Of a DNA stretch of 64,000 bases, positions 1-64,000 are shown piece by piece. The stretch spans positions 177,475-241,474 of the forward strand of contig CAJNDT010000327.1 of NCBI GenBank assembly GCA_905221615.1. The letters are read 5' to 3'. The position numbers were made by a program, and so were the translations under genes. The DNA comes from Symbiodinium sp. CCMP2592 (taxonomy: Eukaryota > Sar > Dinophyceae > Suessiales > Symbiodiniaceae). The first letter of the stretch is position 1. Each line of letters begins with the position of its first letter. Below the pieces are notes generated by a model. That model was given only the letters and a program-made list of their open reading frames with translations. It had not been told where the DNA came from and did no database searches.

Positions 1-174
1 TCAACATAGTTTTCATGATATTCAGCATGGTTTCCGCATATATTTTTCCAGCACCCACGCAGAAGTTCACAGAAGTAGCAGGCAGCGGGCCTCGGGACAA
101 GGCGCACACTCAAGCTTCCCAGGCCGTGGTTGTTTGCTCGGGTTCCTACCTAAGTTCGCGGGGCCTGCGCAAAA

Positions 175-1274
175 GCATCCAGAAACTCAAAATCCAGAAT
201 CCTTGGAAGAGCCCCTGAACCCATAAACCCCGAAACCCAGAAATTATTAACCCTTATGTCGCTTATGTCCCGCAGTAACCCAAAACCCCAAACGCAGAAA
301 CCCTAAACCCAGAAAGCCCTTGAACCCCTGGACATAAACCCCGCTCCCACAGGTGTGGGCGACGCCGGGCGCCGCTCGGTGGATTCCTGTTGCGACGCCC
401 GGCGTCGCCCCTGTGGCGTCGGCATGTCGGCCACTCGATTCGAGCACGACATGTGACTTGCTTCAAGCCGCTATTGTGCTTCGGTGCAGCGTCCAGGGGT
501 TTAAGGTTTTGGTTTAAGGGCTTAGGGATTCTGGGTTCTACAGGGTTTCTGTGTTTGGGTGTTTGCGGTTTCTGGGTTCAGCGGTTCTCGGTTCGGTGAT
601 TTTGGGTTTCAGGTTATGATGTCTGCGGCTTCCGGGGTTTGCGGTTTCTGGGTTCTGCATTTCTGGCTTCAGGAGTTTTCTGGGTTTAGGGTTTCTGCGT
701 GCAGGGTTTCTGGGCTTACTCGCAGATTTGGGGGTTCAGAACTTCTGGGTTTAGGTGTTCTGGGTTGTTAGCTTCTGAGTTCAAGGGTTTGGAGTACAAG
801 GTTTTGGGTTTCTGGGTTTTGACACTCACACTCGGGCAAGCCTGGCGAGGTCTGTAGCGATTAAGGACGAACATACAGGATCAACTTCAAGCCGATTTCA
901 CTTGAAGCCAAGCTGTTCATGCCAGGGTTTCTGGGCTATGGGCTCAGGGTTTCTGGGATCTGGGTTTAAGGTTTCTGGGATATGGGCTCAGGGTTTCTGG
1001 GATTCTGGGTTTAGGGTTTCTGGGTTCAGCGGTTCCCCTGTTCAGTGGTTTTGGGTTTTCAGTTTCTGAGTTCAGGCGCTTGGGTACAATGCTTCTGCGT
1101 TTGGGGGCTTGGTGGGTATCTGGGTTCAAGGGCTTTCTGGGTTTAGGGTTTCTGCGCTTGGGGTTTTGGGTTACTGCTGGACATAAGCGACATAAGGGTT
1201 AAGAATTTCTGGGTTTAGGGGTTTGTGGGTTCAGGGGCTCTTCCAAGGATTCTGGATTTTGAGGTTTTTGGATG
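175..1274. mobile_element. 1.1-kb element with 153-bp terminal inverted repeats
   Basis: Bases 175-327 are matched, as reverse complement and with only a few mismatches, by 1122-1274. The arms enclose about 800 bp. The interior is rich in degenerate TTTCTGGGTTCAGGG-type units related to the telomere-like TTTAGGG motif, and holds no convincing ORF. The structure resembles a non-autonomous foldback or MITE-like element. I see no clear target duplication, so an inverted duplication of local sequence is the alternative. Confidence 0.65.
348..416. repeat. GC-rich hairpin
   Basis: A left arm around 350-372 (containing GGCGACGCCGGGCG) pairs with a right arm around 394-414 (containing CGCCCGGCGTCGCC). 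The two are separated by a short loop. It lies inside the larger inverted-repeat element. Function is unknown. Confidence 0.6.
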
Positions 1275-3276
1275 TCTCTGGATTTTGGTGTATAGGTTTC
1301 AGGGTTTAGGTTTTCAGGGTAAATGTTTTGTACCACTCGCCAGCACACCTATTCTCTCATATTCTATGACCCCCATACAAGGCACTCCGGGGGTCTACAA
1401 GGTATTTCAATGCCTAGTGCCCCCCCCGTCAGCCACCCCCCAAAAGGCATTCTTTCGGTGCGGTGATACCGCAGGACTACCGCAGGCAAGTTAAATCTGG
1501 TTTTAACTGGCTTGCTTTTCTAATATCTGAGGTAGGGTCCGAATGGGTCGGGCGACCCTTTCGGACTCTGTTCCCAAGGGTACCCAGGGCCACCCTTCCG
1601 GACCCTGGATAAATCGAGGGTATGTATAGGTAATGCTTACTAAGCTCTCGCTATAGGTAATGTTTTAAGGCGCTTACATTAAACCCAAGCGGCCACTGGA
1701 TGGCTTTCAAGGCCTCCCCAAGGCCGGTTCAAGGGCTTGGGGCAAGGGCTTTTTGTTCCCGGATACTTCTTTTCTTAGACGTCCCTTTTCCGTTCGCCAT
1801 GCTTCAAGGGTTTAGGGCTTTTAGGGCTTCTGGGGTATTTAGGGCTTTGGGGGTCTAGGGTTCACATTGGCCACGGGCCGGCAACGGCAGGACCATCATG
1901 CGTTTAGGGTTTAGGGTTTGGGGCACTGACGAGCAGACATGAACACCAAGCACAAGGTGGGTTTCAGAGCTTTGCGGACAGAGTGGCTTAGGTGCGCAAT
2001 GCTTGGGGTGTCGGGTGCAGGTTTCAGTTCGGGTACACTCCTTTGGGAGCTTCCCAGTCTCCCGGACAGGAACGCTCACACGGCGGCGTGGCCACAGTTT
2101 AAGCTCTGCTTGCGATGTAGAAATGACGAAAGAACCTGCGCATGCACTGGCAGATAAAGCATGCACATGCACACATAGATGTACAGGTATACATGCATAT
2201 CTATGTAATTATGTGCGACCCGAGCCCCTGAGCCGTCCACCTAACATACCGTTGGACCTCGGCATACACACAGAATATCGGCCTCTCGCGAGATCACCTC
2301 GATGGGTCCATGCAGGCCCTCGTTACAATTCCTCGGCGACTGAAGTCTCTCACTGGGCCCTTGCTCTCTTGGCTTAGGGCTGGGTGTTTTGAGGACTACG
2401 GCTGAGGATTCTTTTACCTCCTATAGAGCAAGGACGAGCGAGGGCATTGCAGGGATGGGATTGAAAGTGTACTCACTATCACTAGTCTCACCACCATCTT
2501 GTCAGAGCGGTGCCGAATGCCCCGGCGCAGGATTTGGGCCTCAGGGTTTGGGGTCTCGGGGTGTTAGCCTAAGATAAGATTACAAGTGGACCAGATCGGA
2601 TTCGGACACCTTTGAGTATATACGTCCAGACAAGGTGCAGCATACCTACTCAGCTACAAAGAAAATCTCTAAGCACTCGTTCAAAAACAGTTTCTGGTAA
2701 AGTGAAGGAACTAAACCTTACGGCGTGCGCTACTTTAGGAGTGGCATTCTCCCATCTTCTGATCTGAGTTGTTGTAAACCCTTAGTCTTAAACCTCGAAG
2801 TGCCGCCCAGGGCTCTGCAAGTAGGAAGATGGTGGGCTCGCTGGCAGCAGGGGACCCAGGCGATGCGGAAGGAAGACGGTGTCCGCATCCAACTTGGTGT
2901 TCGCTGATTGATTGCTTTTGTTGAGCCTGCTGCGAATCTAAACTCAGCCTTGTTACAAGATACTCTGACGACATCTGACGACACACTACCTGATGTCAAC
3001 GTTCGCTGTTGCCATTGCCGACAGTGCGGCCGTTCATGTTCCCAATGAAAGGGGTCGCGGCGACCGATTTAGGTTTTAGTGACAGTTTTAGTGGGATTGC
3101 ATGAAGTGCGGGCAATATCTGTCGGAGCCATGCTGATTTCTGGCAATTACGACTAGCACCGGTCAGCCCCCGAACTCGAAAAGCCTCCGCCCTTAGTCAT
3201 CTTCATGGAAGACACTTTGACGGTCCATGCGTGCGCGGCAACTTCTGGCATCTGTTGGACTTCTTTCCATACCTGC
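1275..3276. other. non-coding stretch with small inverted repeats
   Basis: No convincing gene. At 1490-1610 there are several short palindromes, such as GGGTCCGAA facing TTCGGAC, and GCAAGTTAAA facing TTTTAACTGGCTTGC. TTTAGGG units occur near 1800-1920. The short open frames have no recognisable domains. Confidence 0.5.
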
Positions 3277-3282
3277 ACTTGG

Positions 3283-3388
3283 GTGGTTGTCAAAATTATG
3301 GTCCCTTCTTGGGTCCTTACTATTCACTATAATACGGCACCTAATATTTAGGGAACAAAAAAAGGGTCCGTAATTTTGACAACTACCC
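3283..3388. mobile_element. MITE family C, copy 1 (with target duplication)
   Basis: Left end GTGGTTGTCAAAATTA and right end TAATTTTGACAACTACCC are near-perfect inverted repeats, joined by CCCTTTTTGGG-like and TACGGCACCTA-like inner segments. The sequence ACTTGG stands directly on both sides (3277-3282 and 3389-3394), a 5-6 bp target-site duplication. No coding capacity. Confidence 0.8.
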
Positions 3389-3394
3389 ACTTGG

Positions 3395-3919
3395 AGGATC
3401 GGGAGACTTACAGTTGAGGGTTTCCGAAGAGGGGTCAGGGCACTTAGTAAGCAGATTTGTATGGTCGCTTTATCCGGCTTCATCAGTTGAAGGTTTGGGG
3501 GTTCAAAGGCGGCTTCGAGGCTCGGAGACTTCGTAAGTATGGGTGGTAGGACAAGAAATAAGGTCCCTAGTTGTGGTACTCCCACCTTTTTGGCTTCTTT
3601 ATCACCTGCTTACTGAGCCCCCATACCTTTAACTCCCCTCACAATGCAACCCTGACAGCGTGGCGGAGGCAAGGATGGGTCGCAACTCGAACCATGCTCC
3701 GGGAAGCGGTTCTCCGCGTATCCCAAAGCCACTGCCGATACGCCTCGAAACATGAACTACCACCTCCGAAACCTCACATCAAACATCGCTTTATCCACCC
3801 CAACCCCATGCCTCCGTCGGAGTCTGAATTCCTCCGCCCTCTCCTGGCCTGTGCGAAAACCCGGGTGTTCATGGCGGTCTTCCATTTACCGCCATAAGCC
3901 ACCTGGCCAGGGAGGAGAT
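3395..3919. other. non-coding spacer
   Basis: Between two MITEs. Open frames are short and show no domain. Nothing else seen. Confidence 0.4.
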
Positions 3920-4021
3920 GGGAGTTCCCGAAAATGGGGGACCCTAATATAGTACCCTAAATAATAGGATCCTTATTATAAGGACCCCAAAATAAGGTGC
4001 CCCCAATTTTCGGAAACTCCC
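3920..4021. mobile_element. MITE family A, copy 1
   Basis: A foldback of about 100 bp with ends GGGAGTTCCCGAAAA and TTTTCGGAAACTCCC and a core AGGATCCTTATTATAAGGA. The tetranucleotide AGAT flanks both sides, as a 4-bp target duplication. Confidence 0.85.
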
Positions 4022-4025
4022 AGAT

Positions 4026-4890
4026 GGGAGGGCCAGGGCCAGGGCTCTGGTTCTTGGCGGGATGTGGGCGGGTTTCTTGAAGGGATGTGACAGGCTGGTT
4101 CTGAGGTTCTTGCAGGGATGTTAAGATGTGTGAATTAGGCCTCAGAAACTAAAAGGGTCTACGATTTTTCGTGCTTCCCAGATTGCTGGGAAGCCCGCAC
4201 GGCAGCGAGGTACACCGGAGCAGATCTTCCACACCTCAGCATAATGACCTTCTGACTTCTGAGAGGAACATTGCCAACACTGCACTCGCAGTCGCTACAT
4301 CTCACATTTCCAGCTCAGCAAAAAGGCTTGGGGTCTAAGGATAGATGAGGAGTGTTCAGGCTTGGGCGAGTAAACCGGGAGTTAGAATTTAATTTTGCAG
4401 GGTTGAAGGGTTTACGGTCAAGCCGCTGCAAGGCCTTTCGACTTACACTGTTCGAGATTGTTCTAAGTCCAAGGCTGCACACGTCGAGCATAATAGAAAG
4501 GAAGCCGTGACTTCAAGAAATCAGGGGACCTGGTAAGCTGACTTTTACAGGGTGTTGGAAGGGTTCTATAGGGTTGCCTGACTCAAAACTGCAATAAAGG
4601 CGTACACCTCGAATCGTACGATTTTCACGACATAATGCAACATAGGGGACCAAGGCATAGACGTTACATCACAAGGGGGCCACTCATCTGATTTCAGGTG
4701 TATTCTAAATCGTAAACCCTAAACTCTTCTTGCGTCTGGGCTCTTACTGAGCCAGCCCAGGCTCCAACCCACAGACTTGCCTTTGCCCTAACCCTAAACA
4801 AACCCTACTCCACACCTAAAACGGGAGTTGTCAAAGTCTCCGACTTCGTCTCCTGCCTGCGTCTGGAGCCCGGGGATCACCTCCAGAGGA
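4026..4890. other. non-coding spacer
   Basis: Contains scattered CCCTAAA/TTTAGGG units and no supported gene. Confidence 0.4.
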
Positions 4891-5032
4891 GTGGTTGTCA
4901 AAACTAGGGTCCCCTTTTGGGTCCATAATGTAAATACGGCACGTACTGTTTTAGGGTACCCAAAAAGGTATTATAGGGCACCTCTTAAGATTTAGGGTAC
5001 GCAGAAAGGGACCCTAATTTTGACAGCTTCCC
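4891..5032. mobile_element. MITE family C, copy 2
   Basis: Ends GTGGTTGTCAAAA and TTTTGACAGCTTCCC. AGAGGA is duplicated at 4885-4890 and 5033-5038. The interior carries an extra GGGCACCTCTTAAGATTTAGG segment relative to copy 1, so lengths vary in the family. Confidence 0.75.
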
Positions 5033-5038
5033 AGAGGA

Positions 5039-6232
5039 CGCTTCTTTGGGCATTCTCAGGGCTAACGGTCTCGCAACTCGAAACTCAGCCATGTGCGGTC
5101 TGTGGGTTCGCGACGACACTACTGGTAGGGCTCCAAGGTTTAAGGGTTTAGGGCTGTCTTTCTTGAGATTTTGCGAAGGTGCTGAAACTAGTAAAATGCA
5201 CCCACTCTGATTTAAGGATTATCGTAGGTAGGGATAGGGCCCCGACCCGAAAGAGGGCGAGTCAGCATGATTCGGGCGCCTACAAGCCGATCTTCAAGAA
5301 TGCTTGATGATGAGACGTAAACCCTACTACAAGGGTCTATAGGAATCCTCCAAAACCCTACCGTAAGAGCCTGAAAAGCCTTATCATAAAACATTCATAA
5401 AACATTACCGAAGAACCTTCAGCCTCTGCAGCGCAACAGCTCAACTCAAGCCCGCTGAAGACCACCAACATCAGCTGAATTCCCCGAAGAGACGAAGACC
5501 AACCAACCCTAGAACCGAAAGGAGCTGATGTAGGGCCTGAATACTCAGGGCAACGTATGGGTTATCTTCTACTAAAAGCGCGACCAAGGAAATGCGAGGG
5601 ATGGTGCTACCATATCATATTTTCATGCCCGTGTACTAAAGAGTTCCACCTGCCTTCGTAACTGGCGGGATATTCACCGTGCCGAAGACAGCAAAGGACG
5701 GGCAAGCGAAGAGGCCCTTGGACTTCTCCTTCTGACCTTCCACCAGTGAAGCAGAGCCCGTTTCGACTTGGAAAACACTTTTTGCCAGTGGGCTCTAGCC
5801 AGTCTACGACCCACAATCATCTTGACACTTTTTTTTGCATCGGGCCTCTACCACCTTGACACTAAACCCAAAACCCCTTTTTTACACCTGGACTACGCAT
5901 ATGCCAGGAACCCAAAACCCCTTTTTTCTAAACTTGGTACTCTTCTCGATCTGTGCGAGACCGTTTGGTCAAGTGAGCTTGGGGTTAAAGCTGTGACAAC
6001 TCGATCCAGCCAGGTGAGGCCACTTGGTTCGTCGGTCGGTTGAAGTGAAACCACACTCTGGGTGGCATTCTAGGGTCGTGCATACTTTAGCCGACGTATA
6101 TACTGTACAAGTTCATGGGCGGAGTGATGTTGACCGCCAACTTGAAAGGAACGGTGTCAGCTATTGTACAATCGCAGCATAATGGCGTTGATCCATACAA
6201 TGTGTAGGGCACATTGGGCCATGCGGCGGCTT
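5039..6232. other. non-coding spacer with dispersed short repeats
   Basis: No supported gene. CTACGACCCACAATCATCTT at 5803-5822 recurs near 41,303. The segment around 5879-5904, TTACACCTGGACTACGCATA followed by TGCC, recurs near 28,399. These are short dispersed repeats of unknown type. Confidence 0.45.
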
Positions 6233-6529
6233 TTATGACACATAAGATGATGGCGATTCAGCGTGGCTGAACTCCAGGGGCTCGAACCAGTAGGAACAAG
6301 CACCGCACTTTACGTCCAGCTCGACTGCACAGAACCAAGTATCAAGGCTACGTGAGTAATTACAATCTGTGGCGGACCGCACACAAAAAAGCCATAAAGC
6401 TGTGTCATGACAACCAACCCAGTTTGGAACCACAGGTGTCGGTTGCCATGTTTGCAAACCGTGATGTGTCGACAACAGCAACAGCAGCGCAAGCAAGCAG
6501 CCGACAGGACGCAAGATAAATAGCTCCAT
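6233..6529 (-). CDS. possible secreted small protein or first exon
   Basis: This 98-codon frame starts with ATG. Its N-terminus looks like a signal peptide: basic residue, then the hydrophobic run CLLALLLLLS, then a polar stretch. The rest is rich in Cys and Trp (about seven Cys after the leader), as in small secreted or lumenal domains. No family is recognised. It has no near neighbours and could be the first exon of a split gene or a chance frame. The hydrophobic run is encoded by CAGCAGCAG-type repeat sequence on the plus strand, which lowers confidence. Confidence 0.22.
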   Translation of the reverse strand: MELFILRPVGCLLALLLLLSTHHGLQTWQPTPVVPNWVGCHDTALWLFCVRSATDCNYSRSLDTWFCAVELDVKCGACSYWFEPLEFSHAESPSSYVS

Positions 6530-6643
6530 TGCGATTGGTTGGAAGGGCCTTAACCGCTTCTAATTCCATCCCTTGTTAGTAGAATGCCCGAATAATCCGA
6601 ATAGACTCTATTGTACTTTCACAACAATAAACGCGAATGACCT

Positions 6644-6744
6644 GGGAGTTTCCGAAAACAGGGGACCCTAATATAGTACCCTAGATAGTAGGATCCTTAT
6701 TATAAGGACCCCCAAATAAGCTACCCTAATTCTCGGAGACTCCC
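6644..6744. mobile_element. MITE family A, copy 2
   Basis: Ends GGGAGTTTCCGAAAA and TCTCGGAGACTCCC, with the AGTAGGATCCTTATTATAAG core. ACCT is present on both sides as a 4-bp target duplication. Confidence 0.85.
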
Positions 6745-6849
6745 ACCTAGTCACCTAGTCTTGGGGCGCTTCTTTGGCCTGTGAGTAGTGGCTGCTCCGT
6801 GGTGGGCAGGCCCATCACCGTAAAGCAGAACCTGCAGGTCGCCATATCG

Positions 6850-6949
6850 CAGTTATAAGTGGGATTATAAGTAGGGTGACTATAGCTATAATATAATCCA
6901 TATCAGGGGACTTATAACCCGACTTCTATCTACCCACGAACCTCCAAGT
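6850..6949. mobile_element. MITE family B, degraded copy
   Basis: Has the internal GTTATAAGTGGGATTATAAG and the right end CTACCCACGAACCTCCAAG of family B. The left terminal CTTGGAGG is lost. Non-coding. Confidence 0.6.
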
Positions 6950-7773
6950 GCCCGCTTCACCAGGGAAGTTTCAGAAGGAACGGGAACAAAGTGTGGACCT
7001 CAAAATTACCGGGATCCGGACAATGAGGATCGCTGACCAAAATTCGTCAACATATATAACCTCCAAACATCTCGGAGAATGATTTCAAGTTTGAGTCATG
7101 GCCCTGCTGTCGTCTTGATAGAACTTTGGCCTTGCTGCTCAAGACGTCCTGGCACGCGGAATACGGGCAAAGGGCCCTTGTCAGGGAACGGTTGACCATC
7201 GCTACACCCGGTCAAAACGTAGACCTCGACCTAAAGCTTCAGATTCCCTTAATGGTTCAGGGTTTCGACTCTCACACTCGCTCCATGCAGAGAAGTATGT
7301 GAAAGCCCCTAACTAATGACACCTCCCAGCGGTGTGGCTGTCCCAACAGGGCAGCCCAGAACCCCAAGCCCTGAGGCAGCTAGAGATTCGAGGGGGAGCC
7401 CTGTTACCTTAATCAACTAGGAGGCAGAGGGTGTAACTTTGCTGTAGCAGTGCCGAGTGGCATGTCTGCCATCGGTAGCAGAGGTGTGCTCACCTTTGGG
7501 CAATGGTTCTGTGAGCGCGGCATTTCACTAGACCTTGTTGCATTTTGGTGCGAGTGAGCTTTTGCCTGCTGGCTTGGAGGCAAGTGGGTCCTGAAGTTCT
7601 TTGAAATCCTCTGAGAATCCAATCCTCTGGGCCCAAGCGCAACCGTTTTGCTTGCACGTAGGTCTATCCTTGGTTGTTTTGAGGTTTGGTGCTTCCGATA
7701 CTCGTTTTATCACAGGGTGGATGGGAAGTCATGTCAGGAAGCGGCTGTTTCTTCAGACTCTCAAAGGGGAAAT
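6950..7773. other. non-coding spacer
   Basis: Nothing recognisable. Short frames without domains. Confidence 0.4.
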
Positions 7774-7881
7774 GGAGGGACCCTTAATGGGGACCCCTGA
7801 GACCCTATAATGGGTTTTGTAATGGGTATAGAATAGCTATATTAAGGGTAATACCTAGGGGTCCTTGTTAAGGGTCCCTCC
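7774..7881. mobile_element. foldback element, family E
   Basis: Left end GGAGGGACCCTTAATGGGGA and right end AGGGGTCCTTGTTAAGGGTC plus CCTCC are inverted repeats around an AT-rich centre. About 108 bp and non-coding. Only one copy seen here. Confidence 0.6.
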
Positions 7882-8027
7882 TTTATCCTTGGAGTCTCTG
7901 TCGAGTATAGGTCCTTGCATAATCACCTGTGCCTGCTTATAGTCAAACCCTAGTCATCAACATGCTGACTCGGCTTGGTGGCACAGGGATGGGGTATTTT
8001 CGGGAGACCAGCCAGGAATACCAGCCA

Positions 8028-8089
8028 TATATGCTCTCGGGTCCCGGGCCGCCACCCCCCCCCCCCCCCCCATGGTATCCCCCCCCCCC
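8028..8089. repeat. CCATATATG / poly-C motif at the LTR-element insertion site
   Basis: CCATATATG, GGGCCGCCACC, a 17-C run (8055-8071), CCATGGTATCC and an 11-C run (8079-8089) directly precede the LTR. A similar order of motifs occurs inverted at about 23463-23521. The C-run at the insertion site makes the target duplication (CCCCC) ambiguous. Confidence 0.55.
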
Positions 8090-8273
8090 TGAGATGTAAC
8101 CTGGACGTGTATCCCCTCGCTAGGCGTACAGGAACACAGGCACTCAGGTGTCTCTTTTGCTACAGGCGCACAGCTGTAGTCCACTGCACTAGAACCTTGA
8201 GCAACAGGCATGGATACATGCAAGTGATACGTGAAACAGACAGGCACCTGGATGTGTAACATTCAGTGTTTCA
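8090..8273 (-). repeat. 3' LTR (184 bp)
   Basis: Read on the minus strand it starts TGAAACACTGAATG and ends TTACATCTCA. By eye it is base-for-base identical to 22858-23041. No TATA box was noticed. No purine-rich tract lies directly upstream of it on the minus strand, where one would be expected. Confidence 0.95.
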
Positions 8274-8275
8274 AC

Positions 8276-8292
8276 CAGGCACAAATTTAAAA
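8276..8292 (-). promoter_or_regulatory. 17-bp motif next to 3' LTR, repeated between ORF2 and ORF3
   Basis: The plus-strand sequence CAGGCACAAATTTAAAA lies two bases from the LTR edge. It is repeated exactly at 14174-14190 in the ORF2-ORF3 spacer. The position next to the 3' LTR is where a polypurine tract should be, but the motif is not purine-rich. A duplicated plus-strand priming or RNA-processing signal is a guess. Confidence 0.5.
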
Positions 8293-8619
8293 CACGTAGA
8301 GCTGCATGGCCGTGGAGTCGGCAATCTACAAGCCTGTTATTGCTCTTGGTCGAATTAGCGGAGTATTGAGCTACATCTGCGACTTGAAGAGAATCTATAC
8401 ATCTCTAGCCTGAAGACAGCTTCAATGAAAAGAGCAGAACACGCACGAAACGCAAACGGATCTTCAACTGAAAACTTTTGCTTGAAAGTTGCCCACTTGT
8501 GTTTCAGTTCCCTCTCCAGGCGGAAAGCATACTGTAACATAAAGGTGTAAAGCTTAGCTTTACTTGATGCCAGCATGACATCTTGCGGCAAGGCAAATAT
8601 ATAAGGGCATTAGAAGTAT

Positions 8620-8740
8620 CTTATCCTGAGATAAGTATCTTCCTTTGAGAAAGAGTTCTTTAGGAAGTACCTTTTCCTGAGAAAAGCATCTCCCTATGAA
8701 ATGGCGAATGCTCAAAGTGGATACCTTCTTATGAAAGAAG
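8620..8740. repeat. cluster of hairpin modules in the 3' UTR
   Basis: Successive 16-17 bp palindromes with a TG-containing loop: CTTATCCTGAGATAAG (8620), TCTTCCTTTGAGAAAGA (8638), CTTTTCCTGAGAAAAG (8671) and CTTCTTATGAAAGAAG (8725). These match the modules inside the ORFs and the leader. Here they lie outside any long ORF, so they are not kept merely for protein sequence. Confidence 0.8.
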
Positions 8741-8764
8741 CATTCCGTGAAACACACAGCCAGT

Positions 8765-9010
8765 TCAGTCGACGAACTCTAGGTCTGCATCCCAGGTTCT
8801 ATCACGCCAATGATCCTCACCATGCCAACGGTAGATGTCGACAGTGTGAATCGGCATCACCGGCTGATGACGAACAGGGTCGTAACCGCGGGGATCAGCA
8901 GGGGATCTAGGTAGCGATATCTGTGGATCTGGAGCAACGTCTCCAACTTGTTCCAAAGGAACTTCTTCAGAACCATTGTCCATATCCACGTCCGAAGAAT
9001 CGGAACCTAG
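8765..9010 (-). other. in-frame extension of ORF4 beyond a UGA-CUA stop
   Basis: After the ORF4 stop at 9011-9013 the same frame stays open for about 81 codons, to a second stop at 8765. The extension is acidic and protein-like. The stop context on the minus strand is AAC TGA CTA GGT. UGA followed by CUA is a well-known read-through context in viral and animal genes. Read-through would give a protein of about 811 residues. A separate small ORF from the internal ATG at 8989 is possible. Confidence 0.5.
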
Positions 9011-11200
9011 TCAGTTCTTCCCCTTGTTCTTGCCCTTGGACTTGTCCTTGGATTTGCCTTTGGACTTGCCCTTGTCGGCGTCCTTCCCTTTTCCTTTGGA
9101 GGACTTGCCTCCTTTGCCGCCTTCTTTGCCACCAGGAGGTTGTGCGGGTTCTGGAGGACGTTGAGAACCAGAAGCTTTAGCACCAGAAGCTGCCTCTTCC
9201 TGAGAAGAGCTTGCTCCCTGTGGTGCGGCTGCAGGACCAGTAGAACCAGAACCACGCGCCTTGTTCAGCTTCTGTCTCTCTTTTCTTCTGTCCGCGGCTT
9301 CCTTCATGGTGTCGGGATTGCGGTTGAGCGCTCTCATCCTGCCTCCAGAGTACTGGTTCGCGTGAACCTCGATGAGGAGCGGAGTGTGAGCGTCATAGTC
9401 CCGATCGTTGAGAAGGTACGCGGCGCTGGTGGAGTTTAACAGCCACTCAGAGACATGGATGTCGAACTCATTCTTTGAAGACGGAAACTCCGCCCATTGA
9501 TCGTCCGACATGCTGTGTCCCCATTCCATGACTGTAGCCATAACAGGATCCAAACCAGGAAAGGTATTCCAGTCTGGTTGCTTAGCTTCCTTGTATGGCA
9601 TTCCCAGCGTGTCCTCATACTGTTTCAGAAGCCACATGGCGTTTGCTGACACATGTCTCGCACGAGGCGAACAGAGGTGTGGGCACTTTGGGCTTTCTGA
9701 CCATGCCTCCAAGAAATAGTCGAGAAGGCTTTGGTACATCCCGCCACGAATATCCATCGACTCCTGCTTCCTGCCGGTGGCCCGGTAGAGAGCCATGTTG
9801 GCGTCGCCACCGATGAGGTCGACTTGGTAGTGCAAACAGTCGATGAACATGTTGCCCAACACTTCATGAGCCAACGCCACCTTGTCTGCCGCCGCGTCGT
9901 TGTGGAGGTGGAAGACACAAACTCTCAGCCGGTCGGATCCAGCTCGCTCCAAGACCTTGGTCAGTGACTCATCTGGAACATCACCACGACTGCCCTGGAG
10001 ACCGGTCGGTAACGTCATGCCATACACGATTTCCGCGACCATATAGGTTATTGGAAGGGACTCGTGGGCATATCCACTGAGAGTGGAGCCGGCAAGACGG
10101 GTGATCGAAGATCCGACACCATTTGTACGACTTCCCACCATCAGGTCCTTGGACTCGTTACGAAGGAATTGCCAACCGCGTGACTTGAGGAAGGCCTCTT
10201 CGGAGTCATCGATCTGAGCCGCTTCGCAGAGCATGAACAAATGCGTCTTCGACTGTGCAATCGATTTTATCAAGGCTCCTTTAGATGGTGTAGCATCGTC
10301 CCAGTCAATGTGATCAGCAACGGAGCGAGGAGCGGTACGCTTTCTTCCCCTGCTCATGTTGCCGAGATTGAGGATGAGCGCGGCATACTTGGTCTTGCTG
10401 GTGAAGATAGGGACATTGGAGTCCTCTGCCAGACCAAAACGATGAATATAAGGATTCGGCGTCTTCTCAAGAGAGAGGTCCCCGATCTCCTCTTCATCGA
10501 CTCCGGCGCTCAAGAAGTAGTGAATCATAGCATTCAAAAGTTCTTCTCGAGTTGCCGGATTGCCGCTTGCATCCAGGGACTTCAGCTTATCAAGAAGTGC
10601 TTCCATGACTTCCAGTGCTGATTCTCGGATGTCAGAGGCCTTGCCCATGAGCTTGTCGTCCAAGGTGCTACGAACGTCCCCAGAACGAAAAGCAACGTTC
10701 TTCTTGTCGGGACGACGCTCATAGATGGGATCCATCTTGTTGAGTTGGTCGAATAGATCCACCATAGAGAGAGAGTATTTCTGTCCCTTGTGGTTTGGAA
10801 CATTTACCCTCCAACTCATATGCTGCACCTTGTAGGCGAGAACGGGCTCGTAATCAGGATCACGAAGTCCTGTATGATACAAGCCTGAATAGCCATATCC
10901 ATGCAGCTGCTTGCAGAGCATCCGCATAGGGCTTTGTCGTTCGATTTCGGTGAGCTGCGTAAGGAAATGTTTGAACTCTTCGAGATCGACGAGCTCGATC
11001 TTTTCCTTTGCTTTGCCCATCTTGTCGAACGCGTTCTCATTCTGGTCCTCTGCATCCTTCGCGGCCTGGTAGTACTCAGGATCCGGAACAGTCTTGCATT
11101 TCCCCCAGATGCCTTGATCGTGAAGTTCACTTTCATCATCCTTCTCGGGAGAAATGTCTGGCATGGATTCCTCACCCTGTGGTGAGCCTTCCTCAGCCAT
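9011..11200 (-). CDS. ORF4: EEP (endonuclease/exonuclease/phosphatase)-like protein of the LTR element
   Basis: 729 codons from ATG. A hairpin module encodes SPQGE at residues 6-10. The central part shows an EEP-like (DNase I fold) motif series: Glu326 in LCEAAQ, the pair His431/His433 in VFHLHND, Asp466 and Asn468 in IGGDANMAL, and Asp603-His605 in DYDAHTPL. The Glu-to-last-His distance of about 280 residues suits this fold, with insertions. The N-terminal 300 residues are not recognised. The tail is Lys/Gly/Ser-rich (KGKSKGKSKDKSKGK) and could bind nucleic acid. The frame opens at 11215 and overlaps the end of ORF3 in the -1 frame, so it may be made by frameshift or from its own ATG. A nuclease or phosphatase activity in replication is inference. 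Confidence 0.75.
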   Translation of the reverse strand: MAEEGSPQGEESMPDISPEKDDESELHDQGIWGKCKTVPDPEYYQAAKDAEDQNENAFDKMGKAKEKIELVDLEEFKHFLTQLTEIERQSPMRMLCKQLHGYGYSGLYHTGLRDPDYEPVLAYKVQHMSWRVNVPNHKGQKYSLSMVDLFDQLNKMDPIYERRPDKKNVAFRSGDVRSTLDDKLMGKASDIRESALEVMEALLDKLKSLDASGNPATREELLNAMIHYFLSAGVDEEEIGDLSLEKTPNPYIHRFGLAEDSNVPIFTSKTKYAALILNLGNMSRGRKRTAPRSVADHIDWDDATPSKGALIKSIAQSKTHLFMLCEAAQIDDSEEAFLKSRGWQFLRNESKDLMVGSRTNGVGSSITRLAGSTLSGYAHESLPITYMVAEIVYGMTLPTGLQGSRGDVPDESLTKVLERAGSDRLRVCVFHLHNDAAADKVALAHEVLGNMFIDCLHYQVDLIGGDANMALYRATGRKQESMDIRGGMYQSLLDYFLEAWSESPKCPHLCSPRARHVSANAMWLLKQYEDTLGMPYKEAKQPDWNTFPGLDPVMATVMEWGHSMSDDQWAEFPSSKNEFDIHVSEWLLNSTSAAYLLNDRDYDAHTPLLIEVHANQYSGGRMRALNRNPDTMKEAADRRKERQKLNKARGSGSTGPAAAPQGASSSQEEAASGAKASGSQRPPEPAQPPGGKEGGKGGKSSKGKGKDADKGKSKGKSKDKSKGKNKGKN

Positions 11201-14100
11201 TCGACGTTCTCGGACTTACCTCCTTCCTGACCCATGTGCACATCAGGTTCGACCTTCACCTCGGATGCCTCTCCCTGTGGAGAGCTTTCCGTGGCTTCGG
11301 TCTTCTGTTGTGGGACATCCACCCCAGATGCCTCCCCATGTGGAGAGCTTTCCGGAGCGTCCGTCTCCATTGGCTCGACAGTAACCCCAGATGCCTCTCC
11401 CTGTGGAGAGCTTTCTGGAGCTTCAGTCTCCATTGGCACATCGGTCGGCTCGGTCTTAACCGGATCAACCTTCTTGCCCTGTGGCAAGTCCGTGGATCCA
11501 GACGACGGTTCGGAGGTATCCATCTGAGTAGCCGCGGGAGGCTCCTCGATCTCCTCGATCTGTGGACATGGGAGTCGCTCGATGAACTCCTCGATCATAA
11601 TGTCGTCATATGGTCGAGTGAGGAGCTCATTCAGCTCAGACTCCTTCTTCGCCTTCAAGTCTTCGTACGCCACTAAATCAGCTTTTGCCTTGCGGGCGAA
11701 AGCCGACTTGAAATCGCGCTGGTCAGACTCCGTGAAGACTTTCTCCAGAACCGCCAGGAGGTAGCTGCCGTTGAACGGCTGCTTCAGGGTACTGTCATAG
11801 AGACAATAGCCCTCAGGGGTTCGCACCGTGTATTTACGGCGAACCTCCAGATCACCGGCGTGGCGCTGGATGTAGGAGAAGAAGTCCACTCCATAGGCCT
11901 CATTGATGACGCGGACGAGCATCTGGAAATCCTCTCGCACATAGCCAACCTCTTCATACACATACCTTTCCCTGAGGAAAGCCTTGTGTGCGGCGAGCTT
12001 GCGAGAGTAGTCGGGATCCTCTGTCCTTGGCATCTTTGCACGAGAGTCATTGTCCCGAGGGCGATCGAATCCAATGTTACCCAAGTTGGGCCTGAATTCG
12101 TTCGACGCGGCAACGGAGACATCGTCCAGCATCTGGGCAAGACCGCCAGGATGACGCTTAAAGTTCATCCAAGGTGACGTGTAACCGTTGGAGTAAACCT
12201 TCGGTTTCTTGTCCAGCTCCACGAGGTAGTTCCCCTGCAACTTCCCCATCTCGAAGGCCTTGAGGAAGAAGTGCAGGGAGTACCCCGAAAGAGGATGCTG
12301 CAACCACGATGCCCAATCGTATTCACCACCCAAAGACTCTCTCATAGAAGTAGTCAAAGTGTGCCAGGGGGTGACCTGAACGAGGGCATCGCCATAGGTG
12401 CTAAGCATCGGCTGGCCAGAGGAGTCCACCATGTGCAACTTGCCGTGAGCGAAGAGATGCCATGGATTCGTCCTGGCCTTGCGGAGAACCTCGTTGAGCT
12501 CCTCCTGCTGCTGGGACTTATGCGCATCAATCTTGCCGTGGACGGTGTCCCCAGACTGATACGCATACTTGGTGTCTCCTTCGGAGGCTGTGGCTTGCCG
12601 CTCCCGCTCTGCCTTAAGCTCATTGTCACGAATAAGCTTCTGGAGAGCTGCCGCGTCCAATGTGGGTACCTTCTCCTGAGAGAAGCTTCCCGGTGACGCT
12701 TGGCCTGCATCCTGAGATGTCTTTGGCCGCTTCTTGGGAGCTGGCTTCGAAGGCATTGGATCCGAGCTGCTACCCGGTACCCCTCCCTGTGGAGGGCCTC
12801 CGGAAGCAGATGCGGAAGCAGACGCTGAGGTTCCCTCTTCCTGAGAAGAGCCTACCCCTGCGCTTTGCTGCTTCCTCTCGTGGCGAATGCCACCCGGATC
12901 TTGCTCGTGAGGAGGACGGTAGTGATGTGTGAGATACATCGCCGGAATGTCCTGGTACGAGAGCACCACGCCATTGTCTGTAAGAAACAGATTGTGGCCG
13001 TGACTCAGGTAGCACTCGTAATCGAGCTTGGCGTAGAAGACGTAGGTACCGTACTTAATGACGGTCCCAGGCCCAGGAGAAACCACTCCACCCGCATAAA
13101 CGAGGTGGATGGCCTTCCTGTGCCGCTGCCACGCCGCCTTCGTCGCCTCCAGCTTTAAGCCGTTTTCCCGGATGCTCTCGTAGTTGCTGTTATCCGAGGC
13201 GTGGAAAATCGTTCCAAGCTGGCGGCATCGCTCCAAGGTGAGCCTTTCCCCGAGAGCAACATCAGAGACCCGCTCGGGTATCCGTGAGTGACCCTGGACG
13301 GCGGAGACCCCGATATAGAAGTCGAAGTCAAAGAACCGCTCGAACTGCAGAGCCACTGGGGCCACCCAGATGTTGAAGCGACCCTTCGAGTTCGCCATCA
13401 AGAAGGCGAAGAACTTCTTGGGCTCCCACTCGAAAGGCCTGATGGGGTGCTTCATCATCGTCTCCAACGGGATCTCCATGTATCGACCCGGCGTGACCCT
13501 CGTGTCGTGCCTGGTCAATGATGACAGCTGTTTGGATGACTTCACCGCCCATCCACCGTGATTGTGGCGCATCTGGTGAATGTTGAAGATTTCACGATCG
13601 AGCTCGGTGAGCTCGTCGCCGGTAAGACATCCAAGAAAGCACCGGAGGAAGTCGAACTTCCACGTGAGGTGCCGCTGCAACACATGGGTCCCAGGGTGAG
13701 CTTCCTCGTACAGCAGGACGTGTGACAGAAAGGCCAACTGTCCTTCCAGAATGTTCACCGCGGCCATCTCCCCCTGAGGGAAGTACGCCGTGGTGTCCTG
13801 CTGACGGAAAAACCGTGGAACACCTTCTGGGATGATCCTGAGGGAGGCCACCGGAGCACTCGCAGGATAGGCTCGACGATCCCTTGTAGGATAGCTGGCA
13901 TTACCGTCGCCATCTCCAACTGTTCGGAGTACACGACGGTTTGCCCAGGACGCGCTCTGTTGGTACAAGGACAGGTCGGGGACACCAGTGCGGACGTCAA
14001 TCTTGAAGTTGCATCCCGTTGTCGGTGTCCAGTAGACCTGGAATGGTGCCTCCTCATGAGAGGAGCGTCCAGTGTCCATCGAGGGTCCTGCCGCAGCCAT
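10816..14100 (-). CDS. ORF3: Tpt1/KptA-like domain protein of the LTR element
   Basis: 1,094 codons from ATG. Residues about 175-390 resemble the RNA 2'-phosphotransferase (Tpt1/KptA) fold. The marks are RHN near 178, VQGHS with His271 (family form RANQGHS), IFHAS with His300 (family YHGT), GLK then AIHL with His332, and LFLTDNGVVL then IPAMYL (family FFxSxNGVxL...PPxY). In Tpt1 this fold transfers a 2'-phosphate from RNA to NAD+. The Arg of RANQGHS is Ser here and the last catalytic Arg is not evident, so activity may be changed or lost. A second conserved region at about 540-850 is unrecognised. Then come Pro/Glu-rich 21-residue repeats built on hairpin modules. After about residue 965 the frame reads ORF4 coding sequence out of frame, so the true protein probably ends or shifts there. 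Confidence 0.72.
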   Translation of the reverse strand: MAAAGPSMDTGRSSHEEAPFQVYWTPTTGCNFKIDVRTGVPDLSLYQQSASWANRRVLRTVGDGDGNASYPTRDRRAYPASAPVASLRIIPEGVPRFFRQQDTTAYFPQGEMAAVNILEGQLAFLSHVLLYEEAHPGTHVLQRHLTWKFDFLRCFLGCLTGDELTELDREIFNIHQMRHNHGGWAVKSSKQLSSLTRHDTRVTPGRYMEIPLETMMKHPIRPFEWEPKKFFAFLMANSKGRFNIWVAPVALQFERFFDFDFYIGVSAVQGHSRIPERVSDVALGERLTLERCRQLGTIFHASDNSNYESIRENGLKLEATKAAWQRHRKAIHLVYAGGVVSPGPGTVIKYGTYVFYAKLDYECYLSHGHNLFLTDNGVVLSYQDIPAMYLTHHYRPPHEQDPGGIRHERKQQSAGVGSSQEEGTSASASASASGGPPQGGVPGSSSDPMPSKPAPKKRPKTSQDAGQASPGSFSQEKVPTLDAAALQKLIRDNELKAERERQATASEGDTKYAYQSGDTVHGKIDAHKSQQQEELNEVLRKARTNPWHLFAHGKLHMVDSSGQPMLSTYGDALVQVTPWHTLTTSMRESLGGEYDWASWLQHPLSGYSLHFFLKAFEMGKLQGNYLVELDKKPKVYSNGYTSPWMNFKRHPGGLAQMLDDVSVAASNEFRPNLGNIGFDRPRDNDSRAKMPRTEDPDYSRKLAAHKAFLRERYVYEEVGYVREDFQMLVRVINEAYGVDFFSYIQRHAGDLEVRRKYTVRTPEGYCLYDSTLKQPFNGSYLLAVLEKVFTESDQRDFKSAFARKAKADLVAYEDLKAKKESELNELLTRPYDDIMIEEFIERLPCPQIEEIEEPPAATQMDTSEPSSGSTDLPQGKKVDPVKTEPTDVPMETEAPESSPQGEASGVTVEPMETDAPESSPHGEASGVDVPQQKTEATESSPQGEASEVKVEPDVHMGQEGGKSENVEWLRKAHHRVRNPCQTFLPRRMMKVNFTIKASGGNARLFRILSTTRPRRMQRTRMRTRSTRWAKQRKRSSSSISKSSNISLRSSPKSNDKALCGCSASSCMDMAIQACIIQDFVILITSPFSPTRCSI
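11269..11488. repeat. 63-bp tandem repeats carrying hairpin modules in ORF3
   Basis: Hairpin modules at 11269-11284, 11332-11347 and 11395-11410 are spaced exactly 63 bp apart. A fourth, more diverged module is at 11473-11488. In protein they give ESSPQGEASGV, ESSPHGEASGV, ESSPQGEASEV and LPQGKK. The whole repeat, not just the hairpin, has been duplicated. Confidence 0.85.
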
Positions 14101-14262
14101 GCTGGTAACAGAAGAAGAGGAAGTTGTGGGCTACTTTCTCACTTGAGTTTTGAACCAGCTGATTTGAGCAATGCAGGCACAAATTTAAAAAGAGACCAAC
14201 AACTCTTCATGAAGCACATGCATTGAATTGCTCCGACAGCTCACACATGAAGCAGACATGAC
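14101..14262 (-). other. ORF2-ORF3 spacer
   Basis: A 162-bp spacer in the LTR element. It holds the exact 17-bp repeat CAGGCACAAATTTAAAA (14174-14190) also found beside the 3' LTR. A signal for a separate ORF3 transcript (promoter or trans-splice acceptor) or for plus-strand priming is possible. The sequence alone does not say which. Confidence 0.5.
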
Positions 14263-17200
14263 TCACAAACGCTCCTGCATGAACATGACATGTTGCACTG
14301 CACTCAAAACCGCGTACTCCTTACGGAGCCAGGCGTTCAAGAAGGCCTTGTGCTCAATCATGGAACGAAAAGGAGGATGTGAATCAATTTCCTTCAACCA
14401 CCCAGTTTGAACAGAACTCAGGAGGTTTCTAGGATTAGCGCTTCGTTTCGTGAGACAGTCAGAAAGACAGTGTTCGGTTCGAACGTGAGAAAGATCAGCA
14501 ATAGCACCTGAACACGCTTCCTTTCTCAGCATTTGAATCATGTGAATGGTTTCCTGTTGTTCGGGTGAGTGAGTAGTAGAAGCGGTAGACACGAGATTAT
14601 TAGCATCGGTGCGAATGTGAATCTCGGCATCCAAACCACTAATGTCCTTCCACAAACCACGAAGCATTTGACAGGTACCAAAACACTTCATCAAGGCGTA
14701 AAGCTCAGCGACAGTGGTACTGAGGGTCGTTCTCTTAATCTTGGTTGATTCGAAGAAGACCAATGAGCCTCGGGTGTCTCTTCGATTCTTGACCCTTTCA
14801 TCTGCGATGAAGATAGTCATCGCCCTCTGTGAGGACTTGTCGCTGTTGTTACGGAAAGCTGCGTCAGGAATTCCAAGAATCCTCGGTGATCCCTTCACTG
14901 GCCACACCCGCAACTCTACTTCCTCACTGCGTATCTGTCGACACAACTTGTTCAACTCCTTGCAGTGACCAACAGTCGGAGCAGCGGATGCTGATGCCAG
15001 ACGAGAGAACTGGTAACATGCCTGAAATTGCGTCCTCGACTGAAGCCAGTTGATGCTACCAAGCAAAGAGCGATAGGAAGTGTGAAGAGATTTATCACAC
15101 GCATCTGCATCCTTAAGATGCTTTGGTATGACAATCTCCTCAAGCTCTGAAACACACAGCTTTTGATCGATCGAGATATACTTCTTTTTCCCTTGTGCAT
15201 CAAGAACCCAACGAACACGCTGTCCCGTGAACGTAAGGTCATTCTTGTCCTCATGGCCGACAGTGAAGTGTTCCTTGATCTTCTTAAGGAACCAAGTGAG
15301 GAACTCAGGGGTTCCACTTATGATGAGATCATCAACATGAAGACTCATCACTCCAACTGTCCTGCGACCTTTGCTGGGACTTCCATGCACAGGGTCAACA
15401 AAGTGTTCAAGAAGCTGATCAACCAACTCGGGGGAGAGCTCTGATAAGCTCTCGACCTTGTATGAAGCCTTCTCTGGAAGGAACAAAGAGACTAGGACCT
15501 CAGCTTCTTCTTCAAGGAAGCAGGTCTTGTCACCCTTGTCCAACCTCAGGTCATGAGCCCTTTCGACAATCCACCATGTCCCTTTACGAAGGATCATGGA
15601 AACTCGATAAGGGTAGTCCTTGACCTGATAGACAGGTGCTGGAGTACGAAGAGCCTTGGCCCTGTGAGAAACGAGAGCATGCCCGTTCTCATAAGGGAAC
15701 CAACCTCTCTTCTTACAAGCAACACTGCCCAAGAATCCGAGAAGCTTATCGTCAGTAACAGGTCTCCAAGCATAGTCAACCATCTTCTTGGTATCGGTGT
15801 TAAAACACTGAGCGATATCGGGACATGAGAGATAGGATCTCTCCTCCGCACGGTCGGAGGAAGAACGGTTTCCTTCATCGTATGCGTAGCATGTCATGGC
15901 ATGAAGGGCAACCTCCTTGAGGTAGGCAGGTTCCACCTCAAGAGAGGTGTTTCCTGCTTCAGGTTCCTCCTCCTGAGAGGAGCTTCCTGCCGCAAGGTGG
16001 CTCTTGCCCTTCTTGCCTTCTATGCCGTCGTATGCGACATAAGTGCATCGGTCAGCTCTGGTCGGTTCCATGCCTACAGACCTGAGGAATTTGTCCAAAC
16101 GATTCCACCATCTTCTCGGTGCATCGTTCAGACCATAGACTGGTCTGAGACAAAGGCCAACCATCCAGGTAGGCAAACCGATGTCAGGAGGCAACTGAAC
16201 CACAACCATGCGAGATGACAGATTGTAGTGTTCCCCCTGAAGGAAAGCGGTCTTAAGATCCAAATGAAAAAGATCCCAATAGTGATTGGCAGCGCACTGC
16301 GCAACCAAACGGAAACCATACCGAGTAGCCGTAGGGCTGTCCGTTTGTTGATCCCAGGCAAACTTGTCCTGAAACCCACGACAAACCCATCGGGCTTTGA
16401 ACTTGGAAAAGTAACCGTTCTTGTCAACCTTCACAGTAAGGACCCAACGTCCGGTAAGAAAATTGACATCGGTTTTAAGCTTGCGACGGTCCGTCAACCG
16501 AATTGCATCATTGTCCAAGTAACTCTTGAACTCTTCAAGTTTAGCCTTCCGAATTTCGGCGGCATACTTGCGCTGCATCTCCGGCGTGAGGGTACCTGCC
16601 TTGATTTTATCTTGTTTAGTCAACCACGACGCAAAACCATCACCATCCAACGGAACAAAGGACGGAACCTTGAAGTCCGACGGAAGGCGAATCAAAACGT
16701 CGTCGTCGCCAGCAGCCAAGGCAAGCAAGCTTTCATCACGATAGTCAACCGTAGCATCCGAATCAGTATCCTCACCAGCTTCCGGCACCGGCGGTTCCGG
16801 GGTGGGTTCCGGGAGTGGGGTTTGCTGGATAGGAAATTCCCCCTCAGTCACCGGCAAACCAGGAACAGGAGCCGGATCAGAAGAAGAGGAAGCAGGTTCG
16901 TGAAAACCTGGAAAGTCACCCGACGGATCGGGATCCTTCTTTCCCGCAGACTGCCCAGGCAACAACACAACCGGAGGTCCCACAACAGTACGTGACTTGG
17001 CCTTAGACACATCTTCAGGATGTGTGCCTCTGGCACGTGTCTGAGACACATTGCGAGGCGACGGCGGTCGCATACTCTGTGGCACCGGAAAGTGAGGATG
17101 CGGCGGAATTGGAACAGGAACAATAGGTGAAGGTGGTGCCGGCCACGGCATCGGTGGACTAAGAACCTGATCCGGGTTCGCAAACTGAGGCGGAGCCCCA

Positions 17201-18036
17201 GGAGAATCGGGAGGACCTCCAGGAGGAGGCGACTCCTCGTGAAACTCCATCGGAAGAGGAGGCTCTTCCGGTGACGGACCATAACCAGGTCCCGGTCCCT
17301 GAGGACCGCCTCCTGGCGGATGTCCATCACCGTCCGGATCGTGATCCAGGTCGGAATCATCATCTCCCCCTGGTACCGGTACATGAGTACCGCCTCCAGG
17401 AGGTTGTGACGGAGGGTCACCACCGACATGCAACTCAACAGGATTATCATCTAAATCCTGCTCGGGATGCTGTAGTGGCATTTCCTCATCGTCCACAGGC
17501 ATATCACCGTGTGGATCATCATATCCTGGATAGTCCACATCATCGTCTGTGGCTGGCGGTTGCGGTGCAACCGGGGCCGGCGCTGGCTGGTCCGTGAAGT
17601 CCAAGCCAACATCAGGCCCGCGTCTGGAATTGTTGTTCTGTGACTCATTCCAGAACACTATCATGGACCAGTGCGTTGATTGCATATCCTTAAGGCAAGG
17701 AAGCAACTGTGCCATCGTCACGAAAAACACATGATTCATATCACCCTTCTGCCACAAAATGACAACAGCATCAGGATGACGATGAACCAAAGGGAGTGTT
17801 TTCCCTTGAGTCCCCCTGTAGACGTTACAGTACTCAAACTCCAGATACGGCAGAGTCAACACGCGCACATTCTTAATCATCGGCCGCAAGGCGACCGCGT
17901 CAGACGATGTGGTCGTGTGAACTTCCAACTCAGTACCGGGAAGGAGACTGTCAACATATGACAGAGTCTGGACCAAAGACGATGTAACAAACCGCTGCGG
18001 CGCAACAAACCTCAGAGGTGTCGGAAGCTTCCCTTG
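14263..18036 (-). CDS. ORF2: reverse transcriptase and RNase H of the LTR element
   Basis: The frame opens at 18036 without an early ATG and overlaps the last 25 bases of ORF1, one base back (-1). Residue numbers here count from a TTG at 17976. After an unknown N-terminal part comes a Pro/Asp-rich linker (about 110-440). A copia RT follows: RWVLTVKVDKNG, then HLDLKTAFLQGE (Asp573), then SLHVDDLIISG (Asp882-Asp883). The RNase H residues are Asp1038 (PDAAF), Glu1091 (VAELYAL), Asp1124 (RTDANN) and Asp1173 (LSDCLTK). The two RT catalytic motifs are 310 residues apart, against roughly 80-90 in ordinary copia enzymes, so a domain of about 220 residues is inserted. That insert contains a hairpin module encoding SSSQEEE. 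All catalytic residues are present. Confidence 0.92.
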   Translation of the reverse strand, partial: QGKLPTPLRFVAPQRFVTSSLVQTLSYVDSLLPGTELEVHTTTSSDAVALRPMIKNVRVLTLPYLEFEYCNVYRGTQGKTLPLVHRHPDAVVILWQKGDMNHVFFVTMAQLLPCLKDMQSTHWSMIVFWNESQNNNSRRGPDVGLDFTDQPAPAPVAPQPPATDDDVDYPGYDDPHGDMPVDDEEMPLQHPEQDLDDNPVELHVGGDPPSQPPGGGTHVPVPGGDDDSDLDHDPDGDGHPPGGGPQGPGPGYGPSPEEPPLPMEFHEESPPPGGPPDSPGAPPQFANPDQVLSPPMPWPAPPSPIVPVPIPPHPHFPVPQSMRPPSPRNVSQTRARGTHPEDVSKAKSRTVVGPPVVLLPGQSAGKKDPDPSGDFPGFHEPASSSSDPAPVPGLPVTEGEFPIQQTPLPEPTPEPPVPEAGEDTDSDATVDYRDESLLALAAGDDDVLIRLPSDFKVPSFVPLDGDGFASWLTKQDKIKAGTLTPEMQRKYAAEIRKAKLEEFKSYLDNDAIRLTDRRKLKTDVNFLTGRWVLTVKVDKNGYFSKFKARWVCRGFQDKFAWDQQTDSPTATRYGFRLVAQCAANHYWDLFHLDLKTAFLQGEHYNLSSRMVVVQLPPDIGLPTWMVGLCLRPVYGLNDAPRRWWNRLDKFLRSVGMEPTRADRCTYVAYDGIEGKKGKSHLAAGSSSQEEEPEAGNTSLEVEPAYLKEVALHAMTCYAYDEGNRSSSDRAEERSYLSCPDIAQCFNTDTKKMVDYAWRPVTDDKLLGFLGSVACKKRGWFPYENGHALVSHRAKALRTPAPVYQVKDYPYRVSMILRKGTWWIVERAHDLRLDKGDKTCFLEEEAEVLVSLFLPEKASYKVESLSELSPELVDQLLEHFVDPVHGSPSKGRRTVGVMSLHVDDLIISGTPEFLTWFLKKIKEHFTVGHEDKNDLTFTGQRVRWVLDAQGKKKYISIDQKLCVSELEEIVIPKHLKDADACDKSLHTSYRSLLGSINWLQSRTQFQACYQFSRLASASAAPTVGHCKELNKLCRQIRSEEVELRVWPVKGSPRILGIPDAAFRNNSDKSSQRAMTIFIADERVKNRRDTRGSLVFFESTKIKRTTLSTTVAELYALMKCFGTCQMLRGLWKDISGLDAEIHIRTDANNLVSTASTTHSPEQQETIHMIQMLRKEACSGAIADLSHVRTEHCLSDCLTKRSANPRNLLSSVQTGWLKEIDSHPPFRSMIEHKAFLNAWLRKEYAVLSAVQHVMFMQERL

Positions 18037-21000
18037 TCATTGTTTGAGAGTAATGAGTACTCTGCTTCTGACGGAAGAACCGGTAAAGCCTCTGAATTGC
18101 GGTCTGACCGCAAACACAACGCACACAGTGTTCCATCATCAAAATCCTCAAAGATATCTTCGAACAAGTAACATTGTCGGAGATCTGATCGTTCATCACC
18201 CACAAGACACTGCGAAAGCAGCACAGCAAACCTTGGATCAAGTGCGTTAGCAGAGTCATAGCCTTCTTCCAACGACTCCAAACGGCCAAATGATCCATCA
18301 GGCAGATTAGTGAGAAAAGAAAGCTCACCATGCTGACGCTTACCGTGGTCATCTCCCCCTGAAGGAAGTACACCACGGTTCTTGAAGGTGTGGAATGAAA
18401 GTCCTCTCCTCCACTTCAGCGAGCGACTACTCTGCGAAAGCCAAAACCCACAATGAGAAGGATACATGATGGTCACGAAGTATCCATCACCCTTGTCATC
18501 TTGCCAACGGCAGACTTCGGCACAAAAGTGCCAGAAGGCATTGGTAGCCTTCCTGGTCCAACCATCAGGGATGACAGGATGAATCAAAATGTGATTAGGC
18601 TCTGCCTTCAAGATCACTCGCCAAGCGGCCTCAATCGAAGATTGGATAGACTTGGCGTTCCATTCACCAAACAACACAGGTTCACTCGCATCAAGTCCAG
18701 AATGGACTGTGCACGCAGTAAGCCCGGTGAGGCGAGGTGTGATCTCAACGAAATCGCTCTTGCCTGAAGTGAGAGTGTGGTAACAGATCTCATGCTCATA
18801 GCAGAACCCAGAACCGGCACGATCAAGAATATCGTCGCCGATGCGGTCGAGTGCCTCTTCCTGAGAAGAGCGTCTCGGGACCTCATCTTTCTTCAGAGGA
18901 ATGGCCACATCATGCCACGGATCTCCATCACGCCTGACCTTCGACTGATTAACCCGAAGAACGGCACGATGAACTTCAACCAACACCATGGCACCTTCCT
19001 GTGACACAACTATGCCTCTGACCCAGGTTCCTTCAGACTTCTTCTTCGACTCATCCTTATGCCAAACAAACACGCGGTCACCCTTCGAGTAAGGACCATC
19101 AGACGGCATGACTCTCCGTGCAAGGTCCTTCCGAAGGTCAAGTGATTGTCTAGCCTCTTGATGAGCCCGCATGGCAATCCTCTGGAGTTCCAGAGTGGTT
19201 CGATCCTCCTCGGCAGGTTCAGCAGAGAGCTGTTCAGGAGAACTGTTCTCGACATCAAACAAGTCTGGTGGCCGTCTTCCTGTAGCTATCTCCAAAGGAG
19301 AATAGCCTGAGACGGTAAGCTGGCAATTTCTTGCCCAAGCCACCTTCTTGACTGCTTGACGAACAGTCACCTTCTCTGCATAACCCTCATCAGCTAAGGC
19401 CTTGGCCATGATTGCCCAGGTGCGCTTGAAAAGACGCACTGCGGTCTCAGCTCGATTAGGCCAAGGAGTCCGTGGTCCACATGGATACGGAGTAATGCCA
19501 TGGAACTTGTAGTAAGACATGAACTGTGGCGTGAAAAATGCTTGATCTCCTACGATTCCCTTAGGAACGCAGTTGTTCTCCTCTGTCCATTGTCTAAAAG
19601 CTCCCAGAGTCTCTGGCGCTTCCAGGCTTGTAAGAGCCGTAGCCCACAGAAGATTTGAAGCACCATCAATGATGACCAAAGCCAAGTAGGCTTTAGTACC
19701 GAACTTGATTTCTTCATGATCAACAAAAATGAGATCACCGAAGGATGATGCTCTTAACCCTGCGATTCTGGCTCGCGGAGGCGTAGGCACCGAGGTGCTG
19801 CAAACACGACAGCCTTTGACAATGCGGTCGTACTTGTCATAGATCTCTCCTGGCAGACCAAGCATGCTGGTCCTGCGTCGAAACTGAGCAGGACTCATGT
19901 GGTAATGCTTCACATGCAACTTGTAAAGCTCAACATCATTGTTCAGCTTTTCCAACATGCGCTGATACTGCGGAGAAGCCCTTGAGACCTCGTGGCCTGG
20001 CAACGGAAGCGCGATCCTCCTAGGTTCTAGCGACTGTGGCTCTGGGGCCTTCGGAGGACTCGGAGGAAGCAAATCTGCATCCCCCGGTTCGGAAGGTTCG
20101 TACTCTTGAAGATCCGGATCATCCTCAGGAGCAAGAGGAGGAGGAGCCGGTTCCTCGGGTGCCTTTCCCTGTGGAAAGCTTCCCTTGGCTCGAATCCTTC
20201 TCTTTGCCGGTGCCTTTCCCTGCGGAAAGCTTCCGGATGCTCCTGTGTTCTTCGAGCTGTCTTCAGGCTTACCTGCGCTAACCATGTCCTCTGGAGATCC
20301 TACCTTTCCACGGGTTGGATCCTTGGACTTGGCTGGCACCGAGGTTCTACTCTCGATGCCACCAGGCAGAATCTTGAAAATGGTCTTGCCTTTCCAAGAG
20401 TCAGTAGTTCTTGTTGAAGAAAGCTCAGAAGAACGCCAGTCATCTTCTTGAGTAACGCTCTTTCCCTTGGAGAACTCCATGATCGTCTTGCGCTTGGTGT
20501 CCAGATACTCCAACGGAATTGGCACATAACCCGCCTTGGGTTCGTACTTGACTCTTCTCATCTTCTTGTGGATGCGAATCATTTCCATGTCGGCTTCGTT
20601 GATCACCCATTCATCATCAGTCGCCAACACGAGATTGTCAGGTACCTGTTCATGAGAACAGCATCCCTCGGTCTTCTGATGGAAGCCGTACTCGTAGTGG
20701 GAGAAGTAGGTGAGGAAGCTCGACTTCTTATGCTTGCTGAAACGCACATTCCACATCAGCTGACTGAGTTCAAGAAGATCAAGTACCAAGTGTGAGCTGG
20801 GTGCAACCTTCAGCCTCACATCCTTGATTCCCAGCACAGGGCTGCTGAGTAAGGCCTTTTCCGGATGGAGCTCGAACTGGAAACGAAGATTGCGCATCTG
20901 AGGTAAGGACATGAGAATGGGAACATGCCCTTGTTCCACAATGTCGAACTCTGTGGATTGAACTGCAAAGTCCCGGTCGTACATGCAAATGACCAACTTC

Positions 21001-22655
21001 TGGTTGCATTTGGTAGACTCGGAATTGGCAAAGGTGAACTGAGAAGTGGTCTCAGCAATGGTGTACCATATGCCACAGTTCTGGTTCTTGTCACAGAACT
21101 CCATGAGGTCCTGTGCGGCCACTCTCGAAGCCATTGCTCTCGTGCATCCCAGGTCCAACACCATCGCGGTCGGCGTCAAGGGCTGAGAGATGAAGGCTTC
21201 CTCGATCTCATTGATCTTCTCTTCGGTGGCCATGAAAGAAAAGTTCGGAGTGTTGAGATGTTCAACGAAGAAGGTTGTGGCGGCTGTGATGCCGCTCGGG
21301 GCAGCATCAGCAAGCTGGCTCTGTCCGTCTTTTCCGGACTTTCCATCTTTTCCATCCTTGCCAAACTTGCTCTTTCCTTTGCCCTTCTTTCCTTTCTTTC
21401 CTTTTCCTTTGGCTGCATAGGATTCCTCAGACTCATACCAGGACCAGTCATCCCAGGACTGATCGCTCCACTGGTAATCTTGCCATTGTCCTTCTGCTTG
21501 CCATGCTTCTGATTCTTCGGCAAGATGTGACCTGCCTTTCTTCCTTTTGAAGAAGCGCCTTCCTTTGGATCCTTTGCCACCTTTTCCTTTGCCTTTACGG
21601 TGGCCCTTGAATCCGCGCCTCATCTTGCGGCCTTGGAAGCGCCGCTGGAACCATGAATAGTTCTCGTCGTCGTAGACCCAGAAGGCGTCCTCATCCGCTT
21701 CGAGGAAACCTTCGGTGCCATCTTCCTCGTCCTCGACCCAGTAGCCTTCATGATCGTTCAAATATCCTTCATCGATCACAAGGAAGGTCTTGCGGCCACC
21801 GTGGCCGGAAGGAGCGAGGAGTGGATTGTCGACGGTAGTCTTGGTCGTACAGAAGATCTCCAGGTAGACTTCGCGAAGCTCGGCCGTGTTGTAGTCAGCC
21901 AGGACTCGGTTCCGATGCGCCATCAGTGATGTCAACACCTGACGCTGATCCTGTGTCAGATCAGACAGAGACACAAAGATCAAAGCGACCAGGTTGGGCG
22001 TGATCGGAATGGTCCGAGCATGCTGCTCTCTAAGCCGTTCGTTGGCTCTCTCCATTGCCTGAGCTGGCGTAAGGTTTTCTTGTTCTTCTGGAGGAAGTCC
22101 TACTATGAAGGCTCTGACCTCTGCATTGTTCGGGTCCTCGATCGGCAGATAGGTATCGTTCCACGCTTCTTGCATTCTCTGAACAGAGAGTTGAAACCTG
22201 GTAATCCAACGAAGCATGTCTCCGTTCCCACGGTGCATGTTCATGAACTGCTGGAAGCGATAGAGAAAAACATTCGCTGCTCCCTTCACGAAAAGCGGCC
22301 GCAGGAAACTCTTGAAGTACTTCACTCCGTTGTTCGGGTCCTTCAGGCGATCTCTGTCGAGAAGTCTCTTGTGGATTGCTGCTTCACCTTCTAGCCGATT
22401 TCTCAAAGCTGGTCCACGCTTATCATTGTCTAGCTCAGTAATGTCACACCAGTCATCGATCGCATCTTCATAGGCAAACCAACTGCTTCTACCATCATAA
22501 GATGGAGGTACTTTTGTGGTCACCTGCTGGAAAGCTGAAAGACGGTGTAATTCATTGAGATGACGATGATTAGTCGCGAAAGATTCATTTCCGTGGAGGA
22601 GGTAGTCATCATCTCCTCCTTCATGCTCAAAGATAGTCGCAGAGTGGCTAGCCAT
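18012..22655 (-). CDS. ORF1: Gag, protease and integrase of the LTR element
   Basis: 1,547 codons from ATG (MASHSATIFEHEGG). Residues about 40-250 are Gag-like, with DGRSSWFAYEDAIDDW. No CCHC zinc knuckle is seen; instead Lys/Gly-rich runs at about 345-460 may bind RNA. The protease site is VLDLGCTRAM with Asp501, where the usual D-T/S-G is D-L-G. A second insertion-rich region carries two hairpin-encoded GSFPQGKAP units. Integrase follows: HHCC-type zinc region (KHYH, then CRVC), and the D-D-E residues Asp979 (FVDHEE), Asp1037 (VGDQAFF) and Glu1070 (NRAET), spaced 58 and 33. A C-terminal region of about 300 residues is unrecognised. The stop lies 25 bases into the ORF2 frame, so Gag-Pol fusion needs a -1 shift. 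Confidence 0.92.
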   Translation of the reverse strand: MASHSATIFEHEGGDDDYLLHGNESFATNHRHLNELHRLSAFQQVTTKVPPSYDGRSSWFAYEDAIDDWCDITELDNDKRGPALRNRLEGEAAIHKRLLDRDRLKDPNNGVKYFKSFLRPLFVKGAANVFLYRFQQFMNMHRGNGDMLRWITRFQLSVQRMQEAWNDTYLPIEDPNNAEVRAFIVGLPPEEQENLTPAQAMERANERLREQHARTIPITPNLVALIFVSLSDLTQDQRQVLTSLMAHRNRVLADYNTAELREVYLEIFCTTKTTVDNPLLAPSGHGGRKTFLVIDEGYLNDHEGYWVEDEEDGTEGFLEADEDAFWVYDDENYSWFQRRFQGRKMRRGFKGHRKGKGKGGKGSKGRRFFKRKKGRSHLAEESEAWQAEGQWQDYQWSDQSWDDWSWYESEESYAAKGKGKKGKKGKGKSKFGKDGKDGKSGKDGQSQLADAAPSGITAATTFFVEHLNTPNFSFMATEEKINEIEEAFISQPLTPTAMVLDLGCTRAMASRVAAQDLMEFCDKNQNCGIWYTIAETTSQFTFANSESTKCNQKLVICMYDRDFAVQSTEFDIVEQGHVPILMSLPQMRNLRFQFELHPEKALLSSPVLGIKDVRLKVAPSSHLVLDLLELSQLMWNVRFSKHKKSSFLTYFSHYEYGFHQKTEGCCSHEQVPDNLVLATDDEWVINEADMEMIRIHKKMRRVKYEPKAGYVPIPLEYLDTKRKTIMEFSKGKSVTQEDDWRSSELSSTRTTDSWKGKTIFKILPGGIESRTSVPAKSKDPTRGKVGSPEDMVSAGKPEDSSKNTGASGSFPQGKAPAKRRIRAKGSFPQGKAPEEPAPPPLAPEDDPDLQEYEPSEPGDADLLPPSPPKAPEPQSLEPRRIALPLPGHEVSRASPQYQRMLEKLNNDVELYKLHVKHYHMSPAQFRRRTSMLGLPGEIYDKYDRIVKGCRVCSTSVPTPPRARIAGLRASSFGDLIFVDHEEIKFGTKAYLALVIIDGASNLLWATALTSLEAPETLGAFRQWTEENNCVPKGIVGDQAFFTPQFMSYYKFHGITPYPCGPRTPWPNRAETAVRLFKRTWAIMAKALADEGYAEKVTVRQAVKKVAWARNCQLTVSGYSPLEIATGRRPPDLFDVENSSPEQLSAEPAEEDRTTLELQRIAMRAHQEARQSLDLRKDLARRVMPSDGPYSKGDRVFVWHKDESKKKSEGTWVRGIVVSQEGAMVLVEVHRAVLRVNQSKVRRDGDPWHDVAIPLKKDEVPRRSSQEEALDRIGDDILDRAGSGFCYEHEICYHTLTSGKSDFVEITPRLTGLTACTVHSGLDASEPVLFGEWNAKSIQSSIEAAWRVILKAEPNHILIHPVIPDGWTRKATNAFWHFCAEVCRWQDDKGDGYFVTIMYPSHCGFWLSQSSRSLKWRRGLSFHTFKNRGVLPSGGDDHGKRQHGELSFLTNLPDGSFGRLESLEEGYDSANALDPRFAVLLSQCLVGDERSDLRQCYLFEDIFEDFDDGTLCALCLRSDRNSEALPVLPSEAEYSLLSNNDKGSFRHL

Positions 22656-22701
22656 TGCGCTGTTCTTGGATCGAGCCCCGGGAGAAACCTCTTCCGGTTA
22701 T

Positions 22702-22825
22702 CTTCACCTGAGTGAAGTGTGCCGGAGAGACTCCGGTCACCTTCACCTGAGTGAAGCACACCGGGTATTCCGGTTGCCTCCACCTGTGTAGAGAGTACCG
22801 AACGGGTACCTCCACAAGTGTGAAG
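22702..22825. repeat. four hairpin modules in the 5' leader
   Basis: CTTCACCTGAGTGAAG (22702), CTTCACCTGAGTGAAG (22741), CTCCACCTGTGTAGAG (22778) and CTCCACAAGTGTGAAG (22810) lie between the primer-binding site and the ORF1 ATG. They are 37-39 bp apart at first, then 32. Placed in the leader, where packaging, dimerisation or translation signals sit in retroelements, they could act as RNA structures. Confidence 0.8.
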
Positions 22826-22840
22826 CTTCCCGTTTCCCGG

Positions 22841-22854
22841 GAGCTCCGCTACCA
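22841..22854 (-). promoter_or_regulatory. primer-binding site (tRNA-iMet type)
   Basis: The minus-strand sequence TGGTAGCGGAGCTC starts three bases after the 5' LTR. It closely resembles the TGGTA(T/G)CxGAGC sites of copia elements, which pair with the 3' end of initiator tRNA-Met. Position and sequence both fit minus-strand DNA priming. Confidence 0.82.
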
Positions 22855-22857
22855 CGT

Positions 22858-23041
22858 TGAGATGTAACCTGGACGTGTATCCCCTCGCTAGGCGTACAGG
22901 AACACAGGCACTCAGGTGTCTCTTTTGCTACAGGCGCACAGCTGTAGTCCACTGCACTAGAACCTTGAGCAACAGGCATGGATACATGCAAGTGATACGT
23001 GAAACAGACAGGCACCTGGATGTGTAACATTCAGTGTTTCA
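22858..23041 (-). repeat. 5' LTR (184 bp)
   Basis: Identical to the 3' LTR. Should carry promoter and polyadenylation signals, but no TATA or AATAAA was recognised. Confidence 0.95.
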
Positions 23042-24075
23042 CCCCCCCCCCCCTGCCGCCCTGCTGCTGCACGCCCGCCCGCCCCGCCGCCCCCGCCCCG
23101 CACCTTGCCTGCCCCTTGACCTTGTGCGCGGATCGGGAGTGTCGCGCTATGCCCTGCCGTGTGCGGAAAGCGGCATCTGACGTGAATTGCAATGCTGAAT
23201 TATGAGGGTTGTATTGCGATGGTGATGGTGGCAGATCTTCTTTTGAAGGTATCAATGATGAACATGACGACGACAAGGATGATGTTGAGCATGGTATGAT
23301 CGTCGACTCATGTCCCGGTCTAGAGCAGCACAACATCATGAGCAGTATCACCGGTGCCACAACAAGAGGGAAGACAAGGAGTAACACATAAGAACGTCGT
23401 GGCAAAAAGAGTACCACCACAGGCCCCACACCACAGGGGGGGCGGGGGGGAAGGGGGGAGGATACCATGGGGTGGGGGGGGGAGGGGGGGTGTGGCAGCC
23501 CTGCATCATATATGGTCACGCGCTCCGCCGCCCCCCCCCCCTCCCCCCCCAAAGGTCAATGGTCCGGATACAGGGTGGGGCCCCCCCCCTCCCCTGTGGT
23601 GTGGGGTGTGGGGTTCCTCCCCCTGTGGGTGGTTGTGGGGTTTTGGGGTTTGGGGTTTAGCTTAAGCTTTTGAGTTTTGGGTTTACGGCTACAAGGTATA
23701 AGGCTTCGAGTCGACAAGGGCTTAAGGAGGATTTGCGGTGTATGCTCTGCTTTAGGCTTAGAGCCTGCAGGTAGGTGGGGTTTAGGGTTGGGTGTAGCGT
23801 TTTAAGTACAAGTTAAGGTTGCTCAAAATCGGGGCACGGGCTGCGTCATAGGGTTTACGGCTTGCTTGCGAAGGGCCCGCGTGAGCCCTGGAAGCCAGCA
23901 CCGCCCCACCATCCAGCGGCAGCTCCAACGGCCCCAACCCTTTTCCGCACACGCCAGGGCCCCCCCCCCACCCCTGTCAGACCATACCATTGGGGGGGGG
24001 GGGCTGGGAACGCCAGACGCCTGACCATATATGGGACAACAAACCCGCTTCCTCCAAGGCCCATGCTTTTCATAT
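23042..24075. other. non-coding region with long G/C homopolymers
   Basis: Contains poly-C and poly-G tracts at 23042-23052, 23440-23500, 23530-23590, 23945-23970 and 23990-24002. The palindromic CCATATATGG-like motif occurs near 23515 and 24025. The motif block at 23463-23521 is an inverted relative of 8028-8089. The apparent long frames here are low-complexity Pro/Gly reading and are not supported as genes. Confidence 0.5.
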
Positions 24076-24178
24076 GGGCGTTTCCGTAAATAGGTGACCT
24101 CAATATGGTACCCTAAATAGTAGGGTTCGTATTACATGGAGCCCCAAAATAAGGTACCCCTAATTTTCGGAAACTCCC
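24076..24178. mobile_element. MITE family A, copy 3
   Basis: Ends GGGCGTTTCCGTAAATAG and TTTTCGGAAACTCCC. ATAT flanks both sides as a 4-bp target duplication. Confidence 0.85.
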
Positions 24179-24811
24179 ATATTAACATCCCCAGCGCAAG
24201 GATCCCTGTGCTCGGGGAGGAAGGTCGTTAGTGCACAGGGACGGGCCAGCCGAGGAAATCCTCCAAACCTCCCCGGCATCGCCTCAAAGGTTTCCTGAAG
24301 GGCCCTGAACCAGAAAGAACTAGCGTAGCCTTTTTCAGTACCTGTGTGCACGTGTCTGCAGGTACGCATGCGCGTGTCTGCCTCTGTCTCGCTTTCGCTG
24401 TCGCTGTTTCTGTCCATGTCTCTCTGTCAGTATGCATGCAGGCATGTCGTAGGCATGTAGGCTGTAGGTAGGTACAAGTAGGTGTGCATGTGTGTATGCA
24501 TGTGTGTATGCATGCATGTATGCATGCACGTGCCTGTCTGCATGCACGCATGCATCCATATGTGCGTTTAAGCACGCATGCATGCAGGGAGGCGTGCTGG
24601 CATGGAGGTCACAGGCGCAACCCCTTTGCAAGAAGCTTCGGTGGGCCGGACAACAGCCCACCCTCCAGACGTCTGTCAGCCTTGCATTCTAAAGGTGTCA
24701 GCCCAGGCTGCAACCATCCCTCATGCCCAGGCCTTCTCGATGATTCCGTCGTCAGGCTCCGCCAAATGCGAGTCCTCGACACTCAGGCAGCGCTAAACAC
24801 TAAACCTAAAA
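24179..24811. other. non-coding with TGCATG-type microsatellite
   Basis: From about 24,425 to 24,590 there is a run of TGTGTATGCATG / GCATGCATG units. No gene is supported; the overlapping His/Cys/Met frames are repeat artefacts. Confidence 0.55.
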
Positions 24812-24910
24812 AATTTCCGAAAATTAGGGGTACCGTATTTTGGGGTCCTTAGAATAAGGATCCTACTATGGAGGGTGCTTGTTTTAGGGTCCCCTATTTT
24901 CGGAAACTCC
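24812..24910. mobile_element. MITE family A, copy 4 (left end worn)
   Basis: The right end TTTTCGGAAACTCCC is intact. The left end reads AAATTTCCGAAAATTAGGGG. The core TAAGGATCCTACTAT is inverted relative to copy 1. No clear target duplication. Confidence 0.7.
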
Positions 24911-24987
24911 CACCACAATGCTCCAGGCCGCAACAGCATCCAGCCAGGGCCCCGAAGAGCCCAGAGCCTCCCCATTATGAAACCTTA

Positions 24988-25148
24988 CTTGGAGGTTCAT
25001 GGGTAGTTATAAGTGGGGTTATTGGATCCTTGAAGGGTTCTCTAGGGTTCAGGCGTACTTATAAGTAGTGTTCTAGGTCCCCTAACACGGGCTATAACTA
25101 ATTTACCCTACTTGTAACCCCACTTATCACTGTAAATGAGCCTCCAAG
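24988..25148. mobile_element. MITE family B, copy 1 (with internal insertion)
   Basis: Ends CTTGGAGGTTCATGGGTAG and AAATGAGCCTCCAAG, flanked by TA on both sides. Longer than other copies because an extra segment of about 45 bp (GATCCTTGAAGGGTTCTCTA and following) sits after the left arm. Confidence 0.8.
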
Positions 25149-25557
25149 TACACCCTCAAACACCACACTCCATGAAACCTAACCACCCCTGTTAAGACCC
25201 TTATGCGATCACGAACTTTCCGAATCCTTGCAAGACGCTTTCTTGAACAGCAATAGAACCCCAAAGCCCTCCAAACCCTGTCTGAACCCAGAATCTTGTC
25301 CATCAAAAATCTTCATAGCAGCGCTTCATCAGAAAACCCTACCTTAACCTACCAAAACCTACAAAACAGAGCTGGTCCCTATAAAGGTAGGCTAAGGTAT
25401 AGAACCGAAGAAACGGCCCAGTCCTGGCCGACGTACCCCAATCCGACGGCGGCGAGCCCCAGGAGCACCAGGAGCAGCGCGAAGCGCTGCGGCCCTGCCT
25501 CCGAGACTTGAGCAGGTGTCGTGTTTGGGGTATAACTTTCAAGGGTGCTCGTGCTCT
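25149..25557. other. non-coding spacer
   Basis: No supported gene and no repeat of note. Confidence 0.4.
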
Positions 25558-25672
25558 AAGGGACCTACAAGGGTTACTATAAGGGATCTATAAGGGCTAC
25601 GATTTTGGGATCTATAAGGGTTCTATAAGGGTTACTATAAGGGATCTATAAGGGTACTATAAGGGAAATGTA
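25558..25672. repeat. CTATAAGGG tandem repeat
   Basis: Units of the type GGGATCTATAAGGGTTCTATAA repeat several times. The same kind of array is at 50855-50990, with shorter runs near 32,160, 36,140 and 41,560. Confidence 0.75.
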
Positions 25673-25952
25673 GGCACCTGATTAAGGAACCTTGGGCTGA
25701 ACTGTGCGGGCTAGGCTGCCTACCTTCTAAGGCCCTGAACCTGCAAAAGAGCAGAAACGAAGGCCGTAATGGTGAACTTTTGGTTTGGGAGGCTCAGAGG
25801 ACCCTTTTCATAGGTCTTCTGAGCGGCCCTTCAGCCTCGATCCCTTAAGAAAGATGCTTGTCAGCCGAGGCAAAACCAACTCGCTGAGTCCCAAAATTAT
25901 TTCAGCACTACTGAAGAACCGACGACGGGTAATCGTGACTCCCGATGTAATA

Positions 25953-26061
25953 CTTGGAGGTTCATGCGTAGTTATAAGTGGGGTTATAAGTCCCCTGATA
26001 TGGGTTATAACTACAGTGACTTTACTCATAACCCACTTATAACTCCCCATGAACCTCCCAG
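25953..26061. mobile_element. MITE family B, copy 2
   Basis: Ends CTTGGAGGTTCATGCGTAG and CCCATGAACCTCCCAG with TA on both sides. The GTTATAAGT inner repeats give a strong foldback. Confidence 0.85.
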
Positions 26062-29000
26062 TACAGGAGCCTTAGCGCACCCTGGGCCCTCCCCCTCGGA
26101 GACTGCCTGGCACGTCTCTTCCACCACCGTCTCCTCCTCAGGACATGACAGGAACGTTTCACAGCGCCTTTACCCTTAACGCCCAATCCGTTCACGAAGA
26201 ATTTCAAGAACATGCAAATGCTCGTATTTGGTCTAAGTGCCTTTCAGAAGTAAAAGGGCTCCAAGATCTGGGGCCCACACCCCCAATGCTACTAATCCCT
26301 GACTTGGCAGCATCCTTAAACAATTCAAAACAACTCAAGCGGAGGTTTCGAACGAAGAAAGCGCTTTTTTCTTGGCTTTCCTTCGTGTCCTTGCCGGAGT
26401 TATGTGAGTCCTCAGTTTCTTGTTACTTGTTGGCTGGTGCTTGTAAGGAAGCAGCAGGATAATGAAGCTGCAGCTGTTTGAAACTCCTATTGCGGAAGCT
26501 ATGGGGAGCCCATTGAACAGTGATTGCAGCCATCTTCAAAAACTAAATGAAGTCCATATCCTATGAAACAATTGCAATATACTATAACGTACATGTACAA
26601 AGTACTAGAACATACATAGCATATTTCTGCACTTCACTATCTGATTTTAAGGAACAACTTGCGCTTGGGTTCCATTACCCCTAAGTAGATCACCGAGTTG
26701 CTGAAACGAGTTATGTCAGGGCCGTAGAAGCTCCATAACAGTGAAAGGATATGTAGTAAGTTACGTCCTCAACCCTTGGGCCCCCGTTCGATCACAAATC
26801 CTGGCACCACAAGCATTAGTATAGATACCGAAGCCCGCATTAAGGGAGAGACGTTTATCCTTCAGGGTCTACATTAACCCATAGCCTCAAACCCTAAACC
26901 ACATCAAGTAAAGTAAGAGCCTGCATCAACAGTCGGCTTTCATCCCTGTAGGCGGGCCCAAATGGCACCAAGCGGGAAAGCGCGGGCATGGCTGCGGCGA
27001 GCTGCGTCTCTAACCGAAAACCTCCAAACTCAAGTTCCTAAGCACTAAACCCAGCCTCGGTATATGCTGGCACGGTCGCGATGCTTGCAGAAAGCATGGT
27101 AGTTTCAGGAATTCAATTTGTGGTTCCTTAGGATCAGGATCCTACTATTTTTAGGTAGGTGCTGTATTGGTGGTTTCCTTGACCTCTGAGACTACCAGAT
27201 CACGGGGGAGTATGGGATCCAAACACCACCCAGTTCTCCTACGAGTCATACAGACAGCTGCCTGAGCCAAAGCATCGGGAGAAAGACTTCGTCCGAGCTT
27301 TGGGCTGTATTTACACCTTTATAAGATAGCTGCCCGCCTTAAACTGTAGCGGGACGGATCCTTATACAATGTGAGATGCAGTACGCTCCTTAAACGGCAG
27401 GTGGAACTGATCATGCCTTGCTAGATGGTAACACCTGCCTACTCGCCCGATAACGCATGACACACAGCCACTAAACCCTAAATCCCTATATCCCCGGTCT
27501 CTAAACCCCAAACCCTCAAATGCCAAAAGAATAAAACCCGACCTTGTAAAGCCCTGATAGCACTGCAAAAACCCGTTTGCTCTCGGAATCCCTTACCCGG
27601 TGTAGCACGAGGTGCGCAAGTCAGGATTGCAGGGCTTAGCTGCGATTTGGTGTTAGGTATTCTAACTAGATGTGAACCAAGCCTTGTTCCGAATCAGGGA
27701 CCTGCAGTCAAAACTCTCGGGGTGTTCGGCTGTGTAGGCCCGGGCGGGACCTCGTCCGAATGGTTTTGAGCATGTTCTGGCAGGGACTTGTTTTTGACAT
27801 GAAGCCTCCGACAGTTGCGGTTACTTGTGCAGAAGACCCTCTTACTTGGCTACCTAGCGATGCCCCGCCTTCCAGAAACTCTCCGGCGTGGTCTCAATCT
27901 CGACTTCAACATAGAACCAATCCCGAACAGGAAGGTCAATTTCTCTTGAGATTCCCCCCACAAGATAAGTGTGGCAGCAAGGCTTGCCCAAGCGCTTCTT
28001 GAACCTGACGCTGGCTGCTCTGATTCGACATGCGCCCTGACTGCAACATCGAAGACCACACATTAGGCGTTTGGCAAGCGGTTGTGAGCCCTACAGCCTT
28101 CAACCGTAAATGCTTCAATCAAATGTCGGGGATTGCAACCAGCTGAAACTGTTAAACAGGGGCCGGAGTAGCTCTTATCCTTGATGCGCTTTGGTGGACA
28201 TTTCTGTCGTGATTCTGCTACTGCTAAATCTTGATACCATCATGGTCTGCTACATTACTAAGTGTTGCCAGTGTTCCTGCGTGCGAGTGCATGTAGTATC
28301 ATCTTTATTTGTTGCTGGGCGACACTGGAGGTACTCTTTATTGGCTCTTCATCACTTTCTGTCTCATCACATGGAGATGAAACGGTCAAATTCGGCACTT
28401 TTACACCTGGACTACGCATATGCCCGAACGCCTAACACGTCGGCTACTGCGCTGTTTCCGCGCTCCGCGCAGCTTTCTAGGCATCAGGCCTTATGCAGCC
28501 CCTGATGCACAAATCTCCGTACTTCACGCCCGCCTATGCACGAAACTCGAAAATGGCAATGCGCGTTTTGACGACAGGCCAACCGATGTTCATGAAGATG
28601 CTGAAAGCAATCAACACTTTTGTTGGACATCATGAATCAAAGATGGCTTTCACTTCAGTAACCCCAGAGATATCCTGTGACCCAGTTGCTGAGTTCCCTG
28701 GCCCGCTGAAGAACTCTCAACTAGGGAGGAAGTAAAGGCCCAAGAAGGCTAATGGTTCCCTGCTCAGCTGCGCAGACGCCGTAACCCCCGTATTCAAGAG
28801 CACGTTTAACAACCTGCAAACAACAGCATTCAAAAGGACTCAATGCTACCATTCTGGCTGCTATGACGTCTGCTGCCGCCACGGAGCTCCCTCTCGAGTT
28901 TCTCCTGCCGGACATCTCCTGGCAACTCAAGATAAGCCGAACTAGGCACTGTTTCCAGACTTTCGGCACCACAGCATCAGGTAATATCTTTATACTTTGG

Positions 29001-29342
29001 GCCCTGAGGCCTTGAGTTTTCGATTTAAAAATGAAAGTTTGACGACATGGAGAAATACTCTTCTCTTGCTGTCGTCCAAGACCCATGCTGCATTCCTTGT
29101 CCTCGTAAACCGCATGCAGAGAAGGAGCCCCAGGAAGGAGCCCCCTTCCTCCAACCCTCTTTACCAAAAAGCCCGGCAAGTAAAGGAAGGGGTAGTTTGG
29201 GCTCGTCAGAAAACCTCACAAGATCCTGGCCAACGCCCGATACAGGTCTCATAATGATAGGAGCCCATCTAAAGCCCTGCTTCTAAAGCCTTTATCACAG
29301 GGCCACCAGTAAAAACAGTATCATAATCATCACCAGAATCAT
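26062..29342. other. long non-coding stretch
   Basis: No gene supported. A worn family A fragment lies at about 27,125-27,160 (GGATCAGGATCCTACTATTT). The dispersed TTACACCTGGACTACGCATA repeat lies near 28,400. CCCTAAA-type units are scattered. Confidence 0.4.
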
Positions 29343-29352
29343 ACTAGTAGTT

Positions 29353-29394
<42 letters not shown>

Positions 29395-29431
29395 ATAGTA
29401 GTCGTGGTGGTGGTGGTGGTGGTGGTGGTGA
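29343..29431. repeat. TAG then GTG trinucleotide microsatellite
   Basis: About 18 TAG-type units followed by about 10 GTG units. Confidence 0.9.
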
Positions 29432-29801
29432 ACCCCTCTCCGGGAATGCAATTGGGCCCCTTGATTTCCCTCCCGACAGGGTCAAGACAAGGCCAGGACG
29501 ACCGCCCCGCGCCGAAGCTGACCACGCCCTGAAGACATCACCTTAAGCTGCACACGGCTCGTGACCGTAGTCGCTAGAATAGTATTCCTGAAGGTTCCAA
29601 ATTAAAATATTTTCTATGATAGACCCCAAAAGTCTGCTCTAACTGCCCCTGTATATTAGGGCATCAGATGACAGGCTCAGAAAGCGTTGCTAATACACAC
29701 AGCTACAGTGCTCTACCGTTTCATGGTGCAGGCATGCTCTTCAGTGCCAGCCTTTCTTCGCCCTGAGGCTCCGAACCAAAAGTCTGGTAGTATTTAGAAG
29801 C

Positions 29802-29893
29802 GGCCCCCTAAACCCTGTAATAGTGACTATAAAGATTATATATTGGGGCCCTATTATATTCCTATTATACCACTATTACAGGGTGGTGGCCCC
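29802..29893. mobile_element. foldback element, family G
   Basis: Left end GGCCCCCTAAACCCTGTAAT and right end ATTACAGGGTGGTGGCCCC are inverted repeats around an AT-rich centre. One copy seen. Confidence 0.6.
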
Positions 29894-29967
29894 TTGTAAG
29901 GTAGCATACAGAAACCCACCCCTACCAACTTGCTTTTCGCTCCTTGGCTTCTCATGCCCTGCAGTGG

Positions 29968-30072
29968 CCTCGGAAAACCAAGTGCTTAGGGGCACCTTAT
30001 TTTGGGGTCGTTATAATCAGGATCCTACTATTTCTCTCTCTAGATTAGGGCCCCCTATTTTCGGAAACTTCC
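29968..30072. mobile_element. MITE family A, copy 5 (worn left end)
   Basis: The right end CTATTTTCGGAAACTTCC and the core AATCAGGATCCTACTATTT are clear. The left terminal repeat is reduced to CGGAAAACCAAG. Confidence 0.65.
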
Positions 30073-31378
30073 ATATCAATGCTTGCTACAGTTACAGCTC
30101 TGGCCAGCTGCATGTCACAGCAACTCGTGCCCAATTTACAAGAAACGCAGCGTGGACTTGGCTCCCAAGGTGAAACGAGTCACTGCCCGGGTCTCTCATT
30201 CAGACTTTGCAGCTCCCGCCAATCGAACCCTTTTGCCACCAGAAATCCCACTGCTTGACTCAGTTTCTGATATGTTCCGTCAGGAGGGTGCTTTCGAACA
30301 CAGGATCTGCAATACCCACTGCCGGAAATAGGTCCCGCACGCTTCAGCTCCAAAGGAACGGCCTCAGCTTAAAAACCTAACCCTTAACCCCGAACATCAA
30401 CATTATTGAAAAGCCACCCATCTCAGTCATGTTTTCCTTGCACCTGCAACGCAGCTTATCATCCAAGACGTGCTGGGTTCTGCCCTACTTCCAAGAAGCG
30501 CATGAACCTTTAAGGCGAAATTCAACAGGCCTCGGACCCAGGACCCTGACGTATCTAGTTGGCTGGCTCTTGGTGGGGCTACACTACCCGTTTTATGAGA
30601 ATTTGCTATAAATGAAGCATCTGGTCCAAAGGTAGTATAGACCCTACACCATGGAGAAGAATCAGCAGGATCCTGGCCGCAAGGGTTCGTTTATGCCGAA
30701 CATTCATGTGCTCTCCAAGCTCTTCGCGGACGGTGGCGCCGCCCACTTTGACAAGGCTTGCTGCAAGGTCCTTTGCGCCCTGACAGACGGGCCGGATTTA
30801 ACATCAAAATGTGGCGTCACGCGGGTCAAGCGGAGCAGTGATCGAGGTATCGTGATGAAGCAACTACAAACACGAGCCTTCCAGTCTCTGCATTCGACGG
30901 GTCCGCGATGAGTGCTTGAGACGAGACTCCCTCGTCATGGTGCTACTGCTACGACGACTACGATGGTGACGGGGACTGCTGCGGCTGCTACTGCTACCAC
31001 TGCTACTGCTGTTTCTAGTGCTGAGGCTATCTGCTAATGCCACAGCTACTGTTATGGCTAAACTACCCCCAACATCAACAACAAGAAAACAACAATTGGA
31101 ATGTTGTCTCTGCTGTGATCACTTGTCCATGCCGTTCTTCTCTTGTCCAGTGATATATGTGATTGTCCGAAACTGGAGAACTCCGATCATAGATCATAGA
31201 TAGCAGGATGCCTGCAATAGGCCCCTCAGGGGGGCACGATTAGTTGCAACCCTCCCCGCCATCGAGAAATGAATCTTTCGAAAAAGGCTTCGGGTATATT
31301 ATCGTAGACTGAATCATGCAGGGGCCATGGACTTAGGAAGTGAATACTACTCCCATGTATTCAGACCTCTACCCATGG
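30073..31378. other. non-coding with a triplet repeat
   Basis: A CTACTG-type triplet region lies at about 30,942-31,012. An 86-codon frame at 30651-30911 (+) contains IHVLSKLFADGGAAHFDKA. No family is recognised, so it is not called a gene. The rest shows nothing. Confidence 0.4.
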
Positions 31379-31455
31379 GCTCCATAGCAGTTCCTTTTTT
31401 GGAAAGCCTTAACGGATTCTAAACATAAACCCCGAAAAAGGAACTACTATGGAGC
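31379..31455. mobile_element. foldback element, family F
   Basis: GCTCCATAGCAGTTCCTTTT faces AAAAGGAACTACTATGGAGC. About 77 bp in total. Confidence 0.6.
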
Positions 31456-32234
31456 CTCTACGTACACTCCCTGCCGCACCTCACGGCCAAACTTTGGGCC
31501 TGGGACGTGCCCTTGCGCAGGCCTGGCTCCAGTCTTCTGTGCTCAAAGGCTGTTGGGGTCCAGGTGCCGTGTAATACAGAGGCTGATGAGACTTGGAAGA
31601 GGGCTTCAGGCTATGCTGTAGTTTTTGTCACCCACCTAGCACGGCTATGCCAGGCTATGCTGTAGTAAGTAGTATAGTTACAATGAGCAAGGCCTAAGGA
31701 AGACTACGAGGAACGCCTGCAGTTTTGCCAGCTTCAAGCTGGTCGCCACTAAACCCCAAACCTGAACCCTCCTAAACGTAAACGCGCACACACACACACA
31801 CTGGATCAGACCTCGAAACTTGAAAAAATGAGAGCAGGAAAAAAGCTTGCTGCAAGCCAGACCCCAAGCTCATGAACAAGATTGAAAGCGCTTCGGAGAC
31901 ACTATGTGAACCCCAATCTGAACCCGCAACAACTAGTTGGATCCTGATTCGATGATACCCAAACTTCACGAAACCCCCCGTGGACACCTAAGAAATCCTG
32001 ATCAACCCTCGATAAAACCCTTTATAAACATCTTCGTGAAGCTTTCGACAATCTGCTCCTAAGAGCCCTAAAACCTAACTCCGAACCTTATAGCCCTTGC
32101 CCTTATGGCCCTTGTTCCCTAAAACCCTAAACCCAAAAGCTCCAAAACCCCCTAAACCCTATAGATCCCTTAAAGATCCCTATTTAATGAGCCGTTATGG
32201 ATCCCTTTAAAGGAACCCCTACCCCCCCCCCCCC
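31456..32234. other. non-coding with CCCTAAA-rich sequence
   Basis: A (CA)n run lies at about 31,785-31,801. CCTAAAACC / CCCTAAACCC units lie at 32,060-32,160. A 13-C tract lies at 32222-32234. No gene. Confidence 0.45.
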
Positions 32235-32330
32235 AGTAGTTGTCAAAATTATGGTTCCTTTTTGGGTACCCTAAATACTAGGTGCCGTATCATATCAGGG
32301 ACCCAAAAAGGGACCCTAAGTTTGACAACC
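32235..32330. mobile_element. MITE family C, copy 3
   Basis: Ends AGTAGTTGTCAAAATTA and AGTTTGACAACCAC, in the opposite orientation to copy 1. It abuts the poly-C tract and no target duplication is visible. Confidence 0.75.
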
Positions 32331-33187
32331 ACCCACATCCATCACAGCTGCACTCTCAGGAACCGGCCCAGGAGCTCGTTGTCCTTGGCCACAACCTGAT
32401 CGGTCTTGGAACTTAAGGCCCCCATATTATGCTGTCCTTAACGTATCCCTCAAAGTATCCCTTATAGTATCCCTTATAGACCCCTTTAAAGGAACCCTAT
32501 TCTAGGGACTTTCTTCCGTGAGGCTCGGGTTTTTGGGACTTGAAGGAGGTGGCTTCGGGCTTAGGGTTAGGTGGGATTTGGGTTGGTGGTGGTTTCTCAG
32601 CTCAGGGGTCTCATCCCCTACCTTCTTGAGCGCCGACTGAAGCCAAGTCCTATGACGTGAAATTAGGGTTTAGGGTTTAGGGGTTTAGGGTTGCGTTGCA
32701 TTCTCTGAACGGCTCAAAACGATGCCCGCGCAAGATGTAACTTGCATTCAGTCAACGCCTACCTCCAAGCCGAAACGTTCCCCCTAACCCCGCAGGAAAC
32801 CTTGCGCAAATCACAAACTTAAACTGCACCACGAAGGCACTTACTTTTGGGGAGTTCCAAAGACTGAGAAACCCTTACCAGCGACGCTAAACAAGAGAAT
32901 CCTTCATATTCGTACTCCAGACACCCGAAAGGCTCCTACAGAAACCCTGAACCCTATCTAATTCTTTTCGTGAACGAGGTCTCTCTGAAGTACCTCCCCA
33001 TCTAACCCCAAACCCTAAACCCTAAATCCTTCAAGGAGCGATCAAAGCAGCGGCTTCTTTGGCTTAGCAGCCCCCCCTTCAAAAAAGATCCCCCCTTTTA
33101 CGTAAACCCGCCTGGCGCTGGAGGTCGCCGATCAACGCCAGGTGGTCATCCTCCTGCGAGCCCATTACCCCTTCATGAAGGAATATG
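32331..33187. other. non-coding spacer
   Basis: TTTAGGG-type units at 32,665-32,692 and CCCTAAA units near 33,005-33,030. No gene seen. Confidence 0.4.
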
Positions 33188-33344
33188 GGTGGTTGTCAAA
33201 ATTAGGGTCCCTTTTTGGGCTCTTGATATGATACGGCACCTAGTATTTCGACACGCACACTCGCTCACGCAGGCACGGCTTCCCGGTCCCACGGCACCTA
33301 GTATTTAGGGTACCCAAAAAGGGACCATAATTTTGACAACTACC
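33188..33344. mobile_element. MITE family C, copy 4, with nested 43-bp insertion
   Basis: Ends GGTGGTTGTCAAAATTAGGG and AATTTTGACAACTACC. In the middle, CGGCACCTAGTATTT is present twice (33234-33248 and 33292-33306). Between the copies is a 43-bp segment containing CACACTCGCTCACG and GGTCCCA, similar to 53,607-53,651 and to about 822-856. Confidence 0.8.
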
Positions 33345-33400
33345 TAAAAAGCTTAAACCATACTATAAGGAACCAAAGAGCCTCATCTATCCCCTGATCA

Positions 33401-33518
33401 CTTGGAGGTTCACGGGTCGTTATGAAAATGGGGTTAAAGTTGCAAGCAGGGCAACTATTGTTGTAGCGCACATTCCAAAACTTATAGCTCCATTTACAAC
33501 TACCCAGGAACCTCCGAG
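33401..33518. mobile_element. MITE family B, copy 3
   Basis: Ends CTTGGAGGTTCACGGGTCG and ACTACCCAGGAACCTCCGAG. The interior has diverged from other copies. Confidence 0.75.
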
Positions 33519-34880
33519 TAGGGAAGATGCCCTGAGGGTTCTATGAGGGTTGAAACAGCTCCCTACTTCAGAAAGATACTGACAGCATCCCTTTATGATC
33601 TCAAGTATCTTGGATACGTCTACTCATGATAGCCGAAGATTACCTCCGATCTGCGTCCAGACAGCCTTCTCACTCTTTTATAGCACCAGATATTGAGGCC
33701 CGCCTAAATACCAGAAGGGGACCCAAGAAGGTTCTTGATACTGACTATGACTATTCTCTCAGTGTTAGAAGGCTAGGTTCGCACGCGGATGATTACTTGG
33801 TCCCCGCTGCAAAGATGGTAAGAGCAACACTTATTGGACAATGCGCCCAGCGCCGGCAAGAGCAGTAAGCAAGAATGATATCAACTTCAAGCCTAAGCCC
33901 TAAGCCTAGACCGTAGAGAGCGATGCTCGTGGGGCCGCATGGGCTCCGGAGCGTTCACGCCGATGTCTGGTGGAACCAGCGTTGCTGCGTGCTGAAGTGC
34001 CTTGGAGGGAGGACCCGGGCGGACCAGGGCTCGAATTTGGAGGCTGTGGGTCTAGATGTTGGGGCCTTGACAAGGGTGTTCAAGCATGGTAGTCCTTTTT
34101 GTTACAGGGCTCTTTAAACTTTTTTGAAGTGAGATACAAGTGCCAGAATGATTAGAATAAGGCTTTGGTTTTTCATTATACTTCGCACGACTACACTTGG
34201 GCTTATCAGGGTAACTACTCAGCCCTCTCGACCCCTCTCTTGGAGGGTCAGGGTTTGGGGTTTTTGCCTCTAGGGTTTCGGACCGCCATCTAACCGCAGC
34301 ACGGTTCCCAACACCCTGCATGCGAAATGCGATCCAAAACCTAATCTGCCTGTCAAAAACGCATGTTTTGCAGGCCTTGAAGCTGAGCCTTGCAACAAAC
34401 CCTGCAGTCCAAGACAATTTCAGCGCGGACTGAGGTGCCGGCCTGCGCCTACGGCACTCGCAGCCCCGCTTCAAGACCCTAAACCGTAAACCCTAAAACA
34501 GAACGGCGACGGCTGCGACTAGACCACCCGCACATCATTAAGCAAATCAAGTGTTGCTCCTCTCCCCCAACTTCACATCTCACGGGAAGCTATGACAAGG
34601 GTTTGCAGCACGCCACCTGGAATTGCAACTGCCTTAGATTCATACAAAGCCCTGAACCAGGCATGCTCTTGGCAACCCTCTCAACATCAGCTCCTTCTTA
34701 TGTATCCGCAACTGAAGTAGAACAGGTTTCAAGAACCCTATAGAGCCCTTTATAGAAACCCTTTAAAGGTACCCCTAAACGGCCTGGGACTCCTTCCCTC
34801 CCCGACTCCCCACCCAAAAGGCCCAGTTCCCTGGGGCGCCAGGCCGCCGCACTCGCCTGAAGAGGATTGGCTGTTGCCTT
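33519..34880. other. non-coding spacer
   Basis: An 80-codon frame at 33626-33868 (+) has no recognisable domain and is not called. Nothing else seen. Confidence 0.4.
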
Positions 34881-35132
34881 ACCCTTTGGTTAGTAGGGAA
34901 TGGAAGAATGGTGGTTATATAGTAGTTATATGGTAGTTATATAGTGGTTATATGGTAGTTATATGGTAGTTATATGGTAGTGATATGGTAGTTATATGGT
35001 AGCAATATGGTGGTAATATGGTAGTTTTGTCTCTTGCATGGCTGAAGATGGCGAAGCAAGGTTATCCAAGATATACCTGTGACTTGGTAGGAATAGCAGT
35101 TATAATAGTACCATTCCCTACTAACCCAAGGT
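34881..35132. mobile_element. foldback element, family H, with internal tandem repeat
   Basis: ACCCTTTGGTTAGTAGGGAA and TTCCCTACTAACCCAAGGT are imperfect inverted ends. The interior from about 34,911 to 35,028 is a tandem array of TAGTTATATGG-like 10-11 bp units. Confidence 0.6.
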
Positions 35133-36100
35133 AAGTTTGTTCGGGATTTCGTTAGGTCTGAGCGTTGCCTTCAGCCAGCAACTCTCGGTTGAAGGTTCGG
35201 CTGGAAGACTTGCGAGTCTCAGACAATGGAGACAAGGAAGGGTCTGTTTTCCCCTTGTGGTTTTGAGTATTTATTACTAGTATCAGTATTGTGTTATATT
35301 CAACTGTATTTTAAGGCAACAAAGTCGACGGAGGGGCCCACTCCTCAAGCCTAAAGTGGATCTGCAGGTGCATCTTGCGACAAGCTGCTGCTGTTCTTCG
35401 CGCTCATGTAGACTCACATCCCCCCGTTAACCCGGCACGCACAAAGAATCGCCCAAGCCGATGGCCCGCAGTGCATTCCGCAGCTGTGCATTCTTGGCGT
35501 CCTCACACGAGATGCGTGATTGACGGTGCTTTAGCCTCAAGCCTCTGGCAGCAGTTTTCAGCCTGAACCAAACATGCTACGACCCCAATGTACAACCAAT
35601 ACCGTAAACCCAAAACCCCGAATTCAGATGCACTGAAACGCCAGGGTCACAGACCCATTAGCACTGTCATTATATCCTGGAAACCCGATAAGCACGATAC
35701 TGCAAGAAAAAACCTCCCAAGCCCTGCCAAGTCATGATGCAAACCCCAACCAACCACCAACCCTAAACCCGAAGTCCTTTTGCATGCGGGAAGTGAAGTT
35801 CTGGAAAGGTGCAAACCCTCGAACCTAGCACTCATGACTATGCTCGAAAGCCTTGCGAACCCATGCATTTAAAGACGTCTTCGTGCAGCAAAAACCCTGC
35901 ACCCAAACTCCTGAAGCCTCAGTCGAAAACCCTAAACCCTGAGCCCTGGACCTCCGTTCCTTCGCAGCTGGGACTCAGTCCTAAACCCCTAAAGCCTGAG
36001 TCCTAAAGCCTTAAACCCCAAATTCCGCTTCAGACTTATGGCCGAGGGCTTTCGAAGGTAAAAACTTTGAACCTCTGGGTCGGAACCTCTTTTCAAAGGT
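35133..36100. other. non-coding spacer with CCCTAAA units
   Basis: Around 35,780-35,828 the run GAAGTTCTGGAAAGGTGCA and CCCTCGAACCTAGC recurs near 52,555-52,601. No gene seen. Confidence 0.4.
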
Positions 36101-36310
36101 TACTTGGAGGTCCATGGGTAGATATAAGTGGGTTCCTTTAAGGGTCCCGTTATTAAAGGGATCTATAGGGAATCTAGAAGGGTATAGGGTTTAGGGCCTA
36201 CTTGGAGGTCCATGGGCAGGTATAAGTGGGGTTATAAGTAGGGTAACTCTAATTATAACCCACATTAAGGGACTTAGAAGACCACTTAGAACTACCCATG
36301 AACCTCCAAG
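36101..36310. mobile_element. MITE family B, truncated copy plus full copy
   Basis: A solitary left end at 36101-36120 is followed by CTATAAGGG-type sequence. A full copy then runs 36201-36310 with ends CTTGGAGGTCCATGGGCAG and CCCATGAACCTCCAAG and TA on both sides. Confidence 0.75.
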
Positions 36311-37609
36311 TACTCTCAGGGTTACTGTAGGACTTGCTGATTAAGGGCTCCTTCAAGGCATTCCTATCCTATGAAGGCTACCATAATATGCTACTCTTAC
36401 AAGAATCAAAATAAGTGCTTCTACAGTTTAGGGTTTCGGCCCACACAGACAAGGCAGGCGAAGGGCTTCTGAATTTCGCAAAACCTATATGAGGGCTCTA
36501 CAAAAGCTCTATGTAGCTGCTCTCGTACTGGTTTTCAACGCACGGGTTCTAAGGCTTTTATACTGGCCTTGTACTGGCTGCTTTCTGAAATCTATCATCT
36601 CTTTTTGGCTCGTGGCATGCAGCTGTGGCTGGAACACTACGTTCCATTCACAGTCCCAGGTGCGACCAAACGGAACTTGTCTTCGACTCCTACTTTACTG
36701 TAGTGCGATAGGAGTTGCTACTGTCTTACTATCGCGCCAAAAAGGTTCCTGTAAGGGCTGCAGAAGATAAGATCAGGAAACTTCTCCACGAACTCACGGA
36801 CATGAAATGCTTACCTTTCAGACTCGTGCTACATCTGAAGTTACACGAACCTCAACCGTTTCGAGCTTGCAAACATGGGTACTTAAAAGAATCAGACTGG
36901 GGTTTGGGGGCGTCAAAGGAAACCCGGGGATCGGCATTTCTAACGAAGCGGGCTTCTGTATCATGCTATTTGGTGGAACCAAAGAGCCTAGAAGAAACAT
37001 GAGCCCTTTTGTCAATGCCATGTGTTATTGCTTTGAAGAATTCAGGACTAATCCTACCAAGTCAATAATCCTACCAAGTCATGCAGGTTCGGGCGACGCT
37101 CCTAGCGGTTCAACTTTAGTTCTTGACTTTGAACCCTTGCCTTATGTACACTTCAAACGCAAAATCCTGACAGAATCCTCCTAAACAGCTCTATACAACG
37201 ACCTTCATCGTAGCAATCCTAACTGCTATTCTTCCTACTGATGCTAATGTTGTAATCATTGTTGTTATAATCGTTCTTAGTAGTTTGATAGTTACTATGT
37301 GTGGTAGAACTAACAACTCTCACAAAAAGAGAAAGTTCCGAGGTGGAGGGAGCCGTGGCCCTCCAAAGCTTTCCGTTTCTGTGGCACCTCCAACAGTTGG
37401 CCGGGAAAAGCACTCACGCTGGGAGTTAGTAGAAAAACTGAATATTTATACCCTGAACTTTTGAAATACTCGCATGTTTTATCATGTACTAGAAAGGACT
37501 AGAAGATGTTAGAATCACGATTGTGGTTTCGGGCTTTAGGTACTTTAGGCGGCGCCTTGTGGGTTAAAGTTTGGGGACTTTCTCCAGGAGATCTCTCCTG
37601 GTCCCACAG
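36311..37609. other. non-coding spacer
   Basis: Frames of 93-125 codons near 36,490-37,184 have no domain and no gene-like composition. Nothing else seen. Confidence 0.4.
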
Positions 37610-37710
37610 GGGTGGTTAAAATTAGGGTCCTTCTTTCGGGTTCCTGATATAGTACCGCACCTACTTTTTAGAGCACCCAAAAGAGAGAGACCTTAATTTT
37701 GACACCTACC
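37610..37710. mobile_element. MITE family C, copy 5
   Basis: Ends GGTGGTTAAAATTAGGGTCC and TTAATTTTGACACCTACCC. ACAGG flanks both sides, which agrees with the 5-6 bp duplications of copies 1 and 2. Confidence 0.8.
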
Positions 37711-37740
37711 CACAGGTGCAGCATACTGAGGCCTTGATGT

Positions 37741-37843
37741 GGGAATTTCCGAAAATACGGGACCCTAATATGGTACCCTAAATAGCAGGATCCTTTTTGT
37801 AAGGACCCCCAAAATAAGGCACCCCTATTTTTCGGAAACTCCC
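37741..37843. mobile_element. MITE family A, copy 6
   Basis: Ends GGGAATTTCCGAAAATA and TTTTTCGGAAACTCCC, with ATGT on both sides. Confidence 0.85.
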
Positions 37844-38806
37844 ATGTCTCCAACAGCCCTACCGCTTGAAAGCCTTGCGCCCTGCAGCCTCGACATAACA
37901 GAAAACCCTTGCAACCGTGAGGACGTCGGGGTTCTTGTTAAGCGATTTAGTTAAAGTTACCAAAATAGGGATCTACAGTGAATTTCATGTGGTTTCTTTA
38001 TTACGGCAATTTCAAGTTATATCCCTTAACAAGAACTGCAAAAGTCTCCCCAAGCCTGCCTAGAGCTCCTTTCTCGGGTGAGTCTCAAGACTCTGCTGCA
38101 GGAAGCTCGAGGCAGATGCTTCCTCTTCCTCAACCTGGGTCGCTCAGGGAGGCCCTTTACAGAAAAGCACTGTAGCTGCCGTTTCTTTGTGAAGACGATG
38201 CTTTACAAAATAGTACAGTGCTGTCATAAAGACTATAACCCCTCTTCTTAAACAGTTCATTCGGTACAAAACTTAAAGTCTTAAAGCCGGGAAATATGTT
38301 CAGGACGGGACTTCGTGTTCTTCGTCGCTGTCGCTGTCGCCCTCCTGTGCGCTGCAGGAAAGCTGAAGCTTATTTGCCGAGTTCAGGAGCCTCGAAAAGC
38401 TCGAACTTTCAGTTTTATACGCTCTCTCGCAACTCGGACTCGCCAAACGAGGTCTCTGTGTTCGGGTGCACAACGCAAGCTAACTGAAAGTTCTATAGGG
38501 GCTTGCTTATCCAGGAAGTGTAATGAATATTTACTCAGCGCCCAAGGAAGAACCTGTCCAACACGTCCACCGTGAACAAACCAAAGTTGAATGCTTGGAC
38601 AAATGCTCGCGTCGGAGTTTCCGAAAGTCATGGATCCAAGCAGCTACTGCGGTACTAACACTGTCCTCACAACGTAACCAGAAGAGTCACACAAAAGTCA
38701 AAAAACACACGACAAACTAAGCACCGCGATCGTGCCTGATAGTCACAACCACAATAAGAACAACGAACATAGTCATACGAAGCACAATATAAGAACAGTT
38801 CATGCT
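37844..38806. other. non-coding spacer
   Basis: No supported gene. Short Arg/Cys-rich frames at 38,296-38,575 are judged chance. Confidence 0.4.
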
Positions 38807-38807
38807 A

Positions 38808-38921
38808 CTTGGAGGTCCATGGTTAGTTATAAGTGGGGTTGTAGGTCCCCTAACATGGGCTATAACTCTAGCTACCTTACTTATAACCCCACTTATTTAT
38901 AACTACCCATGACCCTCCAAG
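38808..38921. mobile_element. MITE family B, copy 5
   Basis: Ends CTTGGAGGTCCATGGTTAG and CTACCCATGACCCTCCAAG, with TA on both sides. Confidence 0.85.
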
Positions 38922-39039
38922 TAGCTGTTCGCAGTAAAAAGTTATGCCCTGGCCTCACTGAAATGGTCCGTGAAGGGGAAAGGCTCCTGGCATCTTCTCG
39001 GGGCTTTTTTGGGGTGTTGGGCTTACGTAGGGCACTTGG

Positions 39040-39135
39040 GGTTTAGGGGTTTAGGGGTTTAGGGTTTAGGGGTTTAGGGTTTAGGGTTTAGGGGTTTTGG
39101 GTTTAGGGTTTAGGGGTTTAGGGTTTAGGGTTTGG
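39040..39135. repeat. interstitial telomere-like tract
   Basis: About 13 units of TTTAGGG and TTTAGGGG in a row. TTTAGGG is the telomere repeat known from dinoflagellates. Here it is internal, with mixed 7- and 8-bp units. Confidence 0.85.
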
Positions 39136-41600
39136 AATGTTGCAACGTACTATAGACTCCTCGTTGTGCAGGCCTTCTCCTGACGAAGGATTGCAAAAGC
39201 CAAGCCTCTTGCCAGGGCCTTGAAAGACAAGGGGCCCACAAATCAGGGATCTACATTGGAGCTTGCGCCTGAAAGGCGTTTGGGAATTTAAGACTTAAGG
39301 CGAGTTCTGGAGCCAGGATGAAGGAACCTGGGTGCAGGGCTTCGGGCGTACAGGGGTGGATGTTGTTGCATCCAGCCTGCTACTGAGCCTCTGTTCGGAA
39401 CCTAACGAAGGACCAACGCAAAGCTTCAAACTTGCAGTGCCATGCATCAGGTATGACTTCAAAGGACGCTGCAACCACTAGCTCACTAGCTCAAACCCAA
39501 AAAGCTCCAAGAGAAACTCCAAGCCCTGACCCTCATCCTAAACTTTACCCAGCCGAAACCTTAAACCTTGAACCATAATTCAATAGCGCTTTTATGACAG
39601 GTTACATCATACATTGCATTGTTCTGGATATCAGAGAACATGTCTAAGGGCTTCCTAAGGATTCCCTAAACCCTAAACTCCCTCAACTCCCTTTTGCTGC
39701 AGGCTTGCTTGCAAGGACGCCTGGCATTTTGCCGCTCTTCCGCCAGTTAGGACTGTGCCCCTCTTTTCTCAACTCCCTAAACCCTGAACCCGAAGCCCTC
39801 AACCCTTTTTTGCTGCAGGCTTGCTTGCAAGGAAGCCTGGTCGCCCTCAACCCTGAATCCTGAACCCTCCACCCTAAAAGGACTCCTCCGGGATGGGCCG
39901 GCCCAAGAAGTGACTCAGCGGCGCCCAGCCGTCCGCGAAGTCGAACCTCGGTCGGTTCGGAGCGGGAGGTCGTGGGCAGGCTTTGGCGAGAGGTTGAGGG
40001 TTGAGGGTTTAAGGTTCAGGATTTAGGGTCGAGGGTTGAGGGTTTAGATATGGCTGCCATGGGTCGACATGGCTTTTTGTACACTAGGGCATCGGGGCAC
40101 ATCATATCGTTGTGGTCTTCTTTTCGGGGGCTCTACTTACCATTAAGCGGATGCGTCTTGCGTATCCCGGTGTTGGTTTCTTCTGCTTGAACTGCACGTG
40201 GACCCGAAACCTCAGTCCAAACTGCAGAATATTCCTCCGTGCCAAAATCCATGATCGTCACTTTACACCCTTGCTGTATAGTAAAAGCACCCACCACCCG
40301 AGCATCACGGCGAACCGGAGCACGATAAGCAGTTGCATTGCCTTGCGATCACCGCAGCTACTGCAAGAGCTGATGCTGCCACTGCCCTGCCGCCCTGCCA
40401 GCAAGTGCTGAAACCGGGCAGGGAAACCCACACCATGAACCCTACATACGATGGATGATTAGTCATACTGTCCAGTGGCAAGAGCAGTCGTGACGGAGGA
40501 ATGGTGGACTTCACTCGCTCCATGTGGGCGTTGAAGTTGTTGTAGCCTTTCACCCGTATCATACTCTCATTTCCAAACATCTTTGCACATGTGACAATTG
40601 TTCCTTAAAACCCGGTCAGACAGTATGAATCCCGATCAAACCCAATCAGGAACTCAGTCATCGGTCCGACTTAAAGGTTACTTCTTGATGCGGGCAGCAT
40701 ACTTCACTGGGGATCGGACCTGTTCGCTCTTCTACGTCCGAGCGCAGTTCGTCTAGGTACAACCGGGACCCAGAAGCTCCACGCATATTGGCTAAGTGGC
40801 TGAACACCTTGGGTTTAGGGTTTATGGTGTCTTGCTTCAACTCATAACTTCAATGGCTAATAAAGCATTCTAAGATGCGATCTCGAGGCAGGTCCGGTTC
40901 TCCTCCTCGGACATGCCTGCAGGTGCAAGAGCACAGGGCATAGCTGAAACACTTTCATGGATGCACGCTCTCTCACAACCCCACATGCTCAAATCCCACA
41001 CGAGCCCCTTGTCAAACAGTCGTGGTTAATGCCAAAGCGAGTTTCAAAAACAAGGAATCAAAAAAAAGACGCCAAAATACTCGTATCCTTACTAAAGAAA
41101 CGCTTAATATACAACCCTGGGATCAAAGTACCTTCACCATGACGATCCCGAAACAAGGTACCCCTTAACATTCAAGCCCTGAACCCTGAACCCTAACCCG
41201 TAAACCCTAAAGCTTCGGCACTGCCCCCATGGGGCTACCACGAATTACGGACCCATGTATCTATATTGTGAATATTGTCCAACTGTAACTGAACCCTACG
41301 ACCCACAATCATCTTAACCGAGGCCGACATGCAGCACCGATACCCCAAGCCTAAAATAGTCCTGAACCCGAAACCCTAACCCCTAAAGCCCTAAGCCCTA
41401 AACCCTAAACCCCTAAAGCCCTAAAGCCCTAAAGCCCTAAAGCCTTTCCAGGCCTTCGATCTTCCCGAAGTTGCAACCCCAGTAGTGGCAGGCCCAGCAG
41501 TAGGTTCTGGGAGTCGAATTGGTGTCCAGGTTCTCGTACTTCGCCTGGGGGTCCCTTTAAACGGATACTATAAGGGTCCTTTTAAAGGGCTCTATAAGGG
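39136..41600. other. non-coding stretch with CCCTAAA units and a local duplication
   Basis: CTTTTGCTGCAGGCTTGCTT followed by GCAAGGA and GCCTGG occurs at about 39,690 and again at about 39,807. CCCTAAAG units form a short array at 41,375-41,445. No gene is supported. Confidence 0.45.
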
Positions 41601-41707
41601 AATTAAGGTTTCCGAAAATAAGGGGGTACCTTATGTTGGGGTCCTTTTCACAAGGATCCTACGATTTTGGGGGTACTACATTAGGGTCCCCTGTTAGCGA
41701 AAACTCC
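41601..41707. mobile_element. MITE family A, copy 7 (degraded ends)
   Basis: TTCCGAAAATAAGGGGGTAC faces TAGCGAAAACTCCC around a CAAGGATCCTACGATT core. Left terminal GGGAG is lost. Confidence 0.65.
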
Positions 41708-43495
41708 CACCTGGGCATGTGAGGCTTAGGGCTTGAGCGGTTTAGGGGTTAGGCGTTTAGGATTAGGGCTTGAGGGGTGTATGGCCATGACTTTCGGGTT
41801 TAGGAAGTTTAGGAAGCAAGGAGGGGTCCAGTGGTTTCGAGGGTTCTGGTGTGGTTGAGCCTCTCTACCCCTCTCTCCCTGAGAAATTCCCGCTTCATTG
41901 CTTCTCTTCTTGGCATTGGCGTGCCGACCGCCTGTTGCGCACCAAATGCACAAATGCAAACGCTAGCGATTTCAAAACGCAACCTGCCAAAAAGCGCAAA
42001 CGCACCTCATTCTCTTTTCCGGGAAAGTTCCCAAACGCAAGACGCTAGCGGCTTGGGGCGAACATTCCCAAATGCAACTCACGGAAAAATCATTGGTGAG
42101 TGATGGGGAAAGGCATAGCAGGAAGGTGAGCCAACGACAAAAGCAGAAATCATTGGCCAGTGTCGGGCCGGTAATACTTAAGAAGCGTTTGGGTATTGCG
42201 ATTTGAAACCGCTGCTGTTGCCCAGAACGCGGCAGTGCCGGGAACGGAAGGGTACGGAACGCGAACGAGAACGGAACGAGGCAAAGGTTCTCAGTTTTCA
42301 GCAGGTCGGGAAACTTCATTTCAGCGGGTCCAATCGCTAGCGATTTTAAGCGCCGACCACGATATTGCGAAGAGGGCTCTTCACACGATCATACTCACAA
42401 AGGTGATGTTTTGGGGGGCAACTCTTGGTTCAAGAATTCGGCAACTGTCTCAATGGTCCTCGCGCTCTGTTCGTGGCAATTTTCTAGAAGCATCTTGACC
42501 TGCAGCCTGCTTAAAATGAGAAACAGAAGACCCCAACCCTAAAATGATCCGAAACCACTACGACCCTGCTGACAAGGATCGTCCATCTTTCGGTCGAAAT
42601 ACTCCAGCGTCGCCCCCGGCTTGATCTTCAGGCCTGTAGGAACCCAGTGAGCGCAAGAGCTCTTAACCAAGATGCGTTTAGCATGTAATATATGGATCTG
42701 AACAGCTAGTCGCGCTGTTCCCTTGTGGTCCCCATATAAGCGAAGTCTTACGCATGCCAACAGCCCATTCTACTCGTTGAGGCCTTTATGTTCGAGGTGT
42801 CTCTCATCTGATTTTGTGCATTCTGCTGAATTCAACATCTGGACAGGATGGCAGTTGTGTGCGGGGCTTGGGTTCAGGATGCAGGGTTTAGGGTCCCAGG
42901 GCTCAGGGTTTGGGATTTTTAGGGCTAAGGTTTGAGGATTAGGGCTTAAGCACTTCTGTTTCTTGGGTATAAGGCGTCTTTAGTTTGGGGTGTCTGTGGT
43001 CAAAGCGTGTTTTGGTTTAAGTGAGTTTCTGGCTTAGGGTTTAAGGTTCTCCCTTTGAGGAAGTCAGCCGGGGGAATACTGTGATCATTTTCATGAAAAT
43101 CACGAGAGTTGGGGTGTACATTGTAAAGCAGTCCCTAGACGAAGGCCCATAATATAGGGGCCTTAAACAATCGAATAGGGCTTGGGGGTACTTTGGTTAC
43201 AATAATGAACTCCCAGAGTAGTATTGGTCTACAGCCCCACAAGGCCCAATCCCTGTACTACATTCACTCAGGGGCATTTTCGCAATAGAAGCATCTGGCT
43301 TCTGGATCAGTTCGTAAACTGTAAACCCGATCCCCTCTCACCCTAAAATAAATCCAAACCCCCCACCCCAAAAACCCTTAAAACAAGATCTTGATCCTCT
43401 GACTCTGCATGATCGAGACCGCCCTCAAAGCCACGGGACGCTTCTGCGCTGCAGCTGCGATCCGCCGTTCCTTTGGAAACTTGTCCTGAGCACCG
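41708..43495. other. non-coding spacer
   Basis: Between 41,940 and 42,360, CGCTAGCGATTT-like units and AAATCATTGG(T/C)(G/C)AGTG occur twice each. They look like remnants of a duplicated repeat. No gene seen. Confidence 0.4.
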
Positions 43496-43583
43496 TAATA
43501 TATAATAATATATAAATAAGAGTAATAACAATAATAATAATAATAAATAATAATAACAATATATATATATATAATAATAAAAA
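43496..43583. repeat. AT-rich TAA/TA microsatellite
   Basis: TAATAATAA and TATATATA runs. A second (TA)n run lies at about 43,968-43,995. Confidence 0.85.
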
Positions 43584-44203
43584 TGTAAGATTAAATAAAT
43601 GCGGTGTGGCGTTGGGCTTTAAGATCTTCGGGTGTGGGCATTGGAGAATGGCTTCCCAGACACCCGGGAGGATCCAACAAGTAGATCCCTTAATGCGGGG
43701 TTTTCTAGAAAGTACCCTAAGTAGTATAGGGCTCCAACTCAGGGGATCCTACCGGGGGTCTGGGTTCGAAGTTTCAGGCTGTTTTGGTTGCCAGCCCGAA
43801 GCCCTTCGGGCCAAACCCTCGAACCCTAGCGGGTGTTTTGTTTAGGATTTGGCCAGGGTGGGAGGTGGTAGGACGTCAGGGCTTCAGCACTCAACTTCCG
43901 CGCTCTTCACGGGCTCAGGGTCTGCTACCCTCACTGGGTTAGCCTTTAGAGCCCTTTGAAAAATATTAGTATATATATATATGTATATATATATAGGGTC
44001 ATTATAAACCCAATCAGGAAAATATCTAAATAACCCAAAGGCCTATTCAGGACTGAGCGGCATTCTCGAAAAAATCTCTGTAGGAACTCATCCATTGCTC
44101 AGCCGTCGTCACCGGCAAAATGAACCTCAGCTTTTGTCTGGGTATAAATGTCCGGGTTTTACAGGTCAAAAAAGGGCTTTATGAGAGCTCCACGGGGGCT
44201 CTA
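43584..44203. other. non-coding spacer
   Basis: Nothing recognisable besides the short (TA)n run. Confidence 0.4.
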
Positions 44204-44319
44204 CTTGGAGGTTATGGGTAGTTGTAAATTGGGATCACAAGTCCCCTATTACGTGTATGGGTTATGACTATAGTTAACTTACTTACGAACTGACTTATAA
44301 CTACCCATGAACCTCCAAG
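44204..44319. mobile_element. MITE family B, copy 6
   Basis: Ends CTTGGAGGTTATGGGTAG and CTACCCATGAACCTCCAAG. The left flank is TA and the right flank TT. A solitary GAAGCTCCGAGTAG remnant follows. Confidence 0.8.
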
Positions 44320-45056
44320 TTATTCATGAAGCTCCGAGTAGTCTAGAGGGCCTAGGCATACCTTCAAGCGCGATGTCATGGCATTTTCGTGTGGATCCTG
44401 GGCCCTGCATAACCTTAAACGTATTTATGAGCCCACACGCGCGACCTGAGAATAAGTCTGATTCACCGCCTTCACTGAATGAACCCACCCGTATTGGATG
44501 CGTGCTTAGATTTAGGGTCAAGAGGACCTTGATTAGGCTCACTACCAACTAGATCTGAATACTTGCAAGGTGACGCAAAAGTGTGTTGCCCTTTTCAGGA
44601 CTGGCCCGGGAATGTGTAACCGGGGGCATTGCGGCATCAGTAGCCGGGGACTGTGTCACGAGAGGCCTGGATACGACCGTCGAGCATTACCGGCACGGGT
44701 GGGGCTTGATCTGGACACATGTCGGACTCACGGGGCAAACAGACTCGACTAAGATTCCTACCTGCAGCTGTCCATGACGAACCTTCAAGGAGAGCGGACA
44801 TGGGCTTTCAGGTGTTGCTGAGGGAAATGCCTGCCACAGTGTGGGATTTCACCTGCTCACCACCTAGATTCCAGCCCGAAGCTGACACGCGAGTGGCCAG
44901 CCCGAGGAGGGACCCTGGGTTTGAGGCTGCATTTCCTGTCGTAACTTACTATGATTACTGTTATTACCATTAGTAGTACTATTATTGTTATGATTATTAC
45001 TATTATCGCCTTGCAAGCTGAACTTACAGCTGCCTGCCCGAGTCTTCAACTCAACA
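44320..45056. other. non-coding, possible intron and downstream part of a sulfotransferase gene
   Basis: An ATT/ACT-rich simple repeat lies at 44,946-45,008. Further exons of the gene at 45,076-45,590 would be expected here on the minus strand, but none was recognised. Confidence 0.35.
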
Positions 45057-45075
45057 TCAACGGAGGGCAAGCAGC

Positions 45076-45225
45076 TTTGAATTGGGAAACTCTTCCATGA
45101 CAGCGTCATACATCAGCTGGAATGGCTCATCCATGCCTGCATCGAATCCGCTGAGGACGTTCATAGCGACCTTCACATTCACAGGGCCACACCAAGCCCG
45201 GAGCAAGTTTTGTGGAGCTCTGCTG
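45076..45225 (-). CDS. sulfotransferase-family gene, second recognisable exon
   Basis: The minus strand reads a stretch containing DEPFQLMYDAVMEEFPNSK. This fits the segment after the P-loop region in Sulfotransfer_4-type proteins, where an acidic-Pro-Phe motif precedes a helix and a P-N-x-K strand. It lies about 120 bp after the first exon in a different frame, with stops between, so an intron is required. Exact borders are not certain; AG sites near 45,225 and a GTTGATG donor-like site near 45,076 are candidates. The expected next strand (TVRD) was not found, so the gene may be split further or broken. Confidence 0.45.
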
Positions 45226-45350
45226 GCGTTCATTTCCTTCTCTCCAGCCGTTGTCAATCACAACTAAACCTAGCAACAACCGCAGGTACACTGGTACAGC
45301 CTTCCTGGTCCTACTTCTGACTTCCAAGCTAGGCCGGCTGGTTCACTGGT

Positions 45351-45590
45351 TCACTCTCGAACTCGCGCCTCCTTGGACCCATTGAAGTACAGGAAGTTGC
45401 ACATGGGCTCCCGGACAGATCTGTTGTAGCCGCTGTGCAGTGGCCGTAGGCCTAGAATCTTCAAAGCCGTGAACATCGTCTGGGTCCCTGTCCGCGGAGG
45501 CCCAACGTAGAGAACTTGAAAAGATCTGGCAAGGACGGCAAAGTTAAGGAGAAGCGCCATGGGCAGCATGATCCTCCATGTGGCCGACAT
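45351..45590 (-). CDS. sulfotransferase-family gene, first exon with signal anchor
   Basis: Starts with ATG. A hydrophobic stretch (MLPMALLLNFAVLA, about residues 8-21) could target the protein to the ER/Golgi. It is followed by the strand and P-loop FQVLYVGPPRTGTQTMFTAL, typical of PAPS-dependent sulfotransferases (PRTGT motif), then LGLRPLHSGYN. The frame stops after 79 codons. The true exon probably ends near the FLYFNGS part, at a GT or GA/GC donor. Such enzymes move sulfate from PAPS to a carbohydrate or other acceptor. A partial or decayed gene is equally possible, since later exons were not found. Confidence 0.55.
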   Translation of the reverse strand: MSATWRIMLPMALLLNFAVLARSFQVLYVGPPRTGTQTMFTALKILGLRPLHSGYNRSVREPMCNFLYFNGSKEARVRE

Positions 45591-47088
45591 ACTGCCAGTC
45601 TCACTGCACCGACGTTGTATGGAGGGTCGTTTGCAGTAGGCGTGTGGCTTTCCACGCCTGGTCTTGGGCCCGAACGCAAGGCAAGGACCTTTCCACAGGA
45701 TCCTACTCCTTCAGGGTCTCTTTTTCAGGGTCCCCTGACCTAGATTCCTTTCTGAAACCTCGGAGCTTCTGGGGCCTGCGGTCGGAATATACAAGCCCAA
45801 GAAAGGCGAGAGGCTATGCAGCTCCTCTGCACCACAGTCTCACAGGTGATTCAGCAAGAAGGGGGCCGGAACGTCGGAGGATGCTCATGATAAGGACTCC
45901 CGAAGGTGCACTTCCCGAAGCTTTCTAAGAAGAAAAGCATCTCAGAACAGGGCCGAGCTTGCTTCGGCAGATCTCCCTAAAGGGTTTAGGGCTTTGGGCT
46001 TTAAGAGTTTAGGGAGCAATCCAGCTGGGGCCCCACGATCTCAATGCAGGGTTTAGTTTAGTTGTCAGTCGCTTGGTGCTTTCGCCTCCACGCGGGAAGT
46101 CAGACGCTATAGGGTGTGCTTGCATTGGAGTTTAAGAGGTTTCACTGGAATCAGGAAGCCGATAACCTTCTACCCAAAGAGCCTGCACATCCCGAAACCC
46201 AAAACCCAAAAATATTCCTTCAACCAGAGGCCCCTTGCCAGTCCGAATCGGCGTGCTCGTATCTGAGGTGCTGGAGGGCCACCTCCCGTTCTTTGAGCCT
46301 GGAGTTTCGGCTTGAGAGGTTCAGGCTTGGGGTTTGAGGGTTTAGAGTTTAGAGTTAAGGCTTTGGGTTTGAGGGTTTAGAGTTTTGAACTCAGAGATAA
46401 GGCTTTGGATTTCAGGGTGGGGTCCAACTCTGGACCCATTGTTTTGCCTCCTACCTCGCCAGGACGTGCCCAACTCTGGACGTGTTCAGGTTTACGGCTT
46501 TGACGATCGGAGATGAGAGCCCTTCGTTGGACTGCACAGGTAACAGGCAAGTCCTACACCTCCCCAGGCGTAAGCGCCTTTTCCTAGACCTAGCGTACAG
46601 CTGGTCTTGAGCAGTCAATGAAACAAAGCTGGCATGAATCCTAACAAGCACAGAAGTCGCACGTGTACTCAAGTCGGTGGCAAATCACACTATGGTTATG
46701 ATAAGGAACCCCCAAAAGAAGTATAGGTAACTATTTAGACCCTATATTTAGACCCTATAGCAGGTCCAGGATCAGGAGCTTCCCATTCACAACCCCGATC
46801 CGACCACGGATCTTGTGCTCCGTCGCACGGCTCAGCTTCTGTCGTCGTCGGGGTTTCTTAACTTACGGGGGATCCCTTTTGGGGGTGCCTGTGTAGTGAT
46901 CGAAAAGCCGACTGCATCTGAGCGTTTTTTGTGAACCCCTTGCTGGTTCCTGCTCCCGGAACATCCGTTGACCATGAGAGCTCGAAGGTCAAAGCACCTC
47001 AAGGCCTGATAAACAAACCCAAGCCCGAAATCAACTGGGAATATCGACATCGACGAGGTTCAAGAATCCAAAGGCCTCAAGCCCACAT
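45591..47088. other. non-coding spacer
   Basis: TTTAGGG/TTTAGAG-type units at 45,975-46,015 and 46,315-46,400. No supported gene. The first part would hold the promoter of the sulfotransferase-like gene, but no signal was recognised. Confidence 0.4.
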
Positions 47089-47177
47089 GGGAGTTTCCGA
47101 AAATTAGGGGACCTATATAAGGATCCGACTACTTAGGGTAATTACTATATTTGGGCCCCCTATTTTCGGAAACTCCC
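47089..47177. mobile_element. MITE family A, copy 8
   Basis: Ends GGGAGTTTCCGAAAATTAGG and CTATTTTCGGAAACTCCC, with ACAT on both sides. Shorter than the others through an internal loss. Confidence 0.85.
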
Positions 47178-48089
47178 ACATCCGAGAACAACACCAAACT
47201 GCGAAGGCCCAAACCCTGCCTCTCCACGAAGAGGTCCTCGATACTTCTGACCTCCCGGTCGCTTTCAGATAGCCTCGGCTTGTGCCGAGCGAGGGTTTTA
47301 ATCGACCTCATGCTACTACTTCCTTTTGGAATGTAACACTAGTAATCATATTAAGAAGTGCTGTTAGTCTTATTCTTATTGTCACTACTACTTCTACGTC
47401 TACGTCCACTTCTACTTCTACTTCCACTTACTTCCACTTCTACTTCTACTTCTACTTCAGCTACTACTGCTACTACTGTACTACAGTACTACAACGACAG
47501 GGTTCCACTACTACGACGACCACCACGACCACCAGAACAACCACAACGATCACTCGAGTTCTCCTAGCATCAAGCCCTCTGATCCTTGAAGAGTCTTCTG
47601 ACCGTGACAAGGCACCCAGCGCGGAGAGCAAGGTTTCCGAGCCTCAATTTAGGAGCTTTCTGTTTGTTTGCGCACTATGACTCCTAAATCTTCCGTCATG
47701 GACTTGCCTGTGCAGGATAGCGGAGCGTATGTCTTGCTGCTCTGTTGCTGCTGTTGTCGACACACGGTTTGTGACCATTACTAGCTATTTAGTTTATGAC
47801 AGGAAATTTGGGCGCCTTCTGTTCTCCGTTGCTAGCAAAAAGTCGGAGCTGTCGGGCTTGGTCGTGTCTGGCTTCATGGGCTGTACGTCGTTCAGGGCTT
47901 CAGGCTTTCGGGGATTTGCATAAGGGTCTCGGCTTGTGGGTTTTGGGTTGGCTTTAAAGGCTGCAGGATTCAGCCACGCTGACTGAACACGAGGTGTAAG
48001 TCTTAGTGATGTTATCTTTATGCCTGTTTTGTCTTTTCGGGCTAATCTCCGCCTCGGTTTTTGGGCTTGGCCTTTGTTTGCAAAGGTCC
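47178..48089. other. non-coding with TACTTC/CTACTG microsatellite
   Basis: The simple repeat lies at about 47,385-47,550. Thr/Leu/Arg-rich open frames there come from the repeat. No gene. Confidence 0.55.
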
Positions 48090-48091
48090 TA

Positions 48092-48168
48092 CTCGGAGGT
48101 TCATGGGTAGTTATAAGTGGGATTATAGGTAAGGAGACTATATTTATAACTACCCATGAACCTCCAAG
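48092..48168. mobile_element. MITE family B, copy 7 (short)
   Basis: Ends CTCGGAGGTTCATGGGTAG and CTACCCATGAACCTCCAAG, with TA on both sides. The middle is deleted compared with other copies. Confidence 0.85.
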
Positions 48169-48170
48169 TA

Positions 48171-48839
48171 GACCCTGCAGGACATGGGGCCCAGGAAGGA
48201 TGATAGTGCTGGAGCCTCCTCTTCGTGCAAGAAGAAAGTTCTTAATCATAATCCAGGGCCTCCGCTGGCTGTCGTTAACCCTAATGCCCTGATTCAATGT
48301 ACAAACTCCTGCACCGTAGCTCAAGATCCTAAACCCCAGGCTCAACACTAAATGCGCCCTTTCATCCGAACTCCTCAAAGGCAAAATTCACCCCGTTTCG
48401 CGCATGCCTTCCGCAGGAATTGCAAAGCTGACTTCACCTATGGAAACCTTGAACAAGTATGCTTCGGCTTTCGCAAGGTTTGGGATGTCGTTTGGCCTTT
48501 CCCGTCGACGCATTTCGGAGTTTCAGAGCATCGGGAACTGTGATAGAAAAACCCTCTACGGTAGGAGCCTCACCAGAAGGATACAAGACTCCCTAATTTC
48601 GAAATACCAAACCCGGCAAGCCCCGCACGAGTGTCTATGAGAAGCCCGCCCCTTCACGCAGGAGAGCAAGAACTCAGGCCCCTACCGCCTGCGCAGCTCC
48701 TTTCGCACAGGATGCGATGGGTCCTGGACTTGACGCTTGTGGTTCCTGTGTTTAGAAACTGAAGGCTTATGGTTTTAGGACCTAAGGTCTCGGCATGTTG
48801 ATTGATCAGGAGACCAATCGAGCGCCTACCACTGCTAGC
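48171..48839. other. non-coding spacer
   Basis: Nothing recognisable. Confidence 0.4.
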
Positions 48840-49225
48840 GATAGCGCCAAAAGTCTTGCAGCTGCTACCTGCTACCGCCACGACTCCTGCTGGTAATCGG
48901 GCTCTTGCGCTTCTTCCGTTCCTACGATTGCGACTGCAACTGCTACTGCTAGTACTGCTGCTGCTGTTGCTGCTTTTGCTCATGCTGCTACTCCCACTAC
49001 TCCTACTGCTGCTGCTGCTACTACTACGACTGCTGCTACTACGACGACGAAAACTACTGCTACCACTGCTGCCAGTACTACTACCCCCACCACCACCACC
49101 ACCGCCACCACAACCAAGACGACGACGAGTCCCACTCCTACTACTGCTGTTCTTGCTTTTGCTGCTACTCGTTCTAATTTTGCTACTTCTTCTGCTGCTG
49201 CTGCTGCTCCTGCGACCTCTGCGGA
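48840..49225. repeat. degenerate CTN triplet repeat
   Basis: Mostly CTG, CTA, CTC, CTT and ACC triplets. Reads as a Leu-rich frame of 158 codons on the plus strand, which I take as repeat artefact. Confidence 0.75.
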
Positions 49226-49534
49226 GGCTTTGTGTCGTACGAAACGGTGTTCCAGATAAGCGACTTTCTGTCAGATGAAAACTCGTTGTTGTTGGGTGGG
49301 ATCTTAGTGTTGCAGAGGGTCTTACTGTTAGACGAGACTTTATGGCTAGGCAAAGTCTTCCTGCCAGGCAGGGTCGTTGATCAGATCAGGTTTGCTGTTA
49401 GACCGGGCTTCTGTTACATAGGGTTACATGAGCTTGACTTGCTTTTGCTTCGGTTTACATGTCAAGTCAAGATGCAAAATGGAATAGAGGACAATCAGAT
49501 GACCGATGGGTCACGGGAGCAGACAAACGGCTGC
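49226..49534. other. unique sequence between two triplet arrays
   Basis: An open frame continues through it from the left and into the right array on the plus strand. No domain is recognised. Confidence 0.4.
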
Positions 49535-49667
49535 TGCTGCTGCTTCTGCTGCTACTACGACTGTACTACGACTACGACTGTTTCAGCCATGACTACTACT
49601 ACCACTACCACCACTACTGCTACTACTGCTGCTGCTACTACTACTACTACTGCTACTGCTACTGCTA

Positions 49668-49708
<41 letters not shown>

Positions 49709-49855
49709 ACTGCTACTGCTACTGCTACTGCTACTGCTACTGCTACTGCTACTGCTACTGCTACTGCTACTGCTACTGCTACTGCTACTGCTACTGCTAC
49801 TGCTGCTACTGCTGCTACTGCTGCTACTGCTGCTACTGCTGCTGCTGCTCCTGCT

Positions 49856-49886
<31 letters not shown>

Positions 49887-50105
49887 CTACTGCTACTGCT
49901 ACTGCTACTGCTACTGCTACTGCTACTGCTACTGCTACTGCTACCACTACTGCTACTGCTACTGCCACTGCCACTGCCACTGCCACTGCTACTGCTACTG
50001 CTACTGCTACTGCGACTGCTACTGCTACTGCTACTGCTGCTGCGACTGCTACGACTGCTACTACTGCTGCGACTGCTACGGCTGCTACTACCACGACGAC
50101 GACGA
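49535..50105. repeat. 570-bp (CTACTG)n-type microsatellite
   Basis: A long pyrimidine-biased array of GCTACT and GCTGCT units, with patches of CCTGCT and CCACTG. It is open in two plus frames (Thr-Ala and Tyr-Cys) and one minus frame (Val-Ala), as expected of a triplet-phased repeat without stops. No evidence of translation. Confidence 0.93.
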
Positions 50106-50854
50106 CGACGGGCTCCTCGACATCGTCGGTTTCTTCGGAAATGAAATCACTTTTCCTCAGAATGGAGCGGTTCAGGGTTTGGGGGCTTAGGATTTCAGCG
50201 GTTTCGGGTTCAGGGATGCAAGGCTTTGGAGCCGAGGGCTTGAGATTGGGGCTTGAAATTCAAGTTTCAGGCGAAACCGTTCTTTGGATGAAAATGGAGC
50301 CTCAGGTTCCCGGGCGTCTGGCATGGGGACAAAGACAGTGCAAATTCACAAAGAATGGGTGAATATTGGGTTTTCAGAAGTTGAGGACCTGCAGGTCAAC
50401 ACGCTGCAGGCGAGGCTTTAACTAACAAAAAGTCTAAACAAAACCTAAGCTTTAAGCCCTTGTACCGTGAACCCTGGGACCGACACCCCTAGGCCTTAAG
50501 ACCCTGAGACGCTATGCTCCAAGATCCTTAAGCGTGGCACTAGCCCTACCCTCAGACCCGTATGGCCATCCTTACAACAGGCCCTTGTAGAACCCGTTTC
50601 GGAACCCAGTAAGGGCTATATCCCCCTTCGAACCATAGTACAAATCTTATTTTGAATATTCTCTTGGGTTTTAGATGACCAAAAGCTTTCCAAAAAATAA
50701 TTCTTGAGGAGACTCTAGAAGTAACACCCCCTTCTGAGCTCTAAAACCCCTCTGGGCTCTTCTCTGAGGATCCAGCCGAAGGCGCCCGTCCGAGGGGAAC
50801 CTGGACTGGGCTCTCTTGTTGAGGGGGTTGAATTTTCAACTTCCATGATAAGGA
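50106..50854. other. non-coding spacer
   Basis: No gene recognised. Confidence 0.4.
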
Positions 50855-50990
50855 TATATAAGGGTTCCTTTAAGGGATCTATAAGGGTTCTATAAGGGTT
50901 CCTTTAAGGGATCTATAAGGGTTCTATAAGGGTTCCTTTAAGGGATCTATAAGGGTTCTATAAGGGTTCTATAAGGGTTCCTTTAAGGGT
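50855..50990. repeat. TATAAGGGTTCCTTTAAGGG tandem repeat
   Basis: Repeats of GGGATCTATAAGGGTTCTAT and TAAGGGTTCCTTTAA, the same type as at 25558-25672. Confidence 0.85.
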
Positions 50991-53356
50991 GAAGAGACCC
51001 GATTATTCTCTTTGGATCCCTATTAAGTTATATCGTTAAAGGATTCTTTACGTTACCATAAATAAGAAGACATATTACAATATTACTTACTATAGATCCC
51101 TACTATGGTAACTTGAGTTAGACTCCTAACAAGAACCTAATATAGAGTGGCCGGGCAGGGAGGAAGTGAGGAAATCAGCTCACAAGTCGGCCCACATATG
51201 CAAACACATCATTATCGAAAGACATACAATGCAGATCTTTCAGTACGGGAAGGCTTGTTTCAGAGATTGTCTGAGCATCTGGGTCTCTAAGCTCAAAGCT
51301 GTCGCAGCCATTGATGCAAGTGCTTTGCGAACTGGGCGTAGCTGTCCTCCCGCCGAGTTTCCGAGGCTTTGAATGGCAAGTACTGCTAGTGCTACAGATT
51401 TCTCAGTCTTCAAGGCAAGCAGCTGCGGAGGACCTGCAGGAAGCCAGCCTTAAGAACCCTAATGGGGGTTGTTTTCTCCAATCGCTAAGCTGACCAGGTC
51501 TGGGATATTAGAGTGCAGGATAGTACAGGGTTTAGGCCCCACACTTGAAGTAGTTGCTAAAAGATAAAGTCCCATCATCCAGTCAGCCTTAGGGCCTGCA
51601 AAGCTGCAAAGCAGCTCCAAACTCATCCCAGCTCAAACCTTTTTTAGCAGGGACTGCAATGCCTTAAGCCCTGAATCCCATCCCCCTCAGCCCAGGCCTA
51701 AACCCTGAGTCCCCAAACCTAAACCCTGAACACCGAAGAAGAAAACCCTCAAAACCCCAAGAGCAGGTGCCCAAACCCTAGTAGACGCTACAAGTGGCCA
51801 CCCTCAAAGCCTGAAAAACCGACAAACACGACTTAAAACCTTTGCTGATGCTTTGTAGGCCCTTATGGAGCCTTTAAAGCCAACATCCAAACCCCTCCCT
51901 GAAGCTCGTCCTTGAACCGCGAGCGCGGATCTGCGTAGATTTCTTGAGGACTCCGCCTTCTTTTGGCGTTTTGGCGGAAGTGCCGGAGCGGCGTGAAGCG
52001 TGGGGGTGTTTAGGGGCTTCCAGCCTTGAAGCTTAAATTGAGGACTCTACAGTTTAGAGGGTTTAGGATGTAGGTGCAAGGTTTGAAGGTTGAATGGAAG
52101 GCCGGTCAGGAGAGGGTTTACGACTAATGGCTTGGAACTAAAGATTTGGTTTGGGGCTTGAGGCTACATTCAGAAGAGCGCCGTGTCAGTTTCGGAAAAA
52201 CCTCGTTTTTTAACGCACGCTAGAGAGTTCAAGGTTCAAGGGTTTTGAGCTTGAAAAAGGGCGAGACTCAACAATTATCTTTTTTGATAGCTTTGGGGTG
52301 GTGATGGTTGTGCCATGTTGTGCCTGTAGTTTTGCTATTGGCGTATCATCTTACATTGATATAAAAGACCTACAGCCGCCCAACTCACAATTAAGGATGC
52401 AAGGATGTTTAAAGACTAGCGCAGATGACTGCGCTCCCTGAGCATGGAAGACTCCTGGAGACATAGCTAGGACTCCTCTGCAGCATCAGTCGCATCAACT
52501 ATCTTCCCATGATTTTGAGCAATTACAACTTGCAAATCTTTTTTGCATCCGGGCTCTGAAGTTCTGGCCGGAAAGGTGCAGCAAACCCTCGAACCTAGCT
52601 TGTAAAACTGAAGGTGGGAGCCCCTTTTCACCCCAAACCCTAAACCCTCGCCCCCTTAAATCCTTTCAGCATGAACCCCTAAGACCTAAACCCCAAAGCC
52701 TTACCCCCAGTGAGGCTCTTGGAGGCCACAAGGGCTTCAAGAAAGGGCCGGCAACTTAAGCTTCATGTCATGAGTCCTACAACAAAACTGACACCTGCAC
52801 ATACAAACGAGAACACCGAAGACAATCAGAAAAAGCATACAAAGTTGCCAGCGAATTGTCAACCCCCACCCCCGGCAAAAGCAGTTCAAAGAGGCTTTGT
52901 AAACAGTTCTCGACTCCCCTGATCGAGCCAAGGTTGATTTTTGAGCGAACCTGTTTTGACAAACTAAAGACTTTTATTCAAATCCGAAAAAATATTTTAA
53001 TAAAATCTATGTTTAATCATATTTCCTCAAGAAGGGAGATCTTACTAAAAACCGAAAAGATTTTAAACCCGCAGCGAAGGTAAAGGTTCCTCAATGAAAA
53101 ATCTACCCATTTGGCGAGCCTTTAAAATCTCAGGGCGGGGGTGGGAAGTGTAAGTTGGCCGATGACAAAGTGCATTACATGTACATACACATGCATATGT
53201 GTCCCGGTATTTGTGTGTATGTATGTGTAGAAAGGAAGAAAGACAGATAGATTGTCCATATCTTGATGCATGTGTTTCGCCACCCTCGATGCAGTTTTCC
53301 GGTGTTTCGACACCCTAGATCTGAGCATGTCCACATCTGGAGAAACATGATCAAAT
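50991..53356. other. non-coding stretch
   Basis: CCCTAAA-type units at 51,700-51,790 and 52,630-52,700. The repeat shared with 35,780 lies at about 52,555-52,601. An ACATGTACATACACATG simple run lies at 53,175-53,230. No gene supported. Confidence 0.4.
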
Positions 53357-53466
53357 GGCAGTTTCCGAAAATAGGGGACCCTAATATAGCACCCTAAACA
53401 GTAGGATCCTGATTATAAGGACTCCAAAATAAGGGACCCCCCCCCCCCCAGTTATCGGAAACTCCC
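53357..53466. mobile_element. MITE family A, copy 9, with poly-C insertion
   Basis: Ends GGCAGTTTCCGAAAATAGG and GTTATCGGAAACTCCC. A 13-C run (53437-53449) interrupts the right arm. Flanks AAAT and ATAT only partly agree. Confidence 0.75.
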
Positions 53467-53557
53467 ATATTGTCTCGCCGAGGTCGGCGCTGCGCCCGGG
53501 GATCCTGGGGCTCGTAGCTGACGACCTCAGTGGCTCCAGAAACCCTGGAGTATTGGG

Positions 53558-53570
53558 TTTTTTTTTTTTT
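53558..53570. repeat. T13 tract (A13 on minus strand)
   Basis: A possible poly-A end of a minus-strand retroposed sequence. The TTTAGGG and dispersed 43-bp repeat directly to the right make it uncertain that the tract belongs to the genes at 55-64 kb. Confidence 0.4.
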
Positions 53571-53659
53571 GAACGCCTTTTTCCATCTTGCGGTTTAGGG
53601 TTTCAGCACTCACACTCGGACAAGCCTTGGCGAGGTTCCCTGGTCCCACGACAGGCACA

Positions 53660-54360
53660 TGTGGCCCAAGCCATCATACATTGACGACAGCAAACATTAT
53701 CCGCGCTACGATCAACCTCAACCTGCATCCTGCAGCTATTCGCATCATCCTCAAACTGTGAACTCATCAACACAGAAATCACGGCATCCTCAGTCCAGTT
53801 GGCCCCACTGGCAAAATGCCATACATGCAGCAACACATGCACACAAATTCCCAATCCATTCATGCTCGTTGGACGCCCAAATGTCCAGACCGTTGCCACT
53901 TGCTGATGAGGGCTCGACAGCTTCATGCAGTTGCACATGCATTCAAATTCTCAAATTCCGTTCATGCGCGTTGTACGTCTAAGCGTCCAGACTGGTACGT
54001 TCCTCTGGTTGTAGGCTCGACAGCGATGCAAGGAAAAACGGCCCAGCATCGGCACTCCAGTCAGTAGACACCACAGGGCAGAGGCCCTTCACGCTGTATC
54101 GTATGCATCCAAATTCAATGCATCACCCAGATTGCTGCAGTCAGTTTGGTGTAAGCCGTGGTATGCAGAAAGCATAGCCCAAATTCCATGCATGCACAAC
54201 GAAGGCTCTGTGCTTCCAGACTCGCGTTCAGTGGAGCATGTATTCGGCTGCCAGACATACATCAGTGCAGCATAACAGACTCCATCATCTCGGCCGGGCA
54301 TCTCCCAAGAATACGTTTTGCGTCCGCGGTGTCAGCTATGGGACATACATCAGGGGCAGC
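53660..54360. repeat. degenerate tandem repeats, about 100 bp
   Basis: Paired segments: CACATGCACACAAATTC and CATGCTCGTTGGACG (about 53,836) against CACATGCATTCAAATTC and CATGCGCGTTGTACG (about 53,932); ACATACATCAGTGCAGCATA (about 54,254) against ACATACATCAGGGGCAGCAT (about 54,341). Frequent CATGCAxxCAAATTC words. Non-coding. Confidence 0.6.
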
Positions 54361-55446
54361 ATAACCAGAACAGCCCATCATTGGTCTCTCCGTGGGGAAT
54401 CCAAGGAGACACACAATAATGAGTGGCATCAAAGCAGTCCCAGTGGTCAGAGCAGTCGTCTAGTCGTCGCGCCAGGGGCCGAAACAGCATTTAGAGCGTG
54501 GCATCGTCTGCCATCACAAGCCAGCCAGGACCCAGAGGTGCGAGCAGAAAACTGGCAGTTGTGAGCCATGGCAGAAGCGCCGCGGGCTAGGGCTACCTAG
54601 ACCCCGAATAGGGAGGGTTGGAGGAGAACCCACAACACGAACGAGAACGCGGGAATGACGGGGCCGGAAAGACCCTCCAAACCCCTGCTTTGGCGTGGTT
54701 CCCGGCAGCACTGCCCTGTTTGTGCCCGTCCCCCGATCGCGGTGGTGATGCGGAGCATGAAGATCCTGTCAGGCTTCAGTGTGTTTGTAGGGCAACGGGA
54801 GTAGCAGTGGGCTCGCTTCTGGTTCGGCAACAATGCCACTCAGAAACGACAAGACGCTTGGCTTGGAGCTAAGGAACAGCAGGGCATATGACAGTGCAGG
54901 CATGTATTGACACTAGAGGGGAGGGTATGGCTATGTACGCTGCAACAAGACGCTGGGGCTATGGTGTAACAAGACTCCATGACCTAGGGAGGAAGGGAGC
55001 GGGGGGGGGGGGGGGGGAAAGGGGGGGAGAGGGCAAAGGGAGAGGGGTGGTTGTGGGTTTGTGTGGGGTCGTCCAAGAAGACACTCGAAGCGGCATTTCT
55101 TCTGCTTGGCTGTGGATGCTCGGTACTGTTGCAAAAGACGACCTATGATCATTCCCAAATTCGCAGGCTTAAATTCATATTCTTGAATTCAATGCAGGCA
55201 TGCTGAAAATTCGATGCACCAAATTCGGGTCTTCACGACACTTGCAGTTTGCATGAAATTCAGGGGCCAGGCGCATGAAAAACATCGCTCTCGCCTCCTA
55301 CTGTACGAGCATGCATCATCACAGTCGTCGGATGTGCTGCTGAGGGGCCATCGACACATGGAAAACAGGAACATAGAGGCCACAAAGAAGTAGCAAAACA
55401 GTGCAACATAGAAAGGATCTCCAGGCCCTCAAGAGCAGCGAGACAT
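54361..55446. other. non-coding, 3' side of the minus-strand gene cluster
   Basis: A 17-G run at 55001-55017. AAATTC words cluster at 55,150-55,265. Probably the 3' flank of the gene at 55,447. No poly-A signal recognised. Confidence 0.45.
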
Positions 55447-56652
55447 TTACAATACATGTGCTCCTAGCATCTGTGCAAGAACCGACCTCGGGATGAAAAT
55501 GACCTTCCCATCCGGGAGCGTGATCGGGCACAAATATCCCTGCCCTTGGCGGCTCACCATTGGGAGGGACTCGTCCAGGTTCAGCATCGTGGGCCCTGGT
55601 CCACCCGCAGTCGCTGCCGCCGGAGCCGGAGGCGGTGGGGCGGCGGGTCCTGGTCCTGAAGCTGTGGCCGGGTCTGCAGTGGGAGAGCGTGCCGTTGGCT
55701 CCGCATTCATAGCTTCGATCTCCTTCTGAAGGACTTCCAGCTGTTCCTTGACCGCCTCAAGAAGCCCCCTCAGAAAATTGAGTTTATCTGGCAAGTGTTC
55801 GCTGTCCCCCTGAATTCTATCCAGGGATTGCTGAGCCCATCGCACTTGTCCACTGAGCTCCTTGATCTGCTTGCTCAAGGCGTAGGAGATGCCTGAGAGG
55901 TCTTTCTGGAGCTGCTCGAACCTCCCGTTCATGCCCGTGGAGAAACTCTCTTGGTTTCGTTGTAGCGGAGTGAGGAATCGTTGAAGGTCCGCATAGTCCT
56001 TCACCATCTTCTTGGCCACCGCATCCAAAGCTGTAGAGGTGTTGAGCTTGGCCTCCTCGAGGGCAGCCGAGATGGCACTGAGAGCATCTGTGATGCTTTT
56101 GTGTTCACTGCCCGCCAGTTTCGACCCAGCAGAGGAAAAGGCTTGCTTGAGGTCGTCCTTGGCACGCTGGATGGTTCTCTGAAGCTCCAGCTGGTGGCTT
56201 GCAAGGGTATTCCCCAAATTCGCGTGCATGGCATGGATTGTGTTGGCCACCTCGCCAACTTTCATGACTTTGTTCATGATGGCTTGCAGACGATTGCGGC
56301 CGTCCTCGAATCCATCATTGAGCATGCGAGTCAGGGAATCGTCCACGTCAAGCAGGCCCATGGCCCGTTGAAGGGCGTCCGCGCCAGCACTGCGGGTGGC
56401 ATAGCCTTCAGCATGAACCAGCGCTTGCAGTTGTTGCACGGCCCGGACCAAATCGTCCAAACGTTGCTGGACCCCCGCACGTCGCATGCAGGGGAAAAGG
56501 GCCCACCCCCAGTAGTGGCCAAGGAAGAAGAGACCAGCCAACAAGGCTCCCATCAGACCCGTGAGGAGCATGCACCATACTCCGGTGAGATCCGGCCCAT
56601 CCTCGCCTCCCTCGGGAAAGCGGTGTTGAGCCTGGTACAAGGCAACAGACAT
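55447..56652 (-). CDS. single-pass membrane coiled-coil protein (401 aa)
   Basis: ATG start. Short N-terminus, then a hydrophobic membrane segment (about residues 24-58, containing LLTGLMGALLAGLFFLGHYW). A long Leu/Gln/Glu-rich helical region, about 70-310, has heptad-like spacing expected of a coiled coil (RRAGVQQRLDDLVRAVQQLQ, IQRAKDDLKQAF). A Pro/Ala linker (about 320-355) and a conserved-looking tail with YLCPITLPDGKVIFIPR follow. No family is recognised. Intronless, on the same strand as the retrotransposon genes to its right and as the similar protein at 57,303. It could be a host gene in a unidirectional dinoflagellate array or an accessory gene of the element. Confidence 0.6.
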   Translation of the reverse strand: MSVALYQAQHRFPEGGEDGPDLTGVWCMLLTGLMGALLAGLFFLGHYWGWALFPCMRRAGVQQRLDDLVRAVQQLQALVHAEGYATRSAGADALQRAMGLLDVDDSLTRMLNDGFEDGRNRLQAIMNKVMKVGEVANTIHAMHANLGNTLASHQLELQRTIQRAKDDLKQAFSSAGSKLAGSEHKSITDALSAISAALEEAKLNTSTALDAVAKKMVKDYADLQRFLTPLQRNQESFSTGMNGRFEQLQKDLSGISYALSKQIKELSGQVRWAQQSLDRIQGDSEHLPDKLNFLRGLLEAVKEQLEVLQKEIEAMNAEPTARSPTADPATASGPGPAAPPPPAPAAATAGGPGPTMLNLDESLPMVSRQGQGYLCPITLPDGKVIFIPRSVLAQMLGAHVL

Positions 56653-57302
56653 GGCGCCTCAGCACGGGAGTCTAGCTGTAGCCTTCAGTTTACTGGGCGC
56701 GTCAGCCAAAGGAGCTGCGCAAGCATGCGGCGTTAGAGCTGGCAGGAGGGGGATGCTTGAAGCAGCATGCGTCCTAGTATCTTTATGTGGCAGAAGCGGC
56801 TACCCAGAAGTACCCCAAAAGGCCCTCGTCACAAGCATCACGTCCAAGAACCCAAAGAAAACCCTGAAAACCCTGCCCAAAGTACGCGCCTCGTCGATCA
56901 TGTAATCGAGCCCAGCGGCCCCCAAGCAGCCAAGGCTCAGGCTAGAGACAGGAACAGGAAGCAGTGCTAGGACGGGCAGTGGATACCAAGTGTTGGGCAG
57001 AAAATGCTGGTCCCGAGGGTCAAAGGTATCACCTACATCGTCTTCCAAACATCGCATCATCCCCTATGCGCTGGCAAGCTCGCGGCGGCACATGCTTTTA
57101 CTCGGCTGCACACGCACAACTGCAAATTCCAACATGCTACATGGCTACAAATTCGGAAATCAGTAAATTCAAGGAATTCTCCAGCAGGCGCGAAGAGTGC
57201 GTGTGAAGGCTACACCAAAAGAACGAAGACCCGAGCTAACAAGAACCAAAAGCAAACACAACAAAGCACTCTCGTCCATTGCCTATGCTGAATTCGAATG
57301 TA
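56653..57302. other. intergenic spacer
   Basis: 650 bp between the two membrane-protein genes. CAAATTC/GAATTC words are frequent at 57,110-57,300. No leader sequence or other signal recognised. Confidence 0.4.
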
Positions 57303-57788
57303 TCACAGCAGCTGCAGTTCAGTACCAGTAGGAACGGCAAGTCGGACGATGGGCAGCGCTGAAGACGAGGCACTCCCGTCCACATTCATCCCTTCGAGCG
57401 ATTGTTGTATCTCGCGCAGAGCATCCAAGACATCGTGCAGCTGCCCTCGCACGTGGCCAACATGCTGTATTCCCGCGAGACCAGACACCCGAGAATGGAG
57501 TTCCTGAACAAGGGCATGAGTATTGTCCACTGCCCCCAGTCTGGATCGTAGTTGCAGGCCATGGTACAGAGAGTCCAGGGCTTCACCATGTCTTCGTCGG
57601 AGTTCAGCAACGTCGCCCCGAGTCTGGTTCAGGAGGTCATGCATCTGTCTTTGCTCTCCAAGGAGCTGCAGCAAAACAGCTTCGTGGGCACGCATTGAAT
57701 TCATACTCAGTCGGAACATGCAGTACACCGAGTACATCGCTGCCAAGCATAGCCCAAAGGCCACGGCGCAGGCCAGCTGGAAAATCAT
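57303..57788 (-). CDS. small membrane coiled-coil protein (161 aa)
   Basis: ATG start. Membrane segment at residues 2-27 (MIFQLACAVAFGLCLAAMYS), directly followed by an alpha-helical Leu/Arg/His/Glu-rich region (about 30-135, e.g. LLQLLGEQRQMHDLLNQTRG) of coiled-coil character, and a short hydrophobic tail. Layout matches the 401-residue protein next to it: N-terminal anchor, then coiled coil. The pair may act together, which is inference. No family is recognised. It lies 170 bp after the oxygenase-like frame, on the same strand. Confidence 0.55.
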   Translation of the reverse strand: MIFQLACAVAFGLCLAAMYSVYCMFRLSMNSMRAHEAVLLQLLGEQRQMHDLLNQTRGDVAELRRRHGEALDSLYHGLQLRSRLGAVDNTHALVQELHSRVSGLAGIQHVGHVRGQLHDVLDALREIQQSLEGMNVDGSASSSALPIVRLAVPTGTELQLL

Positions 57789-57956
57789 GGATGGTGACCA
57801 AACCTCTACAGCGGTCAGTATCAGAGCCTAGAGCTGCACAGAACTAGCGGATTACCCACTACATGCAGAGGCAAAAACCCGTGAGGGAAATAAAAAGGAG
57901 CAGCCAGAGCACCCAAACTCCGAAACACCGAAATAAGAACAAAAAGAGCACAAAGA

Positions 57957-58813
57957 TTACTCCGGATCGGAAATAACACAATCCCAGTAGTCGGGCTCTG
58001 GACTGGCTGCTCCCATGCACATGCTGATGACATCCGACTCCGTATCAGACGGTATCGGTATCGTTGCTGGACAGGAATCCTCCAGGTCGATCGTCACAGG
58101 AGGGTGGTGTAACAAGGTGCCCCGCGGCCACACCAGTCTAGGCTCAAGCCTCAGTTGCCTCGTAACCGTGGCCCCCCAAATCTCGTGTCGAAAGCGATCC
58201 TCTTCGTGAGCAGTAGGAGGCCGAAAACCAAAAGAGCAGAGCCGGCAGTACAAATCGTCCGAGAGGTTGCACGTACTGGCAGCCGTGCTATAGGCCGACA
58301 ACACAACCCGGTCTCCTGTCCAGGCACACGTAGCATGAGTAATTGGAAGGGAGTGGTGACGTCAATCTTGATCCCCCTCCGGAAGACACCACCACACAAC
58401 ATCCTTGTATCCCCCAAGTCATGAGCCAGCCACAGCTCGCCACCGCTGTAGCCCTGTGTCAGAGCCAGAAGGACCCCTGGGACCTCAGAGTTGTGGCAGT
58501 CCGTATGGGGCGGTGTCATGACATTGTCCAGCACTGTTATCGTGGTAAAAGCTGTATCCGGCGACCAGTGGCGGACAAGCCTCGTCATGAGTCTGGTGGT
58601 CAGCGGATACCTCCTACCAGAGGACCGCATCCCAGATCTGGCTCGTTGGAAGCTTCCAAAGGTCAGCACGTAGCCACCTTGTTTGCGAGTCCACTCCGCC
58701 TTGGGGATCAGCCGCAGGACGTCAAGGGCCTGAGTATTGGTGACAAAATCCCCTGCTTCCAGCAACTGCAGAGCGCGGATCTCCGCGTCAAGGCGGGGGC
58801 GCTTGGGTGCCAT
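57957..58813 (-). CDS. 2-oxoglutarate/Fe(II) oxygenase-like gene split by a -1 frame change
   Basis: The first frame runs from ATG 58813 to 58151. It contains the metal-site pair His103-x-Asp105 in TPPHTDCHN and the strand GGELWLAHD. The distal His is expected in an HATxxWxGxR motif. It is not in this frame, but it is present in the next one (ITHATCAWTGDRVVLSAYS, His codon at 58335-58337), which continues to 57957. Frames overlap at 58361-58335, so a -1 shift or a one-base indel restores the domain. Such enzymes oxidise substrates using 2-oxoglutarate; the substrate is unknown. It lies 105 bp after the retrotransposon ORF2, same strand, and may be its third ORF. Alternative: a decayed neighbour gene. 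Confidence 0.62.
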
Positions 58814-58918
58814 TTCCGTCCCGTCCTGCCCCCCCCCTGGGGGTGAGCGAGCACGGAAGTGAGGACCGGAAAGGATCCCACAGGCTACGCTTGTGCCAGA
58901 GGCTACATTGAGGTTGGG

Positions 58919-61900
58919 CTACAGCAACTGGGGTCGCAGCAACACCAGCAGCGCTGACCGCAACTCCGAAAAGTACTGAGCCCTGTGGAAGTCGGCCGTG
59001 CGAAACAGAAAATCCCATCCCTCCGGAAGCACTGAAGGCTCAAATCCTAGTTGTACCGCCCACCTGTTCGGTAGTCGCTTGGGTGTCAACGCCGTTCGTG
59101 ACAGCAAATCCACCTCCTCTGAAACCCTATTGAACTTTGCAGAATCAGCATCTCTCGCATCCGCTGTACCTTCAAGGACGTGTTTCTGGAGGAGGTGAGG
59201 GGGAAGGACAACGCCCGCCTGTTGCAGAGGGCTGGTAACATCATGCAGCCGAAGGAGCTCGCAAAGAGCGAGCAGCACTGGCACGACTACCACCCCTCCG
59301 TCTCCAGTCGATTGAAGGCGTATGTGCAAAACCGTGGTATCATGTACTTTCACCTTGGCACGAAAACAGTAGACACATGCGACGAGACTGCCCGGCACAT
59401 GCGTCACCCAGAAGGTGACCGCTGTTCTGTTATCAGCACGCCATGGTTTGAGATGGATTAGCCCGGAACGATACAGACCCTCCAGTGCATCACGTCGTCT
59501 GCGTAGAGCAGAGATTCCCTTATCTACCACGACAAGCTGGCGACCAGCTACATACTCCGTCGTCAGGGGATGGACAGGCGACGCATGCCAATAGTGCAGC
59601 CATCGCGGCAGCATAGCCAGCCAGGCCGTGCGGTCTGTTGCCTGCCATTCCCAATGAGGCATCTCTCCTTGCATTTGCAATTGCTGATAAACCAAGCGAA
59701 ACTTGTGAAAAGGCGTCTCCGAAAGCCAGGACGGCCGAAGCTGTCCCGTGGAGAGTCGGTGACTCCCCATGGTCCTGAGCATGCGGCGTAAGGGCGTGTC
59801 CTCCGTGGACCGGGCAAGGTGACCGAAATAGGTCCAAATACGTGTCAACCAGGCCACCTGCCACTGCGGTCCTCGAAAGCACTGGCAGTACACACTGAGT
59901 GCTCTACGACATCCTTGCACGTTTTCCAACCAAGTGCTGAAAGGATCTCTTCCGAAGCGAAAAACCCCCAGAAGCAAGGAATTCTTAAGCCCTTCTATGC
60001 TCTTCAGCGCGCGCACCGTAGGCCAAACGACCGAACTGCACCATTGCCATTTCGAGCTGATGTACGAGTCAAAGAGAACACTCTTAACCCTGTGCGGAGT
60101 CGAGGGCTTGTCCAAGATCTTCTTCATTGCAAAGAAAGAATTTGTCATCTTTCTGAGCGGGTGCATGAGGACCATGTCGGGGGCATTAGTGTGTGCAAGA
60201 GGTACCCCAAGGAACATCAAGCGGTCCTTGCCCTGCAGAGGGGTGCAAGAGCCCCGGAGCCAGACCCCCGGCGTCGATCCTTCAATATTAAGCACGCTGC
60301 ACTTGGCAGGGTTGACAAAGAGCCCTACCGCCGCCAACGTGTCCGTCAGGTCCCTGAGTTTGACCTGAAGTTCCCTAGCATCCATCGCAAAAAGCATGAC
60401 ATCATCAGCATATAGCAGGAAATGTGGGAGCTCTATTGCATCCGCCCAGCGGGGAAACTCGGTATTCCACCGAGCCTGGAGCCCCCGCAAATGGAAATCT
60501 ATAGCTCGAGCGAAGAGATCAGCTGAATAGCTGCTGCCTTGCATGATCCCTTGGCGGACCTCGGTACGCCAAGTCTCAGTTCCCAAACTCATTAGCAAAC
60601 GATTTTGGGAGCACAGACGCCATAGCAGGAGGATCTCGGGACAAACCTCACAGTGCATGAAGAAGTGCACGATCGAAGAATGGGAAAGACTGTCGAAAGC
60701 CGCCCTAATATCTAGCTTGGCCACATGTGCTGCCACCTGGTGCTTTCTGCGTAAGACTCCTATTACTGTCTGCGCCGCGAGGATGCCGTCTACCGTCTGA
60801 GTTTTTCGTCTGCACCCCATTTGCCCACTTTGGTAGGGCGGGCATTTAGGCGCAACTCTCCCCATCAGTAGCCTGCCAAAGATCTTAGACAAGCACGGAG
60901 AGAGACAGATCGGGCGCAGGTCAGCAGGATTGGAGGGTTGGGGCGTTTTGGGCAGGAGCACTACCTTGGCCTCGTACCAGTTCTCGGGAAGAGGCTGTTG
61001 CCCAAAGAGCAAACGATTCATGAAGCGGAGAAGCTTGCCCGTTTTGTCGCATCTATGATAGGTCCGGATTGCCTCATAGCACACTCCGTCCAGGCCAGCG
61101 CTTGTGCGTGGCTTGCATTTGGCGATGGCCAGGCCTAAGTCATCCTTAGTAAAGGGCTGCGGTCTAACGGAGGAATGTGTAGCAATCATCCGATGGATCG
61201 CCTCCTCGGTGGGAGGCGGGAGGAGGGAAGCGTATTTGCGGTCATAGAACTGCCGGAGTTCCAAGCTGGCCGCTTGTTGCCCCCCTCTTTGCTCAATGTA
61301 GCTGGTTTCAAACGAAGCATGCGCGGCACTCTTTCGGAGGTACGTGATAGCCTGCCTATCCCCTTCCCTGGCTCGCTGCAGAATGTTCAACTGGTGTTCG
61401 TGCCGATCGTTGGTTCGGCGTGCCCGTATTTCGGACAACATGCTCGCTCTCGTGTGAGGGTCCTGGCAGGCACGTCTGGTTGCAATAAGGGCCTTAAGGT
61501 CCGAAGAGTCCTGGTATCGAAGGGAAGGAACTCGCTCGGCTTTTAAACACAACTCAGACATGCGAGAGGGACCAAACTCCATGTCCGAGGCCGCATAGCT
61601 CTCCAGCTCCGGAATGCTGGGCAGCCACCGGCCACACCTGGTGGTGGGGCGTGTGCCTCTGTGGAGCAGCGGCATCGGGGTGCAAATTCTCAGAAAGACG
61701 GGGCAGTGGTCCGAGGGGAGCGCCAGTCGCATGTCATCCCGCTTGTGAGCATACGTGAGACTTCTAGGGACACGAGCCAGGACAGCGTCGATTTCGCTAG
61801 CAGCCCCACGGGCCGTCCAAGTGATGCCCACGGAACGATGCAACGAGAGGCTATGTTTCTGAAGCAGAGCCCTCAGAAGCCCCATTCCCGAAAAGGTGTC

Positions 61901-62440
61901 CGAGCTGGCATGAAGGTCCTGGTTGAAATCACCGCCGACGATGACCATGGCCTCGCCACCTGTATCCTGCAGTTGAGAATCCAGTAGCTCCAAGGTGTCC
62001 TTCCAAACCTCCTCTGCAGAAGATCGTGGTTTAGCTTCGGTGCTGACCCGTTTACTGTGGGGCAAATGCAAACATGCCAAATGAATTCGGTGATTCCGAC
62101 ATGCACCATGCAGGACAAGACCAACGGGAAGCCCCGACTTGTGTGTCGCATGGAATTCCAGTTCGGTTTTGACAAGAATAGCCTGGTTGAGGTGTGCTTC
62201 GGGCGCGCTGCAGTGATACATCTTGTAGGGTACAGACCCAAAACAAAAATCCGAGACCTGAACCTCAGGAGTGGCCCCAGGACAAGCACCTAATTCCTGC
62301 ACAAAAAGAAAGTCAGGGCATGGGACAGTCCCCTGCCACAGATCAGCAACCTCACGGAGACTTTTACCATGAAGATTCCAGGTACATGCTACGAATTCGG
62401 GTTTGAGGGGTCGCCCTCGTTTCCTGTTCCGGCCACCCTC
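58919..62440 (-). CDS. non-LTR retrotransposon ORF2: APE-type endonuclease and reverse transcriptase
   Basis: The frame follows the ORF1 stop (TAG, 62441-62443) directly, with no frame change. No ATG precedes the nuclease, so it is numbered from the codon after TAG. Endonuclease motifs: ACTWNLHGKS (Asn22), FLFVQELG (Glu49), VGGDFNQD (Asp171, Asn173), and SDHCPV (His245). RT motifs: VVLLPKTPQPSNPADLRPIC, AKLDIRAAFDSLSH (Asp577), QGIMQGSSYSADLF, and LLYADDVMLF (Asp679-Asp680). The following thumb-like part and a C-terminal 350 residues have no recognised zinc knuckle. All listed catalytic residues are intact. It nicks target DNA and primes reverse transcription at the nick, as known for this family. 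Expression most likely needs read-through of the UAG or reinitiation at a non-AUG codon. Confidence 0.92.
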   Translation of the reverse strand, partial: EGGRNRKRGRPLKPEFVACTWNLHGKSLREVADLWQGTVPCPDFLFVQELGACPGATPEVQVSDFCFGSVPYKMYHCSAPEAHLNQAILVKTELEFHATHKSGLPVGLVLHGACRNHRIHLACLHLPHSKRVSTEAKPRSSAEEVWKDTLELLDSQLQDTGGEAMVIVGGDFNQDLHASSDTFSGMGLLRALLQKHSLSLHRSVGITWTARGAASEIDAVLARVPRSLTYAHKRDDMRLALPSDHCPVFLRICTPMPLLHRGTRPTTRCGRWLPSIPELESYAASDMEFGPSRMSELCLKAERVPSLRYQDSSDLKALIATRRACQDPHTRASMLSEIRARRTNDRHEHQLNILQRAREGDRQAITYLRKSAAHASFETSYIEQRGGQQAASLELRQFYDRKYASLLPPPTEEAIHRMIATHSSVRPQPFTKDDLGLAIAKCKPRTSAGLDGVCYEAIRTYHRCDKTGKLLRFMNRLLFGQQPLPENWYEAKVVLLPKTPQPSNPADLRPICLSPCLSKIFGRLLMGRVAPKCPPYQSGQMGCRRKTQTVDGILAAQTVIGVLRRKHQVAAHVAKLDIRAAFDSLSHSSIVHFFMHCEVCPEILLLWRLCSQNRLLMSLGTETWRTEVRQGIMQGSSYSADLFARAIDFHLRGLQARWNTEFPRWADAIELPHFLLYADDVMLFAMDARELQVKLRDLTDTLAAVGLFVNPAKCSVLNIEGSTPGVWLRGSCTPLQGKDRLMFLGVPLAHTNAPDMVLMHPLRKMTNSFFAMKKILDKPSTPHRVKSVLFDSYISSKWQWCSSVVWPTVRALKSIEGLKNSLLLGVFRFGRDPFSTWLENVQGCRRALSVYCQCFRGPQWQVAWLTRIWTYFGHLARSTEDTPLRRMLRTMGSHRLSTGQLRPSWLSETPFHKFRLVYQQLQMQGEMPHWEWQATDRTAWLAMLPRWLHYWHASPVHPLTTEYVAGRQLVVVDKGISALRRRRDALEGLYRSGLIHLKPWRADNRTAVTFWVTHVPGSLVACVYCFRAKVKVHDTTVLHIRLQSTGDGGVVVVPVLLALCELLRLHDVTSPLQQAGVVLPPHLLQKHVLEGTADARDADSAKFNRVSEEVDLLSRTALTPKRLPNRWAVQLGFEPSVLPEGWDFLFRTADFHRAQYFSELRSALLVLLRPQLL

Positions 62441-63856
62441 CTAGGGGGATCCTGACGCCTCAACCTCGAAGTGTGTATGCAAGACCTTGAGATCAATCCC
62501 CAAAGTTCGAGCGAGAAGGGGACCCGGGACCCACCATCCCGTTTCGTGGCCCCGTACATCAAGCAACAACAGAGCCCCATCATCCGGACGTTTCTGGTCC
62601 ACGTGGGCAAGCACACTGACCCCATTAGCCCAGAACCTTCCACGCCAGTCAAACTCAAAGTCCCTGGGGGGCAAATGTTTGGCAACAAGAGCCTTGAGGG
62701 ACACTATGGCTCGAATACGGGCTCTCTCCTCAGGACTACGGTTTCGCTTTGCCCAAAGTGCCCCCGTCCCTTGCCCTGGAAGGGAGCTTGGCTGAGCAAC
62801 TGCTCGGAGGGCCTCAACACACATGCCTTGGACCTTACGTCGTTCTGCCATGGCATCCTGCATGTACAGCAAGTCGACCCTACACGTGTTGGAACGCACC
62901 GAGCTGCAATGCATGGCCTGCAGGAGAGGGCCACACTCAGCTCTCGTGAACCAGTCTCTCACTTCTTGTTCGATGTCCTCGCGTTTCGCATCCTTCCAAC
63001 CGCCTAAAACAACCTGCCAATCATCATGCGCGGGATTCCCACGAGCCCCACGAGGTGAATGCGTCGGAGTGTATGCTGAGGTGACACTAGGAGACCTAGA
63101 GCGAAAATCCCTCATCTCCTGTTCCATAGCCGCCAAACGGAGCTCAAGAGCCGCAGTTCGTTCTAAGTGCGAATCCTGCCTCGACTCCAAAGACTGCACC
63201 TTATCTGCTACTCCCTGAATGGAATCTCTAGTGACCTGGATGGCCTGCATCTGCTCGTGTTGTCCTCGATGAAGCCGGTCGATGCCCGCCTGAAGTGAGG
63301 CTGCCCACGGCGGGGGGACATCATCACCAATGTCGTACTCCTGTGGCAGCGGGCGTTTGTTCTTGTCGGGGGGGACAGGCCCCCCCCCAAAAAGGGGAGG
63401 GGGTTGCAGCCCCACTGGCGGTCCTTTGGCGGCAGCGGGATCGAGGGTCGGAGGTCGTGCTTTCTTTTCGGGGCTTGTTTTAGGCGAGGACTTGGGGGCT
63501 CGGGTGGCTTGGTGTTTAGCAAGGAGATTAGCGGCCACCGCTGCTGCTTCAGCCTGCTTGGCTTCAGTTTCCGCCAGCCCCACCCCTCTCCCCGGTCCAG
63601 GATCACACGGCCCACCCACGGCATCCCCCAAGGCGGCCCGGAGCGCATCCTGGGCCGCTTCTTGCATAACCATGTCGGGCTGCTCGGCCCCCAGAAGAGC
63701 CCCTGAGCTAATTGGCGTCCCAGCGTCATCCAACCCCCCCCCCCCCCCTCCAGTTGTTCGGAACGGTGCAGGTGGGGCAACAGGAGCGTACTTTCGTCCG
63801 ACCCCGCCATCCCGACGAACGACGACACGACGAGAGGGACTGGTGGAGTAATGCAC
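62441..63856 (-). CDS. non-LTR retrotransposon ORF1 (coiled-coil, nucleic-acid-binding type)
   Basis: 471 codons counted from a GTG. Pro/Gly-rich N-terminal third, then a helical coiled-coil region (about 185-255, e.g. IQGVADKVQSLESRQDSHLE). An RRM-like folded part follows, beginning NPAHDDWQVVLGGWKDAKRE, as is usual for LINE ORF1 proteins that bind the element RNA. The first ATG after the leader (63810) lies in the neighbouring frame. That frame runs into a 15-G run (plus-strand C, 63734-63748) and would join ORF1 by a -1 slip there. The frame ends with TAG directly before ORF2. GTG initiation is thus less likely than slippage or an error in the homopolymer length. Confidence 0.75.
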   Translation of the reverse strand: MHYSTSPSRRVVVRRDGGVGRKYAPVAPPAPFRTTGGGGGGLDDAGTPISSGALLGAEQPDMVMQEAAQDALRAALGDAVGGPCDPGPGRGVGLAETEAKQAEAAAVAANLLAKHQATRAPKSSPKTSPEKKARPPTLDPAAAKGPPVGLQPPPLFGGGPVPPDKNKRPLPQEYDIGDDVPPPWAASLQAGIDRLHRGQHEQMQAIQVTRDSIQGVADKVQSLESRQDSHLERTAALELRLAAMEQEMRDFRSRSPSVTSAYTPTHSPRGARGNPAHDDWQVVLGGWKDAKREDIEQEVRDWFTRAECGPLLQAMHCSSVRSNTCRVDLLYMQDAMAERRKVQGMCVEALRAVAQPSSLPGQGTGALWAKRNRSPEERARIRAIVSLKALVAKHLPPRDFEFDWRGRFWANGVSVLAHVDQKRPDDGALLLLDVRGHETGWWVPGPLLARTLGIDLKVLHTHFEVEASGSP

Positions 63857-63966
63857 CCGGGAGGCCTCAGAACAGGACTACGAGGAGGAGGAGAGCTCAA
63901 GCCTGCCCGACGCGGCCCGGAAGGCGCGACCGCGCTCCAGGGGCACACACGCCAGCTGACGGCGGA

Positions 63967-64000
63967 CTTGAGCCAAAATGGCTTGAGCCAAAATGGCTAC
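63967..64000 (-). promoter_or_regulatory. dinoflagellate spliced leader (DinoSL) plus relict leader
   Basis: The minus strand from 64000 reads GTAGCCATTTTGGCTCAAG, the 3' 19 nt of the 22-nt DinoSL. It is followed without gap by CCATTTTGGCTCAAG, the same leader truncated just after its internal TAG. The truncation point matches use of that internal AG as acceptor in a second trans-splicing round, as known for recycled dinoflagellate cDNAs. The leader in genomic DNA shows that this locus came from a processed, trans-spliced mRNA. Confidence 0.95.

Follow-up and report, generated by a model that had tools for sequence, protein, structure and literature searches.

The retrotransposon and its hairpin modules

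The DNA analysed here, a 64-kb stretch from the dinoflagellate Symbiodinium sp. CCMP2592 (the window), contains a young and very large (~15 kb) copia-like LTR retrotransposon, whose functional, RNA-sense strand is the minus strand of the window. The direct repeats at 8090 and 22858 that flank it are 99% identical and enclose four ORFs:

5′ LTR, 22858..23041, minus strand; from direct-repeat search and 184-nt alignments
ORF A, 18012..22655, minus strand; 1547 aa, Gag-like part and HHCC integrase motif, five modules
ORF B, 14263..17976, minus strand; 1237 aa, copia-type reverse transcriptase (RVT_2), four modules
ORF C, 10816..14100, minus strand; 1094 aa, RNA 2′-phosphotransferase (Tpt1/KptA, PF01885) domain, 12 modules
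ORF D, 9011..11200, minus strand; 729 aa, no function assigned
3′ LTR, 8090..8273, minus strand; 184 bp, TG...CA, from direct-repeat search and 184-nt alignments (the repeat was initially 187 nt, its last 3 nt being flank)

The RVT_2 match of ORF B (E = 2.8e-16) has an integrase upstream, which is the order of Ty1/copia elements, the integrase being recognised by a regular-expression match to the HHCC motif in ORF A; an integrase domain is matched weakly, below the cut-off, in the relative P0023 (E = 0.018). The Gag-like part of ORF A has a basic, KGKG-rich stretch, and no CCHC match (zinc knuckle) was found by regular expression in ORF A, nor was one present in the 41 examined of its 43 relatives, some of which do not cover Gag. 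The Tpt1/KptA domain scores 26 bits in the window ORF C, which is at the cut-off, and 41.8 bits in the relative P0127, and is recorded for 12 of 17 ORF C relatives; the alignment of ORF C had no match among PDB sequences. ORFs C and D overlap in different frames, and ORF D contains a GGDANM motif that by eye resembles EEP nucleases. Searches for relatives of the element found none in the GTDB genome contigs and, with the RT or ORF C alignments, none in IMG/VR, where an exact module 16-mer had 22 single matches in 22 stretches, a number that by our estimate chance may produce in so large a collection.

Dispersed along the RNA of this element is a unit of ~34 nt composed of an outer stem, a symmetric 3x3 mismatched internal loop (usually ANG/GNA), a 6-bp inner stem and an N-C-A-N tetraloop, with the distance of 6 bp from the internal loop to the CA-core tetraloop held constant. 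A covariance model was built from 27 such modules (26 chosen by an inner stem with ≤1 mismatch and an NTGN loop, plus the one at 15925), and its unfiltered scan of the window returned the following:

22803..22832, minus strand, leader; loop ACTT by eye, model aligned in a shifted register
22769..22802, minus strand, leader
22732..22765, minus strand, leader
22693..22726, minus strand, leader
20637..20670, minus strand, ORF A; one inner pair G-C here, C-G in compared copies
20205..20238, minus strand, ORF A
20154..20187, minus strand, ORF A
18846..18879, minus strand, ORF A
18344..18377, minus strand, ORF A; model match, absent from the original prediction
17368..17401, minus strand, ORF B
17284..17317, minus strand, ORF B
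15958..15991, minus strand, ORF B (RT insertion)
15926..15956, minus strand, ORF B; variant loop TCTT
14041..14074, minus strand, ORF C
13905..13938, minus strand, ORF C; internal loop GTA/ATG
13759..13792, minus strand, ORF C; internal loop GTA/ATG
12826..12859, minus strand, ORF C
12772..12805, minus strand, ORF C
12661..12694, minus strand, ORF C
11957..11990, minus strand, ORF C; other codon phase
11464..11497, minus strand, ORF C
11386..11419, minus strand, ORF C; in 63-bp tandem array
11323..11356, minus strand, ORF C; in 63-bp tandem array
11260..11293, minus strand, ORF C; in 63-bp tandem array
11162..11195, minus strand, C/D overlap (counted among the 12 of ORF C)
10454..10487, minus strand, ORF D; weak (16.9 bits), loop TCTT
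9185..9218, minus strand, ORF D
8716..8749, minus strand, 3′ UTR
8662..8695, minus strand, 3′ UTR
8611..8644, minus strand, 3′ UTR
8503..8536, minus strand, 3′ UTR; loop GCCT

All 31 modules (E ≤ 0.0024) lie on the minus strand within 8503-22832, a span of 14.3 kb, and the next-best match anywhere in the window has E = 0.11; four of them were found by the model only. The original prediction had described a 16-bp hairpin (6-4-6) repeated about 25 times through leader, ORFs and 3′ UTR. All 13 places that it named carry the hairpin with the letters given and the spread is as described, while the count rises to ~31 by the covariance model and the hairpin proves to be the inner part of the larger unit. 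Its strand also has to be reversed, as the loop had been read as N-TG-N and is N-CA-N in the functional sense. The window holds 45 perfect 6-4-6 hairpins; the LTRs enclose 26 of them, 22 with the N-CA-N loop. The modules at 15926, 10454 and 8503 have other loops. Curated Rfam covariance models gave no match at E ≤ 1 in 8000-23100.

Eight of the 31 modules are outside the ORFs, including four that follow one another in the leader, after the 5′ LTR and ahead of the start of gag. One codon phase is common to 20 of the 23 modules in coding sequence (p = 1.6e-7, with each tandem copy entered singly), the other three being in other phases, and the coding modules encode similar linker peptides with the recurrent form G/S-S/F-S/P-Q-E/G-E/K. 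Those of ORF B are in a Pro-rich linker and an RT insertion, and in ORF C a 63-bp unit containing a module is tandemly repeated.

The modules are under selection as folded RNA

Perfect CA-loop hairpins number 22 in the sense and none in the antisense orientation of the element. In 300 dinucleotide shuffles of it they average 0.32 and never exceed 3, and the remaining 49 kb of the window has 1 in one orientation and 3 in the other. Modules as frequent in shuffled coding sequence would, according to the original prediction, refute structural selection; they are rarer there, as codon-shuffled ORFs A-D reached maxima of 1, 1, 2 and 1 hairpins versus 4, 3, 9 and 2 observed (one hairpin of the C/D overlap being entered for both ORFs). 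These shuffle counts, together with the genome pattern controls given below, reject a chance origin of the hairpins, and a sequence-specific DNA-binding palindrome is rejected because the stems vary and only one orientation is used.

Inner-stem pairing and the CA core of the 27-module alignment follow partly from the selection criteria, whereas the outer stem and the internal loop had no role in picking. The three loop-proximal outer pairs are formed in 26, 27 and 26 of the 27 modules, both-side changes are seen at all six outer pairs, and the values for the whole structure were reached by none of 500 shuffles. Within the internal loop, columns 7/28 hold identical bases in 27 of 27 modules (A.A in 23, G.G in 4) and columns 9/26 in 25 of 27, and columns 8/27 are paired in just 4 of 27 versus 11.3 expected. 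Predicted folding agrees, with z = –6.85 for the leader and –4.37 for the 3′ region.

Copies of the element differ by 3.9% in the inner stem and by 4.4% in the loop core, compared with 6.6% in the flanks and 15% at third codon positions. The inner stem is nevertheless no more conserved than codon positions one and two (3.9 and 4.5%), and the outer stem, at 6.3%, is scarcely lower than the flanks; gapped columns were dropped from this comparison and, as in all copy comparisons, BLAST alignments <200 bases were ignored. Among the inner pairs 23 vary from copy to copy, and seven of these are broken; of the 18 varying outer pairs six are broken and none has changed on both sides.

Linked amino-acid changes are found in protein relatives, where residues that stand for paired bases tend to occur jointly (26/5/3/43, p = 2e-12, for relatives that are not independent, close ones being entered as separate contexts; in a second table, 59/1/6/12, p = 5e-9). 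The reversed-sequence control of both tables gave p = 1 with only 30 and 6 cases, and the peptide expressions also pick up the conserved HGSPSKGRK and other peptides that do not belong to modules. Since the outer stem, unused in picking, covaries, the internal-loop mismatches are conserved, the inner stem and loop core change more slowly than their flanks and the relatives show linked residue changes, we conclude that the modules are under RNA-level selection for their folded structure, as had been predicted; their strand, their dispersal and the retention of their positions in the compared copies are equally clear.

Pattern matches in the genome and an apparent joint change of loop

The stem pattern with a CA loop has 2024 matches in the Symbiodinium sp. 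CCMP2592 genome (control 9), with any loop 2471 (control 195) and with free stem centres 369 (reversed control 0); the 25 of these 369 shown as letters all have complementary centres, of four kinds, and are mostly copies of the same sites. The genome matches are probably for the most part copies of this element family. In ten other loci (L039-L048), which are partial and were chosen for holding the module 16-mer CTCTTCCTGAGAAGAG, 79 of 80 modules map to positions also present in the window and the remaining one belongs to an alignment below the length cut-off; alignments overlap, so that one L041 tandem unit is counted for two window sites. The inner pair that is G-C at 20637 in the window is C-G in 7 of 7 compared copies, which is partly a selection effect as six of the seven carry CTCTTCCTGAGAAGAG and L039 does not.

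The loop codon of the window ORF C specifies Gln or His at 9 of 9 sites, whereas in P0127 the module peptide is kept at 8 of the 9 compared sites and the loop residue is Phe or Ser in all eight. Joint loop change at many sites is what a single reader predicts. This difference is seen at the protein level, from which the loop of the switched family is deduced, the tandem sites 11386-11260 cannot be aligned with certainty, and there are mixed cases among other relatives (P0121, P0122 and P0004, with P0131 having His and P0123 Pro at one site each); the P0123-type proteins are closely related and thus represent one switch, not many. A tally over relatives gives Q/H in 28 of 35 for clade A and S/F in 50 of 55 for clade B, but includes rows for site 11323 of P0125, P0127, P0129, P0131 and P0133, which have no module there, and we therefore rely on the site-by-site comparison.

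Possible readers of the modules

From this RNA structure we infer a trans-acting binder, its identity and a role in packaging, and with modest confidence we favour the modules being dispersed cis-acting hairpins that a single RNA-binding protein, most likely Gag, would recognise as the RNA is packaged; among the candidates originally listed, this agrees best with a protein-binding site or packaging signal. The modules would act in the genomic RNA of the element, where the protein would read the fixed features (the 6-bp spacing, the 3x3 internal loop and the CA tetraloop core) and the stems would need to pair without particular letters. The likeliest reader would be the element's own Gag, with its basic stretch and no zinc knuckle, and the ~31 sites, including the leader four, may serve to pick out the RNA and compact it into particles in a way that parallels dispersed packaging signals in some RNA viruses. 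Retroviral packaging signals sit in the leader, and the packaging reading draws on the four tandem leader modules occupying this position.

The same hairpins may have another reader, either a host RNA-binding protein or a non-Gag protein of the element (the Tpt1/KptA protein of ORF C, or ORF D), in export, stability, translation control or RNA repair. The Tpt1/KptA domain is shared by most ORF C relatives, and a host factor that is not the same in every host would equally account for a loop switch. We consider this unlikely, given the four-hairpin leader in the packaging position and given that Tpt1 acts on 2′-phosphates and is not known to read hairpins. A bulge-helix-bulge splicing motif tied to the Tpt1 domain was dropped by reasoning, since a symmetric internal loop with a closed hairpin is a different shape.

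Dimerisation or compaction is a further reading, in which modules of one RNA, or of two different ones, would pair together through their palindromic stems. It is favoured by the minimum-energy fold predicted for the leader, where adjacent modules pair in place of four separate hairpins, a fold that counts against the recognition reading; the stems are also self-complementary by nature and several have letters in common. Yet many stems differ and cannot pair mutually, the loop is not self-complementary, and the kept internal loop and loop core are needless for a duplex, which makes this idea improbable.

Still less probable is a micro-mobile palindrome spreading within the element, another of the original candidates, even though the shared codon phase, similar linker peptides and tandem 63-bp unit would suit it. 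The favoured phase is also the one giving a polar peptide, the stems differ freely as copies of one inserted sequence would not, and the agreement in position across the ten partial, 16-mer-chosen loci does not show clean presence/absence borders. A repeat at the protein level, in which the same-phase linker peptide recurs and its codons are complementary by accident, is very improbable: it is refuted as the sole explanation by the modules outside ORFs, and the modules in other phases and the outer stems pairing with varied sequence count against it too. Frameshift or readthrough stimulation, also proposed originally, has hairpins in coding RNA and the C/D overlap in its favour and is equally hard to credit, as most modules are far from ORF junctions, in ORF interiors and UTRs, and the eight outside ORFs go unexplained.

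Returning to recognition by Gag, we tentatively suggest, at less than even chances, that a dinoflagellate retrotransposon lineage packages its RNA via about thirty hairpins of one architecture in protein linkers and UTRs, and that a related lineage re-coded its loops together, keeping the RNAs of the elements apart, as an address system co-evolving with its reader. How an LTR retrotransposon chooses its own RNA is poorly defined, and such sites, if packaging sites, would be readable from sequence alone. In this element covariation has arisen naturally, the loop seems to have switched between its relatives, and the pattern matches some two thousand times in a single genome. The linked amino-acid changes that its RNA structure imposes on protein linkers also offer a way to detect elements of this kind in protein data.

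Comparison with known systems

Rickettsia palindromic elements are short palindromes in frame inside coding genes, and the modules resemble them in being short palindromes in coding genes with a preferred frame; they differ in having no sign of insertion or spread and in having covarying stems, not copied sequence. The retroviral psi is a structured packaging signal at the 5′ end, and the 5′ end of our element is likewise structured, as are Ty1/Ty3 packaging regions, although here one module recurs through the whole 15-kb element. In the parts consulted of a review, Ty1 Gag is described as having no zinc finger, which agrees with the Gag of this element, and the cis-acting packaging sequences of Ty1 and Ty3 as not clearly defined, with further scattered sites likely (PMC4974528). 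Dinoflagellate retrotransposons with an enzyme domain have a precedent in SymbioLINE-Dnmt and SymbioDIRS-Dnmt3 of Symbiodinium, which are of a different element class; the words hairpin, stem-loop and phosphotransferase are absent from the main text of that paper (PMC5890265). By title and opening of the abstract, we found no paper on these modules.

The dispersed packaging signals of RNA viruses (MS2, STNV, parechovirus 1 and the HBV pregenome) are, in the sections consulted of the respective papers, many scattered stem-loops that vary around a short common recognition motif (PMC6281560, PMC5431903, PMC4751978, PMC3593212, PMC7612645). The modules differ from these in belonging to an LTR retrotransposon, in their more regular two-stem design with a fixed 3x3 internal loop and in being known from sequence, and are like them in forming multiple stem-loops over a genome that keep a short loop motif while their stems vary.

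Distribution and orientation of the hairpin modules

The modules belong to a copia-like LTR retrotransposon on the minus strand (window 8090-23041), which is also its RNA sense. All 13 hairpins listed in the original prediction are present, and the stretch between the LTRs contains 26 perfect 6-4-6 hairpins with any loop, 22 of which carry the loop core CA. These 22 lie in the element sense (0 in the opposite sense), compared with a mean of 0.32 and a maximum of 3 in 300 shuffles and with 1 in one orientation and 3 in the opposite one for the other 49 kb of the window, and are thus real and above shuffled expectation. A covariance model of the ~34-nt module gives 31 matches in the window at E<=0.0024 (4 of them not part of its building set), all 31 on the minus strand and inside the element; the predicted repetition through the element therefore stands, with its number raised from about 25 to 31. 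The same scan finds no module in the non-LTR element at 58919-63856, where the original prediction had noticed none, the next-best match anywhere in the window having E=0.11. A search of Rfam gave no match at E<=1.

Features of the element and its modules (modules by covariance model)
8090-8273 and 22858-23041, minus-strand element: LTRs, 184 bp, TG...CA; 184-nt alignments
ORF B, minus: RVT_2 reverse transcriptase, domain match E=2.8e-16
Leader (5' LTR to ORF A start), minus: 4 modules
ORF A (Gag-like), minus: 5 modules
ORF B, minus: 4 modules
ORF C, minus: 12 modules, one within the C/D overlap
ORF D, minus: 2 modules besides the overlap one
3' UTR, minus: 4 modules

The LTR repeat is 184 nt by alignment and was reported as 187 nt at 99% by one repeat search. 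C-runs directly adjoin both LTRs (8080-8089 and 23042-23053), so the insertion lies within a run of C, from which any target duplication is indistinguishable. Elsewhere the window holds TTTAGGG-like tandem repeats (39038-39133), a 500-bp array of ACTGCT type (49592-50091) and the non-LTR element, which lies on the minus strand with RVT_1 and endonuclease matches.

Module architecture and covariation

A unit of 16 bases, as first proposed, is not borne out, as a second, outer stem flanks the inner hairpin with three bases on each side between them. Of the 27 modules compared, all but module 15925 (26) were chosen on the basis of inner stem and loop core, so that those two features are partly built in, while outer stem and internal loop were free to vary. 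The three loop-proximal outer pairs are nevertheless formed in 26, 27 and 26 of the 27 modules, and the next three in 21, 18 and 14. The covariation score of the whole structure is 0.769, versus 0.203 after shuffling and no more than 0.220 when partners are slid, which upholds the prediction of a folded structure with covarying stems. Mismatches of the 3x3 internal loop are like-with-like and kept: the outer position is A.A in 23 and G.G in 4 modules, the inner position G.G in 20, A.A in 5 and otherwise in 2, and the middle position is paired in 4 of 27 versus 11.3 expected. The leader folds far more stably than its shuffles (z=-6.85; 3' region, z=-4.37), and in its predicted minimum-energy fold, with brackets read by eye, each module is paired to an adjacent one.

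Copies in the same genome

A search with ORF B of the genome that carries the element (5383 contigs, 1.098 Gb) scored at least 37 matches, every one of them displayed as 100% identical and full length, so the family is young and abundant. ORFs A and B are separate in the window (17976-18012); in many of the 37 matched copies the ORF B match is covered by a longer open frame (2811 aa). Protein relatives with a named source come from Symbiodinium, in keeping with the dinoflagellate source assumed in the original prediction.

There are 612 occurrences of the 16-mer CTCTTCCTGAGAAGAG (0 for the reversed control), and freeing the three central stem bases on both sides gives 369 matches (control, 0); among the 100 places listed, centres are complementary in 25 of the 25 with letters printed, in 4 kinds that mostly represent the same sites in different copies. 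With any loop allowed, the stem pattern gives 2471 matches (control, 195). The CA loop predominates, since loop NCAN has 2024 matches (control, 9) and NTYN 59 (control, 12). We infer that these matches belong to this element family. Three NTYN-loop matches lie inside 1.6 kb of one contig (C684, 36679-38268), possibly an element copy with the other loop type.

Ten further partial loci, selected for carrying one module 16-mer, share ~80 to 98% identity with the element of the window in the longer alignments and contain 80 modules at E<=0.05, in a single orientation within each locus. Were the modules micro-mobile elements, a candidate in the original prediction, they should be gained and lost between copies; no movement appears at the time depth of these loci, because 79 of 80 map onto window module positions (the alignment with the other one was removed by the length filter). 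The tandem array at 11264-11437 (63-bp unit containing a module, 2.8 copies) is one unit shorter in locus L041.

Divergence from the window is 3.9% in inner stems (37/958), 4.4% in the loop core CA (7/160), 5.2% in internal loops, 6.3% in outer stems, 6.6% in flanks, 7.8% in non-coding sequence, 3.9, 4.5 and 15.0% at codon positions 1, 2 and 3, and 30.2% at loop positions 1 and 4 (48/159). Of the inner pairs, 396 are unchanged, pairing survives a change of both bases in 7 and of one base in 9, and 7 are broken; of the outer pairs, 236 are unchanged, 12 still pair after a change of one base, 6 are broken and 0 have changed at both bases. One pair of module 20637, G-C in the window, is C-G in 7 of 7 compared copies, 6 of which carry the selecting 16-mer. 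Taken together, these changes lend modest support, in the right direction, to kept pairing, the signal being diluted because old copies decay after insertion.

Protein-level trace of pairing and an apparent loop switch

One codon phase is common to 20 of the 23 coding modules (p=1.6e-7) and encodes a polar peptide (e.g. GSFSQEK, SSPQGE or SSSQEE), mostly in linkers. This phase links S/P (U or C) with an opposite E/G (A or G), and S/F with E/K. The two residue-pair tables (86 distinct contexts) read 26/5/3/43 (p=2e-12) and 59/1/6/12 (p=5e-9), p-values that are too small, as close relatives count as separate contexts, with a clear direction. For these two tables reversed sequence gives p=1 in both, with just 30 and 6 cases; aligned ORF C sites alone give 12/3/2/24 in the first table (p=4e-6). 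Stem pairing in the RNA thus seems to be maintained in relatives at 45-65% identity.

At all 9 aligned ORF C sites the window has Q or H at the loop codon. An ORF C relative, P0127 (45-49% identical), keeps the module peptide at 8 of 9 sites, and at all 8 has F or S, which suggests a loop core of TT or TC; the alignment is uncertain across tandem sites. At sites 12661, 11464 and 11386 its stem residues differ too, as pairs. The relatives P0123-P0134 mostly behave alike (one-site exceptions, H in P0131 and P in P0123) and, being closely related, represent one event in one lineage. Loop residues are mixed in P0121, P0122 and P0004, and in the Gag linkers the loop codon of P0137-P0140 and P0142-P0146 encodes F, S or L. 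Loops that change jointly at many dispersed sites are expected under a common reader; had one module been copied over the rest, the stems would have been equalised too.

ORF C (10816-14100, minus strand) contains an RNA 2'-phosphotransferase domain (Tpt1/KptA, PF01885) at 26 bits, the cut-off, and 41.8 bits in P0127; it is also listed for a copia polyprotein, P0053. No paper on this domain in a retroelement was found by title and abstract start. ORF D (9011-11200, minus strand; 729 aa) has conserved counterparts in relatives, several of which carry it as a fusion with ORF C; it has no Pfam match, a KGKG-rich C-terminus and a GGDANM motif that resembles EEP nucleases by eye only.

A proposed reader and comparison with known systems

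Selection on the RNA structure of the modules is well supported by these comparisons, and a single common reader is likely. Fixed internal loop, 6-bp distance and loop core, with free stem letters, fit the profile of a protein-binding hairpin. The four leader modules are at the place where retroviruses have their packaging signals. Gag is proposed as the natural reader because ORF A has a KGKG-rich basic stretch and no CCHC match, none is present in the 41 relatives examined (not all cover Gag), and the leader modules occupy this position. RNA packaging by Gag through the modules is our best single guess, at slightly better than even chances. Ty1 Gag likewise has no zinc finger, and a review (PMC4974528) regards scattered packaging sites as likely. 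The modules would resemble the dispersed packaging signals described in PMC6281560 in working principle, and are not classed among them.
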